A stretch of 64,000 bases of DNA from Bifidobacterium sp. B4142 (GTDB lineage: Bacteria > Actinomycetota > Actinomycetes > Actinomycetales > Bifidobacteriaceae), in NCBI RefSeq assembly GCF_026537325.1, contig NZ_JAFNMJ010000001.1, positions 62,001-126,000 on the forward strand, given 5' to 3'. The notes beneath the pieces were generated by a model. It did no database searches. It was not told where the DNA came from and was given only the letters and a program-made list of their open reading frames with translations. Numbering within the stretch: position 1 is the stretch's first letter; each line of letters opens with the position of its first letter. Below are positions 1-64,000 of the stretch, in pieces. The position numbers and the translations under genes are program-made.

Positions 1-1
1 C

Positions 2-1320
2 ATTACCCGGATGAACAAGGATCGCTACCAACGACGGATGGAGGACTTGGTCGAGTCCAATTCCAACATGGTCAGGATCTGGGGAGGTGGATACTACGAG
101 TCCGACGACCTCTATGACCTGGCGGACGAGGAGGGGGTGATGGTCTGGCAGGACTTCATGTTCGCTTGCGCCGCTTACCCGGAGGACCCGGGCAACTGGT
201 CGGAGGTTGAGGCGGAGGCCCGGGAGCAGATCGGTCGGCTCTCCCCGCACCCCAGCCTGGTCGTATGGAATGGATCCAACGAGAATTACACGGCCTATGC
301 CGACTGGGGCGGGTTCAAGAACGCTCTGGTCGATCCCGCCGCCGTCCCCAACATGTACGGTTACGGTGAACGCCCTTGGGGCGATGGATATTATTCTGAT
401 CTTTTTCCCCGCCTCTTCGCACAACTGGACCCGACCAGGATCTATCTGCCGAGTTCCCCGATGAGTTTCACCAAGTACACCTCGCCCAACAAGGACAACG
501 ACGGGACCGTGCACATCTGGGATGTGTGGAACAGCAAGGGCTACAAGGCCTACAGGGATTACAGGCCCCGCTTCGCCGACGAGTTCGGATACCAGGCGCC
601 TCCTGCCTGGAGCACCCTGACCCGGGTGGTGCATGACAGCCCCTTGGACCCCTTTGGCACCCAGATGCTGGTCCACCAGAAGGCCATCGACGGCAACATC
701 AAGCTCTCCCGAGGCATGCGTTCCCATCTGACTCCGGGCGACTTCTATGACATCAGTTACGGCGGCGTGGTAAACGGCCGTCGTTCGGATGGGCCGCACT
801 CCTGGCTGATTCCCAGTGACCGCTGGGAGGATATTGAGGACTGGCACTGGGCTTGTCAGTTGCAACAGGCACAGGCCGTCCGATTCGGGGTGGAGTACAT
901 GCGCTCGCTGGAGCAGGTGAATGCTGGCACCGCAAGCCCCTCTGGTTCGCCTCCCGCGACTTCTTCGCTCCCTCTGCCTAGCCTCTATTCAGCCCAGGGT
1001 TTCAGAGGCCTACTGGGCTGAGCACAGTTGGGCTGGCATGCCTGTCACCCCTGACCAGCTGGTTCTGGTCATGGTCAACGACACCCGTCAGGCCTGGGAG
1101 GGCCAGTGGCGGGTGGAGCGCCACCGCTTGGATGGGACTGTCTTGGCCGATCAGATCGCCCAGGTCTCCATACCGGCAGGGAGACAGGCCCAGGTGGTTC
1201 TGGAGGCATCCGTGGCTGCCTTCGGTGCCCCGCCCAGGAGATCCTCGTGGCCGGTCCCGACCGGCCGGGTTTTGCCAGGGTCATCTACAATTCGGCTGAG
1301 GTTGTGGACCAAGCTCTCCG
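2..1320 (+). pseudogene. GH2 beta-mannosidase remnant (5' end outside window)
   Basis: The reading frame enters the window from upstream and encodes the catalytic barrel of a GH2 beta-mannosidase. Visible landmarks are IWGGGYYE, the WNGSNEN motif holding the acid/base glutamate, and ADEFGYQ holding the likely nucleophile. The protein should continue past VNAG near 928, but about 20 codons of a conserved stretch are missing there and the frame changes. HRKPLWFASRDFF reads on in one frame, and SIQPRVSEAYWAEHS through VVLEASVAAFG in another up to about 1220. A last piece, GFARVIYNSAEVVDQALRP, lies in a third frame near 1258-1320. The catalytic core is intact but the C-terminal part is broken at least three times, so I call a pseudogene. 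The boundary with the next remnant is uncertain by some 60 bases. Role before decay (inference): intracellular removal of beta-mannose from glycans. Confidence 0.8.
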
Positions 1321-1894
1321 ACCGAGGCGCAGGATGTGAATATCGGCGGGACGATCAGTATGGATTGGCTTCCCAATGACAAGATTAGCTTCACCCTGGA
1401 TGGCAGCTGGCTGCCCTCCACGTGGATTAAGGGCTGGTCCAAGGAGTGGCCGGATTACGAGAAGACCCTGGGGGCTGTCTCTTCCCTAGCAAGACCGGTG
1501 CGGAACCGCAGTACGTCACCTCTTCCGGCGGGTGGACCCTGGCTGTTGGCGGCAAGTCCAAGAACCCGGAGCTGACCTTCGAGTTCGTCAAGCTTCTAGG
1601 CAATAGGGAGTTTTCGTTGGAGAAGGATATCAAAGAAGCCAAGATCGCAGTCAGGTCCGACGTGGCCAAGGATCCCAAGTATCTGGCCACCAATGCCTTC
1701 AGATCACCACCAAGGCCCTGGCTTACATGCATGTCCGCACCAGCGTGAGCGAGTATCCCAAGGTCTCGGCTGAAATCCAGAGGGCTACGGAGCAGGTGGT
1801 GACCGGTGCAATGTCGGTCGACGAGGCCGCCAAGGCTTACGAGCAAGGGGTGACAGGTACCGTCGGCCAGGACAAGGTTGCCATCAGGGAATAG
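1321..1894 (+). pseudogene. Sugar ABC transporter substrate-binding protein remnant (C-terminal part)
   Basis: Three consecutive pieces in different frames reconstruct the C-terminal third of a MalE-type extracellular sugar-binding protein. About 1321-1470 gives NIGGTISMDWLPNDK and LDGSWLPSTWIKGWSKEWP. About 1476-1700 gives TGAEPQYVTSSGGWTLAV and IAVRSDVAKDPKYLATNAF. About 1710-1894 gives TTKALAYMHVRTSVSEYPK and ends in a stop at 1892-1894. The signal peptide and N-terminal two thirds are absent. The remnant abuts the GH2 remnant with no intergenic space, which implies one deletion joined two genes. Family assignment rests on recognition of the GGWTLAV and DGSWLPSTW type motifs. Confidence 0.75.
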
Positions 1895-1929
1895 GACCCG
1901 GTGATCGGTCGGGCACGGCTGATCCCTTG

Positions 1930-2089
1930 GCCTCATCCAAGAGCACCACCCTGCCCGTCTTCGCCTACAAGGTGACCCTTTAAATTCAGGGACATCGGCT
2001 ATGGGTGCGCCATCGCCGTGGTCATGCGCTTCATCGGTGCTACTTTCGGCATGGTCTATGTCAACGCTCTCAAGGACGAGAAGGGGTAA
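1930..2089 (+). pseudogene. MalF-type sugar ABC permease remnant (C-terminal end only)
   Basis: Only about 50 codons remain. SKSTTLPVFAYKVTL is followed, after a frameshift near 1980, by IGYGCAIAVVMRFIGATF and MVYVNALKDEKG, with a stop at 2087-2089. This matches the last membrane segment and tail of a MalF/UgpA-type inner-membrane permease of about 300 residues. Gene order (binding protein, first permease, second permease) is the usual one for CUT1 sugar importers and supports the call. The family call is an inference from this order plus the hydrophobic tail. Confidence 0.6.
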
Positions 2090-2092
2090 CCA

Positions 2093-2815
2093 ATGAGTGA
2101 TGTAATCAGAGAACCGGTTGCAGGCCGGCGACCGGCCCGGACGGCCGGGCACAGGAGGAGGCTCAACACCCCCACCTCGCCCACCTGGCAAGGCCTGGCC
2201 GCCTGTCTGTCCTACGTAGCCATGGGGTTGTCTTTGTGGCTTTCATCCTCCCCCTCCTCTGGCTCTACTTCGCCGCCTTCGACGGGGAAGCCACCCTCCA
2301 GACCAAGATTCCCCGGCATTGGAATCTGAAGAACTTTGCGGCCATCATGACCAAGGATCAGACCTTCCTTCCCCTGTGGAACAGCTTTCTGATCTCGGCA
2401 GTGGTCACAGTAATCATCCTGGCCTGTGCACTTACCCCCCCCCCGATACCGGCCCAAGTTCAACAAGCCCTTCCTCTACACTATCCTATTCGGCACCTGC
2501 CTGCCGATCACCTGTCTGACGGCCCCGGTTTACTCCCTCTGCGTCATGCTCCACCTCTTGGACTCAAAGACGGGAACCATACTCTTCCTGGGGGCTTCCT
2601 CTTTCCCCATGACCATTTGGGTGACCAAAAACTTCATGGACTCAGTCCCGGTCTGGAGGAAGCCGCCTGGGTGGACTGGGCCAGTATGGGATGGGTCTAT
2701 GGCCAGCTGGCTGCCTTTTCCTTGATTTATTCCCTACCAGTGGTGATCATGTATGTCATCGCCAACCGTTTCCTGGGGGGGGGGATACTCCCGGGCCGGA
2801 AGTGTGAAGGGATGA
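2093..2815 (+). pseudogene. MalG-type sugar ABC permease, frameshifted
   Basis: The ATG at 2093 lies 3 bases after the previous remnant's stop. Four frame changes interrupt an otherwise nearly full-length MalG-type permease of about 240 residues: near 2222, in a run of ten C (2435-2444), near 2655, and in a run of ten G (2775-2784). Recognisable pieces are VAFILPLLWLYFAAFDGEA, ILFGTCLPITCLTAPVYS, and the EAA-type loop LEEAAWVDWASMGWVYG (normally EAA followed by G after about ten residues). The usual C-terminal end, reading AGSVKG, appears in the shifted frame and stops at 2813-2815. Removing one base from each homopolymer restores frame across it; the other two breaks do not involve runs. Confidence 0.75.
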
Positions 2816-3142
2816 AAAGGCAGTTGCGCGGCGGGGGCTGGCGCTGGGACTGTGCCTTTCGTGGCGGAATCCGTCGGGGCAGGGTGTCGCCCTCGGTCGG
2901 CCAGGTAATCTCGCAAGAGGGCATGACGGGCCGTTATCCTTCCGGCCGACCGCCTAAGTGTAAAAAGTGGACAAATTCACGACCGCCAGGGGAAGTTTTG
3001 CAGTGATGGCAGAAAAGTACGCGAATTGCGGCGTCGGCGGTGGCAACTGACAAAGAAGTAAACTAAACTAACTTTTTGCATAGGCCGCAAAAGACAATGT
3101 AGATGCGGGTCTTCCGTGACCCGCCAACAAGGAGGTTGAATA
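2816..3142 (+). promoter_or_regulatory. Non-coding stretch upstream of the GH38 gene, with small inverted repeat
   Basis: I see no gene here. The last part is AT-richer than its surroundings and should hold the promoter of the alpha-mannosidase gene. An inverted repeat TTTTGC (3074-3079) / GCAAAA (3087-3092) with a 7-base spacer could be an operator. A ribosome binding site AAGGAGG lies at 3129-3135. I find no convincing -10/-35 pair, and the regulator is not in the window. Confidence 0.3.
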
Positions 3143-6100
3143 TTGGGATTTACGCGTGAAGAAAAGGTCATGTGGAGGCTGGACAGGCTTCTGGACCAGC
3201 ACCTGCAGAACGCCCTGTACCGCCACACTTGCCCCGTTTCAATCGAATCCTGGGATGTCGCCGGCGAACCAGTCGACTTCCAGACGGCCAAGCAGGCCGA
3301 ATACCGGCCTATGTCGGTCGGGGACCCGTGGGGGACGGCCTGGGACACCTGGTGGCTCCACGTGACCGGCCAGGTGCCGGCTGAGTGGGCACACGAGGCG
3401 GGCACCCGCCCCGAGCTGGTCGTCGATTTGGGCAGGATCGGGCTGGGTCCCGGCTTCCAGGCGGAAGGCCTGGTTCGCCGCCCGGACGGGACCGTGATCA
3501 AGGCCGTGGAGCCCTTCAACCAGTGGGTGCCAGTGCCCGAACCGGGCCAGCCTTGCGAGTTCTACATCGAGGCTGCGTCTAACCCACAGATCTCCAACGG
3601 TGGGTCCTTCCATCCAACCGAGCTGGGCAACGAAGGGGTGGGCAGGGAGCAGGGCATCTACCGTCTGCAGCGGCTGGAGCTGGGGCTGCTTGACCTTCAG
3701 GTCTGGAACCTGATCCAAGAACTCAAGGTCCTTGAGGGTCTCCTGCACGAGGTGGACCCCACCCGCACCCGCTACGCCAACATCCTGGATGCCATCGAAG
3801 CTGCGCTCAACAGCATCGACCCCAACGATGTGGCAGGCGGTGCAGGCCGTGCGCGCCAGTGCCTGGCGGAAGTGCTCAGTGCACCCGCCACTAAAGGTCA
3901 CACCGTCTATGCCGTAGGTCACGCGCACATAGATTCCGCCTGGCTTTGGCCCCTGAGAGAGACCCCCCGCAAGGTGGCCAGGACTTTCAGCAATGCGGTC
4001 GAGTTGGCCGACGAGTACCCAGACTTCATCTTTGCCGCCTCTTCGGCCCAGCAGTATCAGTGGCTTAAGGACAGCGAGCCCAATATCTACGAGGGGGTCA
4101 GGCGCAAGATTCGCTCCGGTCAGTTCGTCCCCGTCGGGGGTATGTGGGTTGAGAGCGATGCCAACCTGCCAGGTGGCGAGTCCCTGGTCCGTCAGTTCCT
4201 CCAAGGTGGCCGCTTCTTCCAGGAGGAGTTCGGCATCACCTCGCATGTCGCCTGGCTGCCGGACAGTTTCGGCTATTCGGGTGCTTTCCCGCAGATCGCC
4301 CGCCTGGCGGGCATGGACTACTTCCTGACCCAAAAGATCTCCTGGAATGACACGGACACCTTCCCCTTCCATTCCTTCATGTGGCAAGGGATCGATGGGA
4401 CGGAGATATTCACCCATTTCCCGCCGGCAGACAAGTACAACTCCGATGCTTCCCCGGCCGACGTGGCCCGCTCCGAGAAGAACTATACCGAGAAGGGGAA
4501 GGGGGCTTCCAGTCTGCTCCTCTACGGCTGGGGTGACGGCGGTGGCGGGCCCACCCGTGAGATGGTGGTGGCGACCGAGCTCCAGGAGAACCTGGAGGGC
4601 GGCCCCCGGGTTCTGATGACCTCGCCGGAGACGTTCTTCCGCCAGGCCAAGGAGGAGATGAAAGATCCCCCTCGTTGGGTGGGTGAGCTCTACCTGGAGC
4701 TCCACCGCGGCACGGCCACCTCCCAGGCGGCGACCAAGAGCGGGAACAAGCGCAGCGAGTCCCTCCTGCGACAGGCCGAATGGTGGGCCAGCCAGGCGGC
4801 CATCCTCTGCGGGGTCCCTTATCCCTATGAGGAGCTGCAGGAGATCTGGCGCAAGGTCCTCCTCTATCAGTTCCACGACATCCTTCCTGGATCGGCCATC
4901 GCCTGGGTCTATGCCGAGGTGCAGCGCTCCGACAGGAAGATTTGGGCCCAGCTGGAGGGGATCATTGACAGGTCCCTCAAGGCGCTCGTCGGCAGCGGCC
5001 CGGTCCAGCTGGAGGCCAACGCAGGGCCCCTGAGCCAGGAGGGTGTCCGTGCCGGTGCTGTGTCCGCACCCGGCAGTACCGCCGGCGGCCAGGCACGCAG
5101 GGATGGCGACGATACGGTCCTCGAAAATGACCGAGTCTCCTTCCGCATCGATCACAAGGGTCATGTGGTCTCGGCCGTTGACAGGGCTTCCGGCCGTGAG
5201 GTGATTGACCCGGCAGTCCCGGCCAACGTCCTCCGCCTCTTCATCGACGCCCCCGCCCATTGGGATGCCTGGGATATCGACAAGACCTACCAGGACATGG
5301 AATTGCCTGGTGCCCAGGTCGAGACGACTACTTTGACCGACCAGGGGACCGTGATCGTCTCCGGGGCCATCGGCCAGTCAACCTTCAGCCAGGAGCTCAG
5401 CCTGGATGATGACACGGATGCCCTGGTGATCCGTACACACGTGGACTGGAAGGAAAGCGACAGGCTGCTCAAGCTCTCCTTCCCGACCAACCTCTACACC
5501 AAGGAGTCAGCCAACGAAATCCAGTTCGGTCATCTGACCAGGCCGATCACCGAGAATACCTCTTGGGAACAGGCCAGATTCGAGGCCGCAGCCCAGCGGT
5601 GGGTTCACATTCAGGAGGGCGACTTCGGCGTCAGCTTGGCCAACTGCACTAACTATGGCCATGACATCCACCAGTTTGCCCTGCCGGATGGCAGACCGGG
5701 CACGCGCATCCAGATCTCCCTCCTGCGCGCCCCTCACTTCCCCGATCCTCGGGCCGATCTTGGGGAGCACGACTTCACAGTGGCCCTGGGTGTGGGCACC
5801 GATATCAGGCGGGCCATACGGATGGGCTACAGGCTCAATGTCCCGGTCCGCCGGGTGATGGGCGCCCACCAGGTAGATCCCTTGGTCGAAGTGGACGGGC
5901 AGGATGTGCTGATCGAGAGCGTAAAGTTGGCCGAGGACCGGTCGGGCGACTTGGTCGTCCGTCTTTATGAATCCGCCGGTGCCCGTTCCCGTGCTCGGCT
6001 GGCCGCCTGCTTTGATTGGTCCGGCGTCGATGAAGTGGGCCTCATGGAGGTTCCTTGCGATGCTGTCCAGCCGGCCATACGGTCCAAGGGCGAGGACGGG

Positions 6101-6157
6101 ATTGATCTTGAGCTCCATCCCTTCCAGATCGTGACCCTGCGGTTCCGCAGGTCCTGA
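3143..6157 (+). CDS. GH38 alpha-mannosidase
   Basis: A 1004-residue cytoplasmic glycoside hydrolase family 38 alpha-mannosidase. It hydrolyses terminal alpha-mannose from oligosaccharides by a retaining, metal-dependent mechanism. The catalytic domain starts near residue 255 with GHAHIDSAWLWP (metal ligands His262 and Asp264). The nucleophile is expected at Asp374 in WLPDSFGYSG. The C-terminal beta domains follow from about residue 640. There is no signal peptide, so the substrate must be imported. The start is the TTG at 3143 because AAGGAGG lies 7 bases upstream; the first in-frame ATG, at 3170, has no such site. The length is normal for bacterial long-form GH38. It sits beside a decayed beta-mannosidase and sugar ABC transporter, which suggests a former mannose-glycan (N-glycan-like) locus. 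The precise linkage specificity cannot be read from the sequence. Confidence 0.95.
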   Translation: MGFTREEKVMWRLDRLLDQHLQNALYRHTCPVSIESWDVAGEPVDFQTAKQAEYRPMSVGDPWGTAWDTWWLHVTGQVPAEWAHEAGTRPELVVDLGRIGLGPGFQAEGLVRRPDGTVIKAVEPFNQWVPVPEPGQPCEFYIEAASNPQISNGGSFHPTELGNEGVGREQGIYRLQRLELGLLDLQVWNLIQELKVLEGLLHEVDPTRTRYANILDAIEAALNSIDPNDVAGGAGRARQCLAEVLSAPATKGHTVYAVGHAHIDSAWLWPLRETPRKVARTFSNAVELADEYPDFIFAASSAQQYQWLKDSEPNIYEGVRRKIRSGQFVPVGGMWVESDANLPGGESLVRQFLQGGRFFQEEFGITSHVAWLPDSFGYSGAFPQIARLAGMDYFLTQKISWNDTDTFPFHSFMWQGIDGTEIFTHFPPADKYNSDASPADVARSEKNYTEKGKGASSLLLYGWGDGGGGPTREMVVATELQENLEGGPRVLMTSPETFFRQAKEEMKDPPRWVGELYLELHRGTATSQAATKSGNKRSESLLRQAEWWASQAAILCGVPYPYEELQEIWRKVLLYQFHDILPGSAIAWVYAEVQRSDRKIWAQLEGIIDRSLKALVGSGPVQLEANAGPLSQEGVRAGAVSAPGSTAGGQARRDGDDTVLENDRVSFRIDHKGHVVSAVDRASGREVIDPAVPANVLRLFIDAPAHWDAWDIDKTYQDMELPGAQVETTTLTDQGTVIVSGAIGQSTFSQELSLDDDTDALVIRTHVDWKESDRLLKLSFPTNLYTKESANEIQFGHLTRPITENTSWEQARFEAAAQRWVHIQEGDFGVSLANCTNYGHDIHQFALPDGRPGTRIQISLLRAPHFPDPRADLGEHDFTVALGVGTDIRRAIRMGYRLNVPVRRVMGAHQVDPLVEVDGQDVLIESVKLAEDRSGDLVVRLYESAGARSRARLAACFDWSGVDEVGLMEVPCDAVQPAIRSKGEDGIDLELHPFQIVTLRFRRS

Positions 6158-6167
6158 ATCAAGTGAA

Positions 6168-6203
6168 GGTGCCGTCCGGCAGATTGCCTGACGGCACCTT
6201 TCG
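6168..6203 (+). terminator. Rho-independent terminator after the GH38 gene
   Basis: AAGGTGCCGTC and GACGGCACCTT form a perfect 11-bp stem with a 13-base loop, 11 bases after the alpha-mannosidase stop codon. Only a short T run follows. The arms end in AA/TT, so it may act in both directions. Confidence 0.8.
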
Positions 6204-6281
6204 CAACCCGCCTGTCAGATTGCCGGCCGGTCCCACCTGGACATCCCCAGGACCGGGCCGAGTGTCAGATCGGGGTCCAGT

Positions 6282-7377
6282 ATGCCGTTGGCAGCCCCGA
6301 GGCGGCGATGCAACATCGCTCTCATGGCTTTGCAAGGTTCCACACCTTGGCAACTGACCTCATTGGCTTCTTCGCGCGTGCCCATTTTGGCGCTCGCAGC
6401 CAGCGGAGCCTCGTTGGTGAACCCCTATCTGTTGGTCCGTCCCCTGTACGATTGGGAGACGTCGCAGTTCCTGACCGGCAGGCAGCCTTTCATTGCTGGC
6501 CACCAGCTTGTCTTCTGGGAGGCAGGGATTTCGCGCGGGGTATTGCTGTCCTTGCTCGATACCCTGCTGACCGTCCGGATCATCAGCAGAATCAGTCCTG
6601 TGAAATACTTTCGGATCGCGATTATTCTCCCAAAAACCACAGGTTTGGCGCGACGTATCGCCGCCTTCTTTTATGCCTGTTTGTGGCATTGGCGATCATG
6701 CTGATGCGGATTATGCAGGTTCGGACCATATCTGATGAGCAACTGGTCCGTTTACACACTGCGGCACTCATCCTGCCCATCGCCATGGGCAGCACTTTCG
6801 GTTTCGTGCTCCTGCTGGCCGCGATCTGCTTGGCAGGTTCCTCCCTGCTGGGCACGGTCACCAGCGGCTAGACCAGGTCTATCGCTCTTCGCAAGTTCTC
6901 ATGGCTGATTGCTTGTCGGCAAGCCAACGCCCGCATGCGCAGCCTCAGCACTACGGTCATGCCGCTGGTCATAGGGGTTCCCTGCTGATGATGACCGCTT
7001 CCTTTTACTAGACCAGTGCCGAATACAGTCGTTTGCTGCGTTTCAACCTGGATGTCAGCAGCTCTGATTTCTCCATGCTCATTACGCTCTTAGGCCTTGC
7101 GCTGGTCGCACGCTGGCTGGGGTATGCGCCGGATACCTGATTTCAGCCCATGGTCGAAGCCCGGATCTATCTCTCATTTCGATTGCTGGTGCGGACCCGA
7201 ATCAACGCGAGCTCAAGCCCCCTCTCGAAGGGTTCATCATGGCAACTACCGCCGTTCTGGCATCCTTCATCTCCAGCCTCCTGCCGGGAATGGCCTACGC
7301 TGTCGGATTTCGCAAGGTCTTCGGCGCTGCCAGCATGGCATACCTTGGGCATCCTCGGAATGCGGTGGGGGGTGCGA
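6282..7377 (+). pseudogene. FtsX-type ABC transporter permease remnant
   Basis: Hydrophobic pieces in several frames look like one decayed permease. SLVNPYLLVRPLYDWETS, GVLLSLLDTLLTVRIISR and KYFRIAIILPKTTG lie in one frame (6360-6650). MRIMQVRTISDEQL and ILPIAMGSTFGFVLLLAAI lie in a second (6700-6870). NARMRSLSTTVMPLVIGV is near 6930-6985, FNLDVSSSDFSMLITLLG near 7040, and MATTAVLASFISSLLPG near 7235-7290. The last pieces resemble the FtsX/MacB-type permeases of antimicrobial-peptide exporters. No ATPase is found. At least four frame changes and internal stops make it non-functional. The subfamily is inferred; the membrane character and decay are directly visible. Confidence 0.6.
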
Positions 7378-7384
7378 GAAGGGC

Positions 7385-8465
7385 ATGGCAACCAACCTAT
7401 TCGAGCTGTTGAGCAATCAGTGTTTGACCAGATTTGTCATGCCTCTGCTGAGCCTGGTTTATTATACGCTTCTCTATGTCAGCGCCCCCACCTTCCCTCC
7501 GGTCTGGGCCGGGAACATGCCTTTATCTATTGGGAAGATGGTCATCAGCCTGATCGGACTCCCGTGTTCGTGTATGCTGTACTGAAGTAGGCAGCTTCCC
7601 CTGTTCATCACGACCATGGACGCCTTGAGATATACATCGGTCTGTCATTTGTCACCTCGGACGATAGCTTTGTGATTCCCCTGGTAGGCGCTCTTTATTT
7701 CTGCATCTGTTTATCATCAGCACCTAGGATTGCGGCAGGTGTGGGTGAGTCAGTCGCGGCCGTCAGTCTGGTCACCTTCAACGCGCATGCCGGGCACATG
7801 CTCTTTCTGGAATGGTCGGCCCGGATGGCTGTTATCATGGCTGTCAGGTCCTACCGGATTCAGCGCGAGATGCAGCAGCGCATCAACTCTGAGATAAAGG
7901 GATCGGGCTATAACAGGTGCCCAGGTGGCAGCGGAGTTGCACGATAGCGTGGGCCATGACTTCACCGCGATTATCGCGCTGACTCAGGGATTCGCTGACT
8001 CAGTTGAGGTCAAAGAGCAGCTATGGTTTCAGGCCGCACACGCTCAATGAGCTCGACACCGTGATCGCCCATGCCCGCGCGGTTGGTCTGGCTGTCGTGT
8101 TTACTAAAACATGGCATCAGCGGCATGAACCCAGACAGGACAGCCTCTGCTTCATTGTCAGCAGGGAGGCAATCACCAACACGCTCCGGCACGCCTCAGA
8201 CCCGTACCATCGTTCTCTCTCGTGACTATGAGCAGGACGGCACCCTCCGCGCATCAGAATCCACGACGATGGGCATGGGGATGAGCATGGGCAAGTCTTG
8301 GGCGATCAGAAACCGATCATTCATAATCATCAAGGAGCGGGACTCAAACAGATAAGCAAGCAATGCCGACTGGTGGGAGGGAGTTTGAGTAGTGGACCGA
8401 GCGAGAACGGGGGATGGGCGGTAGAAGCCATCCTGCCTGGTACTGGCCAAGAAGGAAGGCAACAT
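7385..8465 (+). pseudogene. NarL-type sensor histidine kinase remnant
   Basis: The ATG at 7385 opens a 66-codon membrane segment (LTRFVMPLLSLVYYTLLYV) that ends in a stop. A second membrane piece, LVGALYFCICLSSAPR, lies at 7678-7900. The HisKA_3 phospho-acceptor box AAELHDSVGHDFTAIIAL is readable near 7925-7980, and the N box REAITNTLRHA at about 8164-8196 in a different frame. The order of transmembrane part, H box and N box is that of LuxR/NarL-associated histidine kinases. Stops and frame changes between every block rule out a working kinase. It lies between the permease remnant and a response-regulator remnant, as in peptide-sensing transporter modules. Confidence 0.75.
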
Positions 8466-8467
8466 TC

Positions 8468-8782
8468 ATGATTGACCTGATTCTGGTCGATGACCCTGTG
8501 CTCCTTCGCAAGGGCCTGGTCGATCAAGGTTGACCCTGATCTACAGGTCGTCAGACAAGCTTCCAATGGTCAGGAGGCGGTGATTCTGCTTCGATAGATG
8601 AAAGCAGCCGATTAGCCATTGCCTCAGGTGATCCTTATGGACGTTCGTATGCCCGTGATGGATGGCATCAGCGCCACGGCAGCCATTTCGGGCACCGTGA
8701 GGATGAAAGCCAGGAGAAATGATGGCTTGCGGCATGATGACATCACCAGTGCGATGAGGTCGATGCTTGGGTCCGGGCACTA
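8468..8782 (+). pseudogene. NarL-type response regulator remnant (receiver domain)
   Basis: The ATG at 8468 begins MIDLILVDDPVLLRKGL, the usual start of a NarL-type receiver domain, but meets a stop after 20 codons. Further on, QVILMDVRMPVMDGISATAA (about 8623-8682) carries the phospho-acceptor aspartate region in another frame. The rest of the receiver and the HTH domain are not recognisable. With the preceding kinase remnant it forms a dead two-component system. The 3' boundary is a guess. Confidence 0.75.
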
Positions 8783-8999
8783 GAACTCGAATACAAAGAG
8801 GACGCTTTTTCTAGCAAACGAATGCTCACTATACTGAGTTTCCGCTATTCGTTTACGTGGATACTATCTCAGTCGAACAGGTTCCCTCTGGAATTCCTCG
8901 GTTCGGTTGCTTGCCGCCCGTATATGATGAGATGCAGCCGCTGTCCAGACCACAGTCGGACAAAGAGCGGCCAAGCGATCGGCAAGAGGGAGGCGGACC

Positions 9000-9578
9000 A
9001 TGGGAATCCTTCTGGTGAGGATGGACCAGCCTGGGGCGGTGGATGCCGACCAGGTCTGGCAGTATCTGAAGGCTTGTCGCGCGCAGCCAGAGGATGAAGC
9101 GGCTGGGCTCGGCCCCTTGGAGAACTGCCGCAGCTTGGATGAGGTTCGTCGGTCAGGCTTGCCCGAGGTGGCTCGGCAGGCGCGTGGCGATGATCTGCCC
9201 CTGGGATTTGTGCCCGCCTTCCAGTTCGCTGCATTTGAATCCAGCGGCGAACTGGTGGGGATGATCCAGCTGAGGTTGCAGCTCACAAAGGCGCTGTTGC
9301 GCATGGGCGGCAACATCGGCTATTCGGTCCGTCCGGATCGTCGTCGGCAAGGCTATGCCGGGATGATGCTGGACGATTGTCTGCGATGGGCTGCCGCCCT
9401 GGGCATGAGCCGGGTCCTGATCACTTGCGCCGGATCGAATCTGGCCAGTCGGCGGGTCATTCTTTCGCGTGGCGGGCAACTGGAGAATGCGCTTCCCAGC
9501 AGCTCTGGTCAGCCAGTAGAAAGGTATTGGTTCGATTTGCCTGACCAAACGAGCAGCCCGATGAACACGCCAGTGTGA
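9000..9578 (+). CDS. GNAT family N-acetyltransferase
   Basis: A 192-residue acyltransferase of the GNAT superfamily, which transfers an acetyl group from acetyl-CoA to an amine. The acetyl-CoA-binding motif A is seen as YSVRPDRRRQGYAGMMLDD around residues 108-126, preceded by the beta strand MIQLRLQLTKALLRMGG. The ATG at 9000 is preceded by AGGGAGG with suitable spacing. It stands alone after the decayed region and before the membrane protein/ftsY pair. The substrate cannot be inferred; related proteins of this architecture are usually annotated only as GNAT. Confidence 0.85.
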   Translation: MGILLVRMDQPGAVDADQVWQYLKACRAQPEDEAAGLGPLENCRSLDEVRRSGLPEVARQARGDDLPLGFVPAFQFAAFESSGELVGMIQLRLQLTKALLRMGGNIGYSVRPDRRRQGYAGMMLDDCLRWAAALGMSRVLITCAGSNLASRRVILSRGGQLENALPSSSGQPVERYWFDLPDQTSSPMNTPV

Positions 9579-9633
9579 AAGAGACCGATAGATTCCTCGT
9601 GTCTTAGCGCGTCTGCGGGGTTCTTCTGAGAGA

Positions 9634-10176
9634 ATGGCAGATATGGTCTGGCTGATTGTCCTGGTATGGGTGCTGGTGGTGATGGCATTCATTGTATTCG
9701 TCATGCGTTTGGCGCTGGGCGAGTCCCAGGACCGTGCCTTCTCTCAGTCTCTGAATGAGCGTGTGCGCAGGGCCGCGCGCCGTCAGCAGGAGCGAGAGAA
9801 TAAGCTGCCGCGGATTGCAGGAGGGCATCTGTCTTTTGCCCCTGGCTCGGGCGAGGATGTGCCAACTGCTGAAGACCTTGCACATCCCTATCCGGTTTAT
9901 GTCAACTCCTCCTCTGTGGTGGAGGTTCGAGGTACGCTGGCCTCCGATTCCACGGACGAGATAAATCTGCCCCGGCCCCCAAGCGTCGATTCTGCATCGT
10001 CGGCTAGCCCGAGACAAAAGAAGAATGCCGTGCCGTCGGTCTCTGCTGCCTCTGAGCCTCCGGCCCCCAGGAACTCCGCATCACGTTCTTCCAGCCCTGA
10101 GCCCTCGCGTCCGCAGCGGCGGGAGCCTCAGCCCATCACCTTCGACGTCATGCCTTCAGTCAAGAGCGGTTCGTAG
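9634..10176 (+). CDS. Single-pass membrane protein of unknown function upstream of ftsY
   Basis: A 180-residue protein. Residues 4-27 (VWLIVLVWVLVVMAFIVF) form one N-terminal membrane anchor. The remainder is polar and low in complexity, rich in Ser, Pro, Arg and Glu and probably disordered, with a basic stretch RRAARRQQERENK just inside. I do not recognise a domain. It precedes ftsY in the same orientation with an 79-base gap, so the two may be co-expressed. The start is the ATG at 9634, which has only a weak upstream purine run. Confidence 0.65.
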   Translation: MADMVWLIVLVWVLVVMAFIVFVMRLALGESQDRAFSQSLNERVRRAARRQQERENKLPRIAGGHLSFAPGSGEDVPTAEDLAHPYPVYVNSSSVVEVRGTLASDSTDEINLPRPPSVDSASSASPRQKKNAVPSVSAASEPPAPRNSASRSSSPEPSRPQRREPQPITFDVMPSVKSGS

Positions 10177-10255
10177 ATGGAAACGAGTCATCCGAGCGAA
10201 AAGTGACCGCTGGTGATGACTGTCCGTGTCCCTTTTCGCCTTTAGGCTGGTACCT

Positions 10256-11551
10256 ATGACAACACAGCAGCTCCTTATTCTTATTGTGGTGCTGATCGTT
10301 CTGGTGCTGGCGGTGGTCGGCATTCTGGTGGCGGTCCGTAAGCGCCGGTCCCAGGGGGATTCCGTGCGTCCCGGCAGGGCGCAAGAGCCTGGTAATGGCC
10401 ACTCTTCTTTGCCCCCGAAATCGGCGACGGCTGCGGCAGAGAGCCGAGCTGGAGGCCAACTTGGTGCCTCCCCAGCAGCTTCATCAGGTGACCAGGCTGT
10501 CCAGTCCGTCTCCTCCGCATCGCCTTCTTCTGCGGGTTCAGTCGATTCAGAGGCGTCCGCCCAGTCTTCCTCAACCGACCAGGCAGCACAGTCAGCGCAG
10601 GAGGAGCCGGTTCACCCGGAGGCCTCTGCATCCCGCATGACCAGGCTCAAGGCCAGGCTGGCCAAGAGCCCCAACCCCTTCGGAAAGGCCCTCTTTGCCA
10701 TTTTGACCAAGGACCATCTGAGCGAATCCGACTGGGAAGATGTTGAAGACACCCTGCTCATGGCGGATGTGGGCGCCGAGGCCAGCGAACAGCTGGTGAA
10801 ACAGTTGCGCGACGATGCCCGGATTACCGGGCAGAAGGACCCCGCAGCAGTGCGTCGTGGCCTTCGTCAGCGCTTGATCGATCTGATCGACCCCAGCATG
10901 GACCGAACTCTGGTGGCTGCCCGGCCTCAGGCCAACAGGCCGTCGGTCGTCATCATGGTGGGCGTCAACGGGACAGGCAAGACCACCACGGCGGGCAAGC
11001 TGGCCAGGCTCTTCGTCGCCGATGGCAAATCGGTGGTCATGGGTGCCGCCGACACCTTCCGCGCCGCAGCCGCTGACCAGCTGGAGACCTGGGGTGGCAG
11101 GGTGGGCGTGCCCGTGGTCCGCAGCGACCGCGACGGTGCCGACCCGGCCTCGGTGGCTTTCGAAGCCGCGGAACGGGCCAAAAATGATCAGGCAGATGTA
11201 CTCATTGTGGACACAGCCGGGCGTCTACAGAACAAGGCCAATCTGATGGATCAGCTGGGTAAAATCCGGCGGGTGATCGAGAAGAACCTGCCCGTGGACG
11301 AGGTTCTGCTGGTCCTGGATGCCACCACCGGGCAGAACGGGATGATCCAGGCCCAGGTCTTCGCCCAGGCCATCGGGGTCACGGGCATCGTCCTGACCAA
11401 GCTGGACGGCTCAGCCAAGGGCGGCATCGTCGTTTCTGTCCAGAGCGAGCTGGGTGTGCCTGTCAAGCTGGTTGGGCTGGGCGAGGGACCCGATGATCTG
11501 GCCGTTTTCGATCCCGAGTCCTTTGTCGACGGCATTCTGGGAGACGAGTAG
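10256..11551 (+). CDS. ftsY: Signal recognition particle receptor FtsY
   Basis: FtsY is the membrane receptor GTPase that docks SRP-ribosome complexes at the Sec translocon. Residues 5-24 form an N-terminal membrane anchor, then an acidic/Ser-rich linker of about 110 residues, then the N domain (from about 125). The G domain has the P loop GVNGTGKTTTAGKLARL, the DTFRAAAADQL motif, DTAGRLQNK (G3) and TKLDGSAKGG (G4/G5). An in-frame GTG at 10226 would add ten residues, but the ATG at 10256 gives the conventional membrane-anchored start. The SRP RNA gene is in the same window near 62811. Confidence 0.95.
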   Translation: MTTQQLLILIVVLIVLVLAVVGILVAVRKRRSQGDSVRPGRAQEPGNGHSSLPPKSATAAAESRAGGQLGASPAASSGDQAVQSVSSASPSSAGSVDSEASAQSSSTDQAAQSAQEEPVHPEASASRMTRLKARLAKSPNPFGKALFAILTKDHLSESDWEDVEDTLLMADVGAEASEQLVKQLRDDARITGQKDPAAVRRGLRQRLIDLIDPSMDRTLVAARPQANRPSVVIMVGVNGTGKTTTAGKLARLFVADGKSVVMGAADTFRAAAADQLETWGGRVGVPVVRSDRDGADPASVAFEAAERAKNDQADVLIVDTAGRLQNKANLMDQLGKIRRVIEKNLPVDEVLLVLDATTGQNGMIQAQVFAQAIGVTGIVLTKLDGSAKGGIVVSVQSELGVPVKLVGLGEGPDDLAVFDPESFVDGILGDE

Positions 11552-11741
11552 TCCGGCCGTTCGGCTGGTCATAAAGTGGTCATCCAATAGTCACTCGCAG
11601 GTAATGCGACGGTGACCTGACCGTTATCCTCTTCCTGTTTGATGAATCGGGAAGTGGAAGAGAATCTGACGTAGGCTGTCCGGAGGGAAGCCCTCTTTAT
11701 TGGGGACTGCCCGCCCGGATGGGGAAAAGAGAGGTGTAGGC

Positions 11742-13363
<1,622 letters not shown>

Positions 13364-13388
13364 GGCCGTCACCTACTGACCAGTTTCG

Positions 13389-13446
13389 GCAGGATCCCGT
13401 CGCTGTGACCGATTTCATGGTCCGGCAGTCGGGGTCCTGCTTTTTC
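13389..13446 (+). terminator. Terminator after amtB-glnB
   Basis: GCAGGATCCCG (13390-13400) pairs with CGGGGTCCTGC (13430-13440) with one mismatch, followed by TTTTT. The loop is long (about 29 bases) and can itself fold. It lies between glnB and the convergent MATE gene. Confidence 0.55.
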
Positions 13447-13455
13447 TATGTCTTT

Positions 13456-14856
13456 TCAGGCTTGGCTGGCTTGGTCGATTGTTCCCATCCAGACATCGGT
13501 GCGCGTTCTCAGGCCATTGCAGATGGCTCTGACGCCGATGAAGAGGACATTGAGCACGGCCCAGAGCATGGCTATCCGCCAGGTGGGTGTCCAGTTCACG
13601 GCCAGAGCAGTCATGCCCAGCAGGCCGATCACGTAGATCACAGCCGTCAGGGAGCAGGTGGCCGCCAGGTAGCGATAGTCCCCAGCCCCGACCAGGATCC
13701 CGTCCAGTGCCCACATCCATCCGGCGACGGGCATGAAGACCCCCTGGACGATCATGCCCACGGTGATCAGCGATCTGATGGCCGGCGTTGGGCTGAATAG
13801 GGGAGCGGCGAAGAGGCCCAAGGCAATCATGACCAGTCCGACCAGCACTCCCATGGCCATGCCGGCCTTGGCTGACAGATCAGTCATGACCCTTGCCCGT
13901 GATCGCTGTCCGGCGCCCAGCTCGGTGGCTACCAGTGATTGACCGGCGATGCCCACGGCATCCAGCATGTTCAGTCCGAAGTTCCAGGCCGAATTGACCC
14001 CCTGGTAGGCGGCCAGCACCTGCTCGCCCAGGTGAGCCGCAGCCACCACGGTCATAAAGAGGCAGACCCGCAGGGCCAGGGTCCGCAGGAAGAGTGGGAA
14101 GCCGTCGCCCATGCTGGCCGCCATGCCTGAGAGCCGGGGCCGCAGTTGGGCGCCTTCACGACGGGCCCAAACCAGGGCGGGAATGGTCAGGAAGAGCCCC
14201 ATGGCCCACTCGGCGATCAGGGTGGCCAGGCCCGAGCCCAGAATGTCCATGTGCAGGCCGAAGACCAGAAGGATCTCCAGGGCGGTGTTGAGTATGGCGC
14301 CCGACACGGCGGCCACCAGGGTGATCTTTACCTGCTGCAACCCGCGGAAGATGCCGTTGGCCGCGTAGACCAGGAGCATGGCCGGGAGGCCGAAGACCAG
14401 AGCGTTCAGATAGGTCTGCGCTGCCTGCAGGACCGGCCCGCGGGCTCCCATCAGGCTGCAGATGGGCCGACTCAAAGCCAGGAGAACGGCACAGACGACC
14501 AGGCCGATGACGAAGGCCAGCCACATGCCGTCCACACCGGCCTGCATCCCCTCCCTGCGGCGGCCGGCGCCCATGAGTCGGGCCACCTGGGAGGTGGTTC
14601 CGTAGGCCAGGAAGATGCACAGGCCCACGGTGGTCAGCACCACGGTGGATCCGACGGAGAGTCCGGCCAGGGCCGAGTCGCTGATGTGGCCCACGATGGC
14701 GGTGTCGATCATGACGAAGAGCGGGGAGGCGATCAGTTGGCCGAAGGTGGGTATGGCCAGTCCAGCGATGGTCCGGTAGGTCGCCCGCCGTTCTTCCGGC
14801 GTGATTGGTCCGGTCTTGGTTTCGGTGATGTTCCTCTGGCTACGCATGGACGTCAT
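13456..14856 (-). CDS. MATE family efflux transporter (DinF-like)
   Basis: A polytopic membrane protein of about 466 residues in the MATE/DinF family, which exports cationic drugs or metabolites by H+ or Na+ antiport. Evidence is the N-terminal sequence GLAIPTFGQLIASPLFVMID, the IVGHISDSALAGLSVG motif, and the repeat of the same pattern in the second half (LNMLDAVGIAGQSLVATELG), giving the usual 12 membrane segments in two halves. The ATG at 14856 was chosen; an in-frame GTG at 14880 adds eight residues and neither has a clear ribosome binding site. It is transcribed towards glnB. The substrate is unknown. Confidence 0.9.
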   Translation of the reverse strand: MTSMRSQRNITETKTGPITPEERRATYRTIAGLAIPTFGQLIASPLFVMIDTAIVGHISDSALAGLSVGSTVVLTTVGLCIFLAYGTTSQVARLMGAGRRREGMQAGVDGMWLAFVIGLVVCAVLLALSRPICSLMGARGPVLQAAQTYLNALVFGLPAMLLVYAANGIFRGLQQVKITLVAAVSGAILNTALEILLVFGLHMDILGSGLATLIAEWAMGLFLTIPALVWARREGAQLRPRLSGMAASMGDGFPLFLRTLALRVCLFMTVVAAAHLGEQVLAAYQGVNSAWNFGLNMLDAVGIAGQSLVATELGAGQRSRARVMTDLSAKAGMAMGVLVGLVMIALGLFAAPLFSPTPAIRSLITVGMIVQGVFMPVAGWMWALDGILVGAGDYRYLAATCSLTAVIYVIGLLGMTALAVNWTPTWRIAMLWAVLNVLFIGVRAICNGLRTRTDVWMGTIDQASQA

Positions 14857-14982
14857 GCTAATGCTCTGGACTGAAGACACAACCCCTGGAAGTCAGTCCG
14901 TGGACGCCTTGCCGGTAGATGCCGTATCACCAAATAGACCCGAGTGCAAGCTGGATTGATGATGTGGAAGACTGTCCCCAAG

Positions 14983-15075
14983 TTTTACACAGAGTTATAC
15001 CCATGAGGTGGATAAGTTGCGCACATGTCCTCTAGGACACGCCTTGAATGTGGATAACTTATTTTTCTATGCACA
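14983..15075. promoter_or_regulatory. Cluster of DnaA-box-like sites upstream of dnaB
   Basis: Five nonamers match the DnaA box (TTWTNCACA) with at most one mismatch: TTTTACACA at 14983-14991 (perfect), TTATACCCA at 14995-15003 (one mismatch), TTATCCACC on the minus strand at 15007-15015 (one mismatch), TTATCCACA on the minus strand at 15049-15057 (perfect), and CTATGCACA at 15067-15075 (one mismatch). A small dyad GTCC-TCTA-GGAC lies between the third and fourth. The cluster sits 100-200 bases upstream of the replicative helicase gene, so DnaA control of dnaB, or a DnaA-titrating site, is plausible. Confidence 0.6.
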
Positions 15076-15182
15076 TGCAGAGGCGACTCTGTGCTGCACC
15101 GGAGAGCTCGGTACTTCCTGGTGAATGCCTTGGGTGAAATCCTCCTCTGAGGGCTGTTAAGGACGGTCTTCTTCGTAGAATC

Positions 15183-16604
15183 GTGGCTATGGCTTCCGAC
15201 GACTACACCGACTACACCCATCCCGAACAGCATCCCACCGATCATGCCCAGACCGGCCGTGACATGCTCTTCGACCGGGTGCCCCCGCATGACGACGATG
15301 CGGAGATGGCCGTCTTGGGCGGCATGCTCATGAGCAAGGATGCCATCGGCGAGGTCAGCCAGATGATTGACATATCCGACTTCTACCAGCCCAAGCACCA
15401 GACCATCTACGAGGCCATCGTCACCCTCTTTTCGGCCTCCCAGCCGGTGGATGCGGTCCTGGTGGCCAACGAGCTGCTCAAGTCCGGCGACTTGGAGAAG
15501 GTGGGGGGCACTGACTATCTGCACTCCTTGGTGGCCTCGGTCCCGACAGCCGCCAACGCCACCTACTATGCGGAAATTGTCCACCAGCGGGCCATTTTGC
15601 GCAATGTGATCGCGGCCGGCACCAAGATCGCCCAACTGGGCTACTCTGCTGAGGGCTCCCAGGCCGAGGACATCGTCAACCTGGCTCAGGCCGAAGTCTA
15701 CGAGATGAGCGTGGGCAGGGTCCGACAGGATTACGAGGCCATCGGTCCGGTCGTCCATGACACCCTGGACCAGTTGGACAAACTGCAGAACGGCGACATG
15801 GAGCGGGGCGTGCCCACCGGCTTCAAGAGCATCGACGACGTGACCCAGGGCCTGCAGCCCGGGCAGATGATCGTGGTGGCCGGCCGCCCCGCCATGGGCA
15901 AGTCCACCCTGGGCATCGACTTCGCCCGCGCTGCGGCCCTCCACAACAACATGACCACGGTGGTCTTCTCCCTGGAGATGAGCAAGACCGAGCTGGCCCA
16001 GCGCATCATCTCGGCCGAGACCGACATCCCCCTGGTGGCCCTGCGTCGGGCGGACGACATCACCCCCGAACGCTGGAACACCCTGAACACCTTCTGGAGC
16101 AGACTCCAGGATGCCCCGCTCTTCCTGGATGATTCGCCCAACATGAGCCTGATGGAGATCCGCGCCAAGTGCCGTCGGCTCAAGCAGACCAACGACCTGA
16201 AACTGGTGGTCATCGACTACCTGCAGCTGATGACCTCGGGCAAGCGGGTCGAGTCCCGCCAGCAGGAGGTCTCCGACTTCTCGCGCGCCCTGAAGCTGCT
16301 GGCCAAGGAGCTGGAGGTGCCGGTGGTGGCGCTGAGCCAGCTCAACCGCGGCCCTGAGATGCGCAACGACAAAAAGCCCATGCTCTCCGACCTGCGCGAG
16401 TCGGGATCCATCGAGCAGGATGCCGATGTGGTCTTTCTGGTCCACCGGCCGGACTTCTACGACAAGGAGGACCGCCCGGGGGAGGCCGATATCATCCTGG
16501 CCAAGCACCGCAACGGCCCCACTGACACCTTCAAGCTGGCCTTCCTGGGCGAGAAGTCCAAGTTCAAGGACATGCCCCAGGACTACCAGCAGGGAGGGGT
16601 CTGA
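15183..16604 (+). CDS. dnaB: Replicative DNA helicase DnaB
   Basis: The hexameric 5'-3' helicase that unwinds DNA ahead of the replication fork. The 473-residue protein has the N-terminal helical domain (DDDAEMAVLGGMLMSKDAI, residues 37-55) and the RecA-like C-terminal domain with Walker A AGRPAMGKSTLG, FSLEMSKTELAQR, Walker B LVVIDYLQLM, and LRESGSIEQDADVVFLVHR. No intein is present and the length is normal. The start is GTG 15183 or ATG 15189, two codons apart. murT follows after 2 bases, so helicase and cell-wall genes are co-transcribed. Confidence 0.96.
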   Translation: MAMASDDYTDYTHPEQHPTDHAQTGRDMLFDRVPPHDDDAEMAVLGGMLMSKDAIGEVSQMIDISDFYQPKHQTIYEAIVTLFSASQPVDAVLVANELLKSGDLEKVGGTDYLHSLVASVPTAANATYYAEIVHQRAILRNVIAAGTKIAQLGYSAEGSQAEDIVNLAQAEVYEMSVGRVRQDYEAIGPVVHDTLDQLDKLQNGDMERGVPTGFKSIDDVTQGLQPGQMIVVAGRPAMGKSTLGIDFARAAALHNNMTTVVFSLEMSKTELAQRIISAETDIPLVALRRADDITPERWNTLNTFWSRLQDAPLFLDDSPNMSLMEIRAKCRRLKQTNDLKLVVIDYLQLMTSGKRVESRQQEVSDFSRALKLLAKELEVPVVALSQLNRGPEMRNDKKPMLSDLRESGSIEQDADVVFLVHRPDFYDKEDRPGEADIILAKHRNGPTDTFKLAFLGEKSKFKDMPQDYQQGGV

Positions 16605-16606
16605 TC

Positions 16607-17998
16607 ATGCGTTCAACGGCTTCCAAGACGCAGCCTGCCGATCAGCCGGGTCGTTCTTCCCGACGCTGGCGTTCGCTCCTGGCCCTTCTGGTTGGCAAGG
16701 CTGTGCGCCTCGTTTCGCGTCTGTCCCATCACGGCGGTTCGGCGCTGCCTGGCAAGGTGGTCGAGCGGATTGACCCGGGCTTCCTGGCCAGGACCTTGTC
16801 GGAGCTGCCCCGTGGTGTGGTCCTGGTCTCGGGGACCAACGGCAAGACCACCACCACCAGGATGGTGGCCTCCATGCTGGAATCCCTGGGTCTCAAAGTC
16901 TTCACCAACCCGACCGGGTCCAACTTCACCCGCGGCGTGGTCTCGGCCTTGGTTTCTGCACTGGGGCTGTCCGGCCGGCTGCATGCTGATATTGCCGTTC
17001 TGGAGCTGGACGAAGCCTATGCGGTTCACTTTGTGCGACAGGTCAAGCCCCGCTACGCCCTCCTGCTCAATGTCATGCGTGATCAGCTGGACCGGTTTGG
17101 GGAAATCGATACTACTGCCCGGCTGCTGGGTCAGGTGGCTCAGGCCACCACGGGCACGGTGGTCCTCAACCGTGAGGATCCGCGCATCGCTAGGTTGGCC
17201 GCTCAGACACCGGCCCAGACCGGCGTGGCCTACTTCGGTCTGTCAGACGATCTGCTGACCTATTTCCCCACTGATGACGACATGCATGCCTCGGATCGGG
17301 AGTCTGACGGTGCCGGTGCGGACAATGTTTCCCGTTCGTTCCGTCCCGGCCATCGGTTGCCGGCCGAGGCGACCCTGGAGCGAGTCATGGAACACAGGGC
17401 CGCCTTCCGCCTGGATGGTCGGCTTCTGGAGACCGATTTGCGTCTGGAGGGCGTCTACAACTTCTACAATGCGGCCGCTGCTCTGGCGTTGGTGAGGGTC
17501 GTGCTGGAAGACATGGAGCCTGATGATGCAGCGCTCATGGATGCCCTGTCCAAGGTGACGCCCGCCTTCGGGCGTGGAGAGGTCATCACCTACCAGGGCG
17601 CGCCGGTCGAGCTGGTCCTGGTCAAAAATCCCATGGGCTTCCGTCTGGCCCTGTCCTCCTTCAACCCTGTCGGTCAGGACACCATGATCGGCATCCGTGA
17701 CGAGTATGCGGACGGGCGTGACATGAGCTGGCTCTGGGATGTGGACTTCACCTCGCTCAGAGATACCGGCGTGGCCATGGTTTCCGGCACCCGGGCCTAT
17801 GACATGGCCCTGCGCCTGGCCTATGACCAAGTGCCCACTGAGGCAATCGAGACCGACTTGGATCGGGCGCTGACAGCCTTCCTCAAGGCGCACCCAGGGC
17901 GTCCTAAGCGGATCTACTGCACTTACACGTCTATGCTCCGGCTTCGGTCCGCCCTCGGCAGGATCACGAGTGTGGACGATGCCGGGGTGGGCGCATGA
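16607..17998 (+). CDS. murT: Lipid II isoglutaminyl synthase, MurT subunit, lacking the zinc-ribbon cysteines
   Basis: A Mur-ligase-like subunit that activates the alpha-carboxylate of D-Glu in lipid II with ATP, so that GatD-derived ammonia forms D-isoglutamine. The central domain has the P loop SGTNGKTTTTRM (about residues 74-85) and TNPTGSNFTRG. The DUF1727 C-terminal domain has VKNPMGFRLAL and LWDVDF (probable catalytic Asp). Firmicute MurT proteins carry a four-cysteine zinc ribbon inside the central domain. Here that region (about residues 215-270) has no cysteine at all and is a Ser/Asp-rich loop; the only Cys is near the C-terminus. It overlaps gatD by 4 bases (ATGA), consistent with a stoichiometric complex. 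Confidence 0.92.
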   Translation: MRSTASKTQPADQPGRSSRRWRSLLALLVGKAVRLVSRLSHHGGSALPGKVVERIDPGFLARTLSELPRGVVLVSGTNGKTTTTRMVASMLESLGLKVFTNPTGSNFTRGVVSALVSALGLSGRLHADIAVLELDEAYAVHFVRQVKPRYALLLNVMRDQLDRFGEIDTTARLLGQVAQATTGTVVLNREDPRIARLAAQTPAQTGVAYFGLSDDLLTYFPTDDDMHASDRESDGAGADNVSRSFRPGHRLPAEATLERVMEHRAAFRLDGRLLETDLRLEGVYNFYNAAAALALVRVVLEDMEPDDAALMDALSKVTPAFGRGEVITYQGAPVELVLVKNPMGFRLALSSFNPVGQDTMIGIRDEYADGRDMSWLWDVDFTSLRDTGVAMVSGTRAYDMALRLAYDQVPTEAIETDLDRALTAFLKAHPGRPKRIYCTYTSMLRLRSALGRITSVDDAGVGA

Positions 17999-18825
17999 GC
18001 GAGAGAATCAAAAGGAGCGCAGGAATGCCGCAGACACAGGATAAGGCCGAGGCTGCGGGAAACCGTCCGCCGCTGCGGATTCTTTCCCTCTACCACCGTG
18101 ATATGAACATCTATGGGGATTCAGGGAACATACTCAGCGTGATCCGCAGGGCTGAGCTGTACGGGTTCCGTCCCTTGGTCCGATATTACGATCCCGGCGA
18201 TGCGTGGCCGGAGGGAATCGATATGATTCTGGGCGGCGGAGGCCAGGACCATGGCCAGGAACGGATTATCGACGACCTGCATAAGCGGAGCAGGCTGCTG
18301 CGTGATCTGGCCGACCAGGATGTGCCCATGCTGATGATCTGCGGGCTCTATCAGCTTTTCGGCCACTATTTTGAGACCTCCGAGCATGAGCGTCTGGAGG
18401 GGGTCGGCATCCTTGACGCGCACACCGTTGCCCAGCCCGATCGGATGATCGGCAACCTGGTGGAGCAGGCACAGGACTTCGGCAGGGTGGTCGGCTACGA
18501 GAATCACTCGGGTCTGACCTATCTGGGGAAGGGGACCCAGCCCCTGGGCACGGTGGCCGAAGACGGCCGCGGCAACAATGGCAAGGACCACACCGAGGGA
18601 GCCCGATGGAAGAAGATCATCGGCACCTACATGCATGGGTCATTGCTGCCTAAGAACCCGGCCATCACGGACTTCCTTATCAAGGGAGCAGCAGAAAGAC
18701 GGTATGGTAAGGGTACCCTCGCCCAGATGCAGGCGGCCATGGACCAGAAGAGCCGGAGCGAGCTGGAGCGTCTGGACTCTTTGGCAGATCAGGCCAGCCG
18801 CATCGCTGCGTCAAGGCCCCGATGA
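17995..18825 (+). CDS. gatD: Lipid II isoglutaminyl synthase, glutamine amidotransferase subunit GatD
   Basis: A class I-type glutaminase that supplies ammonia to MurT for amidation of peptidoglycan D-Glu. In the 276-residue protein, ILSLYHRDMNIYGDSGN is the N-terminal signature, the nucleophilic Cys is in MLMICGLYQLFG (about residue 119), and the His is in GTYMHGSLLPKNP (about residue 212). Its start overlaps the murT stop. A GTG/ATG choice exists at the very start; an inner ATG at 18025 would remove ten residues. The C-terminal tail after about residue 245 is polar and helical. Confidence 0.94.
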   Translation: MSERIKRSAGMPQTQDKAEAAGNRPPLRILSLYHRDMNIYGDSGNILSVIRRAELYGFRPLVRYYDPGDAWPEGIDMILGGGGQDHGQERIIDDLHKRSRLLRDLADQDVPMLMICGLYQLFGHYFETSEHERLEGVGILDAHTVAQPDRMIGNLVEQAQDFGRVVGYENHSGLTYLGKGTQPLGTVAEDGRGNNGKDHTEGARWKKIIGTYMHGSLLPKNPAITDFLIKGAAERRYGKGTLAQMQAAMDQKSRSELERLDSLADQASRIAASRPR

Positions 18826-19027
18826 GAGGAAGCCTGTTCCGGCGAGCTCTTGATCGAGGGATGGCAGTCAGCGCCAGTGAAAGGGCCCGGACCGTCCGTC
18901 TTGTCATAGTGTCGAGCCGGATCGGTCAAGGATATTCGTCTAGACTGTAGAAAGAGACGGCCGTTCGTCTCTCAGCGGTCAACAGGGCCCGGTACATCGA
19001 GGGCTTATGAATACTTGGAGGCATATC

Positions 19028-19360
19028 ATGTCGGATTTGCATATAGGTGATGGATTGCACAAGGTGCTTCTGGCTGGCATCGGAGCGCTGGCCACAGGGG
19101 TGGAGAAGAGCCAGGAGGTCGTCGACAGCCTGGTCAAGAAGGGCGAGCTGACGGTCGAGCAGGGGAGGATTCTCAATACCGAGCTCAAACGCAACAGGCA
19201 GAACCGTCCTGCTCCGGCTCCAGCCGCTGGCGCGCCCAGGCCAGCAACTCATGTTGCCCCCTTCCGTCCTGACCAGGAGCCGCAGGCGCCAATTCCGGAT
19301 CGCCGGCCCGGGTCCATCCCCATCACCTCCAATGATCCCATCGCGGGCCAGCAGGGCTGA
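19028..19360 (+). CDS. Small phasin-like helical protein with Pro-rich tail
   Basis: A 110-residue protein. Residues 5-60 (VLLAGIGALATGVEKSQEV, SLVKKGELTVEQGR, NTELKRN) form an amphipathic helical region of the kind found in small phasin/poly(hydroxyalkanoate)-associated-like proteins. The remaining half is rich in Pro and Ala and probably disordered. The ATG at 19028 has GGAGG at 19017-19021. It lies 86 bases before an ABC1-family kinase in the same orientation. Small phasin-like proteins beside UbiB-type kinases are, as far as I recall, also seen in other Gram-positives, so a joint role is inferred. Confidence 0.7.
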   Translation: MSDLHIGDGLHKVLLAGIGALATGVEKSQEVVDSLVKKGELTVEQGRILNTELKRNRQNRPAPAPAAGAPRPATHVAPFRPDQEPQAPIPDRRPGSIPITSNDPIAGQQG

Positions 19361-19446
19361 AGGCAGCCAATCGCTGTCGGCGTCGGTCATCTGCACCGGG
19401 AGGTCCCGTGCCGGTCGGCCATGTGGGCAAAGGATGCGGGTGAGCA

Positions 19447-21162
19447 GTGAGCATGGATGCCATGAATGGACATGATGCCCAGGTGCAGACCATTGGCCTC
19501 TTCGGGGTTGGAACGGGAGCGCACCAAGGGGCGGCAGGAAGGATCCGGCACAGGCGTGGCAGGGTCCGCCGATTGGCGGAGATGATTCGCATCGCCAACC
19601 GGTTCGACATCATCCACGGTCTGACCCCGGTCACCATGCGTCGCATGTTCGAGGCGCTTGGGCCCACTTTCGTCAAGGTGGGCCAGATTCTCTCCATGCG
19701 TTCTGAGATCCTGCCGGAGGCCTTCTGTCGTGAGCTTTCCAAGTTGCGCGCTGATGCGGATCCCATTCCCTATTCTGTGGTGACCAGCACCCTTGCCGCC
19801 GAGTATGGCCGTCCACTCGACCAGATCTTCTCCTCGATAGACTCTGTTCCTCTTGGCTCGGCCTCTCTTGCGCAGGTGCATCGGGCGCGCCTGGTGAGCG
19901 GGGAGGACGTGGCCGTCAAGGTCCAGCGCCCGGGAATTCAAGAGACCATGGCCCAGGACATCGACATTCTGCGTAGCATGGTCAGGTGGGCCTCGCGGTT
20001 CGTCCGCAGCAGCCAGGTGGTGGACCTGCGCGGGGTGGTCGAAGAGCTCTGGGAGACCTTCCAGTCCGAGGTCGACTTCCAGCAGGAGGCTGCGAATCTG
20101 GCGGAGTTCAAGGATTTCTGCAACTCCTATGCCTATATCGACTGTCCGAAGCCCTATCCCGGGCTCTGCACCAGGCATGTGGTGGTGATGGAGTACATCG
20201 ACGGGATATCCCTTTCACGGCCCGCGCAACTGGTAGCCCAGGGCTATGACCTGAGGGAGATCGGCACCAAGCTTGTCGACAACTATGCCAGCCAGATCAT
20301 GGACCGGGGCTTCTTTCACGCTGATCCGCACCCTGGCAACATCATCATCCGCGATGGCTGTATTGTGCTTATCGACTTGGGGATGGTCGGCCGCCTGGAC
20401 AAGGTGACCAAAGCGGCCTTGAAGGACATGATTTTCGCAGTAGGGCGCGAGGATTCACCGGCCCTGGCCCAGGGCCTGCTCCGCTTCGCCGGCACCGGAG
20501 AGGCCAGGGCCGAGGACTACCCCTATCTGCTGGCCGATCTGGATGCTGTCGTCCAGCGGTTCGGCAAGCTGGACCTGGCCGATCTTGATATCGCCGAATA
20601 CGTCAATGCCGTCATGAAGCTGGCCGCCCGGCATGGCATCAAGGTGCCAGGGTCGGTCACCATGGTGGCGCGGTGCCTGGTCACCCTTGAAGGACTCCTG
20701 GATGAGTTCCTGCCCGAGGCCAATATCGTGCAGATCATAGCCGACCATGTCGCCTGCAGCCAGGGCGCAGGGTCAAGGCTCAAGGAAGAGACCCGGAAGC
20801 TGGGCGCCCAGGGCGATCTGGCCCTGCACGGCCTTCTGGGTGCCTTGGCCGAGTCTCAGACTGCAGCCAGGATGCTGACCCGGGGCCAGCTTCGGGCCAA
20901 CGTGCAGCTGGTGGGGTCCGAGGAGCCCCTGCAGCAGCTGTCCGACATGGTCAACAGACTGACCATGGCCCTCATTGTCGTCGGCCTCTATGTGGGCTCT
21001 TCAATCGTCTACTTCGCCCGCATCAAACCAGTGGTCTTCGGCATTCCGGTGGTCAGTATGCTGGGATACGTGGTGGCTTTCATCCTTTCGGTCTGGATAG
21101 TCCTGGACATCCTGATCAAGCATCGGGCCCTCAATCGTCGGCGACACAACGGTGAAGCCTAG
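19447..21162 (+). CDS. ABC1/UbiB family atypical protein kinase with C-terminal membrane anchor
   Basis: A 571-residue member of the ABC1/ADCK/UbiB kinase-like family, known in other organisms for roles in quinone and lipid metabolism. Seen in order: the KxGQ motif FVKVGQILSMRSEILP (about residues 76-91), the Ala-rich loop LGSASLAQVHRA, the lysine in VAVKVQRPG, the catalytic FFHADPHPGNIII (about 287-299), and the metal-binding LIDLGMVGRL. Two membrane helices (LIVVGLYVGSSIVYF and VVAFILSVWIVLDIL) anchor the C-terminus. Start GTG 19447 or ATG 19453. Bifidobacteria are generally regarded as lacking ubiquinone, so the physiological partner is unclear. Confidence 0.9.
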   Translation: MSMDAMNGHDAQVQTIGLFGVGTGAHQGAAGRIRHRRGRVRRLAEMIRIANRFDIIHGLTPVTMRRMFEALGPTFVKVGQILSMRSEILPEAFCRELSKLRADADPIPYSVVTSTLAAEYGRPLDQIFSSIDSVPLGSASLAQVHRARLVSGEDVAVKVQRPGIQETMAQDIDILRSMVRWASRFVRSSQVVDLRGVVEELWETFQSEVDFQQEAANLAEFKDFCNSYAYIDCPKPYPGLCTRHVVVMEYIDGISLSRPAQLVAQGYDLREIGTKLVDNYASQIMDRGFFHADPHPGNIIIRDGCIVLIDLGMVGRLDKVTKAALKDMIFAVGREDSPALAQGLLRFAGTGEARAEDYPYLLADLDAVVQRFGKLDLADLDIAEYVNAVMKLAARHGIKVPGSVTMVARCLVTLEGLLDEFLPEANIVQIIADHVACSQGAGSRLKEETRKLGAQGDLALHGLLGALAESQTAARMLTRGQLRANVQLVGSEEPLQQLSDMVNRLTMALIVVGLYVGSSIVYFARIKPVVFGIPVVSMLGYVVAFILSVWIVLDILIKHRALNRRRHNGEA

Positions 21163-21212
21163 ACTGAGAGCCCGCCCATCCTGCACAGATACAGATACTG
21201 TCTGATGCTGAA

Positions 21213-22073
21213 TCAGTTGGCGAAGTCCTCCACGGTCTCGGGGGATTCGTGGTTCATGAAGGCGGATTTGCCGGTATCCATGGCCTGCAGCCGGTCCATC
21301 TCCTGGTCGCTGAGCCGGAAGTCCCAGATGTCAAGGTTCTCGCGCATGCGCTCGCGGTGGGTGGTCTTAGGAATAACGATGACCCCGTCCTGAACCAGGA
21401 AGCGCAGGGCCACCTGGGCCGCGGTCCGGCCGTGTGCCTGCCCGATCTCGGTGAGGGTCGGGTTGGTGAACATACCCTGGCGTCCCTCGGCGAAGGGTCC
21501 CCAGGATTCGATCCGGGTGCCGTACTTGTCCATGTAGGCACGTTCCTGGGGGCGTTGGTGGAAGACATGGGTCTCCAGCTGGTTGACAGCCGGGACGATT
21601 CTGTTGAACTTGACCAGGTCCACATAGCGGTCGGCATAGAAGTTCGAGACGCCGATGGCCCGCAGGAGACCTTGGTCATAGAGGTCCTCAAGGGCATGCC
21701 AGGCTGCGTAGTAGTCGTTGAAGGGCTGGTGGAGGAGGACCAGGTCCAGGTGGTCCGTGCCCAGCTTCTTCATGGACTCCTCGACCGAGACCTTGGTCTT
21801 GTCGTATCCGTAGTTGGTGATCCAGACCTTGGTGGTCAGAAAGACCTGGTCGCGGTCGAGGCCGCTCTGGGCCAGGGCATCTCCAACGGCCTGCTCGTTT
21901 CCATAGGCCTGGGCCGTGTCGATGGCCCGATACCCTGCCTCCAAGGCATCCATGACGGAACGCCGGCACTCGTCGTGGTCGGCGATCTGGTAGACACCGA
22001 AGCCCTCCATGGGCATGAGGACACCGTTGTTGAGCGTGACGGTCGGGATTGATATGGATTGAGTCTCGTGCAA
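21213..22073 (-). CDS. Aldo/keto reductase
   Basis: A 286-residue NADPH-dependent aldo/keto reductase ((beta/alpha)8 barrel) of the 2,5-diketo-gluconate/prostaglandin-F type. The catalytic tetrad is in place: Asp and Tyr in AIDTAQAYGNEQAVG, Lys in FLTTKVW, and His in LVLLHQPFNDYY. IPKTTHRERMRENLDI near the end binds the NADPH phosphate. The start is the TTG at 22073, supported by GAGAAGAGG seven bases upstream; no ATG fits near the conserved N-terminus. The gene is monocistronic, convergent with the ABC1 kinase and divergent from the GDPD gene. Confidence 0.92.
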   Translation of the reverse strand: MHETQSISIPTVTLNNGVLMPMEGFGVYQIADHDECRRSVMDALEAGYRAIDTAQAYGNEQAVGDALAQSGLDRDQVFLTTKVWITNYGYDKTKVSVEESMKKLGTDHLDLVLLHQPFNDYYAAWHALEDLYDQGLLRAIGVSNFYADRYVDLVKFNRIVPAVNQLETHVFHQRPQERAYMDKYGTRIESWGPFAEGRQGMFTNPTLTEIGQAHGRTAAQVALRFLVQDGVIVIPKTTHRERMRENLDIWDFRLSDQEMDRLQAMDTGKSAFMNHESPETVEDFAN

Positions 22074-22240
22074 GGTCAGGCCTCTTCTCTGATACCGGTG
22101 GGGCGGAGCGGATGATGGAACCGCTTTGCCCTTTTAGTCCACCATATGCCTGTGAAGCCACTCGAAGTCAAATTGACGACCCCGGTTTTACATTCCGGTG
22201 ATGCTAGCGTGGATGGTGACATACCTGACGGCGGGAGGCG

Positions 22241-23332
22241 ATGATGAGGTCCAAGGGACATTCGATTGGCAAGGTCGCCCTGGGTTTGAGTCTCGGGGCG
22301 CTGGGGGCATGGTGCTGGGCCCTGGCACCGGGGCTTTCGGTGGTCGCGGGCAGGAGACGGCCGACGAGCCTCTCCTGCCGTCCATATGCCCATAGGGGAT
22401 TGCACGATGCCGGGTCTGGTATGGATTCGGACGAGCCCGGCCCAGCGCGGACGGCGTATCTGAACCGGGTCCATGAGTGTCTGCAGGTCGAATCAGCAAG
22501 ATCGGCTGGCAGGCATGCATCGTCGGGGAGGCCGGAGGAGGTCGCCATGGCAGTGGCTCCGGAGAACTCCTTGTCTGCCTTCGAGGCCGCATGTGAAACC
22601 GGCTATGGCATCGAGTTGGACGTCCACCTCAGCCGCGACGGCCAGGTGGTGGTCATCCATGACGGGGACCTAAAACGGGTGGCGGGTGTCAATTGTGCCG
22701 TGGCGGACCTGACCTATGCGCAATTGCGGCAGATTCCCCTCTACCCTAGGGAAAACGCGACGGATGGCCCCGATGACAGGGGCCCGATGCATGCCGATCA
22801 TGTCGGAGGTCGAGGCGGGCAGACAGTAGATGGGGAGGTAGGGAATCCTGAAGCCCCGCACGTACCCCTTCTGTCCGAAGTGCTTGCGCTGGTGGATGGC
22901 CGGGCGCCCCTGATCGTCGAGATCAAGATGGATGGCGGATTGGACAGGGAGCTTATGAGCAAGACTGATGCCCTCCTTTCCGCTTATCGCGGGGACTATG
23001 TCATCGAATCCTTCAATGTCCTGGCGCTTGCCTGGTATCGGGCCCACCGGCCCGAGGTGGTCCGAGGGCAGTTGGTGGCTCCATACCACGGTCGGGTGGA
23101 CTCCTTCGATTCGGCCCTGCGGTGGATTGCCGGCTCCCTCCTCTTCAATTGGCTGGGCCGGCCGGACTTCGTGGCCTGCGAGTGGCATGGCGGCCACTCT
23201 GTGCCCATGCGCCTCTACCGATTCCTTGGCGGGGTCCCAATCGCCTGGACTATCCGTTCCGAACAGGCCCAGGAGACCGCCGACCCGGATTTCGACGGCA
23301 TCATCTTCGAGTCCTATCTGCCCAGGAACTGA
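22241..23332 (+). CDS. Glycerophosphodiester phosphodiesterase with N-terminal anchor
   Basis: A 363-residue GDPD-family enzyme that cleaves glycerophosphodiesters (deacylated phospholipids, or possibly teichoic-acid-type polymers) to glycerol 3-phosphate and an alcohol. Residues 11-34 are hydrophobic and could be a signal anchor. Catalytic elements: YAHRGLHDAG (His-Arg), APENSLSAFEAA, GIELDVHLSRDGQVVVIHD (Glu, Asp, His), and VEIKMD. A roughly 45-residue insertion separates HRG from PENS, and another Asp/Gly-rich insertion follows at about residues 170-200. The start ATG has GGGAGG close by; its second codon is also ATG. The 3' end overlaps the convergent permease gene by 32 bases. Confidence 0.9.
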   Translation: MMRSKGHSIGKVALGLSLGALGAWCWALAPGLSVVAGRRRPTSLSCRPYAHRGLHDAGSGMDSDEPGPARTAYLNRVHECLQVESARSAGRHASSGRPEEVAMAVAPENSLSAFEAACETGYGIELDVHLSRDGQVVVIHDGDLKRVAGVNCAVADLTYAQLRQIPLYPRENATDGPDDRGPMHADHVGGRGGQTVDGEVGNPEAPHVPLLSEVLALVDGRAPLIVEIKMDGGLDRELMSKTDALLSAYRGDYVIESFNVLALAWYRAHRPEVVRGQLVAPYHGRVDSFDSALRWIAGSLLFNWLGRPDFVACEWHGGHSVPMRLYRFLGGVPIAWTIRSEQAQETADPDFDGIIFESYLPRN

Positions 23333-25361
23333 ACCAGCCGTAGAGACCGGAGACCAGGGCGGCCAGGACCATCGCGCACAGAGCCATGATGAGGAAGTAA
23401 TCGTATGGCAGAGGCACCATGTCCATGTCGACCTGCTTCGACAAGGCCCTGAAGATGATTGCCAGCACACCCACCATGGCCAGGGCCGAAAGAAGGGTGG
23501 CCGAAAGGGTGTCAATCACCGATTCCCAGGCGGAGGCGCGGACCAATGTTCCGCGTAAAACACCAGCGGCATGCATCCTGCGATTTTCCTGACGGCGCTC
23601 GCTGACGGCGATGGCGCAGGATTGGACCAGGAAGATGGATGTGAGGATGACGGCTCCACCCACCATCTTGGGCAGGGCCCGTTGCACCTCCTGGGACCTG
23701 CCTATGTCATACCTGATGTGCTCTTTCCTGGTGCGCGCCTTGATGTCCTTATGATCCCATGAACCGTTGAGCCGACTGGCCAGGTCGTCCGTCTGGACTC
23801 CCGGGGCGGCCTTGACCAGGGTGGTCAGCCCCCTGGGGTCGGGTGCCAGATCAATCAGGCCGGTATCCGTACTCAGGTATTGCTCCGTCTGCCCTGTGGG
23901 GGTCATGTCAACTACGGCGGTGATGGTTACTGTGTGGCGTCGGTTGTTCTTGTCGACCAGGTCCAGCTTGTGCCCCAAGGGGTCCTGCTTGTTGTGGTAC
24001 AAGGACCAATTCGGGGTGACGGCAATCCTGCCCGGACCCAGGTCGTCAGCGGATCCCTTGACGAAGTTGGGGCTGAGTTTGTCGGTGGCATTGCCAGCCT
24101 TGTTGATGTGCATGGTCGTGATGGCGGGAAGGTTGTCCGTTGTCTCCTCATCATCGGCCGCGCTGGTTCTGTCTTCTTCCACCCTCCAGACATCCTTGCT
24201 GTAGGTGACGGCGGATTCGATGTCCGATGAAGACTGAAGTCGCCGGTCCAGGTCCCCTGTCCGTTCGCTTCCTGCACTGATCACGACATCGGCCGCGACC
24301 GGCTTGTATCGGTCGATGGCTGAGTTGGCCCAGCTCGTTCTGGCCATGCTCAGCATGCCGGTCATGATGACCAGCATCAGGATGACGGGCAGGGCTATTG
24401 CAGTGGAGCTGCGGCTTTCCTTGTACGCTCTTTGCCTGGCCAGGAGACCGGAACCGTGGGAGATGAGCTGAAAGGGAATGCCTATCAGATTGTTGCAGGC
24501 AGACACCAGGACGGGGGCCAGAGCGCCGACGGCGACAAGCATGCAGCCGGTGGCAGCCAGAATCTGACTCTCCACATCCATGCTGTGGAAGTTGTGGAAG
24601 ACCAGGACCAGGCCGCCGACCAGGCCTGCCAGGGCGGTCACCAGGCGCAAGGGACCGATTGGCTTGGCTCCCGCCCGGTGCTCCGAGGCCTGCATGGCCT
24701 CGATGGGAGATATGGATGTGATCCTCCTGGCGGCGAACCAGGCCCCTATCAGGCAGGCCAGAAGGATGCCGCCGAAGGAGATGAGGGCCCCCTCGGGATG
24801 GGGCCGGGCAGTCATGCTCAGCTGTTCGAGACCCGAGTTGATGAGGGACTTGGCGAAGAAGGGAACCAGGGAGCAGCCTGCCGCGCTGCCGATCAGGTCG
24901 GCCAGGCCCAAAGGAATGATGAACTCCAGCAGACAGATCAGTCGCACCAGCCTGGGAGAGGCTCCGGAAAGACGCATCATGGCATACTCGCGCCGGCGAC
25001 GTTCAATCAGGAATCCTACGGAGGTGATGACCAGGAAGATCGAGATGAACCCACAGACACAAGCGGCCATGATGGACAGCTGTTTGGCAGCTTCCTGTGC
25101 GCTCTGTGCCATTGTGCGGTCGAAGACGCTCAGGGTCTGCATGTCCGGCATCCCGTCGCCCATCCGCGCGGCCAAGGCGACCTGGACCCAGGCGCTGGTC
25201 AGCGCAGATGAGGCAATGACCGCCAGGACCATGACCGTGTAAGAGGCTCGATGCTCATGGAGGAGGGATGAGACCAAAGAAAGCAGATCAGGCCTCCTGA
25301 CGGTTCCGGTTCTGGTTCCGGCATTTGGGTATGGTGCCCTGCTCGTCCTCGTCGTCTGCAT
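23301..25361 (-). CDS. FtsX-like ABC transporter permease without a neighbouring ATPase
   Basis: A 686-residue membrane protein with two FtsX/MacB-type permease modules. One helix lies near residues 44-65. The first module (LSIMAACVCGFISIFLVIT, FLIERRRREYAMMRLSG, FGGILLACLIGAWFAARR) is at about 105-260. A large extracytoplasmic domain spans about 380-560. The second module at the end has AVSERRQENRRMHAAGVLRG and four helices. The ATG at 25361 was chosen because GGAGGG lies nine bases upstream; the frame stays open to 25442. Such permeases normally pair with a LolD/MacB-type ATPase, but none is adjacent. Function may be lipid, peptide or antibiotic export; I cannot say which. Confidence 0.85.
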   Translation of the reverse strand: MQTTRTSRAPYPNAGTRTGTVRRPDLLSLVSSLLHEHRASYTVMVLAVIASSALTSAWVQVALAARMGDGMPDMQTLSVFDRTMAQSAQEAAKQLSIMAACVCGFISIFLVITSVGFLIERRRREYAMMRLSGASPRLVRLICLLEFIIPLGLADLIGSAAGCSLVPFFAKSLINSGLEQLSMTARPHPEGALISFGGILLACLIGAWFAARRITSISPIEAMQASEHRAGAKPIGPLRLVTALAGLVGGLVLVFHNFHSMDVESQILAATGCMLVAVGALAPVLVSACNNLIGIPFQLISHGSGLLARQRAYKESRSSTAIALPVILMLVIMTGMLSMARTSWANSAIDRYKPVAADVVISAGSERTGDLDRRLQSSSDIESAVTYSKDVWRVEEDRTSAADDEETTDNLPAITTMHINKAGNATDKLSPNFVKGSADDLGPGRIAVTPNWSLYHNKQDPLGHKLDLVDKNNRRHTVTITAVVDMTPTGQTEQYLSTDTGLIDLAPDPRGLTTLVKAAPGVQTDDLASRLNGSWDHKDIKARTRKEHIRYDIGRSQEVQRALPKMVGGAVILTSIFLVQSCAIAVSERRQENRRMHAAGVLRGTLVRASAWESVIDTLSATLLSALAMVGVLAIIFRALSKQVDMDMVPLPYDYFLIMALCAMVLAALVSGLYGWFSSWADRTRR

Positions 25362-25678
25362 AGTCGGAGTCCCTCCATCCGATTCCCATGAGTCCGTCTC
25401 ATCGGGGGTATCCCGATTGTTCGGATACCACCATTCGAGCACAGGAAGGACTGCCCCTCAGGGTGTTTTCGGGGTCGAATCAGTGATGAATCAGGGTGCC
25501 TGATTACATCGGGAAATACGGCATGGAGATGCCGGGCATGTTCGGATGGGAGAAAATCCGCCAGCTGAGACCGTTCGCGGGTTGGCTCTTGGAAGACTGG
25601 GACTCTGGGTCGCTCGGACGGTACATGGTAACAAATCGGAGGGGAACTGGGATGATATTCGCGCTATCCAGAGGCCGG

Positions 25679-27076
25679 CTATTGGGGATCCTGATTGTGC
25701 TCATCTGGGTGGAAGAGGTGGGTTATTCTTTTTTTCAGATTGGCGTTATGCAGAATTTCCGATGACTGGCGGGAGGCCGAATCGGCTATCCTGCCACCGA
25801 GCTCCTTGGCCTGGTTCAGGGCCTGGTCACCAAGGTCGCGGGCATTGTCCACACCTCCCTTGGTCCGGTCAAGGGCCCGGCCACTCAGATCCCAAGCGGT
25901 GCCTACGCCTTTCAGGGTCTTTCCGAGAACCTGCCCGCCGATGTCGCGTGCGGTATCGATGCCCTCCCTGCTTGTTTCCATGATCTGGGACGTGGTATCA
26001 CGGGCTGCATCCAGCCAGGGTCGGGAGGTGAGGGGGTCGCTGCTCCGGTCCAGTCCGATGCCCTGGCCGAATTCCGCCATGTCCTGCTTGATCAGGTTGC
26101 AGTAATCAACTATTCGTGGCGACTGTTGGGGATGGAGCAGAACCTCTTTGTTGGCTTTTTCCGCTGTCTGATCAAGTTGCTTGAGTAGATGGTCGGCATT
26201 CTCTGAAATGACACGGACACGGTGTTCACGCGCGGTCTTCACCGCCTGGCGGTGTTGGTCGAGTTCATCGGGTTCCACCTGGGCAACCCGGTCCAGTTCC
26301 AGGATCGTGCTGGCATCCTGCAGTTGGAGTGATCTGGCCAGGACGGCCAGCCACTCATTGATCTGATCCCGGTAATTCCCCATGTCGGTGCCCAGGTCAT
26401 GGACCCCTGATCCATCACCTATCTTCTCGGTGATGACATTGATTTGGCGGATTGCGTAAGCCTGAGTCTGGGCGATGGCCAACGACGTGGCCTGCACCTT
26501 GTCCCAGGTGGTCTGTGAAACGTGCCCGATCTGGTTGCGCGCGGCCAGGGCATCTTCGATGACCAGGTTGACCCCGACCATGTTGGTCAGGACCGTGTCC
26601 CGCTGGGCGCGCAGGATGTCATCCACATGCTTGTCGATTCTCCGCAGGTACTCTACCATGGCCTGCATGGTCTGTTGAAGCTCATACTGGGTTATAAGGG
26701 CACCGATGTTGGTCAGCATGACCGGAGAAAGGGCGGATTCCCAACCGTCCAGGAACCGCTGCCCACCCTGGGCCTCCTCGCCATCCTTCACCAGGACCGT
26801 GCCTGCGGACAGGCCCGTGCGCTGGTCCCGGTGCAGGTCATATTGGCTGAGGGCTTTGGGGGCCTTCCCGTCTTGCCTGACCCATTTGCCGGATAAAGCC
26901 CTATCGCCAAGGACCTGAGCGACCATTCCCGATAGGTACCCTCGGTCGGTATGGGGATTGATGGGCTCGGCCAACGATTGCAGATGGTGCGACTGCAGGA
27001 ACCCGTCGATGGCTTCGAGGTCCCCCAGTATTGCCATGCTGTCGCCGTCGTCGATGACCTGTATTGATTCAACCAT
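25679..27076 (-). CDS. Unrecognised cytoplasmic protein with coiled coils and four 18-residue repeats
   Basis: I do not recognise this 465-residue protein. No signal peptide or membrane segment is visible. Residues 1-110 look globular (MVESIQVIDDGDSMAILG). Residues about 115-330 are helical and rich in Gln, Asp and Leu with heptad-like spacing, probably coiled coil. Residues 354-425 are four tandem 18-residue amphipathic repeats, and the tail is charged. The start ATG at 27076 is preceded by GGGGAGAGG; the frame extends seven codons further without a better start. It is a single gene downstream of the upp terminator. The helical bundle plus apolipoprotein/LEA-like repeats suggests a surface-binding or oligomerising role, but that is only inference. 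Confidence 0.8.
   Translation of the reverse strand: MVESIQVIDDGDSMAILGDLEAIDGFLQSHHLQSLAEPINPHTDRGYLSGMVAQVLGDRALSGKWVRQDGKAPKALSQYDLHRDQRTGLSAGTVLVKDGEEAQGGQRFLDGWESALSPVMLTNIGALITQYELQQTMQAMVEYLRRIDKHVDDILRAQRDTVLTNMVGVNLVIEDALAARNQIGHVSQTTWDKVQATSLAIAQTQAYAIRQINVITEKIGDGSGVHDLGTDMGNYRDQINEWLAVLARSLQLQDASTILELDRVAQVEPDELDQHRQAVKTAREHRVRVISENADHLLKQLDQTAEKANKEVLLHPQQSPRIVDYCNLIKQDMAEFGQGIGLDRSSDPLTSRPWLDAARDTTSQIMETSREGIDTARDIGGQVLGKTLKGVGTAWDLSGRALDRTKGGVDNARDLGDQALNQAKELGGRIADSASRQSSEILHNANLKKRITHLFHPDEHNQDPQ
25802..26017 (-). repeat. Four tandem 18-residue (54-bp) protein repeats
   Basis: Residues 354-425 of the minus-strand protein divide into four blocks of exactly 18 residues: WLDAARDTTSQIMETSRE, GIDTARDIGGQVLGKTLK, GVGTAWDLSGRALDRTKG, GVDNARDLGDQALNQAKE. 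The shared pattern has a hydrophobic residue at 2, Ala at 5, Asp at 7, a hydrophobic residue at 12 and Thr/Ala at 15 or 16. Eighteen residues equal five turns of an alpha helix, so each repeat presents the same amphipathic face. DNA identity between the copies is low, so the repeats are old and kept for the protein. Confidence 0.75.
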
Positions 27077-27177
27077 GATCGGCCTCTCCCCGGGCAATCG
27101 TGACTATTCGACCCCCAGGGGAAGCCTATCATCGCAAGTCGGGAAAAAGGGGAGATTGAACGGCGTTCTGTCTACTT

Positions 27178-27220
27178 ATAAAAAACGGTGGGGATCGTCA
27201 ATGCATGACGATCCCCACCG
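27178..27220 (-). terminator. Rho-independent terminator of upp
   Basis: A perfect 15-bp inverted repeat (27186-27200 and 27206-27220) with a 5-base loop ATGCA. On the minus strand it is followed by TTTTTTATA, a strong T tract. It lies 15 bases after the upp stop codon and separates upp from the unrecognised gene downstream. Confidence 0.92.
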
Positions 27221-27234
27221 AAGAAAGAACAGAA

Positions 27235-27873
27235 TCAGTCAATGACGCCGTAAAGACGATCGCCGGCATCGCCTAGGCCGGGTACAATGTAGGCGTGCTC
27301 GTTCAGCTTCTGATCGACTGCGCAGACCACCACCTTGAGGTTGATTGAGGGGTCCATCTCCTCCTTGAGGCGGTTCAGGCCCTCGGGAGCGGCCAGAATG
27401 TTGATGGAGGTCACGTCCTTGGCGCCGCGCTCGGCCAAGTATTTGGTGGCGGCGATCAGGGTTCCACCGGTGGCCAGCATGGGATCCAGCAGGAAGCACT
27501 GACGGCCGGAGAGGTCCTCCGGCAGGCGGTTGGCGTAGGTGATGATGTCCAGGGTGTTCTCGTCGCGCTTGAGACCAAGGAATCCGACCTCGGCCGTGGG
27601 CAGCAGCCGGGTCATGCCGTCAAGCATGCCCAGTCCGGCGCGCAGGATGGGAACCACCATGGGGCGCGGGGAGCAGAGTTTCTTGCCCACCATGGGAGCG
27701 ACCGGGGTCTCGATGGGACGATCCTCGATGTCCAGATTGCGGGTGGCCTCGTAAGCCTCAAGCATGACCAGTTCGCTGATCAGCTCGCGGAAGGTGTTGG
27801 AAGGAGTGTTCTTGTCCCGCAGTACGGTCAGCTTATGCTCGATCAACGGGTGTTCCAGTACGTGAAGTTCCAT
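27235..27873 (-). CDS. upp: Uracil phosphoribosyltransferase
   Basis: Salvages uracil: uracil + PRPP gives UMP + PPi. The 212-residue length is normal. Motifs: [15 protein letters not shown] (residues 76-90), the PRPP loop region [15 protein letters not shown] (about 131-145), and the C-terminal [13 protein letters not shown] involved in uracil binding. The start ATG gives [14 protein letters not shown], the typical N-terminus. It has its own strong terminator and is probably transcribed from the 248-base gap upstream, where I see GC-rich inverted segments but no clear promoter. Confidence 0.96.
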
Positions 27874-28121
27874 ACCTCTCAGCGTAGCTCAGCGGGTCGG
27901 CTTCCGGTAGCGACCGGCAAGCCATGCTGTTTTCGATTCGGGAATGGAAATGAAAACGCCGAACCATGTAAGCGCCTGTCGGCGCAAACGCCGCTCGCAG
28001 CGGCAACAAACGGAGCCCGGGGCTTAGCCATGGTCCGACGCAGTCCCCATTGTAGGGCATGCCGGGGTCTGATCTGCGCTCGCGACGCGCTTACGCTTCC
28101 GGCTTGAAAGGGTGGGGGGTT

Positions 28122-28841
28122 CTACTCCAGCCGTCCTCGCCGCCAGAGCGAGGCGCCCTGCATGAAGTCACGGGCCGTCTGATTAAGGGAGTTGACGGTG
28201 CGCTGTGCTGCGTCCACCTCCTTGGCCTCCTGACCGTCCAGCTGCCGGCTCTGGGCATCCCGGATGGTGGTCTTGATGCCGCGGGCGATCACGTCGCAGA
28301 AGGCTCCGGCCCGTTCCAGGGCTATGGCGAAGTCGCCGGTAAAGGCTCCGGAGAGGATGGAGTCGGCGGTTCGGATGATGTCGTCGGCCTCTGGGGCTTG
28401 GTCGACGCCGGCTATGGCTGATGCAGCGGTGTCGGTGGGTTCGCCCAGCCGCCACAGCCGACTGATTCCATCGGCGTCCTTACGCATCCAGCTGCGAAGC
28501 ATGTAGAGCCGCCAAAGAATGCCGGGCAGGGAGTCGGGGTCGCTGTCGCTCCAGAGCTCAGCCACGACATCCACGCCCTCGCGGTCCACAAGGGTCAGAA
28601 CCCGTTCTACGATGACGGGGTCGGCGCTGTGGTGGACCCGGTCCAGCAGGGAAGCGGCCGAAACGTGGCTCATCTCGCTGATCTGCTGCGGGTCCATGCC
28701 TCCGGAGAGCTGGTCGGCGATGGCCGGATCCAGCTGGCCCGGGCGTGAGGGTCGGGATGCTCCGGTGCCGGACGCCACGAATCCCGTACGGGAAGAGCGG
28801 ATTGAGGATGAGCCGATTCTGGAGTTGCTGTCAGTAGACAA
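28122..28841 (-). CDS. Conserved hypothetical, translationally coupled to the NUDIX/phosphatase gene
   Basis: A 239-residue soluble protein, mostly helical after a Ser/Arg-rich disordered N-terminus of about 35 residues. Recognisable only as a conserved-looking, single-domain protein (SLPGILWRLYMLRSWMRKD; FCDVIARGIKTTI). I recognise no catalytic motif. The start is a TTG at 28841 with GAAGGTGA upstream, inside the end of the preceding gene, so the two overlap by 11 bases and are likely co-translated. Being last in the ppk-NUDIX-hypothetical unit, it may share a housekeeping role with polyphosphate or nucleotide-pool control, but this is only context. Confidence 0.75.
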   Translation of the reverse strand: MSTDSNSRIGSSSIRSSRTGFVASGTGASRPSRPGQLDPAIADQLSGGMDPQQISEMSHVSAASLLDRVHHSADPVIVERVLTLVDREGVDVVAELWSDSDPDSLPGILWRLYMLRSWMRKDADGISRLWRLGEPTDTAASAIAGVDQAPEADDIIRTADSILSGAFTGDFAIALERAGAFCDVIARGIKTTIRDAQSRQLDGQEAKEVDAAQRTVNSLNQTARDFMQGASLWRRGRLE

Positions 28842-29910
28842 TGGGAGTCACCTTCTGTATGTCGATGATGGTCGGATGATTGGGGTCGCCGGTCAGACTG
28901 AGAACGACGGCGTTGCCGGTGGGCATGAAGGGGGAGTCGTCAGGCAGCCGTTTGGACAGTGATCCGCTGGAGCACAGCCCGCGTAGCTTTTCGAAGATGC
29001 CGCCCAGGACCGGGCGATGCATGCAGATCATTGTGGTTCGGTTTCCTGTCAGCAGGTCGGCCATCTGCCTGTCCAACCAGCTGTGGGCCTGTTGGGGGCG
29101 GCGGTGGTAGGAGGACTCCGTCAGGCAGGCCACCATCTCCATGGGCAGGCCTACCTCGTCGGCGTAGGGTCGCAACGTCTGCACACAGCGGATCCAGGGG
29201 GAGGACAGGAGGTGGTCGGGCGCGAAGCAGGCCAGCTCCCGAGCCAGGGCGTAGGAGGTGCCGGCGCCCCTGGGGGTCAGAGGACGATTCGCGTCCTTGC
29301 CTGTCCACTCCTTGCGTGCCACTGCCTTGCCGTGGCGGACGATGATCAACTGACGAGCCCGGATGCCGCCCTGCTCCACCCTGTCCACGAAGGCATCCAG
29401 TATGGTTCTGTCGCTGGGGTGGGTCAATAGTTTGCGGGCTTCGGAGGCTCCGACCCATCGTATCTGGTCGACTTCCCTGGAATCAGGCCGGTGGATGGGT
29501 CCCAGCAGTGCGCTCTGACCGGCGGCGTGTTCCGAGTCGGTCAGCGTGGCCATCCAGTAACAGATATGTTTGAGCCTGCCGCCCTTGCCGCCCCGGCGTC
29601 GGCCCTCGTTGTTCAGGGGATATTCGGCATCTCCCAGGTATGGCCCCAGCCGGACAAGACAGCCTGTCTCCTCGCCGACCTCGCGCACGGCCGCACGCAT
29701 GTGGGTCTCACGATTCTCCAGCTTGCCCTTGGGCCAGCTCCAGTCGTCGTACTTGGGACGATGGACCAGACAGAGCTCCAGCTCATCGAGGTCGGAGCGT
29801 GGGCTGGCTCCCGAGGCCGCCCGGCCGTCGTCGCTGAATTTCATCCATCCCTGGAAGCTTGTGCGCCACCGGTAGAGGATGGCTCCGGCTGCCTCGACCG
29901 TCCTGCTCAT
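28831..29910 (-). CDS. NUDIX hydrolase fused to histidine phosphatase (MutT1-like)
   Basis: A 359-residue, two-domain protein. The N-terminal NUDIX domain has the box GKLENRETHMRAAVREVGEE at about residues 60-85. The C-terminal histidine phosphatase domain has the catalytic RHGKA motif (LIIVRHGKAVARKEW, about 190-204), the second Arg in LLSSPWIRCVQT, and a second His in MICMHRPVLGG. The same fusion is known from mycobacterial MutT1, which hydrolyses 8-oxo-(d)GTP and diadenosine polyphosphates; that gene is also next to ppk. The start was placed at the ATG at 29910; an in-frame TTG at 29928 is possible. It follows ppk by 61 bases. Confidence 0.9.
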   Translation of the reverse strand: MSRTVEAAGAILYRWRTSFQGWMKFSDDGRAASGASPRSDLDELELCLVHRPKYDDWSWPKGKLENRETHMRAAVREVGEETGCLVRLGPYLGDAEYPLNNEGRRRGGKGGRLKHICYWMATLTDSEHAAGQSALLGPIHRPDSREVDQIRWVGASEARKLLTHPSDRTILDAFVDRVEQGGIRARQLIIVRHGKAVARKEWTGKDANRPLTPRGAGTSYALARELACFAPDHLLSSPWIRCVQTLRPYADEVGLPMEMVACLTESSYHRRPQQAHSWLDRQMADLLTGNRTTMICMHRPVLGGIFEKLRGLCSSGSLSKRLPDDSPFMPTGNAVVLSLTGDPNHPTIIDIQKVTPIVY

Positions 29911-29971
29911 GGCCGGGTGCCATCCCAATCGTCTGCCTTGGCGGCGGCCATGCTGGCCTGGAGGCGTATCA

Positions 29972-32218
29972 TCATCGCCTGGCCCTGGGGGTTCGTGTGT
30001 GACGGTCGATCAGGTACTCCTGCGAGTCGACCAAAGGCTTGCCCTGGTCATCGCGGCTGTGGCGCACGTAGGTGCCGTCGGGCTGCATGTGCCAGGAGCT
30101 GGTGGTGTCGGCCATCTGCAGATCCACATAGTCGATCAATCCCTGCACCTGCTCGGGCGCAGTGATGCGGACCAGCGCCTCCACGCGGCGGTCCAGGTTA
30201 CGGTGCATCAGATCGGCAGAACCTATCCAGACCTCAGGTCCGGCTAGGGGACCCTCGCCGATCTGAGGGCCTTGGGAGTTAGCGAAGGCGAAGATGCGGC
30301 TGTGCTCCAGGAATCGTCCCAGGATGGAGTGGACTCGGATATTCTCGCTCAGTCCGGGCACACCTGGTTTCAGGGAGCAGATGCCGCGCTCCACGATGTC
30401 GATGCGGACCCCCGCCTGGCTGGCCCGATAGAGGGCGTCGATGATCTTTTCGTCCACCAGGGAGTTGACCTTGATCCGTATCCACGCAGGCTTGCCGTTC
30501 AGGGCGGTTTCTTCCTCACGGGCGATCCGCTGCAGCAGCCCGGAGCGGACCGTGCGCGGGGCTACCAGCAGGCGGTGGAAGGAGGACTTGGGCGCATAAC
30601 CCGACAGCTGATTGAAGAGCCGAGTCAGATCCTGTCCCACCACCGGGTCGCAGGTGAGCAGACCCAGGTCGGTGTATTGGCGGGCGGTCTTGGGGTTGTA
30701 GTTGCCGGTGCCTACGTGGCAATAGCGACGCAGGCCGTCCTGCTCCTGACGGACTACCAGGGAGAGCTTGCAGTGGGTCTTCAGCCCCACGATCCCGTAG
30801 ACCACATGGACGCCGGCCCGTTCCAGCTGACGAGCCCAGGCGATGTTGGCCTCCTCGTCGAACCGGGCCTTGATCTCGACCAGGGCCAGGACCTGCTTGC
30901 CGGCGTGTGCGGCATCCACCAGGGCATTGATGATGGGCGAGTTGCCCGAGGTCCGGTAAAGGGTCTGCTTGATGGCCAGCACTCGCGGATCGGCCGCCGC
31001 CTGTTCCAGAAAGGCCTGAACCGAAGTAGAGAAGGAGTCATAGGGGTGGTGAAGGAGGATGTCATGCTCGCGGATGGCGGCGAAGATGTCCTGGGCTTGG
31101 CTGGATTCCACCTCGGCTATCTGTCGGTTGGTGGTGGGAATGAAGGGGCGAAACTTGAGGTCGGCCCGGTCGATGGACTGCAGCTCGAACAGGACCGTGC
31201 AGTCCAAGGGGGCAGGCAGCCGATAGACCTCCTCCTGGTTGACCCGGAGCTTGCTGGCCAGCAGCTGGGAGAGGAAGGGAGAGGCGGAGTCGGAAATCTC
31301 CAGGCGGATGGGCGGTCCGAATCGCCGCTGCAGCAACTCCTTCTCCATGGCATTGAGCAGGTTCTCTGCGTCGTCCTCTTCTACGTCAATGTCTTCGTTG
31401 CGGGTGACGCGGAAGGAGCGGGCCTCTTTGATGATCATGCCCGGGAAGAGGTATTCCAAGTGGGCGATGATCAGGTTCTCCATGGTGATGAACCCGTAGC
31501 GCTCCTCCCGGCCCTCTTCGTCGGTCAGATCGTCCACAGGAACCAGACGGGAGAGGTTGTCGGGAATCTTGACGCGGGCGAAGTGGGTCTTGCCTGAGGT
31601 CGGGTTCTCCACCAGGACCGCCAGATTCAGGGAGTTGCCTGAGATGTAGGGGAAGGGGTGGGCCGGGTCGACGGCCAGCGGGGTCAGGACCGGAAAGACC
31701 TGGTTGCGGAAGAACTTGGTGAGCCGTTCCTGCTCTTGGCTGCTCAGCTGTGGCCAGCTCAGCAGGATGATGCTTTCGGCGGCCAGATCCGGCAGGATGT
31801 GGTCGATGACATAGTGGGCATGCTCGTCCTGGAGCTTATGCGCTTGTTCGGAGATGGCCCTCAGTTGCTGACGGGGACTCATCCCGCTGGCGGCCGTCAC
31901 AGCGATGCCAGTGTCCACGCGACGCTTCAGACCTGCCACGCGGACCATGAAGAACTCATCGAGGTTGCTGGCAAAGATGGCGGCGAAGTTGGCGCGTTCC
32001 AACAGGGGCACGCTCTCGTCTTCGGCCAGTTCCAGCACGCGTTTGTTGAACTTGAGCCAGCTCAGTTCCCGGTCAAAAAAGCGATCCTCAGGCAAGGGCG
32101 AGACCGTGTGATCCGAGTGCTTGGATACGTGCCGTGCCTGGCCGTCGGTCTCGGCAATATGCTCCGCGATCTGGCTGCGTAGCAAAGCCTTGGAGGGTGC
32201 GTCAAATTTCTGAACCAT
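29972..32218 (-). CDS. ppk: Polyphosphate kinase 1
   Basis: Reversibly polymerises the gamma phosphate of ATP into polyphosphate. The 748-residue protein has the four usual domains: the N domain with [19 protein letters not shown] (about 45-63) and [15 protein letters not shown], the H domain, and two phospholipase-D-like C domains. The autophosphorylated His is expected in [14 protein letters not shown]. The second His lies in the [16 protein letters not shown] region. The start is the ATG at 32218 ([11 protein letters not shown]); the frame remains open to 32314, but conserved sequence starts after the ATG. No clear ribosome binding site is present, so a leaderless message is possible. Confidence 0.95.
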
Positions 32219-32891
32219 ACCATAGCACTTTATTCGCAGGTGCCGTCCTCTGCAATCGTTGATAACGCTTGTGGATAAATAGGAACGGCCCCCCGCAGGA
32301 GGCCGTTCCCACAAGGTCGGTCCAGATGGAATCTCTGCACAACATCATCGTTGCAACGGTCAAGTCTTATACACACGTTCAACGTATCGGTCCTAGTGGC
32401 CATACACTTTGTGGGCTTCCGTATTCTCGAACCGTCCTTGTATATGCCATTATGCCAGTTTTCAGGCAGCTGGCAAGCATGCCTGGCAGTTGGGGCGAAG
32501 AAAGTGGTCTGCTTGGTCTTTTGTGCGATTGCGTGCATTACGGCAGGCTGAATACGCCAAGTTTGGAGGAATCTGTTGCTTCCGTGTGATCATCTGAGGC
32601 CTTTCATGGATATGGGCTCAAAAATACTGCAGTTTCAGGCGTGTCGTAATCTCGATGAATTCGTGCACAGTGAGGACGAAGCGATGTGGAGGCATAGGGT
32701 CATTCGACCACATAAGCCCGAGGGGCTGGTGCCGACGCCAGGAGGCGGATGTACTGGTTGCCATGACAGCAATGAGCATAGGCAGACCGCCGATGATGGT
32801 AAAGGGCGGCATGAAAGGGCGAGAGCCTGACTGGGCCCCGCATTCTTTAAATTCAGTTGGGTTGCCTACTGAACACCGACCAGGGAGAGTG
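32219..32891. other. Long gap between ppk and the Tad locus
   Basis: About 670 bases without a gene I trust. A perfect DnaA-box nonamer TTATCCACA lies on the minus strand at 32270-32278, upstream of ppk. A hairpin GGAACGGCC (32282-32290) / GGCCGTTCC (32301-32309) stands next to it, with a weak T-rich flank on the minus-strand side. The AT-richer part, 32340-32620, should contain the promoters of ppk (leftward) and the Tad locus (rightward). Reading frames on the plus strand up to 32830 lack coding character. Confidence 0.5.
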
Positions 32892-33851
32892 ATGGGCGCG
32901 GTCCGACAGTTTGATTTTCCAGGATCCTCAGGATCGGATCGCCTGCAAGACGAAGATGCCGTTCGGTTCAAGCAACCCATCCTGTCCGATCGGCGGATTG
33001 CGGGCAAAGATGCTGAATATGAGTCCGCCGTGACCGGTTTGGTCTTTCTCTCGGCCTCGGGAGGAATCGGGCTGACAACCATGACGGCTCTGATGGCCAA
33101 ACAGCTTCGGGACATGGCCTTGTCATGCGCTCTGGTGGATCTGGACCTGGATGGCGGAGGGATGGATGTTCTGGTCGGCATCGAGGGGGCGCCTGGCATG
33201 CGGCTTGGGCGAATCCACGCGCCCCTAGGTCGTGTGGATCCTCAGGCACTCCGTGAAGAACTGCCGATCTGGGATGGCATCCCGCTGCTCAGCAATGATC
33301 CTTGGAGTGCTCCGCCACAGGGCTGGTGGGACCTGGATGCGGCAGTCAGTGCAATGGCTGGATTTGCTGATCTCTTGCTGATTGATGCCGGTCGGGGCCA
33401 GGGTCTGGGTAATCTGCGCTCGCTGAAAGGGTTGCCTTCGCTGTTGATGGTGGACATGACCGTGCTGGGCCTTGCACGGGCGAAGGCGCTTCTCCACGTT
33501 CTGAACGGCCGAAGAAGTGCTGGTGATCGCGTCCAAGACAGTCCATTGATTTCATGTAGACCCCCCATGGCTCTGATTGGCATGATGCCTACACAGCACC
33601 GGATCAGTCATGGCGTCGACCCGGAACAGGCGGAGGATTTTCTGGGCCGATCGGTGGACGTGGTTCTTAAGCCGCAACAGAAACTGTCGACATCCGTTCT
33701 GGATGGACGTGGCCTGGAACGGGTGCCGCGTGCCTACGCGCGGGCCCTTCATCCTTTGGCCGAGCGGATCGCAGGGATGATCGTCGTCGGGGAAAGAACA
33801 GGAGAACGGATCTCTTCACGCGAATCGGTTCGGTCTGGAGCTGTCGAATGA
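32892..33851 (+). CDS. CpaE/TadZ-like P-loop protein of the Tad locus
   Basis: A 319-residue MinD/ParA-like protein of the type found at actinobacterial Tad loci near helicase genes (helicase/secretion neighborhood CpaE-like). In Tad systems, TadZ/CpaE positions the machinery at the cell pole. The Walker-A region reads LSASGGIGLTTMTALMA, lacking the lysine of the classic KGGxGKT, as is common in CpaE-type proteins. Walker A' is VDLDLDGGGMD. The ATG at 32892 was chosen because AGGGAGAG precedes it; the frame is open for another 79 codons upstream without coding character. It overlaps tadA by 4 bases. Confidence 0.85.
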   Translation: MGAVRQFDFPGSSGSDRLQDEDAVRFKQPILSDRRIAGKDAEYESAVTGLVFLSASGGIGLTTMTALMAKQLRDMALSCALVDLDLDGGGMDVLVGIEGAPGMRLGRIHAPLGRVDPQALREELPIWDGIPLLSNDPWSAPPQGWWDLDAAVSAMAGFADLLLIDAGRGQGLGNLRSLKGLPSLLMVDMTVLGLARAKALLHVLNGRRSAGDRVQDSPLISCRPPMALIGMMPTQHRISHGVDPEQAEDFLGRSVDVVLKPQQKLSTSVLDGRGLERVPRAYARALHPLAERIAGMIVVGERTGERISSRESVRSGAVE

Positions 33852-34936
33852 TCATAGGAAGTGGGGAAAGCAATGAAGATCCATTCCCTGACGACGATTC
33901 CGATCAGCCGCCCACTTTCGGGTATTTGGACGGGCTGACGAACGATCCTGCGGTGACCGACATCACAGTGACCGGTCAGGGCAATGTCTGGATCGACCGA
34001 GGCGCGGGCATGGAGGAGGTTCTGCTTCGACCTGGATTTGCAGGCCCTCGAGCTGTGAGGGACTTTGCCGTGCAGCTATGCGCTCAGCTGGGACGTCGCC
34101 TGGACGATGCCCGGCCTATGGCTGATGCTTCCAGCAGGGAGGGGATCAGAGTCCACGCCGTGCTGGCCCCACTCGTTCCCGAGGGTGCCGCCATTTCCAT
34201 CAGATTGCCCAACAGACACCCGCCAGGTCTGGAAGAGCTGGCGGCTGCTGGGCTGTGTCCCGCCAGCTGGCTCTTCATCCTTCGGGCGCTGGTGGTCAAT
34301 CGGGCCAGCATTCTGGTAACCGGAGGCACGGGTGCCGGCAAGACCACATTCCTACGAGCCCTGCTTGGCATGTGCCCGCAGGAGCAACGGCTGGTCGTCG
34401 TGGAGGAGGTCCGTGAGCTTGGACGTATCGCCGGCCACAGGAATATGGTTTCCCTGGCTGTCAGAGAGTCCAACGTTGAAGGGGCGGGGGGTGTGGGGCT
34501 GGTCGATTTGGTCAAGGCCACACTGCGCATGCGGCCCGATCGGATCATCCTGGGCGAGTGTCGGGGTGAGGAGATAGCTGATCTGCTGCGTGCTTTCAAT
34601 TCCGGTCATCGGGGTGGCATGGCAACGCTGCATGCTGACAACGTGGAACGCGTCCCTGCCAGGCTGGCGACTCTGGGGTTGTTGGCGGGGTTGCAGCCGA
34701 GGGCCCTGGCTGCTCTGGCGCAGGGGGCGTTCGATGCTGTTATCCATCTGGAACGTTCCGGCGGCCACAGACATATCGCTCAAATTGGTCGACTGACAAC
34801 TGCAGCCGATGGCCGGCTTCTTGGGGAGGCCGTCTGTTCCTGGACGGGTCGAGGGGTCGCTACATATGGAACGGCTTGGTCGAAGTTCGCCAGGCGGTGG
34901 GGCATTGTGACCAGCGCCCAGGCGAGCGTTCCGTAG
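33848..34936 (+). CDS. tadA: TadA/CpaF-type secretion ATPase
   Basis: A type II/IV secretion ATPase that powers Tad (Flp) pilus assembly. The 362-residue length is typical for the actinobacterial form. An N-terminal domain (ITVTGQGNVWIDRGAG) is followed by Walker A TGGTGAGKTTFLRALLG (about residues 157-173), an Asp box VVVEEVREL, Walker B MRPDRIILGECRG (about 227-239) and the His box GHRGGMATLHADN. It is co-translated with the CpaE-like gene (ATGA overlap) and is followed at 12 bases by the TadB-like gene. Confidence 0.93.
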   Translation: MIIGSGESNEDPFPDDDSDQPPTFGYLDGLTNDPAVTDITVTGQGNVWIDRGAGMEEVLLRPGFAGPRAVRDFAVQLCAQLGRRLDDARPMADASSREGIRVHAVLAPLVPEGAAISIRLPNRHPPGLEELAAAGLCPASWLFILRALVVNRASILVTGGTGAGKTTFLRALLGMCPQEQRLVVVEEVRELGRIAGHRNMVSLAVRESNVEGAGGVGLVDLVKATLRMRPDRIILGECRGEEIADLLRAFNSGHRGGMATLHADNVERVPARLATLGLLAGLQPRALAALAQGAFDAVIHLERSGGHRHIAQIGRLTTAADGRLLGEAVCSWTGRGVATYGTAWSKFARRWGIVTSAQASVP

Positions 34937-34948
34937 TTGAGGTGGATT

Positions 34949-35611
34949 ATGAATGATGAGACTGCGGCCTGGCTGGCTGCAATGATGACGGCTATTGCCT
35001 GTATGGTCTTGCTTGCGCCTAGCGGCAGCGCAGCCGCACGACTGAAGGCCATGTCAGTCAGGCCCTCGAGGCAGTCGGATCGGCCCGGCCTGGCGGTGCT
35101 GGTCACTTCCCTGCTGGCCTATGTCGACAATGGAGGCGGTCTGGTAGAGGCTTTCGAGGAGGCATCCGGGCGGCGGTTCGCCACCCAGGAGGTCACGTGG
35201 GAACGTGTCATGGTCATGTTGGAGAACCGATGCTTGCCTCAGGAACGGGGGCCGACTTTGACAATTATGGCTCAGGCTCTGATGGCCTGCTATGGGCTCA
35301 GCGCCATCCTGGGCTGTCGGGCTTCTGATGGGCTGCGGACCGTGGCAGCTATGCAGAGGCGGCGGGCGGCTCTGGATGAGGCCCGAGAAAAAGCCTTTGC
35401 TGTGCCCAGGGCCACGATCCGCCTCTTGTCGACCTTGCCGGTGTTGACCATCATCATGGGGGAGTTCATGGGTGCGCGACCGTTGTCCTTCCTATGTCGC
35501 CCAGGCTTGGGAACTATATGCCTGATACTTGGGATGGCCTTCTATGTTCTCGGTCTGGTTTGGATAGATCTGCTGATGAACGATTTGGGCAGGGAGGATC
35601 TATGGATCTGA
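34949..35611 (+). CDS. TadB-like membrane protein
   Basis: A 220-residue inner-membrane platform protein of the T2SF/GspF class, shorter than proteobacterial TadB (about 320), as usual in actinobacterial Tad loci. Membrane segments are at the N-terminus (WLAAMMTAIACMVLLA) and the C-terminus (RLLSTLPVLTIIMGEFMGA, LGTICLILGMAFYVLGLVW), around a cytoplasmic helical T2SF domain. The ATG at 34949 follows GAGGTGG. The end overlaps the TadC-like gene by 10 bases, indicating coupling. Confidence 0.8.
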   Translation: MNDETAAWLAAMMTAIACMVLLAPSGSAAARLKAMSVRPSRQSDRPGLAVLVTSLLAYVDNGGGLVEAFEEASGRRFATQEVTWERVMVMLENRCLPQERGPTLTIMAQALMACYGLSAILGCRASDGLRTVAAMQRRRAALDEAREKAFAVPRATIRLLSTLPVLTIIMGEFMGARPLSFLCRPGLGTICLILGMAFYVLGLVWIDLLMNDLGREDLWI

Positions 35612-36144
35612 AACCACTGATTGCCGCTCTGTCGACCATACTGGCCTTGCTGTTGGTGGAATCCGACGGCCCGGGTGATCGATTAGCCGATGAGCAGGTC
35701 TCCACGCCATCCTTGAGCCTGGTATTGGCCTTGTTGGGAGTCGCTGTTCGCCAGGGGGCCTCCCTGCCCAGGGCCCTGGGTGTGGTTGGCGGGCTGCTGC
35801 CAGGCCCTTATGGGCTTCGGATGGTTCGCGTGGCTCACCTGCTCGGACGTGGCAACGGATGGGATCTGTCCTGGTCGGGAGCGATCGGGGATCCTGATTA
35901 TGGGCAGTCCATGCGAGTCCTGGCTGACTGTCTGGAGCCGTCCTGGCGTTTGGGATCATCACCTCTGACGCGGATCGAGACGACTTTGCGCCAGTTGGAT
36001 CACCATGCACGCAGCGTGCTGGCCCGGGCCACGGCGACGATAACCGTCAGGCTGCTGGTGCCAACCGGGCTGTGCATTCTGCCGGCCTTCGTGCTGATCG
36101 GAGTCATCCCCTGCATTGCGGCCTTCGTGGGCGGGATGTCCTGA
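35602..36144 (+). CDS. TadC-like membrane protein
   Basis: A 180-residue T2SF-type membrane protein, partner of TadB in the pilus platform. The start ATG lies inside the end of the TadB-like gene and has AGGGAGGA at 35591-35598. It has an N-terminal helix (LIAALSTILALLLVE), a short cytoplasmic stretch with HLLGRGNGWDLSW, and a C-terminal helix (LLVPTGLCILPAFVLIGVI). The assignment relies on order and topology more than on strong motifs. A 186-base gap follows before the pilin-like gene; it holds no gene I can see. Confidence 0.75.
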   Translation: MDLKPLIAALSTILALLLVESDGPGDRLADEQVSTPSLSLVLALLGVAVRQGASLPRALGVVGGLLPGPYGLRMVRVAHLLGRGNGWDLSWSGAIGDPDYGQSMRVLADCLEPSWRLGSSPLTRIETTLRQLDHHARSVLARATATITVRLLVPTGLCILPAFVLIGVIPCIAAFVGGMS

Positions 36145-36330
36145 GGGCATGGAGTCCATGCTGACACAGTTGTCCACAGGTTGCCGATGCAGGTCCACTC
36201 GTCCACATGCATCTGACAAGGAGACAGAAAGGGTCTGGGGCGGGCAGAGTGAAAGGTATCGGATGCCGATTCTATGAGGAACGGCCATTCGCCGGGGCGG
36301 GGAAGACAAGGAAAGGCAAAGGTGAGAACG

Positions 36331-36711
36331 ATGACATATTCACAGGAGGTTGCGACGGCCTTCCATCTGCAGACCAGACAGGCAGGAGGGCAATTGGTGC
36401 CAACTGAGACATGGACTGCTGCCAGTGCCGGATCCCGGTGGCTGCAAAGAATGAGGCAGCGTTCCAACCGATTCATGACGGCTCTGTACATTCGCATCAG
36501 CCAAGCTATGGACTCTGCAGTGGGTGCTCTGCGTGCGCGGATGGGTGTGGTGCTGGCCAGGCCTGAATCGGGGGCCATCACTGCTGAATACGCCGTGATC
36601 ATGGTGGCAGCTGCCACGTTGGCTGGCGTATTGCTGGCCATCGTCAAATCCTCTTCCACGCGTACTTTGCTGATGGGTTTGGTGAAGAAGGCGCTCAGTG
36701 CCGCTGGCTGA
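36331..36711 (+). CDS. DUF4244-type Flp-like pilin protein
   Basis: A 126-residue small protein. Residues about 85-126 carry ESGAITAEYAVIMVAAATLAG, the Glu-Tyr-containing hydrophobic segment of DUF4244/Flp-like pilins of actinobacterial Tad loci. The preceding stretch is longer and more basic than usual (RWLQRMRQRSNRF). The ATG at 36331 follows AAAGGTGAG; an in-frame ATG at 36274 would add 19 residues. It is the likely major pilin substrate. No prepilin peptidase (TadV/CpaA) gene is present in the window. Confidence 0.8.
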   Translation: MTYSQEVATAFHLQTRQAGGQLVPTETWTAASAGSRWLQRMRQRSNRFMTALYIRISQAMDSAVGALRARMGVVLARPESGAITAEYAVIMVAAATLAGVLLAIVKSSSTRTLLMGLVKKALSAAG

Positions 36712-37075
36712 AAGACGGTTCGAGTGGAGACGACGGTGGCGATCCGATGACGGTACGGTAACGGCCGAGTTCGCCATCGTTCTTCCCGCCGTCATGGTTC
36801 TGGCTCTCTTACTGCTGACGCTGACCCAGACGATCAGAACCGGCATGGTTTGTCAGGATGCGGCTAACGCGGCTGCCAGAGACCTGATCGTCACCCGGAG
36901 CAAGGGTGATCCCCAAGGGCTGGTGCATCGGATGGCCGGTCCGCATGCTCAAGTGAAGTTGAGCCCATCGGCCGGGCAGACGACAGTCAGGGTGTCATGC
37001 CCAGTGGTTTCCGGCCCCATGGGCGTGCTGCCTGCGCAGGTCCACGGCGATGCCGTGGCCATATTGGAGGAATGA
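36698..37075 (+). CDS. TadE-like pseudopilin
   Basis: A 125-residue protein with a basic N-terminus (RRFEWRRRWRS) and the hydrophobic TadE signature DDGTVTAEFAIVLPAVMVLA at residues about 16-35, followed by a small extracytoplasmic domain with a cysteine pair (VCQDAAN, VSCPVV). It overlaps the DUF4244 gene by 14 bases and is separated from the next gene by 3 bases, so the three small genes form one translational unit. Confidence 0.85.
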   Translation: MPLAERRFEWRRRWRSDDGTVTAEFAIVLPAVMVLALLLLTLTQTIRTGMVCQDAANAAARDLIVTRSKGDPQGLVHRMAGPHAQVKLSPSAGQTTVRVSCPVVSGPMGVLPAQVHGDAVAILEE

Positions 37076-37078
37076 GTC

Positions 37079-37474
37079 ATGTTCGGACATGTCAGGAGGA
37101 CGCGCGTGGAGCGTACCGGTTCGTGGCTAGGAGGTTCGGATCCTGGCTCTGGTACGGTTTTGGGCATCATGCTGATGGCTCTGGTTGGCCTGGGTCTGGT
37201 TCTGGCCGCCCTGCTGGGCAATCTCATGATCTGCCGGACACATGCACGCACCGGTGCCGATGTCTCGGCTCTGGCTGCAGCTTCCGCCCTGGACGAAGGG
37301 CAGGCGCAGCCCTGTACTCTGGCCTCCCGGGTTGCCCGTCTCAACCGCGGGGTCCTGACAGACTGCCAGGTGGATGGGAGCGACGTGAAAGTCTCGGTGG
37401 GGGTAGACACCGGAGTCTCGATGATGCCGCGTCTGGTCCAGTCTGCCCGGGCAGGGCCTGAGCCCTGTGAATGA
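37079..37474 (+). CDS. TadE/TadG-like protein of the helicase/secretion neighborhood
   Basis: A 131-residue membrane-anchored protein. GSGTVLGIMLMALVGLGLVL (about residues 27-46) is the Flp/TadE-type N-terminal helix. ADVSALAAASALDEGQ follows, the pattern of the TadG/Rv3660-neighbourhood TadE-like family. The domain after it has two cysteines (QPCTLAS, LTDCQVD) that could form a disulphide. It is the last gene of the Tad unit; dnaX starts 72 bases later. Confidence 0.8.
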   Translation: MFGHVRRTRVERTGSWLGGSDPGSGTVLGIMLMALVGLGLVLAALLGNLMICRTHARTGADVSALAAASALDEGQAQPCTLASRVARLNRGVLTDCQVDGSDVKVSVGVDTGVSMMPRLVQSARAGPEPCE

Positions 37475-37545
37475 GAAAAGGAAGCATGGTCGGAAGCCTT
37501 AGGAAGGAAAGTGAACGTGTCTAAAGAAATGGATAGCCTTAAACC

Positions 37546-40401
37546 ATGGCACTAGCACTCTATCGGCGGTATCGGCCTGACACTTTTGACGGCATCATCG
37601 GTCAGAAGCAGGTCACCGTGCCCCTTACCCGAGCTCTGGATGAGAACCGGCTGACCCATGCCTACCTCTTCTCCGGTCCCAGGGGATGTGGAAAGACCAG
37701 CAGTGCCAGGATTTTCGCCCGCTGTGTCAACTGCGCCAAGGGACCGACCAGCCATCCCTGCGGCGAATGCGACAGCTGCAGGGATCTGGCCACGGGAGGC
37801 CCCGGTTCCATCGACGTGGTGGAGATTGACGCCGCCAGCCATAATGGCGTTGACGATGCAAGGGAGCTCAGGGAGCGGGCAGGCTTTGCCCCTGTGCGTG
37901 ACTGCTACAAGATCTTCATTTTGGACGAGGCTCATATGGTCACCCAGCAAGGATTCAATGCCTTGTTGAAGATCGTCGAGGAGCCGCCGGAACACGTCAT
38001 GTTCATCTTCGCCACCACAGAGCCGGAGAAGGTGATCGGCACCATCCGCTCCCGCACCCATCATTACCCCTTCCGTCTCGTGCCCCAGGAAGTCATGGGG
38101 CCTTATCTAGAGGGCATCTGCAAAAAGGAGGACATCAAGGCCGAGCCCGGTGTCCTCAAGCTGGCCATGCGGGCTGGAGGCGGATCGGTGCGTGACACCC
38201 TTTCTGTGTTGGATCAGCTCATGGTAGGCGCTGACGAGCACACCATCACCTATGATGCGGCTGTAGCTCTGCTGGGGTTCACTCCTGCCGCACTGATCGG
38301 CGAAGCTGTGGATACGCTGATCAACCACGATGGTGCTGGTCTCTACGGGGTCATTCAAAAGGTGGTCGTCGGCGGGTTCGAGCCCCAGCGCTTCGTTGAG
38401 GATCTGCTGGCCCATGTCCGCGACCTGCTGGTTCTCAAGCTGGCGGGGGAACGGGCTGAAAGCGTGCTTAGCGAAGATGCCGACGACGACCAGGTGGCCG
38501 ATCTGCGTCGGCAGGCGGATGCTTTGGATCTGCAGGTCCTGACCAGAATGGCCGACATCATCAACGATGCGCTGGCGGGAATGAACGGGGCCACTTCGCC
38601 CAGAATGCGCTTGGAGCTGCTGGCCGCCAGGCTGCTGGCAATTGGCTGCGAACCTATGGAGCAAGCAACGGTTGCAGGGGGAACTTCCACCAGTGGCGTG
38701 GCCCCGGCGCCCGCCCGTAGCGGGTTCATTGGCGCTGACAGGTCTCAGCAGAACGGTCGACCGCCCAAAGCATCACAATCTGGTCGTGCTGACGGTGCTG
38801 TTCGCCCTGAACAGTCTGGCGGGGCGGGTTCGTCGTCTGCTGCGGCATCCGCCACCTCGGCTGGGTCGCGGAACATGGCAGGTTCCCATTCTGATTCCCC
38901 GGCTGAGGGAAAGCAGGAAGGCGAAGGGCAGCCTGATCATTCCGGTTCCGCCCAACCCGTGCGGAAAGAAGTTCCTTCCTCGCCGGCTCAACAGCCTGTG
39001 GCGCAGCATGATACTTCGCGGGGACAGGAAACAGAGGTTCCGACCGGCACAGAGCTGGACAAGCGCTGGGATGCACTGGTGGCTGCCCTGCCGGATGAGG
39101 TACGTCAGTATGTGGTGCGGGACCGTGTGCCTACCGTGGCCATGAAAGCAGACCCATCCGGACGCAAGAGACTGTCTATGACCTTCGACCGTCCACTCAG
39201 CCAGCATGCTTTTGCCATGGCTGTGGCTGCACAGTCGGTTGATGGGGAGACCAAGGTGCCGCGTATCGTCATGGTCCGCGCTCGCCAGGAGTTCGGACAG
39301 TCCACCATGATTGCTCCATCGGGGACGGCTGCCAACGGCGAGACTGTGGAGTCCGTCAACAGGATGTCTCCCCAGCGTCGCGCAGAGGTCAAAAAGGAGG
39401 TGGCTCTAGCGCGAGCTGGATTGGCCACTATGAACCTTGGAGCGGCGGTTATGCCTCATGCAGCCACGGAACAGGGGCATGCCCCTAGGAAGATGACGGC
39501 ATCTGCTGGTCATGAGGGTGGGGCTGGAGCATCGGCATCGGAGGGGAGGTCCACCTCTGGAGAAGCTGCAGGAGACGGGAATTCCGACGACGCTCACCAC
39601 CCAGTCGGCGGTCCGGTCCAGTCGTCTCCGGAAGCGTTGCCGTCGGCAGGCTTTGGCTCCACTGCTTCGACGGTATTGCCAGACGATGATCCCTGGGCCC
39701 ACCCCATGCCAGCGACTCATGCGCCGCAAAAGGTCTGGCAGCCCGGTGAGGGCAGCGACGGATCCAATGGTCAGAAAGACCATGAATCCAAAAAAGTAGC
39801 TCTGCCGGACATGAGCGACGACACGGATCCTTGGGCCGTGCCCGATTCCGGGACCAGCGCCGCAGCCTCTGCAGTGTCCTCCGACAGTCAAAGCCATGAA
39901 GTTTCTCCGTCGGTTGATTCATCCGGTCAGGGGAGCGCCTCGAGTGCAACTTCGGATCCGACATCGGGGACTGGAGCGGTTTCCGATGAAGGGGTCATGG
40001 CGACTGGCATATCAGCCTCGTCGGATGCGCAGAGCGACGTTCACAGTTCCGAGTCTGTCGGCGGTTCGGATGGCCCCCAGGCAATGGCAAAGGCTGCTGG
40101 AGCTGAGAGCAGGAGAGTGCCGGCAGGCTTCGCTGGTCCGTCCTCCAGTGGTTCCGATCAGGATGGGGCCTCGCCTGCTGCAGTCTCCTCCCAGGCTGCA
40201 AGGCCGTCAGTGGATCCTGAGGACGATGTCTATTCCATGGACGATGCCAGGCTCGGGGCGGACAATGCCATGAACCAGGATGAACTGACCAAATTGTTTG
40301 ACGTGACCAAGGTGGAGGACTTTGCTGCTGACGACCCCCAGAATCCGATCAACGTCCAAAAGCGCCGGCAGGAACAGGCGCAGCGACAGGGAGGTGAATG
40401 A
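37546..40401 (+). CDS. dnaX: DNA polymerase III subunits gamma/tau
   Basis: The clamp-loader ATPase. The 951-residue protein has Walker [15 protein letters not shown] (about residues 44-57), the zinc site [19 protein letters not shown] (about 64-82), Walker [10 protein letters not shown], sensor 1 [11 protein letters not shown], and domain III to about residue 365. A very long Ser/Gly/Ala-rich low-complexity region (about 370-480 and 610-890) surrounds a folded tau-like block ([24 protein letters not shown]) near 503-610. It is longer than many DnaX proteins. Start [15 protein letters not shown] is conventional. It is followed by recR with a 4-base overlap; the YbaB gene often found between them is absent. 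Confidence 0.95.
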
Positions 40402-41003
40402 TGGCTGCTACCTATGATGGAGCTATTCAAGAGCTGATCGATGCCTTTGCTCAACTGCCGGGCATTGGCCCCAAGGGTGCTCAGCGCATCGCCTTCTACA
40501 TTTTGGGAGCCGATCGGCGTAGCGCTCAGGATTTGGCCGATGCTATCGTCGCCGCCAAGGAGAAGGTTCGGTTTTGCGAGATCTGCGGCAACGTCTGCGA
40601 GACCAGCCCGTGCCCTATCTGCCAGGATCCGCGTCGTGACCGCAGCATCATCTGCGTCGTCGAGGAGCCCAAGGATGTCATGAGCATCGAACGTACCGGA
40701 GAATATCGGGGCCTTTACCATGTTTTGGGCGGGGCCATCGACCCTATGTCCAACGTCGGACCTGGCGATCTGCGCATTCCCGAGCTCTTGAAGCGGCTGG
40801 GGACGGATCAGGTCAAGGAGGTCATGCTGGCCTTGGACCCCAACATCGAAGGCGAGGCCACCACCACCTACCTGGGAAGGCTGCTGGGCCCTCTGGATCT
40901 GCGGGTCACCCGGTTGGCCAGCGGTCTGCCCGTCGGTAGCGATCTGGAATATGCCGATGAGATCACCCTTGGCCGGGCAATATCCGGCCGTCGCGATCTG
41001 TAA
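40398..41003 (+). CDS. recR: Recombination mediator RecR
   Basis: RecR acts with RecO/RecF to load RecA on gapped DNA. The 201-residue length is normal. The HhH region [18 protein letters not shown] (about residues 17-34), the four-cysteine zinc finger [16 protein letters not shown] (about 58-73) and the Toprim domain ([31 protein letters not shown]) are all present. The start is ATG 40398 or 40401; the first overlaps the dnaX stop, implying coupling. Confidence 0.96.
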
Positions 41004-41091
41004 GGCCTGCGGTCACTGATTCACGGGTTCCCTGGCTGCCGTCAATGTTTCGCATATTGGTGGAGGGGGTCTGATAGAACGGTGTCGTTCG

Positions 41092-41113
41092 TATAATCCA
41101 TGTAATCAACATG
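41092..41113 (+). promoter_or_regulatory. Probable promoter -10 and dyad before the aspartokinase operon
   Basis: A perfect TATAAT lies at 41092-41097 in the 157-base gap before the catalytic aspartokinase gene. No good -35 is seen at the right distance. A small dyad CATGT-AATCA-ACATG at 41099-41113 overlaps the expected transcription start and could be an operator. No lysine riboswitch is recognisable. Confidence 0.5.
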
Positions 41114-41160
41114 TTGCAGATGATGGTCTAGTGGCTTAACCGTCGCGGGATGGAACAGCA

Positions 41161-41967
41161 GTGGCACTTATCGTTCAGAAGTATGGCGGGTCCTCGGTGG
41201 CGGACTCGGACTCCATCAAGCGTGTGGCCAAGCGCATCATTGACACCAAGCGCGCTGGCAATGACATCGCTGTGGTGGTTTCCGCTATGGGGGACACCAC
41301 TGACGATCTGATTGATCAGGCCATGGATGTGGATTCCAATCCTCCTGCCCGAGAGATGGACATGCTTATGACGGCGGGGGAGCGCATCTCCATGAGCCTG
41401 CTGGCCATGAGCATCCATGCACAAGGCGAGCGCGCCCACTCCTTCACCGGTTCGCAGGCGGGATTCATGACCGATGCCCGCTACGGCGCAGCCCACATCC
41501 GCCATGTCCGACCTCAGCGTGTCATGAAGGCCCTGGACCGAGGCGAGGTGGGAATTGTGGCGGGCTTCCAGGGGGTCAATCCCGATGGCGACGCCACCAC
41601 CCTGGGTCGTGGCGGCTCGGATACCTCGGCTGTGGCCCTAGCCGTGGCACTCAAGGCGGATGTCTGCGAGATCTATACCGATGTGGATGGCGTCTTTACC
41701 GCCGACCCGCGCATTGTGCCCACCGCCCGTAGAATCGCCCGCATTTCATATGAGGAGATGCTGGAGATGGCGGCCGGCGGATCCAAGGTGCTGGCCCTGC
41801 GCTGCGTGGAGTATGCCCAGCGCTTCCGCATGCCCATCCATGTGCGCAGTTCCTTTTCCCATCGCCCAGGCACGCTGATCATGCCCGACGATGTCGATGC
41901 TGACAAGATTCCCAATTTGGAGACCGGCCAGCTGCCGGATCGCCCCGCCGCACGCGCTGACAAGTGA
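41161..41967 (+). CDS. lysC: Aspartokinase catalytic subunit (stand-alone)
   Basis: Phosphorylates L-aspartate, the first step to lysine, threonine and methionine. The 268-residue protein contains only the amino-acid-kinase domain: [19 protein letters not shown] at residues 5-23, [33 protein letters not shown], and [13 protein letters not shown]. The ACT domains normally fused at the C-terminus are in the next gene, in a different frame, so this is not the overlapping alpha/beta arrangement of Corynebacterium or Bacillus. The start is the GTG at 41161. Feedback control should require the separate ACT subunit. Confidence 0.93.
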
Positions 41968-41990
41968 CGGGATATGACGGAAGGAAGGAC

Positions 41991-43660
<1,670 letters not shown>

Positions 43661-43770
43661 TTGTGCATCTGGGCTGATTGCTTGGCAGACCTAAAGTATC
43701 CCGCATATCTCTTGGGTATGGGAAGACCGGCTCTACCAGGCCTTGTCAGCCTGATGGCTTTCATATAGGG

Positions 43771-44811
43771 TCAGTCCTGTTTGGCCTTTGCTCGGCTCGA
43801 AGCTTGTGAGGCTTGTCTGCCCGATCCCCTCTGCTGTTGATCCAGATCGAGTATTCCCTCGGCCGTGTCGCGGTCGGTGGCCAGTGCCGAGATAAGCCCG
43901 GCCCGCAGACAGGCGAGGATGCTGGCAACTTTTTGCGGTCCCCAGGCTACGCCTATGACCAGAGGGATCCGCTTGAGACGTTCGAATTCAATCGATATAG
44001 TGCGTTCGCACAGGCTGGTTTGGATGTGGCGACCCTGTGCATCGATGTGGTGTCCGCAGATGTGCCCCACAGCCTTGAGCTCGGTCACCTCCTTGACGAA
44101 AGCCGCATTCTCGTAGTCCTTGAAAATGTGTCCTGACCTTCCCTCCTTGACGGACCCGACTCCTACCACCGCAACATCGGCATGTCCGCCCAGGGACAGG
44201 GTGTCGGCGATCTGGCGTTCTTTGCGCATGGCTTCAGCCACAGGAGTTGAAGACAGGATCATGGGCACTGGCAGCGTCGAGTAGCTGCCGCCCAATCGTT
44301 GGGCCAGCATGCGGCATATCTCCGGTGAATCCGTCATGGGATTGGTCGGCGACAGGGAGCCGATCATCTGCACGACCTTGGACTTTGCCCAGTTTTGCAG
44401 GGGAACTTCACGAACCGTGTAGGCGACCGCGTTGCCATTGGAGACGGTTATCAAAGAGTCGGGTCTGGTCTGCTCAACCAGGAGAGCCGCCGCGCTTCGG
44501 GGTACGACATCATACCCGGTGCATCCTTGGGGTGGCTCCGAGACCCGAGCGCAACGGAGGTTGAATTGTCGGATCAACCTGGACTCCAGGTCTTCAAGCC
44601 GTTCCAGTGGATTCTCAATGGAGATCTTCACCAGTCCTCGCTCTTGGGCTTCCTTCAGCATCCGGGAGACGGAGGGACGGGAATAGCCTGTCTCTGTGGC
44701 GATCTGGGACTGCAGCATGTGGTCCTGGTAGTACATGCGGGCTGCGCGAAGAAGCAGCTGGACCCGCTTGCGGGCATCCGAACTGGTCATCATCTGTAAA
44801 TCGCTGAACAT
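43771..44811 (-). CDS. SorC-family sugar-responsive transcriptional regulator
   Basis: A 346-residue regulator. The N-terminal helix-turn-helix (QSQIATETGYSRPSVSRML, about residues 38-56) is followed by a SorC/CggR-type sugar-phosphate-binding domain (ITVSNGNAVAYTV, GSLSPTNPM, AVVGVGSVKEG, CLRAGLISALATD). It is divergent from the lactonase-led sugar-acid operon and is probably its effector-controlled regulator and its own. The start is not certain: ATG 44811 has no ribosome binding site and lies inside a candidate operator; ATG 44793 or 44790 would also keep the whole HTH. Confidence 0.92.
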   Translation of the reverse strand: MFSDLQMMTSSDARKRVQLLLRAARMYYQDHMLQSQIATETGYSRPSVSRMLKEAQERGLVKISIENPLERLEDLESRLIRQFNLRCARVSEPPQGCTGYDVVPRSAAALLVEQTRPDSLITVSNGNAVAYTVREVPLQNWAKSKVVQMIGSLSPTNPMTDSPEICRMLAQRLGGSYSTLPVPMILSSTPVAEAMRKERQIADTLSLGGHADVAVVGVGSVKEGRSGHIFKDYENAAFVKEVTELKAVGHICGHHIDAQGRHIQTSLCERTISIEFERLKRIPLVIGVAWGPQKVASILACLRAGLISALATDRDTAEGILDLDQQQRGSGRQASQASSRAKAKQD

Positions 44812-44817
44812 ATGTAC
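44805..44817. promoter_or_regulatory. Candidate SorC operator 1
   Basis: TGAACATATGTAC, centred on CATATG. The same 13 bases occur inverted at 44925-44937. The site overlaps the first possible start codon of the SorC gene, a position fitting autoregulation. Confidence 0.55.
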
Positions 44818-44907
44818 ATTTTATCAGAATCAATGAAAAACTGCTTATCTGCTCCTGAAGGTCGAAAAATACTTGTTTCCAAGGGTAAGAATGCGATCTA
44901 TATGCGT

Positions 44908-44937
44908 TTGAACTCGTAGTTCAAGTACATATGTTCA
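44908..44937. promoter_or_regulatory. Candidate SorC operators 2 and 3
   Basis: Two adjoining sites: the dyad TTGAAC-TCGTA-GTTCAA (44908-44924) and GTACATATGTTCA (44925-44937), the exact inverse of operator 1. The half-site TGAAC/GTTCA thus occurs four times in the intergenic region. They lie about 120-150 bases upstream of the first gene of the sugar-acid operon. Confidence 0.55.
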
Positions 44938-45057
44938 TCAATATCCTTGTTGTTTATTGACTGCTCACATAGTCTGTCTCCTGTCAAAGGCACCGAATGG
45001 AAAAGCCTAAAGACCGGTGCCGCGAAGTCGCAGAGCACAAACAACAAAGGAGTTCAC

Positions 45058-46047
45058 ATGGCATTCGCACGAACCATTCTGGGTGATGTCGATCCGAGCA
45101 CGCTTGGCGTAGTCAACAGCCACGACCATCTGATCCGGGTGGGAGCCGGTGAGGTCTACCTGGACAAGGACCACCAACTGGATTCAGTCGAGAAGGCAGA
45201 GACCGAGGCCGGCTATTTCGCCAAGGCCTCGCTGAACTGGAGCAAGCAGGGCGGCACCGTGGTGGATATGTGCCCCATCAACTGCGGCCGTGACATCGAG
45301 AAGCTGGCCGAGGTGGCCCGCTCGGTGGAGAACCTGCAGATCATAGGGGCCACCGGCTTCCACCGTGAGCATGTCTACCTGGAGACCCAGTCCCACTGGA
45401 TCAACCGCTACAGCGTGGATCAGATCGCCGACCTGGTCATCGCCGATATCCGTGAGGGCATCGACCGCAACGACTACACCGGCCCCCTGGTGGATCGCAG
45501 CCCCTATAAGGCAGGTGTTATCAAGATCGGCACTGCTTACGGCGAGATCACGCCCTTCGAGCACAAGTGCATGGAGGCTGCCGCCAAGGCGGCCATCGAA
45601 ACCGGCGCTCCCATCAACACGCACACCACCTATGGAACCTGTGGTCTGGAACAGGCCCAGACCCTGATTGGACTGGGGGTCCCCGCCGACCAGATCGCCA
45701 TCGGCCACATCCAGCGCAATGCCGATGTCTACTACCTGGAGGAGATCCTGGATCTGGGCGTTTACCTGGAAATCGACGGCACCAACAGGATCAAGTATCA
45801 GCCCGATTCCAACAGGATGATGGAGCTCAAGGCTTTCAAGAAAGACGGCTACGAGGACCGTATCCTCCTGGGCACGGACTCGGGCAAGCGCTCCTACCAG
45901 AAGGTCTACGGCTCTGTGAGTGGCGTGGACTACAACCCGGCAGTGGACGGCCCCCGCATGATCGCTGAAGGCTTTGATCCCGACTACGTGGACAAGCTGC
46001 TCATCCGCAACGCCCACAACTTCTTCTCCTTCCGTAAGGAGGCCTGA
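45058..46047 (+). CDS. Phosphotriesterase-family lactonase-like hydrolase
   Basis: A 329-residue member of the phosphotriesterase (COG1735) amidohydrolase family. The binuclear metal site is indicated by the N-terminal HDH in VNSHDHLIRVGAG (about residues 22-26), the lysine in KIGTAYGEIT (usually carboxylated), NTHTTYGTCG, IGHIQRNAD, and the Asp in LLGTDSGKRS. Characterised relatives in sugar operons hydrolyse phosphorylated furanose lactones. Here it heads the operon and probably opens a sugar-acid lactone, replacing UlaG of the ascorbate route (inference). The ATG at 45058 has AAAGGAG five bases upstream. The frame extends to 44947 but lacks coding character there. Confidence 0.88.
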   Translation: MAFARTILGDVDPSTLGVVNSHDHLIRVGAGEVYLDKDHQLDSVEKAETEAGYFAKASLNWSKQGGTVVDMCPINCGRDIEKLAEVARSVENLQIIGATGFHREHVYLETQSHWINRYSVDQIADLVIADIREGIDRNDYTGPLVDRSPYKAGVIKIGTAYGEITPFEHKCMEAAAKAAIETGAPINTHTTYGTCGLEQAQTLIGLGVPADQIAIGHIQRNADVYYLEEILDLGVYLEIDGTNRIKYQPDSNRMMELKAFKKDGYEDRILLGTDSGKRSYQKVYGSVSGVDYNPAVDGPRMIAEGFDPDYVDKLLIRNAHNFFSFRKEA

Positions 46048-46052
46048 GCGCG

Positions 46053-46727
46053 ATGGCAGCAGACAAGACCCTGGAACGCCCCCAGCTGCAGATCGCGCTG
46101 GACACCTTTGATATGCCCTCGGCCCTGAGGCCTCTGAATGCGGCCGTGAGCCAGGTGGATGTCATCGAGTGCGGAACCGTCCTGATCATCGCCGAAGGGC
46201 TGAGAGCCGTGCGCGAGATCCGTGCCCTCTATCCCAATAAGACCATCCTGGCGGATGTCAGGATCGCCGAGGCCGGTGCGGTCATCTCCCGCGCCTGCTT
46301 CGAGGCGGGTGCCAGCTGGGTCTCGGTGGTCGCCGGGGCCAGCATGACCACGGTCGAACAGGTGGTGAAGGTGGCCCAGGAGTCCGGCGGCGAGGTCCAG
46401 ATTGAGCTGGGCGAAACCTACGATCCCGAACAGGCGCGCGAATGGCGGCGACTTGGAGCCACCCAGGTCATCGTCCACCGTTCTCGTGATGCTGAAGCGG
46501 CCGGAAAGCTGACCTGGGGGGAGGACGACAAGGACCGCATCCGTCAGCTGCATCAGATGGGCTTCAAGGTCACTGTGACCGGCGGGGTCACGGCCAAGGA
46601 CCTGCCCTTCTTCCAAGGAGTTCCCGTTGGAGTGGTGATTTCGGGTCGCGGCATTGTCAAGGCTGACGACCCCCTGGCCGCTGCGACCGAGCTGCGGGAG
46701 ACCATTGGCAGGGTGTGGCCGCAATGA
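46053..46727 (+). CDS. 3-keto-L-gulonate-6-phosphate decarboxylase-like protein with altered active-site motif
   Basis: A 224-residue member of the orotidine-5'-phosphate-decarboxylase superfamily, closest to UlaD/SgbH, which decarboxylate 3-keto-L-gulonate 6-phosphate to L-xylulose 5-phosphate. Conserved pieces: VDVIECGTVLI, VQIELGE, HRSRDAEAAG, GFKVTVTGGVT and VVISGRG. The catalytic DxKxxD motif (DAKIAD in E. coli UlaD) reads DVRIAE here (residues 68-73), with Lys to Arg and Asp to Glu. This may change substrate or rate. It sits 5 bases after the lactonase gene and overlaps the 3-epimerase gene by 4. Confidence 0.9.
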   Translation: MAADKTLERPQLQIALDTFDMPSALRPLNAAVSQVDVIECGTVLIIAEGLRAVREIRALYPNKTILADVRIAEAGAVISRACFEAGASWVSVVAGASMTTVEQVVKVAQESGGEVQIELGETYDPEQAREWRRLGATQVIVHRSRDAEAAGKLTWGEDDKDRIRQLHQMGFKVTVTGGVTAKDLPFFQGVPVGVVISGRGIVKADDPLAAATELRETIGRVWPQ

Positions 46728-47593
46728 GTGGCAGTGTCACCCTGGGCATCTATGAGAAGGCCCTGAAGTCCCCCGCCGAGCCGGATGATTGGGATGCGTT
46801 CATGTCCCAGGTGGTGGCCGATGGGTTCACCTTTATGGATCTGTCCATTGACGAAAGCGACAAGCGGATGGCTCGCTTGGACTGGACGGCTGCCCAGGCT
46901 TCCGCCTTCCGTCAGGCCGCTGACCGCCAGGGCGTCCGGGTCGGAGGGATCTGCCTGAGCTGCCACCGCAAGGTGGGCCCCGGCTCCGCCGATCCGGCTG
47001 TCCGCCGTCAGGCCTATGAGATCTTCCTCAAGGCGATCGATCTGGCTCATGAGGCGGGCATTCCCCTGATCCAGGTAGCTGGTTACTACGCCTACTACGA
47101 GGACCCTGATCCTGACCAGCGCGCCAGGTATGTGGAGGTTCTGGCCAGGGCGGCTGAGTATGCGGCCCAGGCCGGCGTCATGCTGGGTATAGAGAATGTG
47201 GACGGCAATGACATCACCTCCATCACCAAGGGTCTGTCCATCTGCGATCAGGTCGGGTCCTCCTGGCTGAGCATGTACCCGGATATCGGCAACCTTTATG
47301 AGCAGGAGCTGGATGCCGTGGCTGAGCTCAGGGCTGGAGCCGGCAGAATGCTGGCCATCCACGTCAAGGATGTGCTCCCAGGGCAACCCCGTCGCATCAC
47401 CATGGGCGAGGGCTGTGCCGACTTTCCTGTGGCTTTCGCCGAGCTGGCCCGGCAGTCCTGGTCGGGGCGGATCATGCTGGAGATGTGGAACGATGATTCG
47501 GACCAGGCCGATCAGATCGTCATGAATGCAAGGGAGAAAGTGGAAACCTGGTTGCGAGGGGCCGACATAGATGTGCTCGATCCCAAAGGCTGA
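46724..47593 (+). CDS. L-xylulose-5-phosphate 3-epimerase (UlaE-like)
   Basis: A 289-residue TIM-barrel epimerase converting L-xylulose 5-phosphate to L-ribulose 5-phosphate. It aligns by eye over its length with E. coli UlaE: TLGIYEKALKSP at the start, DLSIDESDKRMARLDW, GICLSCHRK, IPLIQVAGYYAYYED, YPDIGNLYEQ, AIHVKDVLPG, GEGCADF and LEMWND. Metal ligands Glu, Asp, His and Glu are in these blocks. The ATGA overlap with the decarboxylase indicates translational coupling. Confidence 0.92.
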   Translation: MSGSVTLGIYEKALKSPAEPDDWDAFMSQVVADGFTFMDLSIDESDKRMARLDWTAAQASAFRQAADRQGVRVGGICLSCHRKVGPGSADPAVRRQAYEIFLKAIDLAHEAGIPLIQVAGYYAYYEDPDPDQRARYVEVLARAAEYAAQAGVMLGIENVDGNDITSITKGLSICDQVGSSWLSMYPDIGNLYEQELDAVAELRAGAGRMLAIHVKDVLPGQPRRITMGEGCADFPVAFAELARQSWSGRIMLEMWNDDSDQADQIVMNAREKVETWLRGADIDVLDPKG

Positions 47594-47599
47594 GGTAAA

Positions 47600-47654
47600 G
47601 GTCGCAGCCGTCACGGTTGCGACCCGGGGGTGGTTGTGCCGGTCCTCCACCCCC
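47600..47654 (+). terminator. Two hairpins between the epimerase and kinase genes
   Basis: GGTCGCAGCCGT / ACGGTTGCGACC (47600-47624) is a near-perfect dyad; GGGGGTGG (47626-47633) pairs with CCACCCCC (47647-47654). No T tract follows, so they may attenuate or stabilise the upstream message rather than fully terminate. The 212-base gap may also hold a second promoter for the kinase gene. Confidence 0.45.
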
Positions 47655-47805
47655 TTGGCATCGGCAGGGAGGCAATGATGCCAGCGGTCGCCCTTGATGG
47701 GTCGACCCGATCGGTGCGAGTTTGAATGTGACAGGTCGTAATACGGACTGAAGCGGACGTCGTGGTCCATCCTAGAAAAGCGACCGTGTAGACAAGGAGC
47801 AAGTG

Positions 47806-48762
47806 ATGGCAGAACATGCATATGACCTTTCGACCATAGGAGAGGGGCAGATCAGGCTCACGGTCAGGAGGGGGGAGCGGCTGATGAACGCCCGGTCGGT
47901 CCTGATGAATCCCGCCTGTTCCGAGGCCAATGTGGCTGGAGTCCTAGCCCAGCTTCAGCGCAGGACCCTGTGGACCTCCTCACTGCCAGAGGGGGACTTG
48001 GGCGAATACGTCCTGAGCGAGTACAGGTCCGTGGGCGTTGACCTGAGCACCATGGTCCGCAAGCCGGCCAGCCGGATCGCCCTCTACTTCATGGAGCCGG
48101 GCGAGCCCCCTATGCCGGCCAACGTCATCTATGACCGCGAGTACACCCCCTTCAGATCGACGGGGATCGATGATTACGACTGGGACCGGATGCTGGACAC
48201 CCGCCTGCTTTTCCTGACCGGGATCACGGCGGCCCTGACCGATACCACAGCCCAGGTGGTGACCTATGCGGCCGAACAGGCGGACAAGCGCGGCATCGAC
48301 ATCGCCCTTGACGTGAACTTCCGCAGCAAGCTCTGGACCGGTGACCAGGCCAGAAAGGTCCTGGAGCCCATTGCCCACAAGGCCCGCATTCTCTTCTGCT
48401 CCATCAAGGACGCCAAAAGCGTCTTCGGCATCGAGGGGACCGGCGAGGAGGTTTGCGAACAGCTCTACCAGCGCTTCGGCAACGAGTACATCGTTTCCAC
48501 CAATCACCTGGATGGTCCTTACCTGAGGACCTCCAAAGGAATCAAGAAATACGTCACCACCACGGTTCCGGTGGTGGACCGTCCCGGCGCCGGGGACTCC
48601 TTCGTGGCTGCCACTCTCCATGGCTTCCTCTCCGATGATGTGGAGTGCGGTGTCAGATGGGGGCAGCGGGCCGCCGAGTACGCCCTGACGCATATGGGCG
48701 ATCTGACCCGTATCCGCGCCCAGGAACTTGATATTCCGCTGGGCGGGGATATCAATCGCTGA
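47806..48762 (+). CDS. PfkB-family sugar/sugar-acid kinase
   Basis: A 318-residue ribokinase-family kinase. The N-terminal GEGQIRLTVRRGE and NPACSEANVAGVLAQLQRRT correspond to substrate-binding segments of 2-keto-3-deoxygluconate kinase-like proteins. The second PfkB signature VDRPGAGDSFVAATLHGFL (about residues 255-273) holds the catalytic Asp and anion hole. NVIYDREYTPF is also KDG-kinase-like. In this operon, which lacks a PTS, it is the likely enzyme that phosphorylates the imported sugar acid. The ATG at 47806 follows AAGGAGC; a GTG one codon earlier is possible. Confidence 0.9.
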   Translation: MAEHAYDLSTIGEGQIRLTVRRGERLMNARSVLMNPACSEANVAGVLAQLQRRTLWTSSLPEGDLGEYVLSEYRSVGVDLSTMVRKPASRIALYFMEPGEPPMPANVIYDREYTPFRSTGIDDYDWDRMLDTRLLFLTGITAALTDTTAQVVTYAAEQADKRGIDIALDVNFRSKLWTGDQARKVLEPIAHKARILFCSIKDAKSVFGIEGTGEEVCEQLYQRFGNEYIVSTNHLDGPYLRTSKGIKKYVTTTVPVVDRPGAGDSFVAATLHGFLSDDVECGVRWGQRAAEYALTHMGDLTRIRAQELDIPLGGDINR

Positions 48763-48774
48763 CCGTTCCTTCAC

Positions 48775-48825
48775 GATCCAGGCCCGTCGCAGCCTTCTCC
48801 AAGGTCGGAGAAGGCGGCCTGGATC
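48775..48825. terminator. Large two-part hairpin between the kinase and MFS genes
   Basis: An outer stem GATCCAGGCC (48775-48784) / GGCCTGGATC (48816-48825) encloses an inner stem GCCTTCTCC (48792-48800) / GGAGAAGGC (48807-48815). It starts 12 bases after the kinase stop. There is no T tract, so partial termination or mRNA 3'-end protection is more likely than full stop. Confidence 0.6.
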
Positions 48826-48894
48826 CTCAGGTCAGACCATACCGGGGTCGGGCCGCCATCATCATGATCATCCGAGAAAGAAAAGCAACCCATT

Positions 48895-50256
48895 ATGAGC
48901 GATACACATGTCACACAGGCCGGGGAGCTGCTGACCGCTTACGAGCAGATAGACTCTCGTCCCCTGACCGGACATCAGAAAAGCATCATCGGCCTGGCCA
49001 TAGCCGGCAACATATCCGAATTCTTCGATATGTTCCTGATCGGTTTCGTGGTCTCCCTCCTGACTTCGGCCTGGCACCTGACCGGGGTCTCCGCAGGAAT
49101 CATCCTGGCCTGCTCCGGGCTGGGCACAGTCATCGGATCCATCCTCTGGGGGCGTTTGGCCGATCGCTTCGGCCGCAAGCATGCCTTCCAGTGGTGTGTC
49201 CTCTGCTTCGTGGTCTTTACGGCCCTGTCGGTCTTCCTGCCTGACGGTGCCTGGATCCTGCTGGCCATCCTGCGCATAGGCGTGGGCATCGGCGTAGGCG
49301 GCCTTAACATTATCTCCATTCCCTACGTCCAGGAGTTCGTCCCGACCAGGCAACGCGGCATGCTCTCCGGCTTGGCCTCGGTCTTCATTCCTATGGGTCT
49401 GCTCCTGGGATCCGTCTCGCAGAGCCTGATCGGCGACAATTGGCGCGTGCTGGTGGCCCTGGGCGTTATCCCCGTCCTCCTTCTCTTCTGGCTGGCGACG
49501 GTGCCTGAGTCCCCCCGTTTCTACCAGAGTGTGGGACGTGACGACGATGCCCGCAAGGCCTTGGCCTGGGCTCTGGAGCTTCCTGTGGACCAGGTCGGTG
49601 CCCTGCCCGAGGTTGAGCAGGAACAGAAGGCCAGCTATCGTCTGCTCTTGTCCAAGCATTTGAAGCCGCTGGTCATCATTTCTGTCGGATCCTTCTGCTT
49701 TATTCTGGGTTCCTTCGCCATCCAATCCTGGGGTCAGACGCTGATGAAGGATGCCTTCGGTTTTTCAACGCAAATGGTGGCCTACCTGTTCATGGGCGTC
49801 TCCGTGGCCGACTGCATAGGCAGATTCGGCTCTGCCTGGCTGGCTGACATCATCGGCCGGCGTTGGACCATGTTCTCCTTCGGCATCATCGGGGCCCTGG
49901 GTTGCTTCTATGCAGCTTTCTTCCACAATTCCGGCTGGCAGTTCTACATCGCCGTCCTGGTCATCATGACCTTCGCAGACGGCGTCTTCGGCATCCTCAA
50001 CGCTTTCGGTGGCGAGCAGTTCCCCAACGATGTTCGCTCTACCGGACTGGGATTGGGATACGGCATCGGTGCCACAGCCAAGATAGTAGGCCCTATATTC
50101 ATGGGGCTCCTGGTGGGCGGCGACTATGTCTCCCAGCACATCAACATCGGCGTTGTCACCACGGCATTCACCTTCTTCGGTGTCTGCCTGGTCATCGGCG
50201 CTGTTATATACCTCTTTGCCCAGGAGACCAAGGGCAAGGATCTGGAAAGCCTGTGA
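48895..50256 (+). CDS. MFS sugar/sugar-acid transporter
   Basis: A 453-residue major facilitator with 12 predicted helices. Motif A occurs twice in the pattern GRLADRFGRKHAF (after helix 2) and ADIIGRRWTMFS (after helix 8), with PESPRFY between the halves and PETKG-like QETKGKD at the end, as in the sugar-transporter subfamily. It is the only transporter of the SorC-linked operon and so should carry the unphosphorylated substrate in by H+ symport. The ribosome binding site is weak (GAAAGAAAAG). Confidence 0.9.
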   Translation: MSDTHVTQAGELLTAYEQIDSRPLTGHQKSIIGLAIAGNISEFFDMFLIGFVVSLLTSAWHLTGVSAGIILACSGLGTVIGSILWGRLADRFGRKHAFQWCVLCFVVFTALSVFLPDGAWILLAILRIGVGIGVGGLNIISIPYVQEFVPTRQRGMLSGLASVFIPMGLLLGSVSQSLIGDNWRVLVALGVIPVLLLFWLATVPESPRFYQSVGRDDDARKALAWALELPVDQVGALPEVEQEQKASYRLLLSKHLKPLVIISVGSFCFILGSFAIQSWGQTLMKDAFGFSTQMVAYLFMGVSVADCIGRFGSAWLADIIGRRWTMFSFGIIGALGCFYAAFFHNSGWQFYIAVLVIMTFADGVFGILNAFGGEQFPNDVRSTGLGLGYGIGATAKIVGPIFMGLLVGGDYVSQHINIGVVTTAFTFFGVCLVIGAVIYLFAQETKGKDLESL

Positions 50257-50295
50257 GGACGGGCAGCAGGGTCTGCGCACACAGGTAAGCAAACC

Positions 50296-50325
50296 GGGCC
50301 GGCTTTTCACAGGGAGGGTCGGCCC
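50296..50325 (+). terminator. Hairpin after the MFS gene
   Basis: GGGCCGGC (50296-50303) pairs with GTCGGCCC (50318-50325) with one mismatch, 40 bases after the MFS stop and 25 before the aldolase-type gene. No strong T tract follows. It could lower expression of the last gene. Confidence 0.45.
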
Positions 50326-50350
50326 CATATTGGGAATGGTGGTGGTTCTT

Positions 50351-51043
50351 ATGACGTCCTTGGCTGATTTTCCTGATGAGGTACGTGTTGAAGTGGGGCT
50401 GGTCCGTGAGCATGTTGCCGCCCTGCATGACCAGCTGATCAAGTGGGGGCTGGTGGTGTGGACGGCCGGGAACGTCTCGCAGCGTCTGCATTCGGCCGAC
50501 TTGCTGGTGATCAAGCCGTCCGGGGTGCGCTATGAACAGTTGACGCCGGAATCAATGGTGGTTACGGATCTGGAAGGGCATGTGGTGGACGGATCTGCCA
50601 CCCCCTCCTCGGATGTGTTTTCACATGCCTACATCTACCGGCATATGCCTGAAGTGTTTGGCGTGGTGCATACGCATTCGACCTTTGCGACGGCCTTTGC
50701 TGCAGTGGGCCGGTCAATTCCATGCGTATTGACGATGATGGGTGACGAGTTCGGTGGTCCGGTGCCGGTGGGGCCCTTCGCCCTGATCGGTTCAGACCAG
50801 ATAGGTCGTGGGGTGGTCGAGACCCTGGCGGAACATCCGGGCAGCCCTGCGGTGCTCATGCGCAATCACGGCCCCTTCACTGTCGGTGCTGATGCTGAGG
50901 CTGCGGTTAAGGCGGCGGCGATGACGGAGGAAGTGGCGCGTACGGTGTGGGCTGCCGAGCAGATCGGTACGCCAGTGCCCCTGTCCGACGAGGATGTGGC
51001 GAGTCTGAACGACCGTTACCAGCACGTGTACGGCCAGCACTGA
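50351..51043 (+). CDS. Class II aldolase/epimerase, AraD/UlaF-like
   Basis: A 230-residue zinc-dependent class II aldolase-family protein. Zinc ligands are expected at the two His of VVHTHSTFATAF (about residues 98-109) and the His in RNHGPFTVG (about 168). TAGNVSQRL and KPSGVRYEQLTPESMVV form the phosphate pocket. Its length equals L-ribulose-5-phosphate 4-epimerases (AraD, UlaF, about 230), and the operon produces L-ribulose 5-phosphate, so 4-epimerisation to D-xylulose 5-phosphate is the best guess; an aldolase activity cannot be excluded. The ATG at 50351 was chosen over an in-frame ATG at 50336. Confidence 0.85.
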   Translation: MTSLADFPDEVRVEVGLVREHVAALHDQLIKWGLVVWTAGNVSQRLHSADLLVIKPSGVRYEQLTPESMVVTDLEGHVVDGSATPSSDVFSHAYIYRHMPEVFGVVHTHSTFATAFAAVGRSIPCVLTMMGDEFGGPVPVGPFALIGSDQIGRGVVETLAEHPGSPAVLMRNHGPFTVGADAEAAVKAAAMTEEVARTVWAAEQIGTPVPLSDEDVASLNDRYQHVYGQH

Positions 51044-51127
51044 GGCTGAATACGATACCTCGCCCCGACAGGTGAGCGTCAACAGTGCAGGTGCTCGCCG
51101 TGGCAGATTCGAATTAGACTGGAGACC

Positions 51128-51748
51128 ATGACCAGATCTTCCCAAGAAGTGCAGCGGCAACTGGATCGGATCGTGGCCCTGGGCTATCCGGATGTGGCGG
51201 ACATCAGCGCAGCCGCTTTCAGAGCCTTGGCCCAGCCCCTGATCTCTGCGCTGGAGTCCACTGAGCTGGGCGAGCAGATTCTGCTCATTCCTACCAGGGA
51301 GCTGGTCTCGCCCGAGTCGCTGATCGCCCGGACCAGCATCAATCGCATGGCGGGCTTCACCACCATGCCTCCGCGCGACATCGCCAGCTTCCTGCCCCAG
51401 AACGGGTTCGAGCCGCCCGAGGGACCCTTCTACATTGTCCTGGAGCCGCACACCGGCACCTGCTATACCAACCGAGAACCGGACGTAGCACGTAAGCTGA
51501 TAGACTCCGACGACCGGCTCCCTCTGACCTTGGAGGAGGGGCTGGCCATCGCCACCCAGCATCCCGATTGGCTGGCGGTCAAGAATGGCTTCAACCTGCT
51601 GGGTTCCTACAGCGCCGACGGGCGCGTGCCCAGCATCTGGATGAGTCAGAACGCACCCCGTCTGGGCTCGGTCTGGCCCAACTCGCGCCACACCTGGCTG
51701 GGCAACGCCTACTGCGAGGGCCGCCGCGGCGTCTCCCTCTTCCAGTGA
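51128..51748 (+). CDS. DUF5701-like protein
   Basis: A 206-residue soluble protein that I recognise, with moderate confidence, as the DUF5701-type family of actinobacteria. Features: an N-terminal helical stretch (VQRQLDRIVALGYPDVA), ILLIPTRELVSPESLIART, PFYIVLEPHTGTCYTN, and a C-terminal half ending in SRHTWLGNAYCEGRRGVSLF. No catalytic signature, signal peptide or membrane segment. The function is unknown. It is a single gene between the sugar-acid island and leuA. Confidence 0.7.
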   Translation: MTRSSQEVQRQLDRIVALGYPDVADISAAAFRALAQPLISALESTELGEQILLIPTRELVSPESLIARTSINRMAGFTTMPPRDIASFLPQNGFEPPEGPFYIVLEPHTGTCYTNREPDVARKLIDSDDRLPLTLEEGLAIATQHPDWLAVKNGFNLLGSYSADGRVPSIWMSQNAPRLGSVWPNSRHTWLGNAYCEGRRGVSLFQ

Positions 51749-51972
51749 GCGCTCTGTCAGTGCTTGCATCGTGTGGTGTTTGCAACTTGGGCGACCATGC
51801 GAATCATGCCGGACTCTGTGCGCTCGCCATCCTCTGAGTCGGAATGCGGACCCGCACCGCATATCCCGGCTCTCCTCCGGTAGGATAATGGCACCCCCGG
51901 TACGCTTTCGGTCTGCCCAAATACCTATGCCGGGTGATATGTGGTTTTCGACGAACGAAAGAAGGAGGAGAG

Positions 51973-53883
51973 ATGGATCAGGATCGTGCATCCGTGTTTG
52001 ATCTTGCGGCCCAGGCCGCGGCGTCCAATGGAGGGAACAACGACCTGCTGCTGCCTCCCCCCAGGTTCGTGGGTTCGCCGCAAAAGCCCAGCGCCATGCC
52101 CTACAACAAGTATGTGGCCTACAACAAGCAGGTCCCCTTTGACTATCCGCAGCGTACCTGGCCGGGCAAGACCCTGAAGCGGGCGCCCCGCTGGTGCTCG
52201 GTGGATCTCCGTGACGGCAACCAGGCACTGGTCGACCCCATGGATTCCGAGCGCAAGCTGAGATTCTGGAATCTGCTGATTTCCATGGGCTTCAAGGAGA
52301 TCGAGGTGGGCTTCCCCTCGGCCTCCGAGACCGATTACGACTTCATCCGCTTGTTGATAGAACGCGAGCTGATTCCCGACGACGTGACCATCGTGGTCCT
52401 TACCCAGGCCCGCGAGCACCTGATTCGCCGTACATATGAGGCCCTGCGTGGGGCCAAGCGGGCTGTGGTCCACTTCTACAACTCGGTTTCGGTCCTGCAG
52501 CGGGAAGTCGTCTTCCACAAGGACAAGGCCGGTATTAAGAAACTGGCCACCGATGCCGCCGAACTCTGCCGCTCCCTGGAGGCCGATGCCGGGGGCGCTG
52601 ATCTTTCCTATGAGTACTCGCCCGAGTCCTTCTCCGGTGCCGAGCCCGAGTATTCTCTGGAGGTCTGCAACGCGGTCATCGACGTGATCCGGCCCACGCC
52701 GGAGCATCCCATGATCATCAATCTGCCCAACACCGTGGAGATGACCACCCCCAACGTCTTCGCCGATGAGGTGGAGTACATATCCACCAACCTCAAAAAC
52801 CGGGATGCGGTGGTGCTTTCCCTGCACCCCCACAACGACGAGGGCATGGCTGTTGCCGCCACCGAGCTCAGCCTGCTGGCCGGGGCCGACCGGGTGGAGG
52901 GATGTCTGCTGGGCAATGGCGAGCGTACCGGCAATGTTGACATTTGCACGGTGGGGCTGAACCTGCTGGTCCAGGGGATCGATCCCCAGCTGGACTTCTC
53001 CGATATGCCCGGCATCCGTCGGACGGTGGAGTACTGCAATCAGATCGCCGTCTCCGAGCGGCACCCCTATGCGGGCAACTTCGTCTTCACGGCCTTCTCC
53101 GGCTCTCATCAGGATGCCATCAAGAAGGGACTGGATGCCCGGCAGCAGGCGGCTTTGCGTGCCAATGCCAACCCCGATGACTTCCTCTGGCTGGTGCCCT
53201 ACCTGCCCATCGACCCCAAGGATGTGGGCGGCAACTATGAGGCCATCATCCGGGTCAACTCCCAGTCGGGCAAGGGCGGCATGGCCTACCTGCTCAAGGC
53301 CAACCATCATCTGGATCTGCCCAAGCGCCTTCAGGTGGAGTTCGAACGGCTGGTTCAGGACTATGCCGACAGGACCAAGCACGAGGTCAAGGATGCCGAT
53401 ATCTGGCGGCTCTTCAAGGATGAGTACCTGCCCGTCGAGGCCGGGGGAAGCGTGGTCGGCGGCGAGTCCATGGCCGATCAGCGTGATGAGACCCTGCATC
53501 AGTGGGGACGTTTCAAGTTGCTGAATGTGGCAGTCACCTCCGGCGAGGACGGCTCCGACACAGTTCTCGATGCCGCCCTGCTGGACCGGGGGCTTGCCCC
53601 AGGCGATCCTGAGGTGCGTCGTCATGTTCAAGGGCATGGGAATGGTCCGATCGCGGCCTTCCTGGACGCACTCAAATCCCTGGATCAAACTGTCTCGGTC
53701 CTGGATTACGCCGAGCACGCTATGACCGCAGGCACGGATGCTCTGGCTGCCTCCTATGTGGAATGCCAGGTGGGCGAACCGGCTAGGTCCAGGGTGATCT
53801 GGGGTGTGGGCATCGATTCGTCCATCTCCACCAGCTCCCTCAAGGCCATCATCTCGGCCCTCAATCGCTTTCAGCGCGGCTAG
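51973..53883 (+). CDS. leuA: 2-Isopropylmalate synthase (actinobacterial type)
   Basis: Condenses acetyl-CoA with 2-ketoisovalerate, the first committed step to leucine. The 636-residue protein is of the long LeuA2 type: leader MPYNKYVAYNKQVPFDYPQRTW, TIM barrel with WCSVDLRDGNQAL, NLPNTVEMTTPNVFADEV, LHPHNDEGMAVAATEL (zinc His pair) and GNGERTGNVD. The C-terminal LeuA regulatory domain (from about residue 500) binds leucine for feedback inhibition. The ATG at 51973 is preceded by GAAGGAGGAG. The 224-base leader contains GGATAAT, a possible -10, but no obvious leucine-rich leader peptide. Confidence 0.95.
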   Translation: MDQDRASVFDLAAQAAASNGGNNDLLLPPPRFVGSPQKPSAMPYNKYVAYNKQVPFDYPQRTWPGKTLKRAPRWCSVDLRDGNQALVDPMDSERKLRFWNLLISMGFKEIEVGFPSASETDYDFIRLLIERELIPDDVTIVVLTQAREHLIRRTYEALRGAKRAVVHFYNSVSVLQREVVFHKDKAGIKKLATDAAELCRSLEADAGGADLSYEYSPESFSGAEPEYSLEVCNAVIDVIRPTPEHPMIINLPNTVEMTTPNVFADEVEYISTNLKNRDAVVLSLHPHNDEGMAVAATELSLLAGADRVEGCLLGNGERTGNVDICTVGLNLLVQGIDPQLDFSDMPGIRRTVEYCNQIAVSERHPYAGNFVFTAFSGSHQDAIKKGLDARQQAALRANANPDDFLWLVPYLPIDPKDVGGNYEAIIRVNSQSGKGGMAYLLKANHHLDLPKRLQVEFERLVQDYADRTKHEVKDADIWRLFKDEYLPVEAGGSVVGGESMADQRDETLHQWGRFKLLNVAVTSGEDGSDTVLDAALLDRGLAPGDPEVRRHVQGHGNGPIAAFLDALKSLDQTVSVLDYAEHAMTAGTDALAASYVECQVGEPARSRVIWGVGIDSSISTSSLKAIISALNRFQRG

Positions 53884-53972
53884 AGGTCATAGGGGTAGGC
53901 CCCCTGTCAATCTTGCGGTCCGATCGGGACGCAGTCGATCTGTTCAGATCAGACCGGGTTGTCCGGACAGAC

Positions 53973-56198
53973 CTACTGCTGGGATGACTCTGACTCGGAA
54001 TTGCCATCGGTGGTTCCGCTGTTGCCGCCCTCGGCCCCGCCTCCATTGCCTGAGCCCGAACCGCTTCCGGCTCCTGATTCCTCCTGCGGGGTTGTTCGCT
54101 GCTGGTTGCGTCGCTGAGGCACGTATTCATAATTGTAGTTACGCTTGGGCATATAGGAGTAGCTCTGCTTATACCCGGTGCCCCAGCTGCCGTCCGGTCC
54201 GCCGATCTTGCCATGGTCCTCGGCCGCAGGGAAGCGCTCCACCGGGCTGTTGCCCAGGGCCGACTTCATGTACTGGGTGAACAGCTGGACCGGATAGAAC
54301 TCGTTCTGGTATACATCAGGTACCTTGAGGGCGCTGCCGTCCTCCCCTTGGTTCCAGACAGCGAAAGTGGTCAGAAGCGAGGGAGTGAATCCGATGAAGG
54401 AGATGGCAGTCTGGTCGTTGGCTGTGCCTGTCTTGCCAGCGATGGGCCGACCCAGGGAACGTGCATAGGACGCAGTGCCGTACTGAACCGTAGTGGTCAT
54501 GGCTTTCTGCAGCAGGGCCACTTGGTCGGCGTTGAAGACTTGGTCCGACTGGATAGCCGCCGTGTAGAGCTCCTGATCTTTGGTGTCCTTGACTTGGGCT
54601 ACCAGATGCAGCAAGGGTCGCTTGCCCTCGTTGGCCAGAGTGGCGTATCCCTGTGTCACGTCATAGACCGAAAGGGCATCCAGACCCAGGGTGTCGAAGG
54701 TGGTCGTGTCGTCGATCTTGCCGGTAATGCCAGCCGTGTGGGCCAGCTGAGCCGTTTTCTGCGAGGTCACGTGCTCGCCCAGGTCCATGAAGACCGTGTT
54801 AACCGAATTGGCGAAGGCCGAGTAGAGGTTGATGTACCCATAGCTGACCTGCCCGGCGTTGGCAACGGATTTGCCCACGCTGGAGAAAGTTCGAGGAGAG
54901 TTCCCATTGAAGACCGTGTTGAGACTGACTCCATCCTGGATGGCTCCTAACAGGGTGTAGGCCTTCATCGTCGAACCTACTTGGAAGTTAGCCTGGTCCA
55001 CGTTATTGAGTTGGTGGGTGAGGTAGTCGTCCCCGGCGTACAACGAGATGATGGCACCAGTTTTGGGGTCGACCGAGAGCCCCCCGGTCTGCAGGGTGGG
55101 AGGCTGATTCTTATTGCCGGTGGTCGGGCTGGCCACCTGGAACATGAGATCCTGCTTATCCTTTTGGATGGTAGTAATGATCCGGTAGCCGCCTGTATCC
55201 AGATCGTCCGCGGTAAAGGGAGCCTTTTTACCGGAGGACAGCTCGTTGCGGACCATGCGTAGCAGGTAGCCGTTGGGTCCCTGGTAGACGTTCTCCGGCG
55301 AGTATTTGATGGTCTGCGGCATCTGGGCACCGACCCGATCTTTGTGGCTGATGTAGTGGTCCTCCTCCATGATGCCCAGCACCCGGTGGAAGCGTGATTC
55401 GGCCTGTTTGGGGTTGACCGCTGGATCCCAGGAGGCCGGTGCAGGAATGATGCCAGCCAACATGGCCGACTCGGGCATGGTCAGGTCCTTGGCATCCTTG
55501 CCGAAGTAATTCTGGGCGGCGGCCTGGATCCCGTAGGCGCCACGGCCGAAGTAGATGGTGTTCATGTAGTTGCACAGGACCGTGTCCTTGCTCTCGGTCC
55601 TGGAGATCTTCAAAGAGAGGATGGCCTCGCGCAGCTTGCCCTTGTAGGAGGTGGTCTCACCCAGATAGTAGCGCTCAGCGTACTGCTGGGTGATGGTGGA
55701 TCCGCCCTGCCGGGTGCCCTTGGTCACGTTGTTGAGCAGGGCCCGACCGATGCCCTTGAGGTCGATGCCGTTGTCTTTATAGAAGGAGCGGTTCTCCGAA
55801 GCGACGACTGCATTGCCCACATACTTGGGCAGGACAGCGCAGTCGATGATTTCCCGGTTCTGGTCGGCATAGGTTCCAATGGGGGTGGTGCCGTCCGCAT
55901 AGTAGACCGTGGTCTTTTGCGCTAGCGCTTGCTTTTCCGGTGGGATGATTTCAGTGGTCAGATACAGGTACGCGAAGGCCGCCGCTCCGGCGACCAGCAC
56001 CAGTCCCAGCAAAGCCAGGGTCCACTTAAGCACACGATGCGACTTGCGGGGTCGTCCGCGACGGGGGCCGCCGCCACGAGGATTCCGGTCGGCATGCCGC
56101 GAGGTGAGCCTGTCGGTGCGATTCCTGCCGCCGCGCGTCCCGGATCGGGTCCTGCGTGAGGGCGAGGTCGAACTGACTGAACGAGTCTGATTGGCCAT
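53973..56198 (-). CDS. Class A penicillin-binding protein
   Basis: A bifunctional peptidoglycan synthase of 741 residues. Arg/Gly-rich cytoplasmic tail (1-55), one anchor helix (WTLALLGLVLVAGAAAFAYLY, about 59-79), then the GT51 glycosyltransferase with VVASENRSFYKDNGID (catalytic Glu, about residue 136) and RQGGSTITQQYAERYYLG. The transpeptidase domain has SxxK in GSTMKAYTLLG, SVN in FANSVNTVF and KTGT in AGKTGTANDQT. The tail (about 690-741) is Gly/Ser/Glu-rich. The ATG at 56198 was chosen; a GTG three codons earlier is also possible. Confidence 0.94.
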   Translation of the reverse strand: MANQTRSVSSTSPSRRTRSGTRGGRNRTDRLTSRHADRNPRGGGPRRGRPRKSHRVLKWTLALLGLVLVAGAAAFAYLYLTTEIIPPEKQALAQKTTVYYADGTTPIGTYADQNREIIDCAVLPKYVGNAVVASENRSFYKDNGIDLKGIGRALLNNVTKGTRQGGSTITQQYAERYYLGETTSYKGKLREAILSLKISRTESKDTVLCNYMNTIYFGRGAYGIQAAAQNYFGKDAKDLTMPESAMLAGIIPAPASWDPAVNPKQAESRFHRVLGIMEEDHYISHKDRVGAQMPQTIKYSPENVYQGPNGYLLRMVRNELSSGKKAPFTADDLDTGGYRIITTIQKDKQDLMFQVASPTTGNKNQPPTLQTGGLSVDPKTGAIISLYAGDDYLTHQLNNVDQANFQVGSTMKAYTLLGAIQDGVSLNTVFNGNSPRTFSSVGKSVANAGQVSYGYINLYSAFANSVNTVFMDLGEHVTSQKTAQLAHTAGITGKIDDTTTFDTLGLDALSVYDVTQGYATLANEGKRPLLHLVAQVKDTKDQELYTAAIQSDQVFNADQVALLQKAMTTTVQYGTASYARSLGRPIAGKTGTANDQTAISFIGFTPSLLTTFAVWNQGEDGSALKVPDVYQNEFYPVQLFTQYMKSALGNSPVERFPAAEDHGKIGGPDGSWGTGYKQSYSYMPKRNYNYEYVPQRRNQQRTTPQEESGAGSGSGSGNGGGAEGGNSGTTDGNSESESSQQ

Positions 56199-56391
56199 GC
56201 CAACCACGCTATCCGGCAGGGCTGAAAACTGTTCGACCTAGGGCTGAACGTTCATCATTTTCGTACGTTTGTGCCCAGCTCGAAGCGAGTTCTGCTACTG
56301 AGTGCGAAGATACGGTTTAATTCCATTCATGCTTTCCATCGGGAGAAGGTATGCTTAAGTTGGAATAACTCAGTAAATCAGAGGAGTTTGT

Positions 56392-57534
56392 ATGAGCATC
56401 CGTGTAGCTATAGCGGGCGTGGGCAACTGCGCTTCCTCGCTGGTACAGGGAGTCGAGTATTACAAGGACGCCAAGGATGATGACAAGATCCCCGGCATCA
56501 TGCACGCCAATTTCGGCGGCTACCGAATTCGTGACGTGGAGTTCGTGACCGCCTTCGATGTGGATTCACTCAAGGTTGGCAAGGACTTGAGCGAGGCCAT
56601 CTTCGCCTCGCAGAACAACACTTACAAGTTCTGCGACGTTCCCAACAAAGGCGTGGAGGTGCTGCGCGGGCCGACCGGCGACGGGTTGGGTGAGTACTAC
56701 AGCAAGATGATCACCGAATCGGACGCCGAGCCTGTTGATGTGGCCCAGGTTTTGCGCGACAAGAAGGTCGATGTACTGGTCTCCTACCTGCCCGTCGGCT
56801 CTGAGCAGGCTGACAAGGCCTATGCCACCGCTGCCATCGAGGCAGGGTGCGCCTTCGTCAACTGCCTGCCCGTCTTCATCGCCTCCGACCCCGAGTGGGC
56901 CCAGAAGTTCCGCGATGCCGGCCTGCCCATCGTAGGCGACGACATCAAGAGCCAGGTGGGCGCCACTATCACACACAGGGTCATGGCCCGCCTCTTCGAG
57001 GATCGCGGCGTGCGTCTGGACCGCACCTACCAGCTGAACGTGGGGGGCAACATGGACTTTATGAACATGCTGCAGCGCTCTCGTCTGGAATCCAAGAAGG
57101 TTTCCAAGACCCGTGCCGTTACCTCTATCGTTCCTCATGATATGGATCCTCATAACGTCCACATCGGTCCCTCTGACTACGTGGCTTGGCTGGATGACCG
57201 CAAGCTGGCCTTTGTGCGTCTGGAAGGCACCACCTTCGGCGATGTTCCTCTGAATCTGGAGTACAGGCTGGAAGTCTGGGATTCACCTAACTCGGCCGGC
57301 ATCGTCATCGATGCCCTGCGTGCCGCCAAGATAGCCCTGGACCGCCACCTGGCCGGCCCGGTGCTGGCCCCCAGCTCCTACTTCATGAAGTCCCCCGCTG
57401 TCCAGCATGAGGACAACGAGGCCCGTCAGCTGGTCGAGGATTACATCGTCGGCAAGGTGGAGAGCGACGAGAGCGCTTTGGATGCCGATGTCAAGGCCGC
57501 CAAGGAGAACGGCAAGGACGTCTGGCACGCCTGA
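56392..57534 (+). CDS. ino1: myo-Inositol-1-phosphate synthase
   Basis: Converts glucose 6-phosphate to myo-inositol 1-phosphate with bound NAD; in actinobacteria the product feeds phosphatidylinositol and mycothiol-type compounds. The 380-residue protein has the NAD fold [22 protein letters not shown] (residues 3-24), [44 protein letters not shown] and [12 protein letters not shown], all family hallmarks. Clear ribosome binding site AGAGGAG. It is a single gene closed by a strong terminator. Whether this organism makes mycothiol or inositol lipids cannot be told from the window. Confidence 0.94.
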
Positions 57535-57566
57535 GTAGAACTCAGTCGGGCACTGTCAGGCGCTTG

Positions 57567-57615
57567 ATATAAGCCTGTGGGCGACCTCTTTCGGGGGTCG
57601 CCCACAGGCTTATAT
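57567..57615. terminator. Strong bidirectional terminator between ino1 and the GH51 gene
   Basis: A perfect 20-bp inverted repeat (57567-57586 and 57596-57615) with a 9-base loop, beginning ATATAAGCC and containing TGTGGGCGACC. It lies between two convergent genes and can serve both, though the T run on each side is short. Confidence 0.88.
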
Positions 57616-57677
57616 GGTTGGATCGTAGATTCGAATCGGCGGATTGCAGGCATAGCCCAATCCGCCGATTGCTGCTG

Positions 57678-59207
57678 CTAACTCTCAGGCATGGCCAAGT
57701 CAAGCACATTCACTGAGGCTGGATCCAGACGGACTGTAATTTCACGTCCTTCGGGAATGTCCGAGACGTCGACCTGGCGAGCCCTTACTTGGTCTGGGTC
57801 GGATCGGGTATTGCAGGCATGCGGATCCTCCGCTGAAAGGCTTTGCATGCCCGCCGGACGCACAGGCTCGGGCAGGGTCAATGTCGCTTCGCCGGCAGAG
57901 GCCATGTCGGCGTTAACCAGGTCCACCATGATGTGTCCGTCCTTGACCGAGGCAAAGACGTGCAGGGACGGGTTGCCGGCCTCTGGCAGGCTTTGGATCG
58001 CACGGGCCCCTTGATGGCACCGGTACATCATGAAGACATCATAGTTGGGGGTCAGGATGGTGTCTTCGTTTTCGGTCAGGATCAACGAGTTGAGAACGTT
58101 CAGGGTCTGAGCATTGCAGGCCATGGACACCTTGTTGCACCTGGACTGGAGGATATCCAGCGTCAAGGCCGAGGTGACCGCGTCACGCATGGTCACCTGC
58201 TGCCGGAGCGCCGGACGAGCCGTGAAGGCATCGCCATGCCAGTTGCCCCATTCGCCCATGACCAGATCGACCTTTGTCAGCCTGGAATCCATGGTGCTCT
58301 CAGGGTGGGGCATGGTGGCCAGGCAGGCCTGCATTAGATTCCACTGCTGGTCGATGACCTCACCGAGCTCAAGGGCGCCTCGAATCACCCGATCCCAGCC
58401 AACCTGATCAAATTGGGTAGAAGTGTCGTCGGCGTGGTCGATGTTCCAGTTGTAGAAGTGCAGGTCGTAGGCGGCGATGGGCGGCTGGCGGTACTGGGCC
58501 AAAGCCTGGAAGAAGTCCCTGGTCCAGCGCACCCGTTCCATAGGCTTATTTCCGTCTGGGCCGCAGGCGATGGGCCGGATCATCGGGGACTGGTCCCCCT
58601 TCTCGGCGAAGGTGGGCATGGCCGAGGCGAACATCCGATAGCGGTCCGCATACATGGACGGGGTCATCGTCCCCCCGCCGGCCCAGGGCTCGTTCCCCAG
58701 CCCCCAGAACTTCACCCCATAGGGGGAGGGGTGGCCGTTGGTGGCTCGCATGGCTGACATGGCTGTGCCCGATGGACGGTTGCAGTACTCCATCCAGTCG
58801 CGCATTTCGGTCACGGATCCGCTCAGCATGTTCACGTTGATCCAGGGTTCAGCGCCAACGGCCTGGCAAAGTCTGAGGAATTCGTCGGTACCGAAACCAT
58901 GCCCGTCAGGCTGGTAGGTGCCGAAGTTCTCATTATATCCCACCGGACGCTGGTTGCGGGGCCCAACCCCCTGACGCCAGTGGTAGGTGTCGGCATAGCA
59001 GCCGCCGGGCCAGCGTAGCAGGGGAGGCTTCAGCGCTTTCAGGGCTTTGATGGCGTCCGTGCGGATGCCGTCGATATTCGGGATGGAGGAATCCGTGCCA
59101 ACCCATAGTCCTTGATCGATGCATTCGCCGAGGAATTCGATAAACTGGCCGTGCAGGTAGGGGCTGATGGTGCCGGTAGTCAGGCGCGGGTCGATGTGGA
59201 TGCTCAC
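57678..59207 (-). CDS. GH51 alpha-L-arabinofuranosidase
   Basis: Releases alpha-L-arabinofuranose from imported arabino-oligosaccharides; no signal peptide, so cytoplasmic. The 509-residue length is typical. The barrel contains HGQFIEFLGECID (residues 19-31), LRWPGGCYADTYHW (64-77), the acid/base Glu173 in FWGLGNEPWAGGG, and the nucleophile Glu319 in VMGEWGNWHGD, with the C-terminal beta-sandwich after about residue 400. The start is the GTG at 59207 with AAGGAG nine bases upstream. It is the second gene of a two-gene unit with the MFS gene. Confidence 0.95.
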   Translation of the reverse strand: MSIHIDPRLTTGTISPYLHGQFIEFLGECIDQGLWVGTDSSIPNIDGIRTDAIKALKALKPPLLRWPGGCYADTYHWRQGVGPRNQRPVGYNENFGTYQPDGHGFGTDEFLRLCQAVGAEPWINVNMLSGSVTEMRDWMEYCNRPSGTAMSAMRATNGHPSPYGVKFWGLGNEPWAGGGTMTPSMYADRYRMFASAMPTFAEKGDQSPMIRPIACGPDGNKPMERVRWTRDFFQALAQYRQPPIAAYDLHFYNWNIDHADDTSTQFDQVGWDRVIRGALELGEVIDQQWNLMQACLATMPHPESTMDSRLTKVDLVMGEWGNWHGDAFTARPALRQQVTMRDAVTSALTLDILQSRCNKVSMACNAQTLNVLNSLILTENEDTILTPNYDVFMMYRCHQGARAIQSLPEAGNPSLHVFASVKDGHIMVDLVNADMASAGEATLTLPEPVRPAGMQSLSAEDPHACNTRSDPDQVRARQVDVSDIPEGREITVRLDPASVNVLDLAMPES

Positions 59208-59219
59208 TGTTTGAACTCC

Positions 59220-60470
59220 TTACTTGATGGTGTGGATGCGGCTGATGAAGATGCAGGCCAGCAGCACCAGGACGATGGCGGTGGGGAAGACCAGCTGGTA
59301 GGACTTGGTTACCGAGACGATCAGCGATGTCACCATGGGCCCCACCATCTGGCCTAGGGTGGTGGCGATGTTGAGGATGCCCAGATCCTTGCCGGCCTCC
59401 TCGGCGTTGGGCAGAACGTCAACGTTAAGCGCCTGGTCGACCGATCCGTACATGCCGTAGCCGAAGCCGCCGATGGCGGTGAACAGGATCATGCCCAGGG
59501 GGCTATGGGTGATCCAGGGCATGGCATAGCCCAGAGCCAGAAGCAGGCTGGCGATGACCACGGGCATCTTCCTGCGGCCCATCTTGTCGGAGATCGGGCC
59601 TGCACCCAGGGCGGCGATCATGGAGACCACAATCAGAACCAGGGACATGGTCGACATGGTGGCCGCCGAGTCTTTGACGGACTGGCCCATATAGTCCTGG
59701 AGGATGAAGAGCTGGTAGTTGAGGATCATGTAGTAGCTGAATAGGAGCAGGGAACGTCCCACGAAGGCCATCCAGAAGTCGGGCGCGTGACGAGGCGGGC
59801 GGAAGGATTCCATGATGGAGCGCAGGCTGCTGCTCAAAGCGGGCATGTCCTTTGAGGAGGGTTCCTTGGGCCAGATGACTACCGTGACCAGTCCAGCCAC
59901 GCCCATGACTATGCCGGACATGATCCAGCCTGGGATCTGCATGGTGATGAACCGGGCGCCGACCAGCGTGCCCAGTGAGTTGCCCACCAGATTGCCTGCC
60001 GAGATGAATGCTGACATGGTGGCTCGCTGTGATTCGGGAACACGGTCGGACAGGGAGGCGACCACTGGGGAGATCATCATGTTCAGGCCGACCATAGCAA
60101 GGCAGTAGAAGATGCCGATGGTCCAGACGTTGGCAATGACGCCCATAAGGAAGAGCGAGACGCCGGCTATAAGGCCGCCGGAAACGACCCAGGGGGTTCT
60201 GCGGCCGAAGATGGAACGGGTCCTGTCGGACAGGTTGCCCACGATTAGGTTGGACACCAGGGATGTCAGGGCCGTGGTAGCGTTGAAGACCCCGGATATG
60301 GCCACCTTGGACCCTGGAGCGATGTCGGTCAAGCGTTGGGGCAGCAAGACCGAGGCGACGATGGACAGGGCCATCATCCAGAACAGATTGAAGATGAAGA
60401 AAGCAATGCAGTATCGGCTTTTAGCTGCGGTGCCGAGTTCCTGCCCGCCTGCTGAATCGGTTTGTGTCAC
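59220..60470 (-). CDS. MFS transporter, probably for arabinosides
   Basis: A 416-residue major facilitator of 12 helices. Motif A is GNLSDRTRSIFGRRTPW after helix 2 and GPISDKMGRRKMPVV after helix 8; the first is of the type seen in SLC45/GPH-like sugar transporters. The start is the GTG at 60470 (MTQTDSAGGQELG) with AAAGGGA upstream. GH51 begins 12 bases after its stop, so import and cleavage of an arabinoside are coupled. Substrate inferred from the neighbour only. Confidence 0.87.
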   Translation of the reverse strand: MTQTDSAGGQELGTAAKSRYCIAFFIFNLFWMMALSIVASVLLPQRLTDIAPGSKVAISGVFNATTALTSLVSNLIVGNLSDRTRSIFGRRTPWVVSGGLIAGVSLFLMGVIANVWTIGIFYCLAMVGLNMMISPVVASLSDRVPESQRATMSAFISAGNLVGNSLGTLVGARFITMQIPGWIMSGIVMGVAGLVTVVIWPKEPSSKDMPALSSSLRSIMESFRPPRHAPDFWMAFVGRSLLLFSYYMILNYQLFILQDYMGQSVKDSAATMSTMSLVLIVVSMIAALGAGPISDKMGRRKMPVVIASLLLALGYAMPWITHSPLGMILFTAIGGFGYGMYGSVDQALNVDVLPNAEEAGKDLGILNIATTLGQMVGPMVTSLIVSVTKSYQLVFPTAIVLVLLACIFISRIHTIK

Positions 60471-60655
60471 TATCCAGTTCCCTTTCTTTTGGTGCGTCTG
60501 TGCACAGTGGGGAAGCGCCGTGCTTCCCATATTGTTTTATATATTATAAATATGAAATAAGCAAGAAGGCGGGTGCTTGCGGGCGGTTTCCGCCTTGCGG
60601 ACGGTCTGGAGAAAGGGGGCTATGCAGGTCCTATGACGGTTTGACAGTCAACGGT

Positions 60656-61375
60656 ATGATGATCTTGATGAGTGCGAACAGGAAGATCGAGAACAATGTA
60701 GGCGGAGAGCAGGTCGACCGCCTTCCTGGGCGTCCCATCGGCGCCCGCCGGCGGATGGCCCCGGATGAGCGTCGCAGACAGATAGCCCAGGCCGCTGCCC
60801 AGATGATCGCCTACTACGGCACTTATGGCGTTTCCATGCAGGCCATAGCGAACGCTGTCGGCCTGACTCTGCCGGGATTGCGTCATTATGTCCGCACGCG
60901 CGAGGAGCTGCTCTCCCTGGTCATCCAGGTCTACTACGACCAGGATTCCTTCACCTTTGGGTCCAAGCCCGGCGAACGTGATGAGCTGGTCATCGGTCTA
61001 GACCAGAAAGGTCGTCCTCTCTATTCGCTGCCGGGCTACCTGCGGAGTCTGGTCCAGGGAAACGCCGAGCGCATGGTCCTGGTCATGCTTTTCATGCATC
61101 TGGCCGTAGAGGCTCATGATCCGGCTCATCCTGCACACGAGTACTACCGAAATCGACATGCCCGGATGATCGACTTTATGGACGGGATTCGTTGGAAGCT
61201 GCCTGAGCCCTATCAGGATCGGCCGGCCTTCCACCGGCTGGTCAGAACCGTCTATTGCACCATGGACGGTGTGCAGATCCAAGCGTTGACCAACCCCGAC
61301 GACGACCTGATCGCCCTTTGGGCAAAAGCGGAACCCATTCTCTTCCCGTCGCCCCAGTGGGACGATTACCTCTAG
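60656..61375 (+). CDS. TetR-family transcriptional regulator
   Basis: A 239-residue regulator. An N-terminal extension of about 30 residues precedes the HTH (RRQIAQAAAQMIAYYGTYGVSMQ and IANAVGLTLPGLRHYVRTREEL, about residues 39-81), followed by a helical ligand domain (LRSLVQGNAERMVLVMLFMHL). It is divergent from the MFS-GH51 unit and probably represses it. The 185-base gap holds an AT-rich segment around 60536-60560 (TATATATTATAAATAT) that may be promoter and operator. The start is uncertain among ATG 60656, 60659 and 60668. Confidence 0.88.
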   Translation: MMILMSANRKIENNVGGEQVDRLPGRPIGARRRMAPDERRRQIAQAAAQMIAYYGTYGVSMQAIANAVGLTLPGLRHYVRTREELLSLVIQVYYDQDSFTFGSKPGERDELVIGLDQKGRPLYSLPGYLRSLVQGNAERMVLVMLFMHLAVEAHDPAHPAHEYYRNRHARMIDFMDGIRWKLPEPYQDRPAFHRLVRTVYCTMDGVQIQALTNPDDDLIALWAKAEPILFPSPQWDDYL

Positions 61376-61402
61376 AAGGTCGGCAGGAATTCGGTTCCGA
61401 TT

Positions 61403-62581
61403 TCAGTCCTTGGCGTGGCCTACCAGGGGAGCGATCCGCCTGTCCCAGGCATCCAGGGCTGAATTGATGACCTGGTGCATGTCGTAGTAAGCGTAGGTGC
61501 CCAGGCGCCCGCCGAAGACCACCTTCGGCTGTTGGGTGGCCAGCTGCTTGTACTGGGTGTAGAGCGCCCGATCGCCATCCGTGTTGATGGGGTAGTAGGG
61601 CTCGTCGCCCTTGCCGGCGAAGCGGCTGTATTCCTCCCAGACCACGGTGCGCTCATGGTTCTGCCGGTCGTAGCGTTCGGGGTTGAAGTTCTTGAACTCG
61701 ATGGCGCGGGTGTATGGCACGTCAGGATCGGAGAAGTTCATGACCGGGCAGCCGAAGTGGTCGTCCTCGTCGTAGCGGCGCTCCTTGAAGTCCACGGTCC
61801 GCCACTTGAGCTCGCCCAGGCGGTAGTCGAAGTAGCGGTCGACCGGGCCGGTGTAGACAACGGGGACCTGCCCCACCAGAGCATCCCGGTTCCAGGGCTG
61901 GGAGTTGTCGAAGAAGTCGGTTTTCAGGCTCACCTGGATGCGCGGATCGTCGATCATCCTCTCGAACCAGGCTGTGTAGCCGTCCTTGGGCAGGCCCTCC
62001 CAGGTGTCCCTGAAGTAGTGGTTGTCGTAGTTGAACCGCACCGGAAGCCGCTTGATGATCGAGGCCGGCAGCTGGGAGGGGTCGGTCTGCCACTGCTTGG
62101 CCGTGTAGTTCTTGATGAAGGCCTCATACAGGGGGCGGCCGATCAGGGAGATGCCCTGGTCGTTCAGGTTGCCCGGGTCGGTTCCGGCCAGCTCGCCGGC
62201 CTGCTCCCGGATCAGTTCTCGGGCCTGCTGGGGGGTGTAGCGGGCGTGGAAGAACTGGTTGATGGTCCCCAAGTTGATGGGCAGGGGGTAGACCTCGCCC
62301 TTGTGGGTGGTGTAGACCCTGTGGGTGTAGTTGGTGAATTCGGTGAAGCGATTGACATAATCCCAGACCTTGCGGTTGGAGGTGTGGAAGAGGTGGGCCC
62401 CATACTTGTGGATTTCGGCCCCGGTTTCCTCGTCCATATAGGAGTATGCGTTGCCGCCTATGTGGTCGCGTACGTCGATGATTCGTACCCGGGCGCCGCT
62501 GTGCTCGACCGCCTGCTGGGCCACGGTCAGGCCAAAGAGCCCGGCCCCTACAACCACCAAATCCACGTCCATGTCAGCCAT
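61403..62581 (-). CDS. glf: UDP-galactopyranose mutase
   Basis: A flavoenzyme interconverting UDP-galactopyranose and UDP-galactofuranose for cell-surface galactan. The 392-residue protein starts with the FAD-binding LVVVGAGLFGLTVAQQA (residues 8-24), then DHIGGNAYSYMDEETG, KYGAHLFHTS, the active-site region RFTEFTNYTHRVYT, SLIGRPLYEAFIKNYTAKQW and the C-terminal GGRLGTYAYYDMHQVI. It is isolated: no galactofuranosyltransferase or polysaccharide gene lies nearby. Convergent with the TetR gene (27-base gap). Confidence 0.95.
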   Translation of the reverse strand: MADMDVDLVVVGAGLFGLTVAQQAVEHSGARVRIIDVRDHIGGNAYSYMDEETGAEIHKYGAHLFHTSNRKVWDYVNRFTEFTNYTHRVYTTHKGEVYPLPINLGTINQFFHARYTPQQARELIREQAGELAGTDPGNLNDQGISLIGRPLYEAFIKNYTAKQWQTDPSQLPASIIKRLPVRFNYDNHYFRDTWEGLPKDGYTAWFERMIDDPRIQVSLKTDFFDNSQPWNRDALVGQVPVVYTGPVDRYFDYRLGELKWRTVDFKERRYDEDDHFGCPVMNFSDPDVPYTRAIEFKNFNPERYDRQNHERTVVWEEYSRFAGKGDEPYYPINTDGDRALYTQYKQLATQQPKVVFGGRLGTYAYYDMHQVINSALDAWDRRIAPLVGHAKD

Positions 62582-62776
62582 TCGTTTTCAGCCGTCCGTC
62601 CTTTGTTGTTGTGAAGTCGGGACTGTCTATCGCCAGGGCCCGGCCTGAGTTATGATCAGCCGCTTTGAGTGCGGCGATCCTATTGCTTACATGTTAGCGG
62701 ACAGGCCCGGTCGGGAAAGCGGTAGGCAGCGATGTCGACTGAATGCGCACTTGGTTTGGATGGTTGAGGCTTGCAA

Positions 62777-62804
62777 TGGACAAGTGGAGCCGATCTGCTA
62801 TAAT
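62777..62804 (+). promoter_or_regulatory. Promoter of the SRP RNA gene
   Basis: TGGACA (62777-62782), a 16-base spacer and a perfect TATAAT (62799-62804), ending seven bases before the expected RNA 5' end. Confidence 0.75.
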
Positions 62805-62810
62805 AGTGAC

Positions 62811-62899
62811 TTGCTCTCACGTGGCGTTATGTCACCCAATCCCCCCAGGGCAGGAATGCAGCAAGGGTAAGTGGCCTCTGGCGGGTGCGTGGGAGTTTT
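62811..62899 (+). ncRNA. ffs: SRP RNA (4.5S, small bacterial type)
   Basis: The RNA of the signal recognition particle, partner of Ffh and, through it, FtsY. The conserved domain IV core is visible at about 62842-62879: GGGC, stem GCA, tetraloop GGAA, stem TGC, asymmetric loop AGCA, AGGG, then TAAGTGGCC. The ends pair (CTCTCACG at 62814-62821 with CGTGGGAG at 62888-62895) and a T run follows. The actinobacterial form usually has GCC-GGAA-GGC at the apical stem; here it is GCA-GGAA-TGC, a compensated change. 5' and 3' ends are approximate. Confidence 0.88.
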
Positions 62900-62987
62900 C
62901 CATATTCGTCTTTTTGGCCATGGATTGGTCTGATGCCTTTCGGCATCAGCGGCATCCACTGTCATGCGGGAGGCAAGGGCGCAAACT

Positions 62988-64000
62988 ATGACTTACCAGG
63001 AAATCCCGACTTCGGTATCGTTGTTCATCGAGCGGATTACCGATCTATGCGGGGTCAGGCATCCGGCTTGGGCCAAGGTTTTTCGGAAGGCTTTCGCTAA
63101 GACGCTTTCGACCACAGTCAGGAGGGAGAAGGACGGTACCACATTTCTGCTCACTGGAGACATCCCAGCCATGTGGTTACGGGACTCTACGGCTCAGGTG
63201 CGTCCCTACCTGGTCATAGCCCGCGACGATGACGACATGGCCGCCATGATATCGGGCTTGGTCAGGCGGCAATTCGCCTACATCTGTATAGATCCATATG
63301 CTAACGCCTTCAATGAGACTCCTTCTGGTGCTGCCTGGGATCCGAATGATCGGACGGACTTCACTAGCCCGTGGCTCTGGGAGCGCAAATATGAGGTGGA
63401 TTCCCTCTGCTATCCGGTTCAGCTGGCCTGGCTGCTCTACCGCAATACGGGACGGACGGACCAGTTCAACGCCGACTTCATCAATGGGGTCCACCGAATT
63501 TTGGATGTCTTCGAGCTGGAGCAGGACCACGCTCGCTCACCATACTTCTTCATCAGGAAGACTGATCTTTCTCAGGACACGCTGGTCGAAGATGGCCGCG
63601 GTCATCCGACGGCTCCGACAGGGATGACCTGGTCGGGCTTCCGCCCCAGCGATGATGCCTGCGCTTACAACTATCTTGTTCCCTCCAACATGTTTGCCGC
63701 TGTGGCTGTGGATCTTCTGAAACGAATCTTCACTGGCCCTTTGGATGATTCAGGTCTGGCGGACCGTGCGGACAAGCTCGGCTGCTCCATACATCTTGGC
63801 ATTGAACAGTATGGAGTCACTAGGAATGCGTCCGGGAAAGCCGTCTATGCCTATGAGGTGGATGGGCTGGGCGGGGTGAGCATCATGGATGATGCCAATG
63901 TTCCCAATCTGATTGCGGCCCCTTATTTGGGATTCTGCCCCTATGACGAACCGATTTATCTTGAGACGCGGCGTATTCTGCTCAGCCCGGAGAACCCCTA
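62988..64000 (+). CDS. GH125 exo-alpha-1,6-mannosidase (3' end outside window)
   Basis: The first 337 residues of a GH125 metal-independent, inverting exo-alpha-mannosidase, which trims alpha-1,6-mannose of N-glycan-type oligosaccharides. The family signature FLLTGDIPAMWLRDSTAQV lies at residues about 57-75. KYEVDSLCYPVQLAWLLYR, PTGMTWSGFRPSDDACAYNYLVPSN and GGVSIMDDANVPNLIAAPYLG are further conserved blocks. The frame is open to the window edge. There is no signal peptide. The start is the ATG at 62988 with AAGGGC nearby and a stronger GGGAGG farther up. Together with GH38 and the decayed GH2 it indicates use of high-mannose glycans. Confidence 0.92.
   Translation, partial: MTYQEIPTSVSLFIERITDLCGVRHPAWAKVFRKAFAKTLSTTVRREKDGTTFLLTGDIPAMWLRDSTAQVRPYLVIARDDDDMAAMISGLVRRQFAYICIDPYANAFNETPSGAAWDPNDRTDFTSPWLWERKYEVDSLCYPVQLAWLLYRNTGRTDQFNADFINGVHRILDVFELEQDHARSPYFFIRKTDLSQDTLVEDGRGHPTAPTGMTWSGFRPSDDACAYNYLVPSNMFAAVAVDLLKRIFTGPLDDSGLADRADKLGCSIHLGIEQYGVTRNASGKAVYAYEVDGLGGVSIMDDANVPNLIAAPYLGFCPYDEPIYLETRRILLSPENP

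What the first reader, a model, noticed from the sequence alone, without database searches (positions are those of the whole stretch)
43771..51043. SorC-controlled operon that looks like a PTS-free version of the ascorbate/ketogulonate pathway
Seen: divergent SorC regulator, then PTE-family hydrolase, UlaD-like, UlaE-like, PfkB kinase, MFS transporter and AraD/UlaF-like genes. Known: the enteric ula pathway uses a PTS (UlaABC), the lactonase UlaG, then UlaD, UlaE and UlaF to D-xylulose 5-phosphate. Inferred: here import (MFS) and phosphorylation (PfkB) are separate, and a phosphotriesterase-fold enzyme replaces UlaG. The end product would enter the phosphoketolase shunt. Candidate substrates are L-ascorbate, 2,3-diketo- or 3-keto-L-gulonate, or another sugar-acid lactone. 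I know of no described pathway with this combination.
Basis: partly seen in the sequence, partly recalled or inferred. Interest (0 to 1): 0.78.

Follow-up and report, generated by a model that had tools for sequence, protein, structure and literature searches.

The report
PTS-free ascorbate-type sugar-acid operon
A bee-gut Bifidobacterium carries a conserved seven-gene operon that looks like the bacterial vitamin C breakdown pathway rebuilt with a separate importer, a separate kinase and a different ring-opening enzyme, and its key decarboxylase-like enzyme has unusual changes at active-site positions that are normally fixed.

Summary
In detail: a divergent SorC regulator faces PTE-family, UlaD-like, UlaE-like, PfkB, MFS and AraD/UlaF-like genes. 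The lactonase gene recurs in 31 of 189 Bifidobacteriaceae genomes, 30 of them with UlaD, PfkB and MFS beside it, and in 8 other genomes of the order plus 4 named ones. Only part is new: mycoplasmas pair the same lactonase clade with UlaABC PTS and UlaDEF, and a Salmonella yia-type cluster has MFS, lactonase, FGGY kinase and UlaDEF. Best reading: MFS imports an ascorbate-level lactone, PfkB phosphorylates it, the PTE lactonase opens it, UlaD decarboxylates it to L-xylulose 5-phosphate, UlaE and UlaF give D-xylulose 5-phosphate. L-ascorbate is the most economical substrate but unproven; PfkB would then be an ascorbate kinase. New variant of a known kind.

The parts
43771..44811 (-). SorC/DeoR-type sugar-responsive regulator, divergent from the operon
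   Evidence: PF04198 196 bits; a SorC match in 42 of 43 loci tallied, in the 43rd on a neighbouring stretch
44805..44818 (.). Operator 1, TGAACATATGTACA, overlapping the regulator's start
   Evidence: exact ACATATGT core near the regulator's start in 27 of 37 divergent regions examined, some of them the same genome twice; 18-nt inverted repeat with operator 2; 4 strand-wise matches (2 places) in the window against 0.5 expected, reached by 1 of 100 shuffles
44924..44937 (.). Operator 2, inverted copy upstream of the PTE gene
   Evidence: 5 distinct places with at most 1 mismatch in the whole genome, two of them here
45058..46047 (+). PTE-family phospho-lactonase-like protein (stands where UlaG would)
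   Evidence: PF02126; best solved match 3msr/3ovg, E 2e-59; sister clade of two Mycoplasma phospho-furanose lactonases, support 0.998
46053..46727 (+). UlaD-like protein with DxKxxD changed to D68-x-R70-x-x-E73
46724..47593 (+). UlaE-like L-xylulose-5-P/L-ribulose-5-P 3-epimerase
   Evidence: NF009688 and NF009689 over cut-off
47806..48762 (+). PfkB kinase of the 2-keto-3-deoxygluconate-kinase type
   Evidence: PF00294; best solved match a KDG kinase, 2afb
48895..50256 (+). MFS importer of the organic-acid/sugar symport type
   Evidence: PF07690 and PF00083; TIGR00895 191 bits, below its cut-off
50351..51043 (+). UlaF/AraD-type L-ribulose-5-P 4-epimerase; start inferred
   Evidence: NF005123 over cut-off; 80% identical to a second copy in the same genome, which passes the same model and lies next to an FGGY kinase gene

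Best explanation
This is a SorC-regulated, ATP-driven version of the ascorbate-type (ula) catabolic route. MFS imports a six-carbon lactone at the oxidation level of L-ascorbate (most likely L-ascorbate itself) as an anion. PfkB phosphorylates its C6 hydroxyl. The PTE-family lactonase opens the phospho-lactone. The UlaD-like enzyme decarboxylates the resulting 3-keto-hexonate 6-phosphate to L-xylulose 5-phosphate. UlaE and UlaF turn that into D-xylulose 5-phosphate, which phosphoketolase splits. Shown: gene content, conservation, phylogeny, retained and changed active-site residues, paired operator-like repeats. Inferred: the order of steps, the chemistry and the substrate.
For: (1) Interchange. 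The lactonase clade's nearest relatives in my tree sit with UlaABC PTS + UlaDEF in mycoplasmas; here MFS + PfkB stand in that place, and no UlaA match (E 1e-12) was found in 43 of 43 loci. 11 of the 31 bifidobacterial carriers have no EIIC-GAT PTS match anywhere in the genome. (2) Of five phosphate-binding residues recalled for MS53_0025, three are identical and two exchange K and R (RKYKY) in 42 of 42 copies read, with metal ligands HHKHHD in 42 of 42: it should act after the kinase. (3) End steps: UlaF is 80% identical to another L-ribulose-5-P 4-epimerase-family protein of the genome; in G138 the only homologue sits with an L-arabinose isomerase. UlaE is replaced in 8 of 43 loci by a second-type 3-epimerase that passes the same two subfamily models. 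That points to L-xylulose-5-P, L-ribulose-5-P, D-xylulose-5-P. (4) No dehydrogenase sits inside the operon, so the imported compound is probably already at the 3-keto-hexonate/ascorbate level. (5) Phosphoketolase present. (6) The kinase keeps the recalled KDG-kinase positions Y,Y,R,R,D in 41 of 43 loci; in the other two the gene is split, fitting an acidic substrate.
Against: UlaD lacks the Lys and second Asp of the suprafamily motif in 42 of 42 copies, and all 12 copies from outside the bifidobacteria also have Lys for the catalytic His, so decarboxylation is not assured and the substrate may differ from 3-keto-L-gulonate 6-P. The characterised mycoplasma lactonases were reported on pentono-lactone 5-phosphates (passage in PMC10971088), not on ascorbate 6-P. 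A KDG-kinase-like kinase could act on an open-chain acid, with the lactonase earlier or only a repair enzyme. 20 of the 31 bifidobacterial carriers do have an EIIC-GAT PTS elsewhere (one only a fragment), in G149 about 4 kb past the operon. Two genomes, G139 and the decayed G112, have no UlaE found with either query. No expression or biochemical data.
Confidence: 0.47

Rival explanations
1. Same chain, but for another L-threo hexulosonic acid or its lactone (for example a C2 epimer or a natural ascorbate derivative), with the UlaD active-site changes reflecting that substrate.
For: DxRxxE is fixed in 42 of 42 copies while UlaD (10 of 10) and HPS-like (15 of 15) controls keep DxKxxD. A second, diverged operon of the same make-up exists in two genomes (L042, L070), so more than one substrate is likely served. 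C2 stereochemistry is lost on decarboxylation, so UlaE and UlaF would still be needed.
Against: No common natural compound of this kind is as obvious as ascorbate; the enzyme may simply tolerate Lys to Arg.
Confidence: 0.27
2. Yia/Sgb-like route: an open-chain keto acid (3-keto-L-gulonate or diketogulonate) is imported and phosphorylated by PfkB, and the lactonase acts before the kinase or only hydrolyses lactones that form by themselves.
For: The kinase keeps the recalled KDG-kinase acid-binding positions. A Salmonella plasmid cluster has MFS, SMP-30 lactonase, FGGY kinase and UlaDEF.
Against: The PTE protein keeps a phosphate-binding pocket. No further gene such as a YiaK-type reductase sits inside the operon.
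Confidence: 0.15
3. The OMPdecase-fold protein is not a decarboxylase here but an aldolase/synthase (HPS-like) or another activity, and the pathway is not ula-like.
For: The catalytic Lys is replaced in 42 of 42 and the catalytic His in 12 of 42. The second-type operon's UlaD has Ala, as in HPS, where KGPDC has Thr169. KGPDC and HPS are known to be promiscuous (passages in PMC5980557).
Against: The operon's UlaD keeps the KGPDC-specific Thr and Glu112 rather than HPS Asp in 42 of 42. The operon clade is sister to the UlaD controls, joint support 0.98. UlaE and UlaF imply L-xylulose-5-P.
Confidence: 0.11

Closest known systems
Enteric ula regulon (UlaABC, UlaG, UlaD, UlaE, UlaF), as described in PMC3219644 (passages)
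   Same: UlaD-, UlaE- and UlaF-type steps to D-xylulose 5-phosphate, and a lactonase before them
   Different: no PTS in the locus; kinase + MFS instead; PTE-fold lactonase instead of UlaG; SorC instead of UlaR; DxKxxD changed in UlaD
Mycoplasma operon: phospho-furanose lactonase + UlaABC + UlaDEF (L054, L055)
   Same: lactonases form one clade with the window's (support 0.998); same UlaD/E/F set
   Different: PTS import; UlaD with DxKxxD
yia/sgb-type ketogulonate cluster (Salmonella plasmid L096)
   Same: no PTS annotated in the cluster; MFS importer, separate lactonase, separate kinase, UlaD/E/F
   Different: FGGY kinase instead of PfkB, SMP-30 instead of PTE, includes YiaK, IclR regulator; UlaD with DxKxxD
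KDG-kinase branch of PfkB kinases (2afb, 1v19)
   Same: substrate-side Tyr, Tyr, Arg, Arg and catalytic Asp positions kept (positions recalled, mapping)
   Different: passes no NCBIfam kinase model (194 bits against a cut-off of 440); no KDPG aldolase in the operon

Membership tests
ula (PTS-type ascorbate) operon | UlaABC PTS in the operon | tested here: not met
   no UlaA match at E 1e-12 in 43 of 43 loci; one UlaC-like match in G149 lies outside the operon
ula (PTS-type ascorbate) operon | UlaG lactonase | tested here: not met
   the lactonase-like gene of the operon is PTE-family; the rest of the genome was not searched for UlaG
ula (PTS-type ascorbate) operon | UlaD, UlaE and UlaF homologues together | tested here: met
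   In-locus across the 43 loci: UlaD 42, an UlaE type 38, UlaF 39
KGPDC (3-keto-L-gulonate-6-P decarboxylase) | Asp-x-Lys-x-x-Asp catalytic motif | tested here: not met
   DxRxxE in 42 of 42; reference positions D62, K64, D67 from PMC5980557 Table 1 (passage)
KGPDC (3-keto-L-gulonate-6-P decarboxylase) | Glu33, Glu112, Arg139, Thr169 | tested here: met
   kept in 42 of 42, Glu33 unread in one copy
KGPDC (3-keto-L-gulonate-6-P decarboxylase) | His136 | tested here: inconclusive
   His in the window and all 30 bifidobacterial copies read; Lys in all 12 others
KGPDC (3-keto-L-gulonate-6-P decarboxylase) | decarboxylase activity | not testable with these tools
   needs enzyme assay
Phospho-furanose lactonase (NF045706) | curated score cut-off | tested here: not met
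   250.5 against 630; a mycoplasma member scores 686
Phospho-furanose lactonase (NF045706) | binuclear metal ligands and phosphate-binding residues | tested here: met
   HHKHHD 42 of 42; phosphate site RKYKY, 3 of 5 identical and 2 conservative to mycoplasma; reference residues recalled
KDG kinase | curated score cut-off of a KDG-kinase model | tested here: not met
   best 194 of 440 bits
SorC-regulated operon | divergent SorC gene with paired palindromic operators | tested here: met
   binding itself not tested

The most novel reading that the evidence does not exclude
The PfkB protein is a dedicated L-ascorbate 6-kinase, so that actinobacteria feed on vitamin C without a PTS, and the UlaD clade is a decarboxylase that has exchanged the suprafamily's catalytic Lys/Asp pair for Arg/Glu (and, outside bifidobacteria, His for Lys). 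A parallel operon with Arg/Arg serves a related acid.
Probability: 0.3. Interest if true: 0.75.

Novelty: new variant of a known kind. Interest (0 to 1): 0.55.

Why it matters
If true it adds an ATP-dependent, PTS-independent entry into ascorbate-type catabolism in bee-gut and other actinobacteria, and a kinase activity for which I found no record in the papers searched. The changed active-site positions also give a natural test of how far the OMPDC/KGPDC/HPS active site can change while keeping its reaction.

Tried and rejected
Rejected: D-threonate/L-erythronate-type (Otn) pathway. The UlaE protein scores 21.7 bits (cut-off 325) for 2-oxo-tetronate isomerase and UlaF 80 bits (cut-off 250) for 3-oxo-tetronate-4-P decarboxylase.

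Rejected: UlaD makes L-ribulose-5-P or D-ribulose-5-P directly. The idea came from three loci without UlaE and UlaF (G139, G140, G143), but G140 and G143 carry a second-type UlaE + UlaF elsewhere. In G139 one UlaF copy and no UlaE remain where G140 has UlaF-UlaE2-(LepA-like gene)-UlaF, as if a segment was lost. G102, also without UlaE in the locus, has a second-type UlaE elsewhere. So absence looks like loss or relocation, not a different product.

Rejected: Lys-to-Arg follows the lactonase type or absence of a PTS as such. Mycoplasma PTE operons and a kinase-type Salmonella cluster keep Lys.

Rejected: the EIIC-GAT PTS of the window's genome is a hidden ula system for this operon. It lies about 29 and 37 kb past the operon (two copies) near genes of the PBP, peptidase C69, FTHFS and aquaporin families, and the genome has only one UlaD match.

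Led nowhere: sigma-70 promoter scan (1 found against 2.4 expected); paper searches for this combination; structure prediction.

The kinase gene beside the second UlaF copy, called ribulokinase-like by eye, is only FGGY-family by search.
Full report
What is there. The seven genes are present and correctly recognised. The divergent SorC-type regulator is followed on the other strand by a PTE-family hydrolase, a UlaD-like protein (orotidine-decarboxylase fold), a UlaE-like epimerase, a PfkB kinase, an MFS transporter and an AraD/UlaF-like epimerase. Then comes a DUF5701 gene that is probably not part of the operon: among the loci compared it stays nearby only in the closest bifidobacteria. The window lies in an unnamed 2.2-Mb genome. 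Its nearest named kin by the kinase are Bifidobacterium species including B. mizhiense (99% identity), B. apousia, B. asteroides and B. mellis; that these are bee-gut bacteria is recalled.

Conservation. A profile of the PTE protein matched 31 of 189 Bifidobacteriaceae genomes at E 1e-40 and 32 of 396 genomes of the order at E 1e-30. In the order search 16 matches were strong (E below 1e-100): eight bifidobacterial genomes, already counted, and eight others, all of which carry the operon. Of the 16 weaker matches I read the neighbourhoods of seven: none has a UlaD match. A kinase scan of named genomes gave 12 loci, all with SorC, PTE, UlaD, PfkB and MFS, among them two Dermabacteraceae, Arachnia propionica and a Propionibacteriaceae MAG. 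I tallied 43 loci (the 31, the 8, and the 4 named ones just listed, which may repeat species): PfkB 43, MFS 43, SorC 42, PTE 42, UlaD 42, UlaF 39, an UlaE type 38 (30 like the window's, 8 of the second type), UlaA 0. The one locus without UlaD, G112, is decayed: a PTE fragment on the neighbouring stretch, no UlaD or UlaE, a damaged kinase. In G116 the kinase and in G030 the UlaD gene are split.

Replacements point to the end product. In eight loci UlaE is replaced by a second-type epimerase 35-39% identical to it, placed after the MFS gene; it passes the same L-ribulose-5-P 3-epimerase subfamily models. The window's UlaF is 80% identical to a second copy on another contig, which passes the same model and lies next to an FGGY kinase gene; in G138 the only UlaF homologue sits with an L-arabinose isomerase over cut-off. 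The operon UlaF of Dermabacteraceae is only 49% identical to the window's, so the bifidobacterial operon seems to have taken in an araD copy. Both changes keep the predicted steps L-xylulose-5-P to L-ribulose-5-P to D-xylulose-5-P. Phosphoketolase is encoded in the genome.

Lactonase. The best solved match is 3msr/3ovg, E 2e-59, recalled to be the Mycoplasma synoviae lactonase MS53_0025. [quoted passage not shown] the original paper is not held. In Mycoplasmopsis gallopavonis and Mesomycoplasma hyorhinis this gene heads UlaABC PTS, UlaD, UlaE and UlaF. The operon's PTE clade is sister to these two, support 0.998. Of five phosphate-binding residues recalled for MS53_0025, three are identical and two are K/R exchanges in 42 of 42 copies. 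So a phosphorylated lactone is the likely substrate, which puts the kinase before the lactonase. It does not pass the NCBIfam lactonase cut-off, so I call it lactonase-like.

Kinase and importer. The kinase is nearest KDG kinases. The residues aligned to the recalled KDG-binding Tyr, Tyr, Arg, Arg and catalytic Asp are kept in 41 of 43 loci; in two (G112, G116) the gene is split and the Asp was not read. It passes no kinase model. The MFS protein is nearest acid/proton and sugar symporters, below all cut-offs, which fits an acidic substrate but decides nothing. PTS elsewhere: 20 of the 31 bifidobacterial carriers have an EIIC-GAT match in the genome (one only a fragment), 11 have none. In the window's genome the two copies lie 29 and 37 kb past the operon, in G149 one lies about 4 kb past it; the neighbourhoods of the window genome's copies were read and have no UlaD, and in G102 and G104 an EIIC-GAT gene lies beside a second-type UlaE and an FGGY kinase.

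The unexpected point: UlaD. The orotidine/ketogulonate/hexulose-phosphate enzymes share Asp-x-Lys-x-x-Asp (D62, K64, D67 in E. coli UlaD; Table 1 of PMC5980557, passages). The window protein has Asp68-Val-Arg70-Ile-Ala-Glu73, and DxRxxE holds in 42 of 42 operon copies. The 20 copies in the tree form one clade (support 0.949), so this is one event kept over long divergence, not 42. Ten UlaD relatives (two mycoplasma, eight picked from the 40 listed rows of 195 plasmid records) and 15 HPS-like proteins all keep DxKxxD and the His136 equivalent. In the operon copies His136 is kept in the 30 bifidobacterial ones and is Lys in all 12 others; Glu33 (unread in one), Glu112, Arg139 and Thr169 are kept in 42 of 42. 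Two genomes (G104, G158) carry a second, diverged operon with the same six enzyme/transporter types, whose UlaD reads DxRxxR, with Ala for Thr169 as in HPS. In the tree it lies outside the operon + control group, and grouping the two Arg types has no support (0.42), so two separate changes are possible but not shown.

Regulation. Two inverted copies of TGAACATATGTACW lie between the regulator and the PTE gene. The core ACATATGT occurs near the regulator's start in 27 of 37 divergent regions, some of the same genome twice; eight of the other ten show look-alike palindromes by eye, and the remaining two are the second-type operons (look-alikes not scored). Genome-wide there are five places with at most one mismatch; two are here and one lies near the start of another SorC gene.

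Substrate argument (inference). UlaE and UlaF imply L-xylulose 5-phosphate as the decarboxylation product, hence a 3-keto-hexonate 6-phosphate with the L-threo end of ascorbate. No further gene sits regularly inside the operon (flanking genes were not searched for dehydrogenases), so the imported compound should already be at that oxidation level. A lactone at that level is, first of all, L-ascorbate. The active-site changes are the main reason for doubt. L-gulonate, L-galactonate and pentono-lactones do not meet these constraints.

Novelty. A PTE lactonase with UlaDEF, and a kinase + lactonase + MFS with UlaDEF, each exist elsewhere. The combination with PfkB and the altered UlaD I did not find in print (searches; open-licence library only). 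I rate it a new variant of a known kind.

Noticed in passing
L042 (G104) 3541-10600; L070 (G158) 3283-10702: Second, diverged operon with the same six enzyme/transporter types (PTE, UlaD, PfkB, UlaE; MFS and UlaF on the other strand) and another SorC; its UlaD has DxRxxR.
   Followed up: partly
L046 (G139) against L047 (G140), around the UlaF genes: G140 has UlaF-UlaE2-(LepA-like gene)-UlaF; G139 has one UlaF and lacks the stretch between, as if lost by recombination between the two copies.
   Followed up: partly
L037 and L052 (G112); L044 (G116); L033 (G030): Damaged copies of the operon: G112 has a PTE fragment, no UlaD or UlaE and a damaged kinase; G116 has a split kinase; G030 a split UlaD.
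   Followed up: no
L074-L083: A different bifidobacterial cluster: a distant PfkB beside an HPS-like protein with DxKxxD, with regulator- and transporter-like ORFs in most (by eye); function not worked out.
   Followed up: no
window 47594-47740, 48763-48894 and 50257-50350: Strong hairpins between the operon's genes (fold z-scores -2.95, -3.00 and -2.71); none was listed as terminator-like; conservation not checked.
   Followed up: no
G000:C1:889352-889365: A near copy of the operator lies near the start of another SorC-family gene in the same genome.
   Followed up: no
L126 and L127 (G102, G104): UlaE2 next to an FGGY kinase gene and near an EIIC-GAT PTS (in L127 also a 2-hydroxyacid dehydrogenase): perhaps a separate L-xylulose or ketogulonate type route in bifidobacteria.
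   Followed up: partly
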